Shown here: positions 1 through 41,967 of the stretch, piece by piece
Numbering within the stretch: position 1 is the stretch's first letter
Layout: each line of letters starts with the position of its first letter
From: an uncultured Pelagibacteraceae bacterium
GTDB lineage: Bacteria; Pseudomonadota; Alphaproteobacteria; Pelagibacterales; Pelagibacteraceae
Reading direction: 5' to 3'
NCBI GenBank assembly: GCA_902518595.1
Contig: CABYGR010000007.1
Coordinates: forward strand, 1-41,967
Length of the DNA: 41,967 nt
Translations under genes and position numbers: made by a program
The notes under the pieces: generated by a model
Database searches by the model: none
The model's input: the letters and a program-made list of their open reading frames with translations, nothing else
What the model was told of the DNA's origin: nothing

Positions 1-208
1 TTACTACACTTAGTGGTTTATCTTTTAACTTTAAACCATCAATATCAATACTTTCTAATAAAACTGTGGAATTTTTATACTGAACTATTTGAACTATTAA
101 TAAATTCTTATTCTCAGAGATTTTTAAAAGATTATTTTCTTTTTTATCTTCATGATCACCAAATTGACCTGTTGAATGAACATTTGCTAAGGCTGATATC
201 AAGCTCAT
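1..208 (-). CDS. soxG: Sarcosine oxidase gamma subunit-like (SoxG/MgdD), N-terminal part only, runs off the left window edge
   Basis: Not in ORF track. Reverse-strand ATG at 208-206 overlaps the soxA stop (ATGA). Open to position 1: [69 protein letters not shown]. Position matches soxBDAG gene order. Confidence 0.7.
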
Positions 209-3201
209 GATCTAACCCTCTCACCCTTTGGATCAACATAATGTGAAGAAACTATCTCAACTGGAATTACTTTATTTTTAAGTGGAGACATCACAAATAA
301 TTTTTCACCAATCATGTTTTTCCCATCTTTCAATATTGCTAAAGAAAATGGATTGTCATACTCAACACTCCAACAAGAAGCTGAAATATAACCTAATTTT
401 GGATTTGGTAATGGAGCATTTGAATCTTTAACTAAATGTGATCCTTCTGGAATACTTGTTTTTTTATCTAAAGGAACCACTCCAACAACTTTATGTCTAT
501 CTTCAGCTGTAAATGCATCTCTTGTTAAAGATCTTTTGCCTATAAAATCTTTCTTTTTACTTACTAATCCTTCAAGAGAATTGTCATAAGGAATTGTTCT
601 TCCATCAAGCTCAGAACCAGCAACGTGCCCCATTTCAATTCTTAGAGTTGATAAAGCCTCTGTTCCATATGGTTGAATTTTAAATTCTTGTCCAACTTCA
701 ATAATTTTTTCCCACATAAAGTTTCCATTATCAGACTCTACGTTTACTTCATATGCAAGCTCTCCAGAAAATGAAATTCTAAAAATTCTAGCCTTAATTC
801 CAAATAAGTCTGCCTCCATGTAACCCATAAAAGGTAATCCCACATTTGATACGTCAGAATTTGGAAATAATTTTTGTAGTAAGTCTCTTGATTTAGGTCC
901 AGCAATTGCAGCACCCGCCCATTGTTCTGTTGTTGAAACTACATTTACATTTAATTCTGGCCATACTAGTTGCAAATAATATTCTAAATGGGAAAGAACA
1001 TTTGCAGCTTGTGCAGTGGTAGTTGTCATGTGGTAGTGATTTTCTGAAATTCTTGTAGTTGTTCCATCATCCATAACAATACCATCTTCTCTTAACATTA
1101 CACCGTATCTTGCTTTGCCAACTGGCAACTTTAACCAAGCATTTGTATAAACTCTATTAAGAAGCTCTGCTGCATCTGGGCCTTTAATATCTATTTTACC
1201 TAATGTAGTTACATCACACACACCTACATTTGTTCTTACATTTTTTGCTTCTCTTTTTGATCCTTCAAATAAATTTTCATCCCCTTGTTTATAATATCTA
1301 GGTCTCAACCACACACCGGCATCAACAAAAACAGCATTATTTTTTTCATGCCATGAGTGCATTGGAGATCTTCTTGTTGGTTTTGAATTTTTTCCAACTT
1401 CCCTTCCAACAATTGCGCCAATTGAAACTGGTGAATATGGTGGTCTAAAAGTTGTGTGTCCAATAGCTGGTACTACTTTATTTTCAATATTAGATACTAG
1501 TTGTAAGCCATTTAAATTGCTTGTTTTACCTTGGTCAGTTGCCATACCAAGAGTGGTATATCTTTTTACATGTTCAATTGATCGATAACCTTCTTTAAGT
1601 GCTATCTCAATATCAGATACTGCAACATCATTTTGAAAATCTAAAAATCTTTTATAATTCTTTCCCTTAGGTAATGGTACACACCAAAATTTATCGTGTT
1701 TTGTTGATTTCTTTTCAACAATATTTGGAAAAGAAATTTTGTTATCTTTTTTTGTAATTTTTTTTGATAACTCATAACCAGTTTCAAAAGAGCTTTTTAA
1801 AGTTTCGTCTAAATTATAGGATCCATTTGCAGCACCTAGTGTTGTTTCATTTTGCTTTGATACACCTGGAACAAATGCATCAATATCTTCATTAAATTTT
1901 GTTTTATTTCCTGATTGAGATGCTAAATGAATTGTTGGAGTCCAAAAACCAGAAACACATATACAGTCACACTTGATACTTTCTACTGCTCCAATTTGTT
2001 CTTTATCATCTGAAATCATGGCGATATCTGCCGATTTTACTTTTTTATACCCTTGAGCAGCCACTACTACATGAGAAAATTTAATATTAATTCCCAAATT
2101 TTTTGCTTCATCGACTATTTCAGATTGAGGATTTTTTCTCGTATCTAAAATGATTGGATCAATACCATTTTTTTTAAATTCAATAGCAGTTTCGTAACCA
2201 CTATCATTGTTAGTAAAAACTAAAGGATTTCTTCCAACTAACACCCCATAAACTTTTAGATACTCTTTTGCTGCTGATGAAAGCATTACCCCTGGAGTAT
2301 CATTATTGCCGAACACTATTGGTCTTTCGATTGAACCAGAAGAAATTAAAACTTCTTTTGCTCTGATATACCAAAGTTTTTGTTTTGGATGAAACTTTTT
2401 TGTTTTTGGTAAATGATCACTAATTCTCTCGGACATTACTAGCATGTTATGATCATAATAACCAAACACTTGTGATCTATTTTTAACAGTCACATTAGGC
2501 ATTTCTCTTAGTTCAGCAATAATTCCTTCAGCCCATTCTTTACCCGATTTATTTCCAATATTTACCTCGCTTGTTAAAAGCGTACCACCAAATCTAGATT
2601 TATCTTCAGCTAGGATAACTCTTGCACCATTTTTTGCTGCAGCATATGCGCTTGCTAATCCTGATGGACCTGAACCGGCAATTAGCAAGTCACAATATTC
2701 ATATTTATGTTCATATTTTTCTTTGTCATGCTTTGTTGAGGCAACACCTAAGCCTGCTGCTTTTCTAATAAATGGTTCATAGACTTTATACCAAAAACTT
2801 TTTGGCCACATAAATGTTTTGTAATAAAATCCTGCTGGAAGAAATATTTTTAAAAAATTATTAATTGCTCCAATATCAAAATTAACACTTGGCCAACAAT
2901 TTACACTAGTTGCTTCCAATCCATCAAAAAGCTCTTGTTCAGTGGCTTTAATATTTGGTTCAGTTTCACCATTTCTGAACAATTGAACAATTGCGTAAGG
3001 TTCATCAACCCCTGCTCCAAAAAAGCCTCTTGGTCTATGATATTTAAAACTTCTACCAATTAAATGAATTCCATTGGCTATTAATGCTGAAGCTAAAGTG
3101 TCTCCTTCATAGCCATAATAAGTTTTACCATTAAACTTAAATGAAAGCTTTTTATCTCTATTGATTAGTCCAACATTTTCTAACCTAAAACTTTGAGTCA
3201 T
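205..3201 (-). CDS. soxA: Heterotetrameric sarcosine oxidase alpha subunit (SoxA) / N-methylglutamate dehydrogenase MgdC-type, with C-terminal GcvT-like folate domain
   Basis: 998 aa; N-terminal [22 protein letters not shown] 2Fe-2S-like domain, NAD-binding [25 protein letters not shown]-terminal aminomethyltransferase region; operon order. Confidence 0.92.
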
Positions 3202-3470
3202 TATGAAATTTCCTCATTAGCTTTTAAAGTATCAAAAATTTCATGAGTGGCTGTGTCTCTTTCAACTTTGATCCATTGTCGACAACCTGATAAATGTTGC
3301 CACAACTCCCAATGTTTACCTCTTAAACTTTTTCTATTATAAACGAAGTTATCCCAATCTTGATCTGATATTTCTTTATTTAGTTCTGGTCTTTTAACAC
3401 TTGCATCGCCACCATAAGAAAACTCATTTTGTGATCTCATTCCACAGTGAGGACATTTGATATGAAGCAT
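3201..3470 (-). CDS. soxD: Sarcosine oxidase delta subunit (SoxD)
   Basis: 89 aa with CPHCG zinc motif, between soxB and soxA. Confidence 0.9.
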   Translation of the reverse strand: MLHIKCPHCGMRSQNEFSYGGDASVKRPELNKEISDQDWDNFVYNRKSLRGKHWELWQHLSGCRQWIKVERDTATHEIFDTLKANEEIS

Positions 3471-4727
3471 TTATGAAATCCAGGTTTTTGTTCCAAGTCC
3501 TTTTTCGTCGAGTAAGTGACCTGTTTTAAACCTACTTAAACTATATCCTGCATTTAAATCATGAACTCGATCTTGCGCTATAGTGTGAGCAAAAGTCCAT
3601 CCAGATGCTGGAGTAGCTTTAAACCCACCATAACACCAACCACAATTTAAATATAAACCCTCAATATGTGTTTTATCTATAATCGGTGAGCCATCCATTG
3701 ACATATCCATTATTCCGCCCCAAGTTCTAAGCATCTTTAATTTACTTAGGAATGGCATCATTGCAATTCCTTCTGTTAATACGTGTTGTAATGTTGGCAG
3801 ATTTCCTCTCTGTGCATAACTATTGTAACCATCTAAGTCTCCACCCATAACCATTTCACCTTTGTCTGATTGACTTATATAAAAATGTCCTGCCCCAAAA
3901 GTAACTACTCTATCTAAAATTGGTTTAACTGGTTCTGAAACACATGCTTGAAGAAGATGAGTTTCAATAGGTAAAGTCATATTAAGTTTGTCTGCTAAAA
4001 TATTTGTACTGCCAGCAACACATAAACCTATTTTTTTAGTTTTGATATCTCCACGCGATGTTCTAACACCCTCTATTTTTCCACCTGAAACATTAAAACC
4101 TGTTACTTCACAATTTTGAATTATATCAACTCCCATTGAGTCTGCTTGTCTTGCATAACCCCATGCTACTGCATCATGCCTTGCGGTCCCTGCACTTGGC
4201 TGCATTAGTCCACCAAAAATTGGAAATCTAACATTTTCAGAAAAGTCAGCCATTGGAATAATTTCTCTTACTTGTTCTCTATCTAGTAACTCTGCATCAA
4301 TACCATTCAACCGCATTGAGTTTCCTCTTCTAGCATAAACATTCATTTGCGCATCTGAATGAGCAAGGTTAATAATTCCTCTTGGAGAAAACATAACATT
4401 ATAGTTTAAATCTTGGCTCATCTTTCTCCATAAATCCATTCCAAATTCACTAAACAATGCATTGTCATCATGCATATAGTTTGATCTTATTATTGTTGTA
4501 TTACGACCAACGTTTCCTCCACCAATCCACCCTTTTTCTATGATGGCTACATTGGTAATATTTTGCTCTTTTGCTAGATAATATGCGGTAGCTAGACCAT
4601 GACCTCCACCTCCAATAATAACGACGTCGTATTCTTTTTTAGGAGATGGGTCTTTCCAAGCTAAATCCCATTTTTCATGATTAGAAAAGGCATTTTTGAT
4701 TAGACTAAATATTGAATATTTTTGCAT
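3471..4727 (-). CDS. soxB: Sarcosine oxidase beta subunit (SoxB), FAD-dependent DAO family
   Basis: 418 aa; VVIIGGGGHGLATAYYLAKEQ, EKGWIGGGNVGRNTTIIRSNY typical of SoxB. Confidence 0.92.
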   Translation of the reverse strand: MQKYSIFSLIKNAFSNHEKWDLAWKDPSPKKEYDVVIIGGGGHGLATAYYLAKEQNITNVAIIEKGWIGGGNVGRNTTIIRSNYMHDDNALFSEFGMDLWRKMSQDLNYNVMFSPRGIINLAHSDAQMNVYARRGNSMRLNGIDAELLDREQVREIIPMADFSENVRFPIFGGLMQPSAGTARHDAVAWGYARQADSMGVDIIQNCEVTGFNVSGGKIEGVRTSRGDIKTKKIGLCVAGSTNILADKLNMTLPIETHLLQACVSEPVKPILDRVVTFGAGHFYISQSDKGEMVMGGDLDGYNSYAQRGNLPTLQHVLTEGIAMMPFLSKLKMLRTWGGIMDMSMDGSPIIDKTHIEGLYLNCGWCYGGFKATPASGWTFAHTIAQDRVHDLNAGYSLSRFKTGHLLDEKGLGTKTWIS

Positions 4728-4852
4728 TCGTAAATTTTATAATAATAAATATAAATAGTTCATATTTTTTTTATATATAATTTTTAGATATTTCCAAAGG
4801 CCTTAAAAAGAGATACTAATCGACAAATTTTAATATTTATATAGGACTTTAG

Positions 4853-6538
4853 ATGAACAAAATTAAAACAGATATCCAAATAGCAAGAATGGCAAAAATG
4901 AAACCTATAAAACAGGTTTTATCTAAATTAAAAGTACCTGATAATAGTTTTGCTTTTAGTCCACAAGGAAGACATATCGCTAAACTCAATTTAGAATATA
5001 TAAATACTTTAAATAAAAAAAAAGATGGAAAGCTTATTTTAGTAACTGCAATAAATCCTACTCCTGCTGGAGAAGGCAAAACTACAGTTTCAGTTGGTCT
5101 ATCTGATGGGCTTAATAAAATTGGTAAGAAATCTATTGTTTGTTTAAGAGAACCAAGTTTGGGTCCATCATTTGGTGTTAAAGGCGGAGCTGCGGGTGGA
5201 GGTTATGCTCAGGTGGTTCCTATGGAGCAAATTAATTTACATTTCACTGGTGACTTTCATGCAATCACTTCAGCTCACAATTTGTTATCTGCTTTAATTG
5301 ATAATCACATTTATTGGGGTAATAAATTAAATATAGATATTAGACGTGTAGTTTGGAACAGAGTAATGGATATGAATGATCGTTCTCTAAGATCAATTGT
5401 AGTTGATTTAGGAGGAGTAGCTAATGGATATCCAAGACAAGATGGTTTTGATATAACAGTAGCATCAGAGATAATGGCTATTTTTTGCTTATCAAAAAAT
5501 TTAAAAGATCTCGAGAATAGAATAGGAAATATAACCATTGGATATACTAGAGATAAGAAACCTATTTATGCAAAAGATCTAAAGGCTCAAGGACCAATGA
5601 CTGTACTTTTGTATAGAGCTTTCAGACCAAATGTTGTTCAAACTTTAGAAAATAATCCTGCAATAATTCATGGTGGTCCATTTGCAAATATTGCTCACGG
5701 ATGTAATTCGCTTCTTGCAACCAAAACTGCTCTTAAACTATCAGACTATGTTGTGACTGAGGCTGGTTTCGGTGCAGATTTAGGTGCAGAAAAGTTTATT
5801 AATATTAAATGTAGAAAATCAGGATTAAAACCTTCTTGCATTGTAATTGTAGCAACTATTAGAGCTTTAAAAATGCATGGTGGATTAGATAAACATCAAT
5901 TAAAGAAAGAAAATATGTCAGCATTAATAAAAGGTATGATTAATTTAGAGAGGCATATAAATAATATGAAAAAGTTTGGTGTTCCTGTTACCGTTGCTAT
6001 TAATAAATTTGTAAATGATACTCGTAAAGAAGAAAATGCTATAATTGATTTTTGTAAAAGCATGGGCATCAAAGCTAACTTATGCACACATTGGTCTGAT
6101 GGAAGTAAAGGTACAAAAGAACTAGCAAAGACAGTTGTGCAATTATCTTCAAAAAAAAATAATAAATTTAGATATCTTTATGATAGTAAACTTCCATTAT
6201 TTAAAAAAATAGAAAAAATTGCTATAGAACTTTATAAAGCTAGTGAAGTTGTTGCGGATACAAAAATCAGAATTCAATTAAAAGAATTTGAGTCAATGGG
6301 TTATAAGAATTTACCTATATGTATTGCTAAGACACAATATAGTTTTTCTACAGATCCAAATTTAAAAGGTGCCCCTACAGATCATGTTATGCAAATAAGA
6401 GGTTTAAGACTATCATCTGGAGCTGAGTTTATAGTTGTTTTTTGTGGTTCTATAAACACTATGCCTGGTTTACCAAAAGTTCCAGCTGCTGAAAATATAA
6501 AGTTAAACTCTAATAATGAAATAGAAGGTTTGTTTTAA
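4853..6538 (+). CDS. fhs: Formate--tetrahydrofolate ligase
   Basis: 561 aa; P-loop-like [20 protein letters not shown]... and [39 protein letters not shown] are hallmark Fhs motifs. Confidence 0.97.
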
Positions 6539-6540
6539 AA

Positions 6541-7569
6541 TTACCATCTTATTTCTAATTTTTTACTTTCGCAGATACAATCTATAACACTAATTAATAA
6601 AGGATATTCTTCTTTGCTAAATTCTTTAAGCACTTTTGGACCAATTGCAAAAGCTAGATCAGCTCCTTCAACAGTAACGTCTTTCATAAATTTTTTTTTT
6701 GCTTCAGTAAATAGATGTCCTTGTCCTAAGTAATACCCCATTTTACTATTTCTTCCTCCAGCAGAACTTACATATAAATCTCCAAGACCAGCAAGTCCAT
6801 ATGCTGTTTCTTCTTTGCCATTTAATTTTTTTGTTAAATTTTTCATTTCTGAGACAGCCTTATAAGCCAAAGATGCAGCTGTATTTAAAAAATACTTTTT
6901 CTTTATTTCTTCACTCAAGGATTTACTACTTAAGCCTTCTGATGCTCCTATTAACATAGAGTATATATTTTTAGTCGCCGCACAAACCTCTACTCCTATA
7001 AGATCTTCTGAATATTCAGTCGAGTAATATTGAGTAGAAATAATTTTTCCAATATTTTTTACTCTATTTAAATCTTCATTTGCAAGAACAACACTGCTAT
7101 TAATTCTATTAACTAAACCGTTTGCAAGACATGGTCCTCCCACTGCAGATATTTTAGGATTGTTAATACCTTTGGTTTTTAAAATATTACTTAATTTTTC
7201 TGCTAAAGTTTCAAATTTATTTTCAATAATAGTTAAACCTTTTGTTAATAAAAGTATGTCAGTTTTGTCATTGTAAAATTTAGATATTTCATCTCCAATC
7301 CAATCAATCCCTTTAGAGCTTACTCCAATTACTAAAAGATCAATATTATCTTTTACCTCATCATTAAATTCTGAAAATTTCAAAGCTTTAATATTTTTTG
7401 GTAGTTGACTTTTTAATATAGGATGAAAATTATTGAGATTGTTTATTTCTTCGATTACTTTATCTTCTAGAAAAGATCCAACCAAAAAAACTTGATTTGA
7501 ATTATCGGCACAAGGCACAGCAAAAGCTGATCCCATTGCTCCAGCTCCAATAATTACAATTTTTTTCAT
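6541..7569 (-). CDS. gpsA: Glycerol-3-phosphate dehydrogenase [NAD(P)+]
   Basis: 342 aa; N-terminal Rossmann IIGAGAMGSAFA, GLAGLGDLYVSSAGGRNSKMG typical of GpsA. Confidence 0.92.
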   Translation of the reverse strand: MKKIVIIGAGAMGSAFAVPCADNSNQVFLVGSFLEDKVIEEINNLNNFHPILKSQLPKNIKALKFSEFNDEVKDNIDLLVIGVSSKGIDWIGDEISKFYNDKTDILLLTKGLTIIENKFETLAEKLSNILKTKGINNPKISAVGGPCLANGLVNRINSSVVLANEDLNRVKNIGKIISTQYYSTEYSEDLIGVEVCAATKNIYSMLIGASEGLSSKSLSEEIKKKYFLNTAASLAYKAVSEMKNLTKKLNGKEETAYGLAGLGDLYVSSAGGRNSKMGYYLGQGHLFTEAKKKFMKDVTVEGADLAFAIGPKVLKEFSKEEYPLLISVIDCICESKKLEIRW

Positions 7570-7572
7570 AAA

Positions 7573-7929
7573 TTATACGTATTTAAAGACAAATATTGCA
7601 AACATAGAGGATAAAAATGTAGCAATCCAAAGATTAAAATCTGTAAGACCTAACCAAGCCAGGTGAATAAATGCTGCACTAAGAAGTGAAACAAATAATC
7701 TGTCTCCTCTTGTTGTGTTTAATGTTAGTATTCCTTTTCTTGGGCTTCCACCTGGAACCTTTTTTTCCCAGAAATACATAACTGTGATGCAAAGAGCTAT
7801 AAAAATAAAAAAACTTGCTGTAGGCCAAGTCCAAGCCATCCATGTTATAAAATCAAAATCAAAAAGACCTTTTTCTTTTGGTTCGCCAACCGTAGACCAG
7901 CTAGATGCATATAGATTTGTAAAAATCAT
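7573..7929 (-). CDS. glpU: Small membrane protein of glycerol ABC transporter operon (DUF2160-like, GlpU)
   Basis: 118 aa, several hydrophobic segments, WEKKVPGGSPRKGILTLNTTRGDR; position after glpQ as in described glp ABC operons. Confidence 0.7.
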   Translation of the reverse strand: MIFTNLYASSWSTVGEPKEKGLFDFDFITWMAWTWPTASFFIFIALCITVMYFWEKKVPGGSPRKGILTLNTTRGDRLFVSLLSAAFIHLAWLGLTDFNLWIATFLSSMFAIFVFKYV

Positions 7930-8726
7930 ACTCTCCCCATTGCAAAACCTTTAGCAATATAATTTCTTACAAAGTAAATTACTACTGCTCCAGGTAAAAT
8001 AGTTAAGCTTCCCGCTGCTGCTAATAAACCAAGTTCATAACCTGAAGTACTTGAGGTTCTCGTCATTATAGCTGCAATTGGTTTAGCTATTGTAGCAGTA
8101 AGAGTTTTTGCCAACAATAATTCAACCCAAGAAAACATAAAACAGAAAAACATAGTAATACCTATTCCTGCAGCTATTGTAGGAATAAAAATTTTAAAGA
8201 AAAATTTAGGAAAAGAATAACCATCAACATATGCCGTTTCATCTAATTCTTTAGGAACAGAAGACATAAATCCTTCTAATATCCAAACAGCAAGAGGAAT
8301 ATTAAAAAGACAATGAGATAGCGCAATAGCTATATGAGTATCAAATAAATTTACTGATGAGTAAAATTGAAAGAAAGGTAAAGCAAAAACAGCTGGTGGA
8401 GCCATTCTGTTTGTTAAAAGCCAGAAAAATAAATGTTTGTCACCTAAAAATTTATATCTTGAAAAGGCATAGGCAGCAGGAAGTGCTGCAGATACAGAAA
8501 TTATAGTATTAAAAACTGTATACGTAATAGAATTTACATAACCCATATACCAGGTGCTATCTGTAAATATTGTTTTATAATTGTCTAAAGTAAAATCTTG
8601 TGGCCACAATGAATAAACATTTATAATTTCAGTAGTTGATTTAAATGACATATTTAGCAACCAATAAATAGGTAACATTAAAAAAATTATATAGAATGTT
8701 GGTACTACCCATTTTATTTTTTTCAT
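7926..8726 (-). CDS. glpQ: Glycerol ABC transporter permease (GlpQ-type); start trimmed to MKKIKWV
   Basis: ORF track gives 8771, but ATG at 8726-8724 overlaps the upstream stop (ATGA). EGFMSSVPKELDETAYVDGYS EAA-loop motif of sugar-type permeases. Confidence 0.85.
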   Translation of the reverse strand: MKKIKWVVPTFYIIFLMLPIYWLLNMSFKSTTEIINVYSLWPQDFTLDNYKTIFTDSTWYMGYVNSITYTVFNTIISVSAALPAAYAFSRYKFLGDKHLFFWLLTNRMAPPAVFALPFFQFYSSVNLFDTHIAIALSHCLFNIPLAVWILEGFMSSVPKELDETAYVDGYSFPKFFFKIFIPTIAAGIGITMFFCFMFSWVELLLAKTLTATIAKPIAAIMTRTSSTSGYELGLLAAAGSLTILPGAVVIYFVRNYIAKGFAMGRV

Positions 8727-9589
8727 GTTCTGCCCTCGTCTTTCATCATTAAACTGTAAAAAACCCAACACATTAAAAGCACAATTAAAAAATAGATAAG
8801 TGACATAGCAGCTGCAGGTCCAAGATCAAATTGACCTAAGGCCATTTTTACTAAATCTAACGATAGAAAATTTGTTGCATTACCAGGGCCTCCTCCTGTT
8901 AAAACAAAAGGTTCAGTATAGATCATAAAGCTATCCATAAACCTTAAAAGTATAGCTAAAGTTAAAACTTTTTTCATTTTAGGTAGTTCGATATATCTAA
9001 AAATATCCCATCTACCAGCACCATCTATTTCTGCAGCTTGATAGTAAGCAGGCTGAATTGAATTTAAACCTGCGTAAGATAATAGAACAACTAAAGAAGT
9101 CCAATGCCAAACATCCATAAGAATAGTTGTGAACCAAGCATCTCCACTTTGTTGAGTAAAATTATAATCAAAACCAAGAGAATTTAAAGAATTTCCAAGA
9201 AAACCTATGTCAGGAAGAGCAAATATATTCCACATAGCTCCTACTACATTCCAAGGTATTAATAACGGCATTGACATTAAAATTAAACAAACAGGAACTC
9301 CCCAACCTTTTTTAGGCATAGTTAAAGCAATAGCTATACCTAAAGGTAACTGAATTAGAAGAATTATAAAAGTAAATATAAATTGTCTACCTAAAGATGA
9401 GTGAAATCTTTCGGAATGTAAAATTTCTTTAAACCATCTTGTTCCTTCCCATTGAAAAACGTTACTTCCAAAAGTTTCTTGAAAGGAATAATTAACAACA
9501 GTCATTAATGGCACTACAGCGTTAAATGCAACAAGTGCAAAAACAGGAATAACAAAGAACCAAGCTTTTTGATTAGATGTTTTGTTCAT
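8723..9589 (-). CDS. glpP: Glycerol ABC transporter permease (GlpP-type)
   Basis: 288 aa, 6 TM-like segments, AAEIDGAGRWDIFRYIELPKM EAA loop. Confidence 0.85.
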   Translation of the reverse strand: MNKTSNQKAWFFVIPVFALVAFNAVVPLMTVVNYSFQETFGSNVFQWEGTRWFKEILHSERFHSSLGRQFIFTFIILLIQLPLGIAIALTMPKKGWGVPVCLILMSMPLLIPWNVVGAMWNIFALPDIGFLGNSLNSLGFDYNFTQQSGDAWFTTILMDVWHWTSLVVLLSYAGLNSIQPAYYQAAEIDGAGRWDIFRYIELPKMKKVLTLAILLRFMDSFMIYTEPFVLTGGGPGNATNFLSLDLVKMALGQFDLGPAAAMSLIYFLIVLLMCWVFYSLMMKDEGRT

Positions 9590-10653
9590 TATTCAATTAT
9601 CCAATCATCTCCATATACATAAGTATATTTTTGATCAAAAGTTATATATGCACTGTCACTTGGTATTTCTGCAGATGCATTAGCTAAAATTTTAATACTT
9701 CCACTACTACACTCGGTATCAATTACTTTATGTCTGCCTGTATCACTAACTCTTTTAATCTTAACTTCAATTCCTTCATTTGAAAAATTAATAAATTCAG
9801 GCCTAATACCTACTTGCGTTTTGCTAAAATTTGTTTTTATTATATTAGTACTGTTAGGTAATATCTTTCCTTCAAAATTAATTTGACCATTTACAATTTC
9901 ACAAGGAAGAATATTCATACCTGGTGAACCAATAAAATGTCCTACAAAAGTATGTTTTGGTTTTTCAAATAATTCTACAGGAGTACCTGTTTGAACAATT
10001 TGCCCTTCATGCATAACCACTACTTCGTCTGCAAAAGTTAAGGCTTCAATTTGATCATGGGTAACATAAATCATAGTCCGATTAATTTTTTGGTGTAATT
10101 CTTTTAACTTTGACCTTAAAACCCATTTTAAATGAGGGTCAATAACCGTTAGAGGTTCATCAAACATTATTACATTAACATCTGATCTCACTAATCCTCT
10201 TCCTAATGAAATTTTTTGTTTTCCATCCGCTGTTAACCCAGCAGCTTTATTGTTCAAAGTTGATGTCAGTTCTAACATTTCTCCAATTTCTTTTACTTTT
10301 GTGTCAATTTCTGTTTTAGAAAGACCTCTATTTTTAAGTGGAAAAGCTAAATTGTCATAAACAGTCATTGTATCGTATATAACTGGAAATTGAAATATTT
10401 GAGCAATATCTCTCTCAACTGGGTTTAAAGCCGTTATATCTTTATCATCAAATAATATTTTACCTTTAGTTGGTTTTAATAAACCTGAAATAATATTTAA
10501 TAATGTTGTCTTTCCACAACCAGAAGGGCCTAATAATGCGTAAGCTCCCCCATCTTTCCAATCAATATCAACTCCTCTTAATGCCCAGTCTGCATCGTTA
10601 CTTTGTTTTGTTAAATAGCTATGACTTAAATCTTTTAAAGTAATTTTAGCCAT
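9589..10653 (-). CDS. glpT: Glycerol ABC transporter ATP-binding protein (GlpT-type)
   Basis: 354 aa; Walker A GPSGCGKTT, Walker B VIMFDEPL; signature degenerate (ADGKQKISLGRGL). Confidence 0.85.
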   Translation of the reverse strand: MAKITLKDLSHSYLTKQSNDADWALRGVDIDWKDGGAYALLGPSGCGKTTLLNIISGLLKPTKGKILFDDKDITALNPVERDIAQIFQFPVIYDTMTVYDNLAFPLKNRGLSKTEIDTKVKEIGEMLELTSTLNNKAAGLTADGKQKISLGRGLVRSDVNVIMFDEPLTVIDPHLKWVLRSKLKELHQKINRTMIYVTHDQIEALTFADEVVVMHEGQIVQTGTPVELFEKPKHTFVGHFIGSPGMNILPCEIVNGQINFEGKILPNSTNIIKTNFSKTQVGIRPEFINFSNEGIEVKIKRVSDTGRHKVIDTECSSGSIKILANASAEIPSDSAYITFDQKYTYVYGDDWIIE

Positions 10654-11710
10654 TGGTTACCAATCTGTTATTTGTATCAAAATATAAAAACTCATCTACA
10701 TTCATAAATAATTTTGTATTCTCACCAATATTTTTTTGTTGAATACCATTTGATAACGAAACCCAGTTAAGTTTTCCGTTAGTAAAATGAATTAAACTTT
10801 CTGACCCACTTAATTCAGAAATCAAAACTTTTCCATTAATTTCAACTGAATTATTTCCTTCTTTATATGTGGTTATGTTGTGTGGTCTTATACCTATTTT
10901 ATATTTCCCATCTTTGATTTTTACGTTTGATTTCCATTGGACGTTGTTATCCTTTATTTTGAATATTTCTCCACTTTTACTTATTTCAGCTATGTTCATT
11001 GGAGGGTCACTAAATACTTTAGCTGAAATTAAATTTTCAGGTTTATTGTAAACATTTAAAGTTTTTCCATACTGAATAACATTTCCTTCTAATAATGTTG
11101 CAGTGTTTCCACCTATCATTAATGCATCTAAGGGTTCTGTTGTTGCATATACAACAATACAATCTCTATCTTCAAAAAGTTTAGGTAATTCTTCTCTGAG
11201 CTCTTCACGAAGTTTAAAATCTAAATTAGCTAATGGTTCATCTAGTAATATTAAATCTGAATCTTTTACTAATGCTCTAGCTAAAGCAGTTCTCTGCTGC
11301 TGTCCCCCAGATAATTCATCAGGTTTTTTATTTAACATAGCTGATAATTTTAAGAGTTCGGCAACTTTACCTACTCTTGCTTTAATTTCATCAGGTTTCA
11401 CACCAGTGATTTTTAATGGTGAAGCAATATTTTCAAAAACTGTAAAATTAGGATAATTGATAAATTGTTGGTAAACCATAGAGCAATTTCTTTTTTGAAC
11501 TTCTTTGCCAGTAACATTTTCACCATTAAACCAAATTTCACCTGATGTAGGTTTGTCTAGACCAGCCATAATTTGCATAAGAGTTGTTTTACCCGCAAGT
11601 GTGGAACCTAATAGAACATTAATAGTGTTTTTTTCTAATTTTAGATTAGTTGAATATATATGAGTTTCTATACCTACTTTTTTTTCAATATTTTTTAATT
11701 CTAAACTCAT
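10646..11710 (-). CDS. glpS: Glycerol ABC transporter ATP-binding protein (GlpS-type); start trimmed to MSLELKN
   Basis: LSGGQQQRTALARAL signature, DLILLDEPLANLDFKLRE; Walker A altered to GSTLAGKTT; the 13-aa ORF-track extension runs through a terminator-like hairpin. Confidence 0.85.
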   Translation of the reverse strand: MSLELKNIEKKVGIETHIYSTNLKLEKNTINVLLGSTLAGKTTLMQIMAGLDKPTSGEIWFNGENVTGKEVQKRNCSMVYQQFINYPNFTVFENIASPLKITGVKPDEIKARVGKVAELLKLSAMLNKKPDELSGGQQQRTALARALVKDSDLILLDEPLANLDFKLREELREELPKLFEDRDCIVVYATTEPLDALMIGGNTATLLEGNVIQYGKTLNVYNKPENLISAKVFSDPPMNIAEISKSGEIFKIKDNNVQWKSNVKIKDGKYKIGIRPHNITTYKEGNNSVEINGKVLISELSGSESLIHFTNGKLNWVSLSNGIQQKNIGENTKLFMNVDEFLYFDTNNRLVTNG

Positions 11711-11734
11711 ATTTATTATTTGTAATTTAGCTTT

Positions 11735-11765
11735 AAAAAAAAGGGGCAATAAATGCCCCTTTTTA
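11735..11765 (-). terminator. Stem-loop with U-rich tail between glpV and glpS (intra-operon)
   Basis: aaaaaaaaggggcaataaatgccccttttt: GGGGCA/TGCCCC stem extended by A/T tracts, immediately downstream of glpV (minus strand). Confidence 0.75.
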
Positions 11766-11784
11766 AATTTAGATTAACCTATGG

Positions 11785-13509
11785 TTATTTCCAAGCGTCT
11801 TTGTATGCTATGGTTTTACCTTGAGGTTTCTCGTTAACTTTAGCTTTTGGCGAACCAGCTTTATTTAACCAAAAAGAAGCTTCTTTTGGTTCATTAAGTC
11901 TTGGTCCACATCCACCGTACGCGTTACTAGCTTTGTCAGCAGCTTCCATACGAGACATAACTAAGTCCATCTCATCTGCAAGACGATCCATAGTTTGTTG
12001 TGGTGTAAATGTACCAGAGTTAACTTCTCCGATATGCTGCCACCATAATTGTGCTAGCTTCGGATAATCTGGAACGTTGATACCTGTTGGTGACCATACA
12101 TTTCTATTGTCTGATCTATAGAACTCAATAAGTCCACCTAATTCAGGTGCTCTCTTTGTGAAGTGTTTGTGGTTAACAGTACTTTTTCTTACGAAAGTTA
12201 AACCAACATCAGCTTTTTTAAGAGATACAGTTTTTGAAACTGCAAATTGAGCGTACAACCATGCAGCTTTTCTTCTCTCAACGTCAGTAGACTTAAACAA
12301 AGTCCATGATCCAACGTCTTGATATCCAAGCTTCATACCTTCTTCCCAATAAGGTCCTTTAGGTGATGGGCCCATTCTCCATAAAGGCATACCGTTTGCA
12401 TCAACTACTTTATTATTAGGATCTTTTCCTACTAAAGAAGCTGTGAAAGCTGTGTACCAGAAAATTTGCTGAGCAACATTTCCTGAAGAAAGAGATGGTA
12501 AAGACTGATAGAAGTCCATAGCTGCTGCTCCCGGAGGCGCATAAGCTCTTAACCATTCATCCCATTTTCTAATTGCGTATACTGCAGCAGGGCCATTAGT
12601 AGCTCCACCTCTTGATACGTTAGCACCAACTGGGTTACAAGAACCTGGTTCCATTCTAATTCCCCACTCATCTACAGGTACTCCATTAGGTAGACCTTTA
12701 CTTCCTGCACCAGCCATTGATAACCACGCATCAGTCATTCTCCAACCTAAGTCAGGAGCTCTTTTACCGTAGTCCATATGACCGTAAATATTAACACCAT
12801 CTATTGTCTTCACATCTTCTGAAAAGAATTTAGCGATGTCTTCGTAAGCAGACCAGTTTAATGGTACACCTAAATCATAACCATATTTAGCTTTAAATTG
12901 TTTTTGAATTTCAGGTCTATCAAACCAGTCTTTTCTGAACCAATAAAGGTTAGCAAATTGTTGGTCTGGTAGTTGATAAAGATTTCCATCTGGACCTGTA
13001 GTAAATTGAAGTCCTATGAAGTCATCTAAATCCAACATTGGATTAGTTACAGCTTTACCTTCACCTTTCATCCAGTCAGTTAAATTTACAGCTTGTTGCA
13101 TACGCGCATGCGTACCAATTAAGTCTGAGTCATTAACATATGCATCGTAAATACTTACATTAGTTTGCATTTGTGTTTGAACAGCCATTACTACATCACC
13201 TTCTCCTATGATTTGGTGTTGTACTTTGATGCCTGTTATTTCTTCAAACGCTTTTGTAAGAGTCTTAGACTCGTACACGTGAGTTGGTATCCCTTCAGAT
13301 ACTACTTTTAAAGTCATTCCTTTGAATGGCTTAGCAGCATCATGAAACCACTTTAGCTCTTTCTCTCTATCTTTAGCAGATAAAGTAGATAGACTAAACT
13401 CACCGTCAGACCATTTCTTAATTGCACCCATATCGGCAAATGCACTAGAAATAGTTACGATTGAAAACGAAACAGCAACAGCAAAAATAGTTTTTAATGT
13501 CTTAATCAT
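11785..13509 (-). CDS. glpV: Glycerol ABC transporter substrate-binding protein (GlpV-type); start trimmed to MIKTLKT
   Basis: About 570 aa with signal peptide MIKTLKTIFAVAVSFSIVTISSAFA; large SBP; followed by two ATPases and two permeases in glpVSTPQU order. Confidence 0.85.
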   Translation of the reverse strand: MIKTLKTIFAVAVSFSIVTISSAFADMGAIKKWSDGEFSLSTLSAKDREKELKWFHDAAKPFKGMTLKVVSEGIPTHVYESKTLTKAFEEITGIKVQHQIIGEGDVVMAVQTQMQTNVSIYDAYVNDSDLIGTHARMQQAVNLTDWMKGEGKAVTNPMLDLDDFIGLQFTTGPDGNLYQLPDQQFANLYWFRKDWFDRPEIQKQFKAKYGYDLGVPLNWSAYEDIAKFFSEDVKTIDGVNIYGHMDYGKRAPDLGWRMTDAWLSMAGAGSKGLPNGVPVDEWGIRMEPGSCNPVGANVSRGGATNGPAAVYAIRKWDEWLRAYAPPGAAAMDFYQSLPSLSSGNVAQQIFWYTAFTASLVGKDPNNKVVDANGMPLWRMGPSPKGPYWEEGMKLGYQDVGSWTLFKSTDVERRKAAWLYAQFAVSKTVSLKKADVGLTFVRKSTVNHKHFTKRAPELGGLIEFYRSDNRNVWSPTGINVPDYPKLAQLWWQHIGEVNSGTFTPQQTMDRLADEMDLVMSRMEAADKASNAYGGCGPRLNEPKEASFWLNKAGSPKAKVNEKPQGKTIAYKDAWK

Positions 13510-13551
13510 TATTTCCCCCATTTTTTGGTTATTGTTTATTTTAGATAATTA

Positions 13552-13580
13552 ATTAAACTCGATCGAAGAATGGATGTCAA
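13552..13580 (-). promoter_or_regulatory. Sigma70-like promoter for the glpV operon
   Basis: Minus strand TTGACA (13580-13575), 17-nt spacer, TTTAAT (13557-13552); about 40 nt upstream of the glpV start. Confidence 0.55.
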
Positions 13581-13626
13581 AAAAAAATTCAATTTGTACG
13601 ACAGTTTTCAATTTCTAATTGAATAA

Positions 13627-15105
13627 TTATGATAATGTTTTTTTAATAGCTTTATCCCACCCAGTTATAAGTTTTTTTCTATTAGACAATTTCATTTTTG
13701 GGTGAAAAGTCCGATCTACTTGCCAATTCTTAGATATATCTTTCAGGGATTTATAAATTCCTATTTGAAGTCCCGCCATAAAAGCTGCTCCTAGCGCTGT
13801 AGTTTCATCTACTGCTGGTCTTAATACTTTAATATTAACGATATCAGCTAAAAATTGTGAAAACCAATTGTTCTTAACCATACCTCCATCTATTTTTATT
13901 ATTTTTGGTTTTAAACCATCATTTTTCATTGCTTCAAATAAATCATGAGTCTGATACGCAACAGACTCTACTGTTGCTCTTACAATTTCTTTAGGTCCAG
14001 TGTCTCTAGTTAAACCTGAGAGAATTCCTCTTGCATTAGCTGCCCAATGAGGGGCACCAAGCCCAGTGAAGGCTGGAACTAGATAAATTCCGTTGTTGGA
14101 TTTTAATGATTTAATTATTTTTTCAGTATCAGATGCTTTTTTAATAATTTTTATTTTATCTCTCAACCATTGCACTCCTGCTCCAGCTATAAAAATAGAT
14201 CCTTCTAATGCATAAGCTGTTTTTCCATTAATTCTGTATCCAATTGTTGTTAACAATCTATTCTTTGAATAAACTTTTTTACTTCCCGTATTTAAAAGAA
14301 CAAAAGCACCTGTGCCATAAGTGCTTTTAAGAGATCCTGGTTCAAAGCAACATTGACCAATAGCAGCTGATTGCTGATCACCCACTATTCCAGTTATTGG
14401 ATAGGACATTCCAGTAAGACTAGGATCAGTGTGTCCAAAATCTGCAGAACAATCTTTAACTGTTGGTAATATCTCTCTAGGTATTTTTAATATCTTTAAT
14501 ATTTGATTGTCCCATTCATTTGAAGAGATATTAAATAACATAGTTCTACTAGCATTCGTTGCATCAGTTGCATGGTCTGCTCCATTAGTTAATTTCCATA
14601 AAAGAAAGCAGTCTACCGTTCCAAATAATAATCTTTTCTTTTTAATTAAATCTTTAGCTTTTGGTATGTTGTCTATAATCCACTTAATCTTTGTAGCTGA
14701 AAAATAAGAATCAATTAACAATCCTGTTTTATTATAAATAATTGTTTCTTTTTTTTGTTTTATTAATTTTTTACAATATTCCGAAGATCTTCTATCTTGC
14801 CAAACTATAGCATTGTAAACAGGTTTGCCTGTTGTTTTGTCCCATAATATTGTTGTTTCTCTCTGATTTGTAATTCCTATTGTTAGAATTTTTCCTTTTA
14901 ATTTTTTACTTTTTTTAATTACATCTCGTAAGACTTTTAATGTAGTCTTCCATATCTCATCTGGATTATGCTCAACCCATCCATCTTGTGGAAAATACTG
15001 AGTAAATTCTATTTGTGATACATAAACTGACTGACCTTTTAAATTGAATAAAATAGCTCTACTTGAAGTAGTTCCCTGGTCGATTGAAATAATAAATTTT
15101 TTCAT
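13627..15105 (-). CDS. glpK: Glycerol kinase
   Basis: 492 aa; IISIDQGTTSSRAILFN, GITNQRETTILWDKTTGKPVYNAIVWQDRR. Confidence 0.97.
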   Translation of the reverse strand: MKKFIISIDQGTTSSRAILFNLKGQSVYVSQIEFTQYFPQDGWVEHNPDEIWKTTLKVLRDVIKKSKKLKGKILTIGITNQRETTILWDKTTGKPVYNAIVWQDRRSSEYCKKLIKQKKETIIYNKTGLLIDSYFSATKIKWIIDNIPKAKDLIKKKRLLFGTVDCFLLWKLTNGADHATDATNASRTMLFNISSNEWDNQILKILKIPREILPTVKDCSADFGHTDPSLTGMSYPITGIVGDQQSAAIGQCCFEPGSLKSTYGTGAFVLLNTGSKKVYSKNRLLTTIGYRINGKTAYALEGSIFIAGAGVQWLRDKIKIIKKASDTEKIIKSLKSNNGIYLVPAFTGLGAPHWAANARGILSGLTRDTGPKEIVRATVESVAYQTHDLFEAMKNDGLKPKIIKIDGGMVKNNWFSQFLADIVNIKVLRPAVDETTALGAAFMAGLQIGIYKSLKDISKNWQVDRTFHPKMKLSNRKKLITGWDKAIKKTLS

Positions 15106-15190
15106 ATTATTGAGATTATTTTATTTCAATTTTGGAATATTTGTTAGTAAAATACTTTTATAAAAATAAATTATAATTAAAGAAAATTTT

Positions 15191-16531
15191 ATGACTAAAG
15201 TTGCAATTATCGGGGCTGGACCATGCGGTTTATCTATGTTGAGATCTTTTGAGCAAGCTGAAAAAAAAGGTGAAAAAATACCTCAAGTAGTTTGTTTCGA
15301 AAAACAAGATGATTGGGGAGGCTTATGGAATTACAGCTGGAGAACAGGATCTGATCAGTATGGTGACCCAGTTCCTAACAGCATGTATAGGTATCTTTGG
15401 TCAAACGGTCCTAAGGAATGCTTAGAATTTGCAGATTATTCTTTTGATGAACATTTTAAAAAACCTATTCCATCTTTTCCACCAAGAGAAGTTCTTTATG
15501 ATTACATAATAGGTAGGGTTAGCAAAGGTAATCTTAAAAAAAAAATTAAGTTTAACACAAGAGTTACTAGCGCAATTTTTAGAAACGATAAATTTGAAAT
15601 TAGCTATCAAGATAAAGCTAACAACAAAGTTTTATCTGATAATTTTGATTATCTAATAGTATCTTCGGGTCATTTTTCTGTACCTTTTATTCCTGAGTAC
15701 AAAGGAATGAATTCTTTCCCTGGAAGAATAATGCACTCTCATGATTTTAGAGATGCAGAGGAATTTAGAAATAAAAATGTAGTAGTACTAGGAAGTAGCT
15801 ATTCTGCTGAGGATGTAGCTCTACAATGTAATAAATATGGAGCTAAAAGTGTAACTATAGGATACAGGCATAATCCAATGGGCTTCAAGTGGCCTCAAGG
15901 AATGAAAGAAGTTCATTATCTTGATCGTTTAGAGGGAAAAACTGCTATTTTTAAAGATGGAACTAAGCAAGAAACAGATGTTTTAATTTTATGTACTGGG
16001 TATCTTCATCATTTTCCATTTTTAGATGAAAACCTAAAATTAAAAACACATAACAGATTATATCCACCAAAATTATATAAAGGAGTCGTTTGGCAAGAAA
16101 ATCCTAAATTGCTATATCTTGGAATGCAGGATCAATTTCACACCTTTAACATGTTTGATTGCCAAGCCTGGTATGCAAGAGATGTTATTATGGATAAAAT
16201 TAAGACTCCAAGCGATGATGAAATGGAAAAAGATATTAATAAATGGGTAGCTATGGAAGAAAAACTAGAGAATCCTGATCAAATGATAGATTTCCAGACT
16301 GAGTATACAAAAGAACTTCATGAATTATCAGACTATCCAAATATTGACTTTGAATTAATTAGAAAACATTTTAAAGAGTGGGAGCATCATAAGGTAGAGA
16401 ATATACTTACATATAGAAATAAATCTTTTTCATCGCCAGTAACAGGATCTATTGCACCAATACATCATACTCCATGGGATAAAGCTATGGATGACTCAAT
16501 GAAAACATTTTTAGAACAACCTGCAAAATAA
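15191..16531 (+). CDS. tmm: Trimethylamine monooxygenase (flavin-containing monooxygenase family)
   Basis: 446 aa; VAIIGAGPCGLSMLR, EKQDDWGGLWNYSWRTG, YRYLWSNGPKECLEFADYSF; strongly resembles bacterial Tmm. Confidence 0.9.
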   Translation: MTKVAIIGAGPCGLSMLRSFEQAEKKGEKIPQVVCFEKQDDWGGLWNYSWRTGSDQYGDPVPNSMYRYLWSNGPKECLEFADYSFDEHFKKPIPSFPPREVLYDYIIGRVSKGNLKKKIKFNTRVTSAIFRNDKFEISYQDKANNKVLSDNFDYLIVSSGHFSVPFIPEYKGMNSFPGRIMHSHDFRDAEEFRNKNVVVLGSSYSAEDVALQCNKYGAKSVTIGYRHNPMGFKWPQGMKEVHYLDRLEGKTAIFKDGTKQETDVLILCTGYLHHFPFLDENLKLKTHNRLYPPKLYKGVVWQENPKLLYLGMQDQFHTFNMFDCQAWYARDVIMDKIKTPSDDEMEKDINKWVAMEEKLENPDQMIDFQTEYTKELHELSDYPNIDFELIRKHFKEWEHHKVENILTYRNKSFSSPVTGSIAPIHHTPWDKAMDDSMKTFLEQPAK

Positions 16532-16550
16532 TCTGTGAATAGCAATTTAT

Positions 16551-16925
16551 ATGATATTTGTAAAAAACCTTGAATCCATTTCTGACCAAGAATGGTCTAT
16601 AACTGACAAATATCCTGGGGTTAGATGGAAATTTTTAATAGATGCAGATTTTACAAAAAGTTCTGGACTTTCACTTGGGTTTGCTGAAATTGCTCCTGGT
16701 GGTGACTTAATTCTTCATTATCATTCACCTGCTGAAATATATGTTATTACAGATGGTAAAGGAACCTTAAACAAATCTGGTGAACTTGAGGAAATTAAAA
16801 AAGGTGATGTTGTTTATATAGCTGAAAATGAAAAACATGGATTAAAAAATAATGGAAAAGTGCCTTTAAAATTTTATTGGATTTTTCCTACTGATCGTTT
16901 TTCAGAAGTTGAGTATTTTTATTAA
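16551..16925 (+). CDS. dddK: Small cupin, DMSP lyase DddK-like
   Basis: 124 aa; MIFVKNL...EWS...KYPGVRWKFLIDADF...GLSLGFAEIAPGGDL.LHYHSPAEIYV...FYWIFPTDRFSEVEYF. H56, H58, E62, H96, Y64 and Y122 fall at the positions recalled for SAR11 DddK. Confidence 0.85.
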   Translation: MIFVKNLESISDQEWSITDKYPGVRWKFLIDADFTKSSGLSLGFAEIAPGGDLILHYHSPAEIYVITDGKGTLNKSGELEEIKKGDVVYIAENEKHGLKNNGKVPLKFYWIFPTDRFSEVEYFY

Positions 16926-19075
16926 GCAATACCAAGATGTTTTTTTCTTTTATCAACCCAAGTTCGTATTAAATTGTCAAAAATTAAGCCAATAAACGCT
17001 ACGCAAATACCAAGTGTTAATCCAATACCAGCACCGTTTTTATCTGACAATGCTTTTAGAATATACTGCCCTAAATCTTCTGTTCCTATAAATGCTCCAA
17101 TTATTACCATAAATAAAGCAAATACAATTGTTTGGTTTAAACCGAGCATCATATGAGGAAAAGCCAAAGGAAATTCTATTTTAGTTAATCTTTGAAATTT
17201 ATTTACACCCGACATTGTTGCTGCATCATGCAAAGCAGCGGGAACACTTCTAAGTCCTTCGATAGTATACCTTGTTGCTGGTATCGTGGCATAAACTATA
17301 ACTGCTATTAATACTGATGTATCAGTTATACCAAAGAGCATCATAACTGGAATTAAATAAACGAAAGATGGAAATGTTTGAAAAATATCACAAATACCCA
17401 ACATAAAGCTAGCTGAATGTTTGTTCTGAAAACATAGTGTTCCAACTGTAAATCCTATTGCACATGATACAATTACACCGAAAGTTGCCATATACGTTGT
17501 AACTAAAGCCCTATCCCACCAAGGGCTTAAAGCAATAAATAATGTCAATCCACAAACAACAATAGCCGAACGAATTCCTCCAATTAAATATCCTGCTCCA
17601 ACAACCAGCACTAAAGTAGCTATAGCTGGCATTCTTAGATATAAGGCTCGCATTGGTTGGAGTACTTCTACAATTAACCATGTATTAAATGCTTTTATAT
17701 AAACGAAAAAAGTGTCAAAAATCCAATCAACTCCTCTATTCCAAAAATCGGCTGTGGATATTCCTTTATTGTGCGGAACTTCAAATAAATAATTGTATCC
17801 CTCTTTAAAATAAAAAGATCCAAAATACGCAAGCACAATTCCAATTGCTACAGCAATACCAAAATAGTAAGCATTTTTGTTTCTCTCAAAAAAAGTTAAA
17901 TTTCCAAAATAATCAACTTGCTTATTCGCCCAAGCCAAAGACATTTTATCTAATAATATTGCAATTAAACTAATACATAGACCAGCTTCTAATGCCAGCC
18001 CAATATTAAGCTGATTTAATGCTAATAATAAATTAAATCCTAAACCTTTTGCACCTATAAAGGCTGAGATAACAGCCATAGAAAAACAAACCATAATGAC
18101 TTGGTTTACTCCAATTAATATATCTCTTCTTGCTGTTGGAATTAATACTTTAAACATCAGTTGCCAATTATTACATCCGCTCATCCTGCCTGCTTCAATA
18201 ACTTCTGGTGGCACTGCTCTTAAACCCAGTAATGTTAATAATATCATCGGAGGAACAGCAACAATCATAGTTATAATTACTGCAGCATGATCACCAACTC
18301 CAAAAAGAACGAGTGCAGGAACTAATACAGCATATTGCGGCATTGTCTGCATTACTAATAATATTGGATATAAAGCTTTTTCTACACGCTTATTTTTAAA
18401 TGCTGCAATACCTAAACCTAAACCAAAAATAAATGACAATGGCGCAGCTACTAAAATGAAAGAAAGTGTTTGCATTGAAGGTTTCCATTGACCAAATATG
18501 GAGATATAGACCATAACCAAACCCGCAAATAAAGCGAGACCTTTACCACTCAATTTATAAGCTAATATAGCTGCACCAGCAGCAACTATAGTCCATGGAA
18601 GGCCGGGCATTTTCGCCCAAGAATTAGAGCCTACAAAATCCCAGCTTGTAAAAGCCACAATAGTTTTAAGACCTCCTAATAAAATATCTCTAATTAATTC
18701 AATCAAGAATGTCATGATTGAGGTTACTTCTCTTGTTATCTGAAGAACTAAAGGTCGAGTTTTATATGATTGAGTATCTTCATTCCAAAATTCGATTGGC
18801 AGCCATTCATTCATTAAAAAAAATAATGAATCATTTATCCAGATAGGTAGCCACCCAAGCAATGGGGGCAATCTCCAAAACACATCAAAAGGATAGTATC
18901 TTACTTCTTTGCCCAGAAAAACATAAAAACTTTGATTAGGATCTTTAATAAACTCTGCTTGACCTCGAATAAATTTATATGTTTCTGGAACTTCAATTGC
19001 AAAACATAAGGCAAAAAAAACAACTAATAAAAATAACCATTGAAATGCTTTTGGATATTTTTTTATAAATTCCAT
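16922..19075 (-). CDS. tmoV: Fused double-domain ABC permease, ProW/TmoV type
   Basis: 717 aa; two permease halves, each with an EAA-like loop (PPEVIEAGRMSGCNNWQLMFKVLIP and PAALHDAATMSGVNKFQRLTKIEFP). Confidence 0.8.
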   Translation of the reverse strand: MEFIKKYPKAFQWLFLLVVFFALCFAIEVPETYKFIRGQAEFIKDPNQSFYVFLGKEVRYYPFDVFWRLPPLLGWLPIWINDSLFFLMNEWLPIEFWNEDTQSYKTRPLVLQITREVTSIMTFLIELIRDILLGGLKTIVAFTSWDFVGSNSWAKMPGLPWTIVAAGAAILAYKLSGKGLALFAGLVMVYISIFGQWKPSMQTLSFILVAAPLSFIFGLGLGIAAFKNKRVEKALYPILLVMQTMPQYAVLVPALVLFGVGDHAAVIITMIVAVPPMILLTLLGLRAVPPEVIEAGRMSGCNNWQLMFKVLIPTARRDILIGVNQVIMVCFSMAVISAFIGAKGLGFNLLLALNQLNIGLALEAGLCISLIAILLDKMSLAWANKQVDYFGNLTFFERNKNAYYFGIAVAIGIVLAYFGSFYFKEGYNYLFEVPHNKGISTADFWNRGVDWIFDTFFVYIKAFNTWLIVEVLQPMRALYLRMPAIATLVLVVGAGYLIGGIRSAIVVCGLTLFIALSPWWDRALVTTYMATFGVIVSCAIGFTVGTLCFQNKHSASFMLGICDIFQTFPSFVYLIPVMMLFGITDTSVLIAVIVYATIPATRYTIEGLRSVPAALHDAATMSGVNKFQRLTKIEFPLAFPHMMLGLNQTIVFALFMVIIGAFIGTEDLGQYILKALSDKNGAGIGLTLGICVAFIGLIFDNLIRTWVDKRKKHLGIA

Positions 19076-19078
19076 AAT

Positions 19079-20110
19079 CTAACTATTATTTTTTCTTCCT
19101 CCAAAAACTGTATTAATTATTTTTGTTGGATTAATAGAGCCTACAATGTTATTGTTACTATCTACGACAGTTACTGATTTATCTTGAGAAAGAATTTTTT
19201 CAGCAACATTTTCAATAATATCATCTTTTGAAACTTTTAAATCACTTGTTTCATGAGTATCCGAAGAGTCCATTACATCTTCGATTAATAAAACTTTTTC
19301 TCTAGGTACTTCTTCTGTAAATTTTCTTACATATTCCGTTGCTGGGTTTAAAACAATATTAGCTGGCGTATCCAGCTGTTCGATAATACCATCCTTCATA
19401 ATTGCAATTCGATCAGCGAGTTTTAAAGCTTCATCAAAATCATGTGTTATAAACATAATTGTTTTTTGTAATTTTTCTTGGAGTCTTAAGAACTCATCTT
19501 GCATTTCTTTACGAATTAAAGGGTCTAAGGCTGAAAAAGGTTCATCTAAAAACCATATGTCTGGTTCAACTGCTAACGATCTTGCTATTCCAACTCTTTG
19601 TTGTTGTCCGCCAGATAGCTCTCTCGGGAAGTAGTTTTCTCTTCCTTCGAGCCCCACTAATTTAACCATATCCATTGCCTTGCTAATACTATCTTCAATT
19701 TCTACTCCTTTGATTTGAAGTGGAAAAGCAATATTTTCCAACACAGTTTTGTGAGGCAGCAATGCAAAACTTTGAAAAACCATTCCCATTTTATTTCTTC
19801 TAAGATCTATTAGTTCTTTGTTGTTTAATTGTAATAAATCTTGACCTTCAATAAAAATTTTTCCTCCTGTAGCATCAGTTAATCTAGAAATACATCTCAA
19901 CAATGTTGATTTACCTGAACCAGATAAACCCATCACGACCAACATCTCTCCCTTTGCAACTTCAAAAGAAGCATTGTTAACACCTACAATGCATCCATTT
20001 TCTTGAAAGGTTTTTGCATCAACATTTCCGTTAGAATCTTGAAGCATTTTTTTAGCATTTGCTCCAAAAATTTTAAAAACATTTTCACATTTAATTACTG
20101 AGTTAGACAT
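19079..20110 (-). CDS. tmoW: ABC transporter ATP-binding protein, ProV/TmoW type
   Basis: 343 aa; GLSGSGKSTLLRCISRL, LSGGQQQRVGIARSLA, C-terminal CBS-like region. Confidence 0.82.
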   Translation of the reverse strand: MSNSVIKCENVFKIFGANAKKMLQDSNGNVDAKTFQENGCIVGVNNASFEVAKGEMLVVMGLSGSGKSTLLRCISRLTDATGGKIFIEGQDLLQLNNKELIDLRRNKMGMVFQSFALLPHKTVLENIAFPLQIKGVEIEDSISKAMDMVKLVGLEGRENYFPRELSGGQQQRVGIARSLAVEPDIWFLDEPFSALDPLIRKEMQDEFLRLQEKLQKTIMFITHDFDEALKLADRIAIMKDGIIEQLDTPANIVLNPATEYVRKFTEEVPREKVLLIEDVMDSSDTHETSDLKVSKDDIIENVAEKILSQDKSVTVVDSNNNIVGSINPTKIINTVFGGRKNNS

Positions 20111-20171
20111 AAATTTTAATAACGTTATATGATATTAAGTTAAAATTAAATCTATAATTATTTTTTCCTCC

Positions 20172-20723
20172 TTAAAAATTTTTAATAAAATATACCCTTG
20201 TATCAATTCCTGTACTTAAGAAACTTAGTGCTTCGCCACTAACAGTAATTGATTCATTCACTCCAACATTTTTCCCGCTAACTATGAAGCCTGCGAAACA
20301 CTTTTTCTTTTCTTTATTCCACTCAACGAATGTATCGCTAATTTTATTTCCATTAATTGTGTAAATTTCATGTGCTCTAAAATTAAGAAAATTAGCACCC
20401 ATAATTGCTCTTTGAGGAATAAGTTTTGTTGCTTTACAGACTTGTTCGTATACTTCATCAGTTAATTTAAAGTGATCTGTGCCATCAAAAGTAACTAGTA
20501 TTCCCGAAGGAAGTTTAGATATTAATTCACTTAATTTTTTTTCCTCTGCTATTCTCTCTTCCTCTAATTTCATTTTTTTAACTAATTCATCACCTTCTCC
20601 AAACATAATATTTAAAATAAAAAAAGATGAAATTATAATTAGAATTAAAACTAATAAACCACCAGTTTGTTTTATGAACTCTGGTAATTCTTTAACTTTA
20701 TCCAAGTAATTTTCCTTTAACAT
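20172..20723 (-). CDS. Uncharacterised membrane-anchored protein; start trimmed to MLKENYLD
   Basis: N-terminal TM (GGLLVLILIIISSFFILNIMF), soluble C-terminus; ATG 20723-20721 shares one base with the MORN gene stop (TAATG). Confidence 0.65.
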   Translation of the reverse strand: MLKENYLDKVKELPEFIKQTGGLLVLILIIISSFFILNIMFGEGDELVKKMKLEEERIAEEKKLSELISKLPSGILVTFDGTDHFKLTDEVYEQVCKATKLIPQRAIMGANFLNFRAHEIYTINGNKISDTFVEWNKEKKKCFAGFIVSGKNVGVNESITVSGEALSFLSTGIDTRVYFIKNF

Positions 20724-21100
20724 TAATTTTTTAACTCTCCATTTTTCCAAGTCCCTGACTTTTGTGTTCCATCAGACGAAGTGAAAGTTCCTGCTCCATT
20801 CATGAAACCCTTTTCCCACTCTCCTTCATAGGTTGATCCATCAGGAAAAGTTAGAATACCTTTACCGCTCCACTCACTGTTTTTAAATTCGCCTTTATAA
20901 ATATATCCATTAGGCCAAGTCTCAACACCCTGACCATTTTTTTTTGTTTCTACCCACTCCCCTTCATAAGTAGTTTTGTCTGTATAAACCCATTTACCAT
21001 AACCATTTTCACAATCACCCTCTTTACATCCGGTGCTTCGTGCCAAAGCAACAGTAATAAATAATAAACTTAAAATTAAACTAATTAAAAATTTTTTCAT
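20723..21100 (-). CDS. Secreted MORN-repeat protein
   Basis: 125 aa; signal peptide MKKFLISLILSLLFITVALA then repeats: YEGEWVETKKNGQGVETWPNG, YKGEFKNSEWSGKGILTFPDG, YEGEWEKGFMNGAGTFTSSDG. Confidence 0.85.
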   Translation of the reverse strand: MKKFLISLILSLLFITVALARSTGCKEGDCENGYGKWVYTDKTTYEGEWVETKKNGQGVETWPNGYIYKGEFKNSEWSGKGILTFPDGSTYEGEWEKGFMNGAGTFTSSDGTQKSGTWKNGELKN

Positions 21101-21132
21101 TTTTCTATCTTACACAAATTGAATAAAAAAAA

Positions 21133-21591
21133 TCACACTTTTTCCTTCTTGCTACAAGAATAAAAAGTAATATCCTTTTCAGAATTTTCACTATTTATAT
21201 TTTTTGTGATTTCATGAACTAATTCGCCTGTTTTTCTGTCAATGATGGCTGACTCGGAATAGTTAGAATTTTTATCAATTGCTTTAAATAAAATCACATT
21301 TTTATTTACAACTTTAACACTAAGTTTTAAAGTTTCAGAGAGAAATGATGATAATCCATTAATATCAAGTATTTCAGGTTGTTGTGATTTAATTTCAAAT
21401 TTATTTAAATCTTTTTCATCTAAATCTTTGGCAAAGAACACTCGATAATTATACTCTGAATTTTTTATTATTTTTTTTTCTAATTCACATTTAAAGCTTA
21501 GATCTATATTTTCTTGAATATCTATGTTTTTTGCTAACAACTGATTAAAAAATAGTAAACTAATCAATATGCCTAAATAATATTTAATCAT
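21133..21591 (-). CDS. Uncharacterised secreted protein; start trimmed to MIKYYLG
   Basis: Signal peptide MIKYYLGILISLLFFNQLLA; ORF-track N-terminal extension overlaps the terminator region. Confidence 0.6.
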   Translation of the reverse strand: MIKYYLGILISLLFFNQLLAKNIDIQENIDLSFKCELEKKIIKNSEYNYRVFFAKDLDEKDLNKFEIKSQQPEILDINGLSSFLSETLKLSVKVVNKNVILFKAIDKNSNYSESAIIDRKTGELVHEITKNINSENSEKDITFYSCSKKEKV

Positions 21592-21607
21592 GAAATCTGA
21601 ATTAAAA

Positions 21608-21640
21608 AAAATCCCCCCCAACTAGGTTGGGGGAGATTTA
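21608..21640 (-). terminator. Rho-independent terminator downstream of tmoX
   Basis: Minus strand TCCCCCAAC CTA GTTGGGGGGGATTTTTTTT: strong GC stem followed by T tract. Confidence 0.85.
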
Positions 21641-21661
21641 CAATTTTAATTGTTATTTACC

Positions 21662-22633
21662 TTATTTAGTAAATGGTTTCCAAACTGACTCATTGTCAGC
21701 TAACCACTTTTTGGCAGCATCTTCATGAGTCATTTTGTCAATATCAACTAAAGCAGCCATTGCTCCAATATGACTTGTAGTAAATGACATCTTTTTGAAA
21801 GCTGCAGCTGCACCTGGATGTGTTTGTGGAAAGTCCTCGTGTACTGCTTTCTTCAGATAACCATCTGGAGAACCGCATTTACCATCTCCACCATCTTCTG
21901 GTCTGCAACCTGCTGTGTAAGGAGGAAAGTCAATAAATGTAAAACCAGCACCATCTGTAAAGTTTGGTGTCCAGTTAAAAATAATAGTTCCTCTTCCTTC
22001 TTTTTCAGCTGCTGCTAATTCAGCCCAAAGTGCATCAGCACTTCCAGCAAATTTAACCATCCAAAGATCACCTAATCCAAGAGCATCTACTCTTTGAGGA
22101 ATTAAGTCACCATGCCAAGTTTGTGGACCTTCTAACATACGTCCTTTTCCACCTGAGTCAGGTGTTACAAAGTTTTTAGCACAGTCTGGATTTTTTAAAG
22201 CTGTCCAGTCTGGTAGACCTGGGCATAATCCTTTGTCAGCAACCCAATTTGGATAACCCATATCCTCAAGAGTTCTTGCTTCATGATCACCCCAATCTAA
22301 TAAACCACCTTTATCCAAAGCAGTCGTAAATGATTTACCAAACGCAGATTCCCAAACCTCGTGAGAGATTGTTACATCTCCTATTCTAATTGACTCGTAA
22401 ACAGCTTGTGAGTCAGCATTAACATAACTCACGTTATTTCCCATACTTTCAAAAATTCCACCAATAACGTAAGCCATTACAATTTGGCTTGACCAGTTAT
22501 GTGTTGGAATTACTATAGGTTGGCTACTGTCGCCAGATTTTTTTGCAGTTTTATCTCCTCCACCCATGAAGAAAACAAGGCCCGCAATAACAATAATCGC
22601 ACCGATAATTAACGGTAAAGATTTGTTTTTCAT
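21662..22633 (-). CDS. tmoX: Glycine betaine/TMAO-type ABC substrate-binding protein (TmoX-like)
   Basis: 323 aa; N-terminal TM/signal, QPIVIPTHNWSSQIVMAYVIGGIFESMG, HEVWESAFG OpuAC/ProX fold; locus context tmm/tdm. Confidence 0.78.
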   Translation of the reverse strand: MKNKSLPLIIGAIIVIAGLVFFMGGGDKTAKKSGDSSQPIVIPTHNWSSQIVMAYVIGGIFESMGNNVSYVNADSQAVYESIRIGDVTISHEVWESAFGKSFTTALDKGGLLDWGDHEARTLEDMGYPNWVADKGLCPGLPDWTALKNPDCAKNFVTPDSGGKGRMLEGPQTWHGDLIPQRVDALGLGDLWMVKFAGSADALWAELAAAEKEGRGTIIFNWTPNFTDGAGFTFIDFPPYTAGCRPEDGGDGKCGSPDGYLKKAVHEDFPQTHPGAAAAFKKMSFTTSHIGAMAALVDIDKMTHEDAAKKWLADNESVWKPFTK

Positions 22634-22662
22634 TATTCCTCCTAGTACTAGTTAATGTTAAT

Positions 22663-22691
22663 ATTATGTGCTTTACTAATAGGATAGTCAA
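22663..22691 (-). promoter_or_regulatory. Sigma70-like promoter for tmoX
   Basis: Minus strand TTGACT (22691-22686), 17-nt spacer, CATAAT (22668-22663), about 30 nt upstream of tmoX ATG. Confidence 0.55.
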
Positions 22692-22732
22692 CACCTAGAT
22701 ATTTATATATTATAAATGAAAAATTATTTAAA

Positions 22733-25072
22733 ATGCCGCTAACTACTTTAGATATTAAGGAACCAGGCTTAAATGTATTACCACCTGGAGTTGAAAGATA
22801 TATTGTTGAAGGTGGTGGTTTAACTGGAGTTCAAATTTTACCAGATGATGAAATAGAAATTATCAATAATGAGGGTAATCAAATTTGTGAAATTTCTGTA
22901 TTCAATAAAGATGGTAAATCTGAATTGCCTATTTTGGGCTTAAAGGAAATCAAAGACAATTCAGAAATAAAAAAAATTCTTTTTAAAAAAGATGAAACAT
23001 CATTGCAGGCTTTGCTCCAACTTAAAAAAAGAAACTTAAATATAGAAAAATCAAAATCATCTTTAATTTTCAATAGAGAAACAAAAGCTGGCGAGAGCAT
23101 AAAATTAAAATCAAAAGATAAATGTTATTGTATTTTTGCAGCTCCAAGCAATGAAATGATGATTTCTGAACAAAATCCATCAACTGAACTTACAGTATTG
23201 GTTAAAAGGTCTATTGTGAAAGAGGATAAAGAGTTTTCTGTGATCCCAGATCCAGTTTACGATCCCTCTAATGAAATTAACATTGCTAAAACTACTGCTA
23301 ACTCTTACCAAGTTAAAGAGGGTGATTATATTCAAATAATTACACCTACTGGAAGACAATGCTCAGATTTTGTAGCTTATGACACGTCTAAATTAGATAA
23401 AGGAAAAGAAAATGGATTAGACTGGCAAACCACAAGAACTTTTATGGGGCATACTTTCCCAGGACCAGGATTATTTTCAAAATTTTATGATATGGATCAT
23501 GAGCCACTTGTTGAGGTAGTTAGAGATACAGTCGGTATTCATGACACATTTAACTTAGCGTGTACTTCAAAATATTACGAAGATGCAGGATATTTTGGTC
23601 ATGCAAACTGTTCTGATAATTTAAACGAGGTTATGGAAAAATATGGTGTCCAAAAAAAAAGAGGGTGGCATGCTATTAACTTATTTTTTAATACATCTGC
23701 AGGTGGTCAAAACTCTGTGTTATCAGATGAATCTTTTGCAAGACCTGGTGATTATGTCATTTTTAAAGCACTTAAAGATTTAACTTGTGGTACTACTGCT
23801 TGTCCAAGTGATATTGATAGCTGTAATGGATGGAATCCAACTGATATATTTGTTAGAACATATGACAAAAAAAAAGAATTTACTAAGTCATTTGCTTTTA
23901 GAATGAAAACTGACTCTGAAAAGAAACTTACTAGAAATACAGGCTTCTACGAAAGAACATCAAAATTAACTAGAAACTTTGTTGATGCTAGAGGATTTTG
24001 GTTGCCAAACGATTATACAAAACATGGTGTAATCAATGAATATACTGCATGCAGAGAAAAAGCTGTTGTAATAGATCTATCATCATTAAGAAAATTTGAA
24101 ATTTTAGGACCTGATGCAGAAGAGTTAATGAACTATACATTAACAAGAAATATTAAAAAACTTTCTGTTGGCCAAGTAGTTTACTCTGCAATGTGTTATG
24201 AAAATGGTACAATGTTTGATGACGGAACATTATTAAGATTGAGTGAAACTGGATTTAGATGGATTTGTGGAGATGAATATGCTGGAGAATGGTTAAAAGA
24301 ACAAGCAAAAAAGAAAAATTTAAAAGTAGTAATCAAAAATTCAACTGACCAAATTAATAATATTTCTGTACAGGGTCCAAATAGTAGAAAAATTTTAGAA
24401 AAAATTATTTTTACACCACCAACTCAACCAACAATTTCTGAATTGCAGTGGTTTAGATTTACAATTTGTAGATTAGAGGAATTAAATGGAATTCCTTTAA
24501 TTGTATCAAGAACGGGTTATACAGGTGAGCTAGGTTATGAAGTTTGGTGCCATCCAAATCATGCTTCTCAAGTTTGGGACAGGGTTATGGAAGCAGGTAA
24601 AAATGATGGTTTAATACCAGCAGGTTTTGGTGCTTTAGACTTATTAAGAATTGAAGCAGGGTTGGTTTTATTTGGTAATGAATTTGATGGACAACAAGAT
24701 CCTTTTGAGGCAGGTATTGGATTTGCAGTACCTCTAAAAACAAAGACTGATGATTTCGTTGGTAAAGAAAATTTAATTAAAAGAAAAGAAAATCCTCAAA
24801 AAAAATTAGTTGGTTTAGAACTAATTGGTAAAGAAAAAGCTAATCATGGAGATTGTGTTCATATTGGAAGAGCACAAGTTGGTATAATAACAAGTGCATG
24901 CTTATCCCCTACTCTTGGAAAAAATATTGCTTTATGTAGAATTGATGTTGGTCATTCTGAAGAAGGCACTGAAATTGAAATTGGAAAAATTGATGGACAT
25001 CAAAAAAGAATTCCAGCTAAAATAGTTGGTTTTCCTCACTATGACCCTCAAAAAACTCGTGTAAAATCCTGA
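22733..25072 (+). CDS. tdm: TMAO demethylase (Tdm): DUF1989-like N-terminal domain fused to GcvT/tetrahydrofolate-binding domain
   Basis: 779 aa; TPTGRQCSDFVAYD, DLTCGTTACPSDIDSCNGWNPTDIFVR cysteine-rich motif, C-terminal GcvT domain; adjacent to tmoX and tmm. Confidence 0.88.
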   Translation: MPLTTLDIKEPGLNVLPPGVERYIVEGGGLTGVQILPDDEIEIINNEGNQICEISVFNKDGKSELPILGLKEIKDNSEIKKILFKKDETSLQALLQLKKRNLNIEKSKSSLIFNRETKAGESIKLKSKDKCYCIFAAPSNEMMISEQNPSTELTVLVKRSIVKEDKEFSVIPDPVYDPSNEINIAKTTANSYQVKEGDYIQIITPTGRQCSDFVAYDTSKLDKGKENGLDWQTTRTFMGHTFPGPGLFSKFYDMDHEPLVEVVRDTVGIHDTFNLACTSKYYEDAGYFGHANCSDNLNEVMEKYGVQKKRGWHAINLFFNTSAGGQNSVLSDESFARPGDYVIFKALKDLTCGTTACPSDIDSCNGWNPTDIFVRTYDKKKEFTKSFAFRMKTDSEKKLTRNTGFYERTSKLTRNFVDARGFWLPNDYTKHGVINEYTACREKAVVIDLSSLRKFEILGPDAEELMNYTLTRNIKKLSVGQVVYSAMCYENGTMFDDGTLLRLSETGFRWICGDEYAGEWLKEQAKKKNLKVVIKNSTDQINNISVQGPNSRKILEKIIFTPPTQPTISELQWFRFTICRLEELNGIPLIVSRTGYTGELGYEVWCHPNHASQVWDRVMEAGKNDGLIPAGFGALDLLRIEAGLVLFGNEFDGQQDPFEAGIGFAVPLKTKTDDFVGKENLIKRKENPQKKLVGLELIGKEKANHGDCVHIGRAQVGIITSACLSPTLGKNIALCRIDVGHSEEGTEIEIGKIDGHQKRIPAKIVGFPHYDPQKTRVKS

Positions 25073-25404
25073 TGGCAAAGACCACAAAAGATTTATTAGA
25101 ATTTTGGGAAGACCAGATGAAGCTCTCTCATATGTCTAGTAATTACTTTTTTAGGAAATCACCTTCACATTACCACATGATGCTTTTAGTGATGCATGCT
25201 TTTAAATATAAAGAACATTTGACTGTAGAAGAACTAAAAACAAAACTATTCAAGACATCTAGACCAAAATCAGCTTTGATGATTAATGAAGCCTGTGAAA
25301 AAGGTTTTTTTTTTTTAGAAAAAGCATCTAAAGATCAAAGAAAAAAATTTATAAGACCAAGTAAATCGTTTATTGATGAGTTTAACCAATATCTTCAAAC
25401 CTAA
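25072..25404 (+). CDS. Small winged-helix-like (MarR-like) putative regulator
   Basis: 110 aa; helix-rich LTVEELKTKLFKTSRPKSALMINEACEKGFFFLEKASKDQRKKFIRPS pattern; overlaps tdm stop as TGATG. Confidence 0.55.
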   Translation: MAKTTKDLLEFWEDQMKLSHMSSNYFFRKSPSHYHMMLLVMHAFKYKEHLTVEELKTKLFKTSRPKSALMINEACEKGFFFLEKASKDQRKKFIRPSKSFIDEFNQYLQT

Positions 25405-25513
25405 AAAATCTAAGGTTTTAAAGAAAAATTTTCATTAATATATTTATTACTTATATTTTTTATATATATAAAAAATTATATATTTTACCCTTACTAAAAA
25501 TAAAGTTCAGGAT

Positions 25514-26839
25514 ATGTCATTGCCAACAAAAGCAAAAGTAGTAATTATTGGTGGGGGGATTCATGGCTTAAGCACTGCTTGGAAACTTTCAGAAACATAT
25601 AAAAACCCAGGAGACATAGTTGTTTTAGAAAAAGATGACACAGCAGCAGGTGCAAGTGGGATTGCATGTGGAGTTGTCAGAAATAATTATTTTCAACCTG
25701 CTATGAGAGAATTAATGGCACATTCAGTTTCAGTTTGGGAAAGCGATCCAAAAGCTTGGAAATATAATGCTGTAGGATATCTTCAAATATCTCCTGAAGT
25801 AATGCATGAAGATGTTGCATCAATTTACGAGCAACAAAAAGCTATCGGCTACGAGTCAGAATTTATAGAGGGTGAAAAAGACTGTACCAAATATATGAAG
25901 GGTATGTTTGATGACTGGCAAGCTAAAGGAATAACATCTGTACTTCACGAGAAAAAAGGTGGTTATGCATTTAATAAAGATTCAGTCAAAGCTCTTGAAA
26001 AAAAATCAGTAACTAACGGAGTTAATGTTATTAAAGGAGTTAAAGTTACTGGATTTAAAAGAGGCAGTAACAGTAAGGCTGTGACAGGTGTTGAAACAAA
26101 TAAAGGAAAAATAGATTGTGATCAAATTGTTGTTGGAGCAGGTCCATGGGTAAGAGATTTTTGGAATATGTTAGAACTTCCAAAAACTGCGTGGATCAAG
26201 GATGAAGATGGAAGATTCCATGAAACTGATATGTGGAAATATTGGATGCTGCAAGAAGGAATAATTGGAGTAGAGCCAGATTTTTTAAAAACTAACGATG
26301 GTAAACAACCGCCTGTGGTTCATGTAGATTCTACTGCGCCTTTATATTCTGATACAACAAAGAAATTAATAACAGAGAAAATCTGGGGTATTTATTATAA
26401 ACCTGATATTGAGGGTTTAGGTGTTCAAGGTGGAACATCTCCTTACATAGTTGATAAACACTTTGACAAAGTCAATGTAGATCCTTATGGAATAAAATCG
26501 CAAGAATACCAAACTACTGAGGCATTTAATGAAATGTGGTGTTCTGCTTTAGCTCATTGTCAAAAAAGATTTGAAGGTAAATCTCACTTATACAGAAAAG
26601 GACCTTCAGGAGGACTTGGGTGCATGACTCCAGACTCTTTCCCAATCTTTGATAGATTTTTAGAAAATGTTTATATGATAGCAGATGCTAACCATGGATA
26701 TAAAATGATTGGCGTTGGTGAACTTGTAGCAAAAGAAATTCTTGGAACTGAAAGTGATTTATTAAAACCGTTTAGATTCAACCGTTACGAGAAAGGTGAA
26801 CTTCACCCTACTTCGAACAGTCCATTCCCTTGGAGTTAA
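25514..26839 (+). CDS. FAD-dependent DAO-family amine oxidoreductase (SoxB/PuuB-like), substrate unassigned
   Basis: 441 aa; VVIIGGGIHGLSTAWKLSE, VVLEKDDTAAGASGIACGVVRNNYF. Confidence 0.85.
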   Translation: MSLPTKAKVVIIGGGIHGLSTAWKLSETYKNPGDIVVLEKDDTAAGASGIACGVVRNNYFQPAMRELMAHSVSVWESDPKAWKYNAVGYLQISPEVMHEDVASIYEQQKAIGYESEFIEGEKDCTKYMKGMFDDWQAKGITSVLHEKKGGYAFNKDSVKALEKKSVTNGVNVIKGVKVTGFKRGSNSKAVTGVETNKGKIDCDQIVVGAGPWVRDFWNMLELPKTAWIKDEDGRFHETDMWKYWMLQEGIIGVEPDFLKTNDGKQPPVVHVDSTAPLYSDTTKKLITEKIWGIYYKPDIEGLGVQGGTSPYIVDKHFDKVNVDPYGIKSQEYQTTEAFNEMWCSALAHCQKRFEGKSHLYRKGPSGGLGCMTPDSFPIFDRFLENVYMIADANHGYKMIGVGELVAKEILGTESDLLKPFRFNRYEKGELHPTSNSPFPWS

Positions 26840-26910
26840 ACTTCAAGCCTAGACACAAATAAATTTTTCAGCTACGTTTAAATAAAATTATAATACTTTA
26901 AGGGGAAAAA

Positions 26911-28380
26911 ATGACTGATCTAGAAAAACACGTTAACCAACCGGGAAGAGATAAGTTAATAAAACAAGTTAGATCTAAAATTAATGAGCTTGGGATAGAT
27001 TATATTTTTTTTCAATTTATATCTGTCACAGGAAGAGTTGTTGGTAAAGGAATTCCAGCTGATCACTGGGAAAGAACATGTGAAAAAGGTTTTCAATTAG
27101 TTTATGGCGCAACTGCAAATTTGTTCTTAGATCGTCACAATAATTATATTGGATATGGACCTGAAGCCAAAGAACTTGTAGGTATCCCAGATCCTGAAAC
27201 TTTCTGTCAATTACCTTGGGATAAAAAGGTAGCTAGAGTTTTTGTAACTTGTTTTAGAAATAGAGAAGAAAGAGAAAACCCAGGTGGTCACTTAACATCA
27301 GATTGTAGAGGTAATTTAAGAATTATTGCTAAAGAATTTAAGAAAAAACATGGTTATCAATTAAGAGTAGGAACAGAGCCAGAAATGATGTGGCTAACTA
27401 GAAATCAAGATGGTACTCCAACTGGTAAGGGTTTTTCTAAGCCATATTGTTATCACATAGATCAATTTGAATCTTTAAGACCAGTTTTTATGAAGGTTAT
27501 GGAGTATGCTAGAGCAATGGGATTTGACATGATCCAGGGTGATCATGAAGATGCTCCAGGTCAATTAGAATTAAACTGGATGTATGATGATGTACTAAGA
27601 AATGCAGACAGATTATCAACTTATAGGCAAATTTGTGCTCAAGTAGCAAGAGAATTCAATTTAATTGCATGCTTTATGACAAAACCATTTATGGGTGTTT
27701 CAGCAAGTGGTTGTCATACTAATATGTCTTTATGGACAGGTGGAAAAGATAAAATTAATAAATTAGGTCATAAATCCCTTCCAGGAATGGATGAAGTTTT
27801 CAGTTATGTAGAAGGTGGAACAAATACTTTCATGCCTGATACTAAAGACGTTCAACTACCAGGTAAAATTGGATTAAAATCTATTGGTGGTGTAATGAAA
27901 CATCTTCCAGCACTAACTGCTATTGGGTCTTCTACAGTAAATTCTTATAGAAGATTATGGGATCAGGGTTTCTGGGCACCTGTTTATGCTGACTGGGGAT
28001 ATCAAAACAGAACTTGTGGATTAAGAGTTTCCGCTCCAGGTAGATTTGAATACCGTTCAGTTGACTCTATGCACAATCCATATTTAATGGGTGCGTCTTT
28101 ATTAAAAGCTTTTGATGATGGATTAACAAATAATATAGATCCGGGCAAACCTGAATCGAGAAATATTTATGAAGCTCAAAAAGCAGGAAAAACTGTTAAA
28201 AAATTACCTTTAAGTCTTGGTGAAGCATTAGACAGACTAGCAGAAGATAAAGTTATTCAGTCTGCAATGCCTGATGAAATGTACAAAATATTTCATTGGT
28301 ATAAAAATGATGAATGGGAAAGATTTTTAGGTGCAACAACTCAATGGGATCTGGATACTTATCTTGATTGTCTTCCATAG
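26911..28380 (+). CDS. Glutamine synthetase-like glutamate-amine ligase (second GS-like paralog, substrate unassigned)
   Basis: 489 aa; GS catalytic-domain motifs MIQGDHEDAPGQLELNW, SGCHTNMSLW, NSYRRLWDQGFWAP; longer and clearly distinct from the 34044 ORF. Confidence 0.85.
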   Translation: MTDLEKHVNQPGRDKLIKQVRSKINELGIDYIFFQFISVTGRVVGKGIPADHWERTCEKGFQLVYGATANLFLDRHNNYIGYGPEAKELVGIPDPETFCQLPWDKKVARVFVTCFRNREERENPGGHLTSDCRGNLRIIAKEFKKKHGYQLRVGTEPEMMWLTRNQDGTPTGKGFSKPYCYHIDQFESLRPVFMKVMEYARAMGFDMIQGDHEDAPGQLELNWMYDDVLRNADRLSTYRQICAQVAREFNLIACFMTKPFMGVSASGCHTNMSLWTGGKDKINKLGHKSLPGMDEVFSYVEGGTNTFMPDTKDVQLPGKIGLKSIGGVMKHLPALTAIGSSTVNSYRRLWDQGFWAPVYADWGYQNRTCGLRVSAPGRFEYRSVDSMHNPYLMGASLLKAFDDGLTNNIDPGKPESRNIYEAQKAGKTVKKLPLSLGEALDRLAEDKVIQSAMPDEMYKIFHWYKNDEWERFLGATTQWDLDTYLDCLP

Positions 28381-28411
28381 GTAACAATTAAAAAAAGAAA
28401 GAGTAAATTTT

Positions 28412-29356
28412 ATGTGCGGAATTGCTGGTTTAATTCATAGAGGCAGATCCTCTAATGTTGGAAGTGAACTTCAAGGAATGCTTCAAGCATTAAAGCATAG
28501 AGGTGAAGATTCAACTGGTTATGCTTTGTATGGTGATACTGATGGCAAAAACTTTATAATGCGTTTTAAAGTTGGAGAAAATGTTGGTGAGGGTAGTTCA
28601 TCAATCATGGAAGATGTTTCCGTTTACGATGAAAGAAAAAAAATAGTTGATCAAACTCTTAGTGAAATGGGTGCAAAAATAGTTAAAGAAGAAAGAGTTC
28701 TCCCCTATTCATTAAGATATGAAATAGATTATGATACAAAAGACTTACTAGAATTTTCACAAAAAATTGAAAGTATTCCAGGTGTAGAAATCTTATCTAT
28801 GGGTAAATCTTTAGAAGTAATAAAAGATCTTGGAAATGCAAAAATGGTATGTGACAGATACAATTTAGATAAACTTGTTGGGACACATGCTATTGGTCAT
28901 GCAAGAATGGCTACTGAGTCAGGTGTGGATATTAAATCTGCTCATCCTTTCTGGGGATATCCTTTTAGCGATGTATCAGTTGTTCATAATGGACAATTAA
29001 CTAATTATTGGAATAATAGAAGAGTTTTAGAGAATAAAGGAATGCGATTTATGTCAGAATGCGACTCTGAACTTATTGCAGTTTACATTGCACAAAAAAT
29101 GAGAGAAGGAGCAAGTCTTGAAGAAGGTATGAAAGAGTCTTTGACAGGTCTTGATGGTGTATTTACATATTTTGTTGCAACAAAAGATTCTTTAGGAATG
29201 GCTAAAGATACAATGGCAGCAAAACCTTTGGTTTTATATGAGTCAGATGATTTAGTGGCTATGGGCTCTGAAGAAATAGCAATTAGATCAGTTTTGCCTC
29301 AAGAAATTGACACTTATGACCCATTTGATGGGGAGGTTAAAGTATGGCAAATCTAA
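28412..29356 (+). CDS. mgsA: Glutamine amidotransferase class II domain, N-methylglutamate synthase subunit A-like (GlxB)
   Basis: MCGIAGLIHRG N-terminal nucleophile Cys; HAIGHARMATESGVDIKSAHPFWG. Confidence 0.85.
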   Translation: MCGIAGLIHRGRSSNVGSELQGMLQALKHRGEDSTGYALYGDTDGKNFIMRFKVGENVGEGSSSIMEDVSVYDERKKIVDQTLSEMGAKIVKEERVLPYSLRYEIDYDTKDLLEFSQKIESIPGVEILSMGKSLEVIKDLGNAKMVCDRYNLDKLVGTHAIGHARMATESGVDIKSAHPFWGYPFSDVSVVHNGQLTNYWNNRRVLENKGMRFMSECDSELIAVYIAQKMREGASLEEGMKESLTGLDGVFTYFVATKDSLGMAKDTMAAKPLVLYESDDLVAMGSEEIAIRSVLPQEIDTYDPFDGEVKVWQI

Positions 29357-30198
29357 AAACAAATGAAAAGAAATCTAAAGCCCAATCAATGGGTATGCAT
29401 ACTGAAGTTCTTACAGGAAGAACTCAACAAAAATTTTTTAATCCTGATGAAGCGGAGAATTTTTATTATTTTGGAACGTACGATGTTGATTTTAATAAAA
29501 GAACAGACTTAGATGTTAAAGATATGACAGCTCCAGAAGCTAATAAAGAAATAGATAATTTAATGAGTCAAGGGTATGGCACAATTGTTATTAAAAATCC
29601 TCAAGGAAAACATAGTTTAGGTGTTGGAATTTTAAACAAGCTAAACCTGATTTTTGAGGGAAGTTTAGGATATTTTGGAATGGGTTCTTGTGATGGGCCT
29701 ATAGTTAGAATTAACGGAAGAGTCGGATGGTCATGTGCAGAAAACTTAATGGCTGGAAAAGTAGTTATAGAAAAAAATGCTGGCTCATGTTTTGGTGCTG
29801 CTATTAGAGGTGGAGATTTAATCTGCAAAGGTAGTGTTGGTGCAAGAACTGGTATTGATATGAAAGGTGGAACCATCATTATTGGTGGAGATGCTGGAGC
29901 TTTTACTGGTTTCATGATGCAAAGAGGTAGAATAATTATTCTAGGAGATGTGGGAATAAATTTAGGTGATTCTATGTATGATGGGACAATTTTCGTAGGT
30001 GGAGAAATTGGATCTTATGGTAGTGATGCAGTTGATGCAGAATTAACATCAAATGACCAAAATTGGTTAAAAAGAAAATTAAAGGTAGCAGAAATTGGTG
30101 AAAATTTTGATGTAAGTAAAATGAAAAAAATTGTAGCTGGTAAAAAACTATGGAATTATGATAATTTAGAACCTACAGAGAAGAAGGGAGCAATTTAA
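29344..30198 (+). CDS. mgsB: GltB C-terminal GXGXG-type domain, N-methylglutamate synthase subunit B-like (GlxC)
   Basis: 284 aa; repeated glycine-rich beta-helix (VRINGRVGWSCAENLMAGKVVIEKNAGSCFGAAIRGGDLICKG...). Confidence 0.85.
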   Translation: MANLKTNEKKSKAQSMGMHTEVLTGRTQQKFFNPDEAENFYYFGTYDVDFNKRTDLDVKDMTAPEANKEIDNLMSQGYGTIVIKNPQGKHSLGVGILNKLNLIFEGSLGYFGMGSCDGPIVRINGRVGWSCAENLMAGKVVIEKNAGSCFGAAIRGGDLICKGSVGARTGIDMKGGTIIIGGDAGAFTGFMMQRGRIIILGDVGINLGDSMYDGTIFVGGEIGSYGSDAVDAELTSNDQNWLKRKLKVAEIGENFDVSKMKKIVAGKKLWNYDNLEPTEKKGAI

Positions 30199-31610
30199 TG
30201 CCTAAGAAAAAAAATAAAAAAATCAAAAATAATGGAAAAGGTGTTGGTGGAAAAGCTGATGTTCATGCACATGAAGAAGGTAAAAGAAATAAAAGTTTAC
30301 TAGGTCATAATGCTATTTTTACTCCTGAAGTAATAGACGATATTCATATTAAATCTCAACTTGGAAGATATAGAATGCGTGGAATGGCATTGATGAAAAA
30401 AATTCCAACATTTGATGATTTGGTTTTTTTACCAGGAACATTAACTAGATTTGTAATTGAAGGTTACAGGGAAAAATGTGAAACAAAAACTGTAATTGGT
30501 CCAAGATGTGAAAACCCGATTGAATTAGATATACCTGTTTATATTACAGGAATGAGCTTTGGTGCCCTTTCTTATGAGGCAAAAACTGCTCTAGCGAGAG
30601 GGGCTACTATGGCAGGGAGTGCAACTTGTTCTGGAGAAGGTGGAATGATACCTGATGAAAGAAGATATTCAGAAAAATGGTATTATCAATGTATTCAATC
30701 TAGATATGGATTTAACCCACATCATGCACAACTTGCAGATGGAATTGAAGTATTTATTGGACAAGGACAAAAAGTTGGGATGGGTGGACACTTAATGGGC
30801 CAAAAAGTAACTGATCAAGTTGCTGAAATGAGATCTCTACCATCGGGTATTGATCAAAGATCACCAGCTAGACACCCTGACTGGTTAGGTCCAGATGATT
30901 TAGCTCTTAAAGTTGAGGAGTTAAGACAATTAACAAAAAATAAAGTTCCAATTCAATTAAAACTTGGAGCTTCAAAAGTTTATGACGATGTACGTATGGC
31001 TGCAAAATGTGATCCTGACTCTATCTATCTAGATGGAATGGAAGGTTCTACTGGAGCTGGACCTCACATTGCTGCTGCAAATACTGGAATTCCAGGTATT
31101 GCTGCAATTAGAGAAGCTAGAAGAGCAATTGATGATGTTGGTAAAACTGGAAAAGTCACATTAATTTATGCAGGTGGCGTTAGAGATGGTGCAGATATGG
31201 CTAAAGCATTAGCATTAGGTGCTGATGCTATTGCAATAGGTACTGGTTCAATGATTGCTTTAAACTGTAATAAAGATATTCCAGAGGCAAATTTTGAAAA
31301 AGAAATGGGAGTAAAAGCTGGTGAATGTTACCACTGTCATACTGGAAGATGTCCAGTTGGTGTTGCAACTCAAGATCCAAAATTAAGAGCAAGATTGAAT
31401 CCTGATGATGCTGCGTTAAGAGTATATAATTATCTACATTCTATGACTTTAGAAGCTCAACTTTTAGCAAGAGCTTGTGGTAAAACTAATATCCATTCTT
31501 TAGAACCTGAAGATTTAGCTGCTTTAACGTCTGAAGCGTCTGCTTTAGCTAAAGTACCTTTGGCTGGAACTAATTATACAGTTGGTGTGGATAACTTTCA
31601 TAAAATATAG
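30198..31610 (+). CDS. mgsC: FMN-dependent glutamate synthase domain, N-methylglutamate synthase subunit C-like (GlxD)
   Basis: 470 aa; GMSFGALSYEAKTALARGA, GECYHCHTGRCPVGVATQDP iron-sulfur motif. Confidence 0.88.
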   Translation: MPKKKNKKIKNNGKGVGGKADVHAHEEGKRNKSLLGHNAIFTPEVIDDIHIKSQLGRYRMRGMALMKKIPTFDDLVFLPGTLTRFVIEGYREKCETKTVIGPRCENPIELDIPVYITGMSFGALSYEAKTALARGATMAGSATCSGEGGMIPDERRYSEKWYYQCIQSRYGFNPHHAQLADGIEVFIGQGQKVGMGGHLMGQKVTDQVAEMRSLPSGIDQRSPARHPDWLGPDDLALKVEELRQLTKNKVPIQLKLGASKVYDDVRMAAKCDPDSIYLDGMEGSTGAGPHIAAANTGIPGIAAIREARRAIDDVGKTGKVTLIYAGGVRDGADMAKALALGADAIAIGTGSMIALNCNKDIPEANFEKEMGVKAGECYHCHTGRCPVGVATQDPKLRARLNPDDAALRVYNYLHSMTLEAQLLARACGKTNIHSLEPEDLAALTSEASALAKVPLAGTNYTVGVDNFHKI

Positions 31611-31618
31611 AGTGAATA

Positions 31619-32035
31619 ATGCCTAAGAAAAAAAATAAAAAAGTTAAAAGTAAATCAAAAAAGCAAAGTAAAATGAAACTTGGAACTTTTAAGGAAACTG
31701 CCAGAGAAAAACTTATTGGCCAACATATTGGTTATAGATATGATGTTAACTTACTTCCTGATTATAAAAAAATAACACCATTTCTAAAAAAATATGTAGA
31801 AGCAATGGGATGGGATGATTTAAACTGGCTAGAAGATGTTCATATGGGTTATGAAGAAGGAAGACCTGCAGTATTTTGTAGAAATGCAAACGGATGGGTT
31901 ACAATTCCAAAATCTATTAAATTACCTAACAATCAACAAGATAGAGATATGATAGCAAGAGAACTATTGGTTAAATTTCAAATGTCTCCAAAACATCCAC
32001 TTGTAGATTTAAAAAAAGCATATTTAAAATTTTAA
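31619..32035 (+). CDS. Uncharacterised protein with Lys-rich N-terminus, linked to mgsABC
   Basis: 138 aa, 8-nt gap after mgsC; N-terminus MPKKKNKKVK near-identical to MgsC N-terminus. Confidence 0.65.
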   Translation: MPKKKNKKVKSKSKKQSKMKLGTFKETAREKLIGQHIGYRYDVNLLPDYKKITPFLKKYVEAMGWDDLNWLEDVHMGYEEGRPAVFCRNANGWVTIPKSIKLPNNQQDRDMIARELLVKFQMSPKHPLVDLKKAYLKF

Positions 32036-32161
32036 CTACTCAATCCTAAGTTGTTTTTATTTTTAAAAACTACCTTCTATGCTATGTTTTACAGGATTGT
32101 TTCATTTGTCACACCCACTTAAATTTTATAGGATTTTTAAAAACTAATATAGAGAGGGAAT

Positions 32162-33562
32162 ATGACTGATCAGTTAGGTGCTCTTACTACTATATTTACA
32201 GAGTTTTACTACTGGGTAACAGTGGTGCTGATGTTTTTAATTCACGTCGGTTTCTGTATGTATGAGGTTGGAGCTTCTCGATACAAACATCACCAACATA
32301 CTCTGATGAAAAACACAATGCTGATACCACTGGTAACAGTAACTTGGTTTTTATTTGGTTGGTGGATTTACTGGGCTTTCCCAACGGGACCGGGAATAGC
32401 ACCTTCAATAATGAATGAAAGCACAGCTCTTATCACTGATGAGAGTACTTTTAGTGCCAAATGGTATTTGGCTAATACAGAATATATGGCGGTTAACTTA
32501 GGTGACCACATAAGCGGTGTATTCTGGGCTGCGTTTTTACTATTTTCATGGACAGCTGCTTCTATCGTTTCAGGAGCAATAATTGAAAGAATAACAACTT
32601 TTGCATTTGGAATTTTAGCAATTGCTATTGGATCTGTTTTTTGGACAATTGATGCTGCGTGGGGATGGCACTTTGATGGATGGATGCTTAAAATTTTAGG
32701 ATACCATGATGCTTATGCATCAGGAGTAATTCACGCTATAGCAGGAGGATTTGCTTTAGGTGTTCTAATGGTTTTAGGACCAAGAATTGGTAAATTTTCA
32801 TCTAGTGGTGAACCAAGAAACATAGGACCAAGAAATCCTTGGCTAGTAACTATAGGTTTATTTTTAATTTATACTGGCTTCTGGGGATTTTATGCAGCAT
32901 GTAATATACCAATCTTTGATCTTGGACCAGAGTACGGTATGGAAGGTATAAGTTATTGGACAGCTACAAACATATATGTAACCCCTACTACACTTAGTGG
33001 TATTACTTTTAATTTCTTGATGTCATTATCAGGAGGATTATTAGCTGGTTATGTGGTTGCTAAAGGCGATCCATTCTGGACATACTCAAGTGGACTAGCA
33101 GGTGTCATCTGTGCTTCAGCTGGAAATGATTTATATCATCCAATTCAATCAATGATCATTGGTATGATCGGTGTTGTGATTGCATACAAACTACATTACT
33201 GGGTTGAGCGTAAGTTCAAAATTGATGATGCAGTTGGTGCAGTTGCCGTTCATGGTTATGCTGGATTTGTTGGTTTGGTAATTTGTGGTTTTGTATTAAA
33301 TGGTTATCCATCATCTGGTTACAGTGTTGGAGCTATGTGGGATGGAACTACTTATGCATCTATAAATCCATTGGGAATGTTTCTAGGAGCAATCATAATG
33401 TTTGGTGTTCTTGGAATGTTACCAGGTTATGTTATAGCTAAAGTACTTCACGGAATGGGTAAATTAAGAATCCCTCGGGAAGTTGAAATAGCTGGACTAG
33501 ACTATGAAATGATGGAGACTGCAAAATCTGATGAAAAAGCAGTTTCATCAGCAACCAGGTAA
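32162..33562 (+). CDS. amt: Divergent Amt/Rh family ammonium or methylammonium transporter
   Basis: 466 aa, multiple TM; DAYASGVIHAIAGG (D and first His), DDAVGAVAVHGYAGFVG (second His). Confidence 0.88.
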   Translation: MTDQLGALTTIFTEFYYWVTVVLMFLIHVGFCMYEVGASRYKHHQHTLMKNTMLIPLVTVTWFLFGWWIYWAFPTGPGIAPSIMNESTALITDESTFSAKWYLANTEYMAVNLGDHISGVFWAAFLLFSWTAASIVSGAIIERITTFAFGILAIAIGSVFWTIDAAWGWHFDGWMLKILGYHDAYASGVIHAIAGGFALGVLMVLGPRIGKFSSSGEPRNIGPRNPWLVTIGLFLIYTGFWGFYAACNIPIFDLGPEYGMEGISYWTATNIYVTPTTLSGITFNFLMSLSGGLLAGYVVAKGDPFWTYSSGLAGVICASAGNDLYHPIQSMIIGMIGVVIAYKLHYWVERKFKIDDAVGAVAVHGYAGFVGLVICGFVLNGYPSSGYSVGAMWDGTTYASINPLGMFLGAIIMFGVLGMLPGYVIAKVLHGMGKLRIPREVEIAGLDYEMMETAKSDEKAVSSATR

Positions 33563-33574
33563 AGGAGATAAAAT

Positions 33575-33805
33575 ATGGCTACAGTTACAAACTGGATCGA
33601 TCACCTGAATAAACCTGCTGAAGAAGTTGTGGGTGCTATTTATCCTGGTGCAGGTTCAAGTGAAACATTACTAGTTATTCTTGCTTTTATAGTATGGATT
33701 GGTTGGCATGTTTTGACTGCAAAATCTGAAAGTGAAGAACTTGAAAGATTAGCAAGAAAAAGACATGGCGCTAATGATCATAAAAGCAATATAGCTGAGT
33801 GGTAA
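33575..33805 (+). CDS. Small single-TM protein downstream of amt
   Basis: 76 aa; ETLLVILAFIVWIGWHVL TM; 12-nt gap from amt; followed by terminator. Confidence 0.7.
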   Translation: MATVTNWIDHLNKPAEEVVGAIYPGAGSSETLLVILAFIVWIGWHVLTAKSESEELERLARKRHGANDHKSNIAEW

Positions 33806-33820
33806 TTTAAAATAAAATTT

Positions 33821-33855
33821 GGGCGCTACTTAAAGTGTAGCGCCCTTTTTTTTAA
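33821..33855 (+). terminator. Rho-independent terminator after amt operon
   Basis: gggcgctacttaaagtgtagcgcccttttttttt: GGGCGCTAC/GTAGCGCCC stem plus T tract. Confidence 0.93.
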
Positions 33856-33869
33856 TTATTAATTACTAT

Positions 33870-34025
33870 ATGTCAGAAGAAAATAACAATGAAGAATTAA
33901 GACCTAGTAAGATGCGTGGTGTTGCTTTTCCTAAAGCAAAATATGGAGTAATATTAGCTATTATAATCATTATTTTGGTTAATCTTATATATTATAAAGA
34001 AACAATTTTTTCTTTTTTTAAATAA
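33870..34025 (+). CDS. Tiny single-TM protein
   Basis: 51 aa, absent from ORF track: MSEENNNEELRPSKMRGVAFPKAKYGVILAIIIIILVNLIYYKETIFSFFK; lies between terminator and gmaS. Confidence 0.5.
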   Translation: MSEENNNEELRPSKMRGVAFPKAKYGVILAIIIIILVNLIYYKETIFSFFK

Positions 34026-34043
34026 TTGTGTTAATTTTTATTT

Positions 34044-35369
34044 ATGCCAAAAAACTTATTTAAAATTTCTAGAGAAAAAAAAATAAAATATTTTTTAATA
34101 AGTTTTGTAGATTTATTTGGAGTTTTGAGATCAAAATTAGTTCCAGCGCGGGCTATTAAAGAAATGCAAGAAACTGGTGCAGGATTTGCTGGTTTTGCTG
34201 CTTGGCTGGATATGACTCCTGCTGATGCAGACATGTTTGGAGTCCCAGATCCTGATAGTTTAATTCAATTGCCTTGGAATAGAGAAGTTGGCTGGTTAGC
34301 ATCTGATCTTTGGATGAATGGAAAGCCTGTAGATGCTTCTCCAAGGGTAATGCTTAAAAACCAAATTAAAAAACTTCAAAAGAAAGGTCTCACTATGAAA
34401 TCTGGTGTTGAATGTGAATATTTTCTTATTTCTCCAGACGGTAATTCAATAGCAGACTCAAGAGACACACAATCAAAACCTTGTTATGACCAATCAGCTT
34501 TAATGAGAAGGTATGATTTAATTAAAGAAATTTGCGATTGTATGATTGAAATGGGATGGGGTCCTTATCAAAATGACCATGAAGATGCTAACGGTCAATT
34601 TGAAATGAACTGGGATTATGATAACTGTCTAGTTACTGCAGACAGACATGCTTTCTTTAAATTTATGGTCAAAACAATTGCTGAAAAACATGGACTTAGA
34701 GCTACATTTATGCCGAAACCTTTTGAAAATTTAACTGGCAATGGTTGTCATGCTCACATCTCTGTTTGGGATGGTAAAAAAAATAAATTTTTAGATAAGT
34801 CTAATGATTTAGGTTTAAGTAAAATGGCTTATAATTTTCTTGGTGGTGTAATTAAAAATGCATCTTCATTATCTGCTTTTTTTAATCCTACTATAAATAG
34901 TTATCGAAGAATAAATGCTCCACCTACTAAATCAGGAGCATCATGGTCACCTAGTAGTATTTCTTATACAGGAAATAATAGAACTCATATGATTAGAATT
35001 CCAGATCCAGGCAGATTTGAATTAAGATTAATGGATGGTTCGGCTAACCCTTACTTGCTACAAGCAAGTGTACTAGCTGCTGGGTTAGACGGTTTAAAAA
35101 ATAAGATTGATCCAGGAAAACCATTAAATTGTAATATGTATGAAGATTACAAAAAATATCCTAATCTTCCAAAACTTCCCAATGAATTAGATCAATCACT
35201 TGAAAAACTAAAAAATAATAAAGATATGAATGATGCTTTGGGTAAAGAAGCAATTAACAGTTATATCAAACTAAGAGCTTCAGAAATAAAAGAATTTAAA
35301 CAAAAAGAAAATTTCGATAAAACAAAAGCTATTACTAAGTGGGAACGAGATAATACTTTAGACTGTTAG
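34044..35369 (+). CDS. gmaS: Gamma-glutamylmethylamide synthetase-like (GS family)
   Basis: 441 aa; IKYFLISFVDLFGVLRSKLVPARAIKEMQETGAGFAGFAAWLDMTPADADMFGVPDPDS resembles GmaS/GlnT; NDHEDANGQFEMNW. Confidence 0.8.
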   Translation: MPKNLFKISREKKIKYFLISFVDLFGVLRSKLVPARAIKEMQETGAGFAGFAAWLDMTPADADMFGVPDPDSLIQLPWNREVGWLASDLWMNGKPVDASPRVMLKNQIKKLQKKGLTMKSGVECEYFLISPDGNSIADSRDTQSKPCYDQSALMRRYDLIKEICDCMIEMGWGPYQNDHEDANGQFEMNWDYDNCLVTADRHAFFKFMVKTIAEKHGLRATFMPKPFENLTGNGCHAHISVWDGKKNKFLDKSNDLGLSKMAYNFLGGVIKNASSLSAFFNPTINSYRRINAPPTKSGASWSPSSISYTGNNRTHMIRIPDPGRFELRLMDGSANPYLLQASVLAAGLDGLKNKIDPGKPLNCNMYEDYKKYPNLPKLPNELDQSLEKLKNNKDMNDALGKEAINSYIKLRASEIKEFKQKENFDKTKAITKWERDNTLDC

Positions 35370-35372
35370 AAC

Positions 35373-36500
35373 ATGACAATTTTATCTAATGGTCATTTGT
35401 GGAAACACACAGAATTCATTGAAAATAAGAACTTTACTTTTAATAGAAATAAAATTCTAGATTCATTGTCAAAAAAAGATATTGATGATGCCTACTTGAG
35501 TATTTCTAAATGGGAAAATTATTCTCCAACTCCATTAATAGAATTAAACAAACTTTCAAAAGAATTAAATTTAAATAAAATTTTTTATAAAGATGAAAGT
35601 AAAAGATTTGATCTTAAATCTTTTAAAGCTCTTGGTGGTGCATATGCAGTAGAAAAAGTTTCAAAAGATTATAAAGAAATCATAGTTTCAACAGCTACAG
35701 CAGGAAATCATGGTAGATCAGTAGCGTGGGGTGCTAGAAGACTAGGTTTAAAATGTAAAATTTTTATTAGCGAATTTGTTAGCGATGCAAGAGGACAAGC
35801 TATGGCAGATCTTGGTGCTGATGTGATTAAAGTAAAAGGTAATTATGAAAATTCATTAATAGAATGTATTAAAAGATCAACTGAGAATAACTGGCAAATA
35901 GTTCAAGATGTAGCCTGGAAAAACTACATTACAGTCCCAAAATATACAATGGCAGGATATACAGTTATGATGAAAGAAGTAGCTGATTATATTGATAGAA
36001 CCAAAATTTCTCATATAATTTTACAGGCAGGTGTTGGAGGGATGGCTGGAGCAATGATCGCTGGTGTAGCTAGATATTTAAAAAATACACCTGTTATAAT
36101 AGTTGTTGAGCCCGATAGTGCTGCATGTGTTTTAGAAAGTATTAAGACAGGTAAAATAGAAAAAATAGATATTAAAAGAGAAAGCTTAATGGGAGGAATG
36201 TCATGTGGAGAGGTTTCATTAGTCCCTTGGGAAATTTTAAAAAACTCAGTACAATATTGCATTAGTTTACCTGATGATGATATTGCAAATACTATGAAGT
36301 TGCTGGGGAACGCAAGTTTTAGCAATGAAAAGATCATTGCTGGTGAAAATTCAGCACCTGGAGTAATCAGTTTAATCACAAGTTGTGAAGATGAAAAAAT
36401 AAAAGAAAAAATGCAATTGAATAAAGACTCAAATGTTTTACTTGTTGGTTGTGAGGGTGATACAGATGAAGAAATGTATCAAAAACTGATAAATAAATAA
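35373..36500 (+). CDS. PLP-dependent ammonia-lyase, diaminopropionate ammonia-lyase-like
   Basis: 375 aa; SPTPLIEL...DESKRFDLKSFKALGGAYAV PLP-Lys motif, STATAGNHGRSVAWGARRLG; 3-nt gap from gmaS. Confidence 0.75.
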   Translation: MTILSNGHLWKHTEFIENKNFTFNRNKILDSLSKKDIDDAYLSISKWENYSPTPLIELNKLSKELNLNKIFYKDESKRFDLKSFKALGGAYAVEKVSKDYKEIIVSTATAGNHGRSVAWGARRLGLKCKIFISEFVSDARGQAMADLGADVIKVKGNYENSLIECIKRSTENNWQIVQDVAWKNYITVPKYTMAGYTVMMKEVADYIDRTKISHIILQAGVGGMAGAMIAGVARYLKNTPVIIVVEPDSAACVLESIKTGKIEKIDIKRESLMGGMSCGEVSLVPWEILKNSVQYCISLPDDDIANTMKLLGNASFSNEKIIAGENSAPGVISLITSCEDEKIKEKMQLNKDSNVLLVGCEGDTDEEMYQKLINK

Positions 36501-36511
36501 AAAATATTTTA

Positions 36512-36973
36512 ATGAAAAAAATTTTCAAAAAAAAAATAAGTAATTTAGATTTTTATAAAATTTTTAAACCTGAATTAACACCAAAAAAAATGATGGAATT
36601 AGGTGTTTTTGGAGGTGCGTATTTTGGATCAAATATAAATGAATATCCTAAATCATGGTTTAAAAATGCAAAAATAAGTAAAACTTTTGATGTTAATTTA
36701 AATAGATTTAAAGTTGTTTCTGGATTATCAAGAGAACATTGGATTGAAAAAGGATGGATTTTTAAGGAAGATCCACTGGGATGGTTTCAGTGGTATTGTA
36801 GATTTATTAATGGGAGAAGAATTCCTCATATAGATGAGATTCAAATTAAAAGATGGAAGAATTTTAGGAGACATGTTTTGGCAATTGAAAAAAATTGTGA
36901 AAAGGGCGACCTGAGTTGCAGAAGAAGACAAAGACAAGCTATATTGCAATGGGCTTATAATCCTTATAGATAA
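36512..36973 (+). CDS. Uncharacterised protein
   Basis: 153 aa ORF; aromatic/basic composition WYCRFINGRRIPHIDEIQIKRWKNFRRHV; no family recognised with confidence. Confidence 0.65.
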   Translation: MKKIFKKKISNLDFYKIFKPELTPKKMMELGVFGGAYFGSNINEYPKSWFKNAKISKTFDVNLNRFKVVSGLSREHWIEKGWIFKEDPLGWFQWYCRFINGRRIPHIDEIQIKRWKNFRRHVLAIEKNCEKGDLSCRRRQRQAILQWAYNPYR

Positions 36974-36984
36974 AAAAATTAAAT

Positions 36985-37413
36985 TTATTTTTTTGTTTTA
37001 AAGTCTATCCCATATTCTGATCTTGGCCCTTTTCTTAATCCAAATGGTCCTGATATAAATAATGTTAATGGTCTAGTGCCAGGTTTGAGATCAACTCTAT
37101 GTAAATTATTTGCTGATCTAAAACCTATATATCCAGGAGATCTCCAATATTTACCGGTTTTTAAAGTTTCCCAGTATCCTCCTCTTAATATAATTGTCAT
37201 ATAAGGAAATGTATGGTTGTGAACTCCATCACCATGATCATCTGATAACATTTCATGTATTAATATATTAAATGGAAACCATTTAGGACGATGTCTTAAG
37301 AGCACATAGTATCTATTCATCCATGGTTTAGCTAAATCATATCTTGGATGTGATGGACCTCTATCTAAAACAATTTTTTTACGACCTAATTTTTCTAACA
37401 ATTTTAGAAACAT
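36985..37413 (-). CDS. Cupin-like uncharacterised protein
   Basis: 142 aa; DGVHNHTFPYMTIILRGGYWE ... NLHRVDL cupin-like His pattern. Confidence 0.6.
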   Translation of the reverse strand: MFLKLLEKLGRKKIVLDRGPSHPRYDLAKPWMNRYYVLLRHRPKWFPFNILIHEMLSDDHGDGVHNHTFPYMTIILRGGYWETLKTGKYWRSPGYIGFRSANNLHRVDLKPGTRPLTLFISGPFGLRKGPRSEYGIDFKTKK

Positions 37414-38717
37414 TAGTCTAATTTAATTATGGCATTATCTTTTACAACAAATAAATTTTTGTCTAGAATTATTGGACGAGATATTTTTTCATTATCAATT
37501 TTAAGTGCCGATTTTGTTTTTCCACTAGCTACATCAATAACGAGTATTCTTCCATTATCTGTTGATAGGTAAATATTATTTAAGCCCATTATGAAACCTG
37601 TTGGTTTAATCTTTTTTCTTATTTTTGGTTTAAAGTTTTTAAATATGTCTGTAACTCTAATAATATTTCCACTGTTTTTTTCTATAACTACCAAATATCC
37701 TTCTATAGAAATTGTAAACAAAAAATTTCCTACCAAAGTTGGCCTCAAGTTCGAATTTACTTTATTTTCCCAATTAAAGCTTCCTGAGCCAAGGTCAATT
37801 GAGAATAATTGATTTTTGTTATTTGAAAAAAATAAACTAGCAGAATCTGTAATGATATCTGAAGTTTCTAACGAAAAAGCTGACTCATATATCAAGCTAC
37901 TTTGTGTTGGCAGTTGCCACAGAAGTTCACCCTTTTTAATATCTACAGCACTTATATCCCCAATTGAGTTATTAAAATAAATGACATCACTTACAATGAC
38001 CATAGATAATTTTTTTTGAGATCTAATTAATGAACTTTCTGTTTTAATATTCCATAATTCCTTTCCATCTTTGATTGAAAAACATCTTAAAGTATTCGAA
38101 TAATCAATTATAAAGAACCTATCTTCATATATTTTAATCTGAGAATTAAATGGTGCTAAATTTTTTTTTGACCAAATTAAATTACCATTAAGTAAATCTA
38201 ACATATAATATTTTGCGATATTATCTGCAACAATAAGAAATTTTCCATTATTGGCAAATTGAACAATAGGCTTAAGTTTTTTCTCAGATTTAGAATAATA
38301 ATTTTTTTTCCATTTTAATTTTGATTTATTATTAAATTGAATTATTGAACCTTTATTATCAAAAAAAATTAAATCTTTTTTATTAAATGAAATAGTTGGT
38401 TCATATTGATAAAAATTTTTAATCTTAGAAAATTTATATCTAGAAGATTTTTTTAATTCTCCATCATAATTTAATCTTCCATCGTTATTAAAATAACTTC
38501 TAATAGTTAGATTATTTTTAATATTACTATCTAATTTTATTTTTAAATTAGGATTTAACTCTTGCTTAAGAAATTTCTCAGCAGCAAAAATTATTTTAAA
38601 ATTCGAGTCTATTTCTTCTGGAATATTTTGAGTGGCTGACCAAAATTTAGAATTTTGATTTAAAGAACAACTAGTTATAATTATTAAAGAAATAATAAAA
38701 TAAATTGTTTTACTCAC
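37413..38717 (-). CDS. bamB: Outer membrane assembly lipoprotein BamB-like (PQQ beta-propeller)
   Basis: 434 aa; lipobox IITSC; repeated propeller blades (LLNGNLIWSKKNLAP, IKDGKELWNIKTESSL, IKKGELLWQLPTQSSL, LGSGSFNWENKVNSNL). Confidence 0.75.
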   Translation of the reverse strand: MSKTIYFIISLIIITSCSLNQNSKFWSATQNIPEEIDSNFKIIFAAEKFLKQELNPNLKIKLDSNIKNNLTIRSYFNNDGRLNYDGELKKSSRYKFSKIKNFYQYEPTISFNKKDLIFFDNKGSIIQFNNKSKLKWKKNYYSKSEKKLKPIVQFANNGKFLIVADNIAKYYMLDLLNGNLIWSKKNLAPFNSQIKIYEDRFFIIDYSNTLRCFSIKDGKELWNIKTESSLIRSQKKLSMVIVSDVIYFNNSIGDISAVDIKKGELLWQLPTQSSLIYESAFSLETSDIITDSASLFFSNNKNQLFSIDLGSGSFNWENKVNSNLRPTLVGNFLFTISIEGYLVVIEKNSGNIIRVTDIFKNFKPKIRKKIKPTGFIMGLNNIYLSTDNGRILVIDVASGKTKSALKIDNEKISRPIILDKNLFVVKDNAIIKLD

Positions 38718-39354
38718 TTAAATCTCTATTTAATCTTTTTTGTGCTTCTATTCTTAAATCTTGATTAGCATTTTCTAAATCGATTATTTGATTAAAAAAC
38801 TCTTTAGATTTTTGTTTTTCATTTTTTGAATAAAAATACTCTGCCATTAAATATAATGCATGAGATTTCCAGATACTTTCTGAATTTATTATCGGATTCA
38901 AAATTTCTATAAGTTGATTTTCTGAACTATTATCAGCATTAAAAAGAGCTTTCTTATAAATGATTAAATTCTTTATTTCTTTTTCTAAAGATATTTCATC
39001 AATAACTATATCAAATAATTTATTTAATTTTGACTGTTCAGAAATTAATAAGTTATCTACTATAAAATATAAAGACAAAGGCGAATAAGTTGGATCTTTT
39101 TTATTTATAAGTTCAATTAAACCTTTTTTTGTTAATTCTTTATTTTCTTCAGTATATTCAATGATAAGAGAATTATATTGGTCTGAAATTTCTATCTTTT
39201 TTTTTTCCTTGTATTCATCGTAAACAAAAAAACTTAATAAAAATACTATTATTACAACTACAAAAGAAATTAATATTTTTTTATTTTTAAAAATAAAATT
39301 TTTTATTTTTTCGTTTCGCGTGTTTTTATCTATAATTGCTATATCTTCATCCAT
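38710..39354 (-). CDS. YfgM-like membrane-anchored protein (TPR-like)
   Basis: 214 aa; single TM ILISFVVVIIVFLLSFFVYDEYKEKKK; adjacent to bamB as in yfgM-bamB. Confidence 0.6.
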   Translation of the reverse strand: MDEDIAIIDKNTRNEKIKNFIFKNKKILISFVVVIIVFLLSFFVYDEYKEKKKIEISDQYNSLIIEYTEENKELTKKGLIELINKKDPTYSPLSLYFIVDNLLISEQSKLNKLFDIVIDEISLEKEIKNLIIYKKALFNADNSSENQLIEILNPIINSESIWKSHALYLMAEYFYSKNEKQKSKEFFNQIIDLENANQDLRIEAQKRLNRDLSE

Positions 39355-39356
39355 AA

Positions 39357-41967
39357 CTAAATCATATTTCGAAGGACATACTGAAGTATTCCTCCATTTT
39401 TATAATATTCTAACTCATTTTTAGTATCTATTCTGCACAATGTTTTGATGGTTTTAATTTCCCCCGAGTGATATTTTATTTCTAATTTGACTATATCAGA
39501 TGGGTCTATTCCTTTTTCAATGTCTATAACGCTTATTAATTCTGATCCTATAAGATTTAAACTTTTTCTATCAATATTATCTTTAAATTGAAGAGGTAGT
39601 ATTCCCATTCCAATTAAATTTGACCTATGAATTCTCTCAAAACTTTCAGCTATCACTGCTTTTACTCCTAATAATTTTGTTCCTTTTGCTGCCCAATCCC
39701 TTGAGGAACCAGTGCCATATTCTTTACCTCCTATTACCACTAAATCTGTGCCTCTTTTTTTATATTCAACAACAGCATCATAAACTGGCATTACTTTTCC
39801 TTCAGGATATATTTTTGTAAAGCCACCTTCAGTTCCTGGGGCCATTTCATTTCTAATTCTTATATTTGCAAAAGTACCTCTCATCATAACTTCATGATTG
39901 CCTCTTCTAGATCCGTAAGAATTATAATCTTTAGGTAAAATTTGATAATTCATAAAGTATTCACCTGTAGGGCTTTCTTTTTGAATATTTCCTGCAGGAG
40001 AAATATGATCAGTTGTTACCATGTCCCCTAGTATCAATAAAGGTCTAGCATTCTTTATAGGTTTAAAACCATCTGGTTTATCTGGTAAATTTTCGAAGAA
40101 AGGAGGTTTTTTTACATAAGTAGAATTTTCATCCCAATTATAGATACTACTTTTTTTAGTTTTAATTGCTTGCCATTGTTTTGGACCTTCAGAAACATTT
40201 GAATATCTTTTTATAAACATATCAGCATTTAATGAGGATTTTAATTTATTTTCTATTTCTTTATTTGAAGGCCAAATATCTTTTAAATAAATATCTTTGC
40301 CATTTTTATCCTTACCAAAAGAATCTTTATATAAATCTAATGCCATATGTCCTGCTAAAGCATAAGCAACAACTAATGGTGGAGAAGCTAAATAATTTGC
40401 TTTAATATGAGGTGAAATTCTTCCTTCAAAATTTCTATTTCCAGACAAAACTGATACAGCATAAATATTTTCTTTTTGAATAGCCTCAACTATATTATCT
40501 GCTAAGGGTCCTGAATTTCCTATACATGTAGTGCAGCCATATCCAACTAAATTAAAACCTAGTTTATCTAAATATTGACTTAATCCTGCCTTTTCTAAGT
40601 AATCAGTAACAACTTGAGATCCTGGGGCAAGAGATGTTTTTACCCAGGGTTTAACCTCGAGTCCTAATTCAACTGCTTTTTTTGCGAGCAATCCTGCTCC
40701 AATAAGTACATTTGGATTAGATGTGTTAGTACAAGAAGTTATTGCAGCAATTAAAATTGAGCCATCTTTTATTTCATAATCTGTATTAGGCACTTTTGAA
40801 ATTGAAAAATTATTCTTATTAGTAATTTCAGTAAAACTTTTTTTAAAATTTTTAGAAGCATTAGTTAGTAATACTTTATCTTGTGGTCTTTTGGGTCCTG
40901 ATATCGTAGGGACTAATGTTGACATATCTAGGCTTAGAGTGTCAGTAAATTCAATGTCATCACTTACCCATAAACCTTGAGCTTTTGCATACTCCTCAAC
41001 AATCTTAACTATCGAAGGGTCACGTCCTGAAAATTTCAAATATTTTAAAGTTTCGTCATCTATTGGAAAAAAACCACAAGTTGCTCCATATTCTGGAGCC
41101 ATATTGGCAATTGTTGCACGATCAGCTAATGTCAAATTTTTTATTCCTTCTCCATAAAACTCAACAAATTTTCCAACTACACCTTTATCTCTTAACATTT
41201 TTACAACTGTTAAAACTAAATCTGTTGCTGTAGTTCCCTCTGGCATCTTATTTTTTACTTCAAATCCAATAACCTCTGGAATTAGCATTGAAATGGGCTG
41301 GCCTAGCATACCTGCTTCCGCTTCTATGCCTCCTACTCCCCATCCTAAAACAGACAAACCATTAACCATTGTAGTATGACTATCTGTCCCGACTAAAGTA
41401 TCTGGAAAAAGATATTTATTGCCTTCAAATTCTTCACTCCAAACAACTTTTGATAAATACTCTAAGTTAACTTGATGACAAATGCCTGTTCCAGGAGGAA
41501 CTATTCTAAAATTATTGAACGCTTGTTGACCCCATTTTAAAAAAGAATATCTTTCACTATTTCTATTAAATTCAATTTCAACATTTTTATCAAATGAGTC
41601 AGGTTTTGCAGATTGATCTACTTGGACTGAGTGATCAATTACAAGATCAACAGCTGACAAAGGATTTACAGTATTAGGATCCTTATTTTTATCTTTTATA
41701 GCTTCACGCATTGCTGCCAAATCTGCTACTGCAGGTATTCCTGTATAATCTTGCAATAAAACTCTTGCGGGTCTGTAGGCAATCTCAGTTTTAGATTTCT
41801 TTTCTTTAAGCCAATTTTTTATTGACTCTATTTGTTTTTGGGTAACTGACAAACCATCTTCATATCTAAGTAAATTTTCTAAAAGAACTTTAAGAGATTT
41901 GGGCAATTTAGAAATCCCATCAAGACCATTTTTTTCTGCTATTTTTAATGAATAGATTTTATAACTT
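39357..41967 (-). CDS. acnA: Aconitate hydratase A, N-terminus truncated at right window edge
   Basis: SDSHTTMVNGLSVLGWGVGGIEAEA, GYGCTTCIGNSG. ORF track starts at an internal TTG (41906). The same frame stays open to 41967 and adds SYKIYSLKIAEKNGLDGISK, typical of the AcnA N-terminus. Confidence 0.95.
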   Translation of the reverse strand, partial: SYKIYSLKIAEKNGLDGISKLPKSLKVLLENLLRYEDGLSVTQKQIESIKNWLKEKKSKTEIAYRPARVLLQDYTGIPAVADLAAMREAIKDKNKDPNTVNPLSAVDLVIDHSVQVDQSAKPDSFDKNVEIEFNRNSERYSFLKWGQQAFNNFRIVPPGTGICHQVNLEYLSKVVWSEEFEGNKYLFPDTLVGTDSHTTMVNGLSVLGWGVGGIEAEAGMLGQPISMLIPEVIGFEVKNKMPEGTTATDLVLTVVKMLRDKGVVGKFVEFYGEGIKNLTLADRATIANMAPEYGATCGFFPIDDETLKYLKFSGRDPSIVKIVEEYAKAQGLWVSDDIEFTDTLSLDMSTLVPTISGPKRPQDKVLLTNASKNFKKSFTEITNKNNFSISKVPNTDYEIKDGSILIAAITSCTNTSNPNVLIGAGLLAKKAVELGLEVKPWVKTSLAPGSQVVTDYLEKAGLSQYLDKLGFNLVGYGCTTCIGNSGPLADNIVEAIQKENIYAVSVLSGNRNFEGRISPHIKANYLASPPLVVAYALAGHMALDLYKDSFGKDKNGKDIYLKDIWPSNKEIENKLKSSLNADMFIKRYSNVSEGPKQWQAIKTKKSSIYNWDENSTYVKKPPFFENLPDKPDGFKPIKNARPLLILGDMVTTDHISPAGNIQKESPTGEYFMNYQILPKDYNSYGSRRGNHEVMMRGTFANIRIRNEMAPGTEGGFTKIYPEGKVMPVYDAVVEYKKRGTDLVVIGGKEYGTGSSRDWAAKGTKLLGVKAVIAESFERIHRSNLIGMGILPLQFKDNIDRKSLNLIGSELISVIDIEKGIDPSDIVKLEIKYHSGEIKTIKTLCRIDTKNELEYYKNGGILQYVLRNMI

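What the first reader, a model, noticed from the sequence alone, without database searches (positions are those of the whole stretch)
16551..16925. DddK-type DMSP lyase embedded in the TMA oxidation locus directly after tmm
The 124-aa cupin matches remembered SAR11 DddK sequence over most of its length, with His56/His58/Glu62/His96 metal ligands and Tyr64/Tyr122 at the same numbering. It is 19 nt downstream of tmm on the same strand. Linking DMSP cleavage to TMA oxidation suggests a shared methylated-osmolyte response; Tmm-type enzymes are also reported to oxidise DMS, the DddK product, to DMSO.
Basis: partly seen in the sequence, partly recalled or inferred. Interest (0 to 1): 0.8.

Follow-up and report, generated by a model that had tools for sequence, protein, structure and literature searches.

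The report
DMSP-cleaving enzyme behind tmm in SAR11
A SAR11 ocean bacterium carries an almost certainly working gene for DddK, the enzyme that turns the algal osmolyte DMSP into the climate gas DMS, directly behind the gene for an enzyme that can oxidise DMS; the pair recurs in many SAR11 genomes, but dddK comes and goes at this spot and sits elsewhere in many relatives.

Summary
Observation confirmed. Window 16551-16925(+) encodes a 124-aa DddK: 102/123 residues identical to crystallised Pelagibacter DddK, phmmer E about 1e-66. Metal ligands, both catalytic tyrosines and the aromatic substrate cage are invariant in 44 distinct SAR11 copies; dN/dS is about 0.1. It lies 19 nt behind an intact tmm, 87% identical to Tmm7211, which oxidises DMS in vitro.

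The pair is not a quirk of one contig. In 25 of 25 distinct loci with both genes the spacer is 18-20 nt, including cultured strain HTCC9565. But it is not the rule. dddK occupies six chromosomal sites in SAR11, including a fabI-pnp site in a genome that appears to be HTCC1062, and most tmm genes lack it. On the Tmm tree, linkage changes at least 4-6 times. One locus keeps only a 3' dddK remnant; another keeps dddK beside a tmm tail.

Verdict: a genuine DddK, a new member of a known kind, in an apparently undescribed accessory tmm-dddK transcription unit. DMSP to DMS to DMSO is plausible and testable but unproven. A shared osmolyte response is not shown: dddK usually lands in convergent gene junctions, which forces co-orientation with one neighbour.

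The parts
16551..16925 (+). dddK, DMSP (and probably DMSOP) lyase, cupin, 124 aa
   Evidence: phmmer to PDB DddK E about 1e-66; 102/123 residues identical; active site invariant in 44/44 copies
15191..16531 (+). tmm, trimethylamine monooxygenase (FMO), 446 aa, first gene of the putative unit
   Evidence: NF058570 739.9 bits, cut-off 675; 87% identical to Tmm7211, PDB 7d4k
16532..16550 (+). 19-nt tmm-dddK spacer; no room for a promoter, no terminator-like site
   Evidence: sequence; 18-20 nt in 25/25 homologous loci; scan
16922..19075 (-). tmoW-like permease, convergent with dddK; ORFs overlap by 4 nt
   Evidence: choline/ProW permease family hits; coordinates
19079..20110 (-). tmoV-like ATP-binding subunit
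   Evidence: ProV subfamily TIGR01186, over cut-off
21662..22633 (-). tmoX-like TMAO-binding protein
   Evidence: PDB 4xz6 E 2.7e-85, against 1.1e-5 for 7yle
22733..25072 (+). tdm, TMAO demethylase
   Evidence: NF053776, 1128 bits, cut-off 1100
25514..31610 (+). downstream methylamine block: sarcosine-oxidase-like, glutamine-synthetase-like (gmaS-type) and glutamate-synthase-domain (mgs-type) genes
   Evidence: the ORF listing; NCBIfam hits below cut-off; gmaS/mgs assignment is inference from gene order

Best explanation
This is a bona fide SAR11 DddK, the second gene of a short tmm-dddK transcription unit. The metal-bound cupin (His56/His58/Glu62/His96, Tyr64 base, Tyr122 carboxylate anchor) cleaves intracellular DMSP to DMS plus acrylate and, by analogy with HTCC1062 DddK, DMSOP to DMSO plus acrylate. 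Acrylate can go on through an AcuI-type reductase found in the same genome. Because the lyase is made from the tmm message, some of the DMS is likely to meet Tmm and be oxidised to DMSO when Tmm is expressed. Shown here: gene identity, residue conservation, purifying selection, fixed spacing, recurrence in many genomes. Inferred: activity, co-transcription, flux to DMSO. The linkage is an accessory arrangement in some SAR11 lineages, repeatedly gained or lost, not a conserved requirement.
For: DddK identity. The aromatic cage of the DddK-DMSOP complex (Tyr21, Trp26, Phe108, Trp110, Phe117; PMC10686828) is invariant in 44 SAR11 copies. Median dN/dS is 0.097 among 27 tmm-site copies. Spacer is 18-20 nt in 25/25 loci, with no promoter- or terminator-like site between the genes. 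The pair stays together in L015, L021 and L023, where dddK is followed by dehydrogenase genes instead of tmoW. Tmm is 87% identical to Tmm7211 with Asp314 kept; Tmm7211 oxidises DMS in vitro (PMC8498191). The same genome carries DmdA (3tfh, E 1e-87) and an AcuI/YhdH-type reductase.
Against: No activity or expression data for this protein. HTCC1062 DddK has a very high Km for DMSP (82 mM; PMC5395565), though intracellular DMSP can reach 180 mM in HTCC1062 (PMC10030565). dddK is not linked to tmm in many SAR11 genomes, including the likely HTCC1062. DMS would compete with TMA for Tmm.
Confidence: 0.75

Rival explanations
1. True DddK, but its position behind tmm is incidental: dddK is an accessory gene that inserts or recombines mostly at convergent gene junctions, and the tmm-tmoW junction is one of several tolerated sites. 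It cleaves DMSP/DMSOP independently of Tmm.
For: Six sites in SAR11, at each of which the gene downstream of dddK is convergent (three rearranged site-A loci excepted). dddK changes 6 times on the Tmm tree and one clade is rejected, p-AU 3e-6. L106 keeps only a 3' dddK remnant between tmm and tmoW. L017 keeps intact dddK beside a Tmm-like tail. Only 2 of 82 tmm-positive genomes in an even family sample have dddK behind tmm.
Against: The pair stays together in L015, L021 and L023 when tmoW is no longer next to it. Spacer length is fixed at 18-20 nt while its sequence diverges. 14 of 26 dddK-positive genomes in an even genus sample use this one site.
Confidence: 0.55
2. A functional two-gene module: DddK feeds DMS to Tmm, which traps it as non-volatile DMSO that SAR11 can reuse as a sulfur source.
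For: Tmm7211 oxidises DMS, and the same paper proposes DMS channelling from co-occurrence of Tmm and DMSP lyases (PMC8498191). HTCC1062 uses DMSO as sulfur source (PMC10686828). Pair retained with fixed spacing.
Against: Linkage is patchy and reversible. DMS oxidation by Tmm is reported as methylated-amine-dependent in Roseobacters (cited in PMC8498191). No flux data.
Confidence: 0.3
3. The lyase here mainly acts on an N-analogue of DMSP (such as beta-alanine betaine), releasing TMA plus acrylate as substrate for Tmm, or runs the reverse (aza-Michael) reaction with dimethylamine.
For: HTCC1062 DddK adds dimethylamine and other amines to acrylate in vitro (PMC12582016); very high Km for DMSP; the neighbouring pathway handles TMA and dimethylamine.
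Against: Active site and cage do not differ between tmm-linked and unlinked copies. The aza-Michael work is synthetic biocatalysis. No paper in the library holds both terms 'alanine betaine' and 'DMSP lyase'.
Confidence: 0.04
4. A cupin of the same superfamily without DMSP lyase activity.
For: General Cupin_2 hit; Pfam DMSP_lyase model below its cut-off. Related cupins at 38-42% identity in other Alphaproteobacteria share the metal ligands and both tyrosines.
Against: 83% identity to the crystallised DddK with identical active site and cage. The Pfam DMSP_lyase hit is a partial, sub-threshold match and was not used as a test of DddK membership.
Confidence: 0.03

Closest known systems
DddK of Candidatus Pelagibacter ubique HTCC1062 (SAR11_0394; PDB 5tfz, 6a53-6a55, 8hlf)
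   Same: 102 of 123 aligned residues; all metal ligands, Tyr64, Tyr122, aromatic cage; same length apart from the C-terminal tail
   Different: C-terminus 6 residues shorter. The gene lies behind tmm, whereas in the genome with the identical DddK (probably HTCC1062) it lies between fabI and an FkbM-type gene/pnp, with tmm more than 400 kb away
Tmm of Pelagibacter sp. HTCC7211 (PDB 7d4k)
   Same: 87% identical; Asp314 kept; family cut-off passed
   Different: Whether HTCC7211 carries dddK behind tmm was not determined here
dddD/dddX clusters with DMSP transporter genes in other DMSP degraders
   Same: A DMSP lyase gene near transporter genes
   Different: The neighbouring transporter here is TmoX-like (TMAO), and it is convergent, not in the same unit

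Membership tests
DddK DMSP lyase | Close sequence relationship to characterised DddK | tested here: met
   phmmer E about 1e-66; 83% identity over 123 residues; next non-DddK PDB hit E about 1e-7
DddK DMSP lyase | Metal ligands His56, His58, Glu62, His96 | tested here: met
   Present and invariant in 44/44 SAR11 copies; also present in distant cupins, so not specific
DddK DMSP lyase | Catalytic Tyr64 and Tyr122 | tested here: met
   Present and invariant; likewise not specific to DddK
DddK DMSP lyase | Aromatic cage Tyr21, Trp26, Phe108, Trp110, Phe117 | tested here: met
   All five invariant in 44/44; none of seven distant Alphaproteobacterial homologues was seen to keep all five
DddK DMSP lyase | Cleaves DMSP to DMS plus acrylate | not testable with these tools
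   Needs an enzyme assay
Tmm (trimethylamine monooxygenase) | Curated family score over cut-off | tested here: met
   NF058570 739.9 bits, cut-off 675
Tmm (trimethylamine monooxygenase) | Oxidises TMA and DMS | not testable with these tools
   Shown for the 87% identical Tmm7211 (PMC8498191)
tmm-dddK operon | Co-directional, short spacer, no intervening promoter or terminator | tested here: met
   19 nt here; 18-20 nt in 25/25 loci
tmm-dddK operon | Co-transcription | not testable with these tools
   Needs RT-PCR or RNA-seq, for example in HTCC9565
tmm-dddK operon | Conserved linkage across dddK-bearing lineages | tested here: not met
   Repeated gain/loss and five other dddK sites

The most novel reading that the evidence does not exclude
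In some SAR11 lineages tmm and dddK form a dedicated, co-expressed DMSP-to-DMSO module: DddK makes DMS and acrylate, Tmm traps the DMS as DMSO before it escapes, and the cell keeps carbon and sulfur. These lineages would emit less DMS per DMSP than SAR11 with unlinked dddK, and DMSP cleavage would follow methylamine availability.
Probability: 0.28. Interest if true: 0.75.

Novelty: new member of a known kind. Interest (0 to 1): 0.48.

Why it matters
SAR11 are among the most abundant cells in the surface ocean, and whether their DMSP cleavage vents DMS or retains it as DMSO affects marine sulfur budgets. Co-occurrence of Tmm with DMSP lyases had already suggested channelling (PMC8498191). A physical tmm-dddK unit, present in the cultured strain HTCC9565 and absent in the apparent HTCC1062 genome, gives a natural pair of strains in which the idea can be tested directly. 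The movement of dddK among gene junctions is also a clear example of accessory gene turnover in a streamlined genome.

Tried and rejected
Viral carriage: a scan of IMG/VR with peptides of the window protein found no relative. Promoter between tmm and dddK: none found, no space. dddK remnants in tmm-tmoW gaps of other genomes: found only in L106; longer gaps in several others hold a small minus-strand ORF instead. Single clade of tmm-linked dddK on the Tmm tree: rejected; an earlier Tmm tree showed a clean split only because its tmm-only rows were the 30 nearest relatives. On the DddK tree a single clade of site-A copies is not rejected (p-AU 0.35), so the copies at this site may share one origin with later losses or recombination. 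Mantel correlation of DddK with Tmm distances (0.48) is only modestly above DddK with TmoW (0.35), so it was not used as proof of co-inheritance. The genome-contig scan used peptides of the window protein and over-represents close copies; the even samples were used for frequencies. Sun et al. 2016, the original DddK paper, is not held. No structure prediction was run because an 83% identical crystal structure exists.

Full report
Observation. The ORF at 16551-16925(+) is real: 124 aa, ATG to TAA, 19 nt behind the stop codon of tmm, with the last 4 nt overlapping the end of a convergent permease gene. It matches the solved Pelagibacter DddK with E about 1e-66, collinear over residues 1-123; 102 of these are identical. 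The 21 differences do not touch metal ligands, catalytic tyrosines or the aromatic cage.

Surroundings. tmm passes the curated Tmm cut-off and is 87% identical to Tmm7211. Downstream and convergent are a ProW-type permease, a ProV-type ATPase and a binding protein that matches PDB 4xz6 (TmoX, by my knowledge; the table gives only a generic name) at 2.7e-85 and 7yle only at 1.1e-5. Then comes TMAO demethylase over its cut-off, followed by sarcosine-oxidase-like, glutamine-synthetase-like and glutamate-synthase-like genes in the order of a methylamine block (assignment by gene order is inference). So dddK does lie inside a TMA/TMAO locus. The genome is a 57% complete assembly, so absences in it mean nothing. 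It does hold DmdA and an AcuI/YhdH-type reductase.

How general is the arrangement? I collected 44 distinct dddK coding sequences, nearly all from SAR11 loci. They lie at six sites: A, tmm-dddK-tmoW (27 sequences); B, fabI-dddK-pnp (4); C, beside a CBS-domain gene (2); D, beside an EgtD-like gene, in some genomes directly behind TRAP transporter genes (9); E, beside yajQ (1); F, one MAG contig (1), which may be misbinned. Of the 27 site-A sequences, 25 have tmm upstream, one (L025) starts at a contig edge and one (L017) has only a Tmm-like tail. In the 25 the spacer is 18-20 nt although its sequence varies. Cultured strain HTCC9565 is one of them (L028).

Frequencies. In an even sample of 399 genomes of the genus, 26 carry dddK and 14 of these have it at site A (12 with tmm seen, 2 at contig edges with tmoW downstream). 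In an even sample of 297 genomes of the family, 82 carry tmm and 8 carry dddK, 2 of them behind tmm. Many genomes are incomplete, so these are lower bounds.

Function and selection. His56, His58, Glu62, His96, Tyr64, Tyr122 and the cage Tyr21, Trp26, Phe108, Trp110, Phe117 described for the DddK-DMSOP complex (PMC10686828) are invariant in all 44. Median pairwise dN/dS among site-A copies is 0.097. More distant Alphaproteobacterial cupins at 38-42% identity share ligands and tyrosines, but none was seen to keep the whole cage, so the cage, not the ligands, separates DddK from its relatives.

History. On a Tmm tree of 59 rows, presence of dddK behind tmm needs 6 changes (well-supported branches force 4), and a single clade is rejected (p-AU 3e-6). 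In L106, whose Tmm is sister to that of a dddK-bearing locus, the tmm-tmoW gap holds a decayed stretch matching the last 40-60 nt of dddK (E about 2e-9): dddK was lost there. In L017 the reverse is seen: dddK intact, only a Tmm-like tail left. In L015, L021 and L023 tmm and dddK stay together, but dddK is followed by an aldehyde dehydrogenase gene (in L021 also a hydroxyacid-dehydrogenase-like gene) rather than tmoW. The genes are thus separable, yet the pair can outlast a change of neighbours.

What the linkage means. At all six sites the gene downstream of dddK is convergent (three rearranged site-A loci excepted). A gene placed in a convergent junction must share direction with one neighbour, so co-direction with tmm alone is weak evidence for coupling. 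Fixed spacing, absence of a promoter or terminator and retention of the pair argue that it is transcribed with tmm. Purified SAR11 Tmm oxidises DMS to DMSO, and the authors proposed channelling from co-occurrence (PMC8498191). HTCC1062 DddK is more efficient on DMSOP than DMSP, and HTCC1062 uses DMSO as a sulfur source (PMC10686828). So a DMSP-to-DMSO route is plausible; it is not shown.

Literature. Papers that hold dddK, tmm and SAR11 together and further searches gave no description of a tmm-dddK gene pair in the passages I read. The library lacks most subscription papers, so this is not proof of novelty. The DmpXWV paper states that its DMSP transporter genes are not co-located with known DMSP catabolic genes (PMC10030565).

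Verdict. Enzyme identity: near certain. Co-transcription: likely. Shared methylated-osmolyte response: not shown. Overall a new member of a known family in an accessory, recurrent and testable arrangement.

Noticed in passing
L107, L105, L111, L112, L113, L114, L115, L024: gap between tmm (or dddK) and tmoW: A conserved minus-strand ORF of about 50-58 codons, hydrophobic (MNTKIINIIGWVLFLISSIGFIMSS...FWAMFGS...FLIPYF), sits between tmm (dddK in L024) and tmoW; absent from the window. Possible small membrane protein.
   Followed up: partly
L040, L041, L091: In some SAR11, dddK directly follows TRAP transporter genes (dctM, dctQ), about 11 nt apart in L041; whether that transporter imports DMSP or DMSOP is unknown.
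   Followed up: no
L021:6431-8824; L015:6486-7226; L023:6282-7712: tmm-dddK followed on the same strand by an aldehyde dehydrogenase gene and, in L021, a 3-hydroxyisobutyrate-dehydrogenase-like gene; could serve acrylate/3-hydroxypropionate breakdown.
   Followed up: partly
L017:5594-5974: A 126-codon Tmm-like tail, 49% identical to the window Tmm, remains upstream of intact dddK.
   Followed up: partly
window 7573-15105: A glycerol-type ABC transporter, binding protein and glpK lie between gpsA and tmm; the block is missing in L015, where gpsA lies next to tmm.
   Followed up: no
window 20172-21621: Three small genes, one with MORN-like repeats, sit between tmoV and tmoX and are kept in most site-A loci; function unknown.
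   Followed up: no
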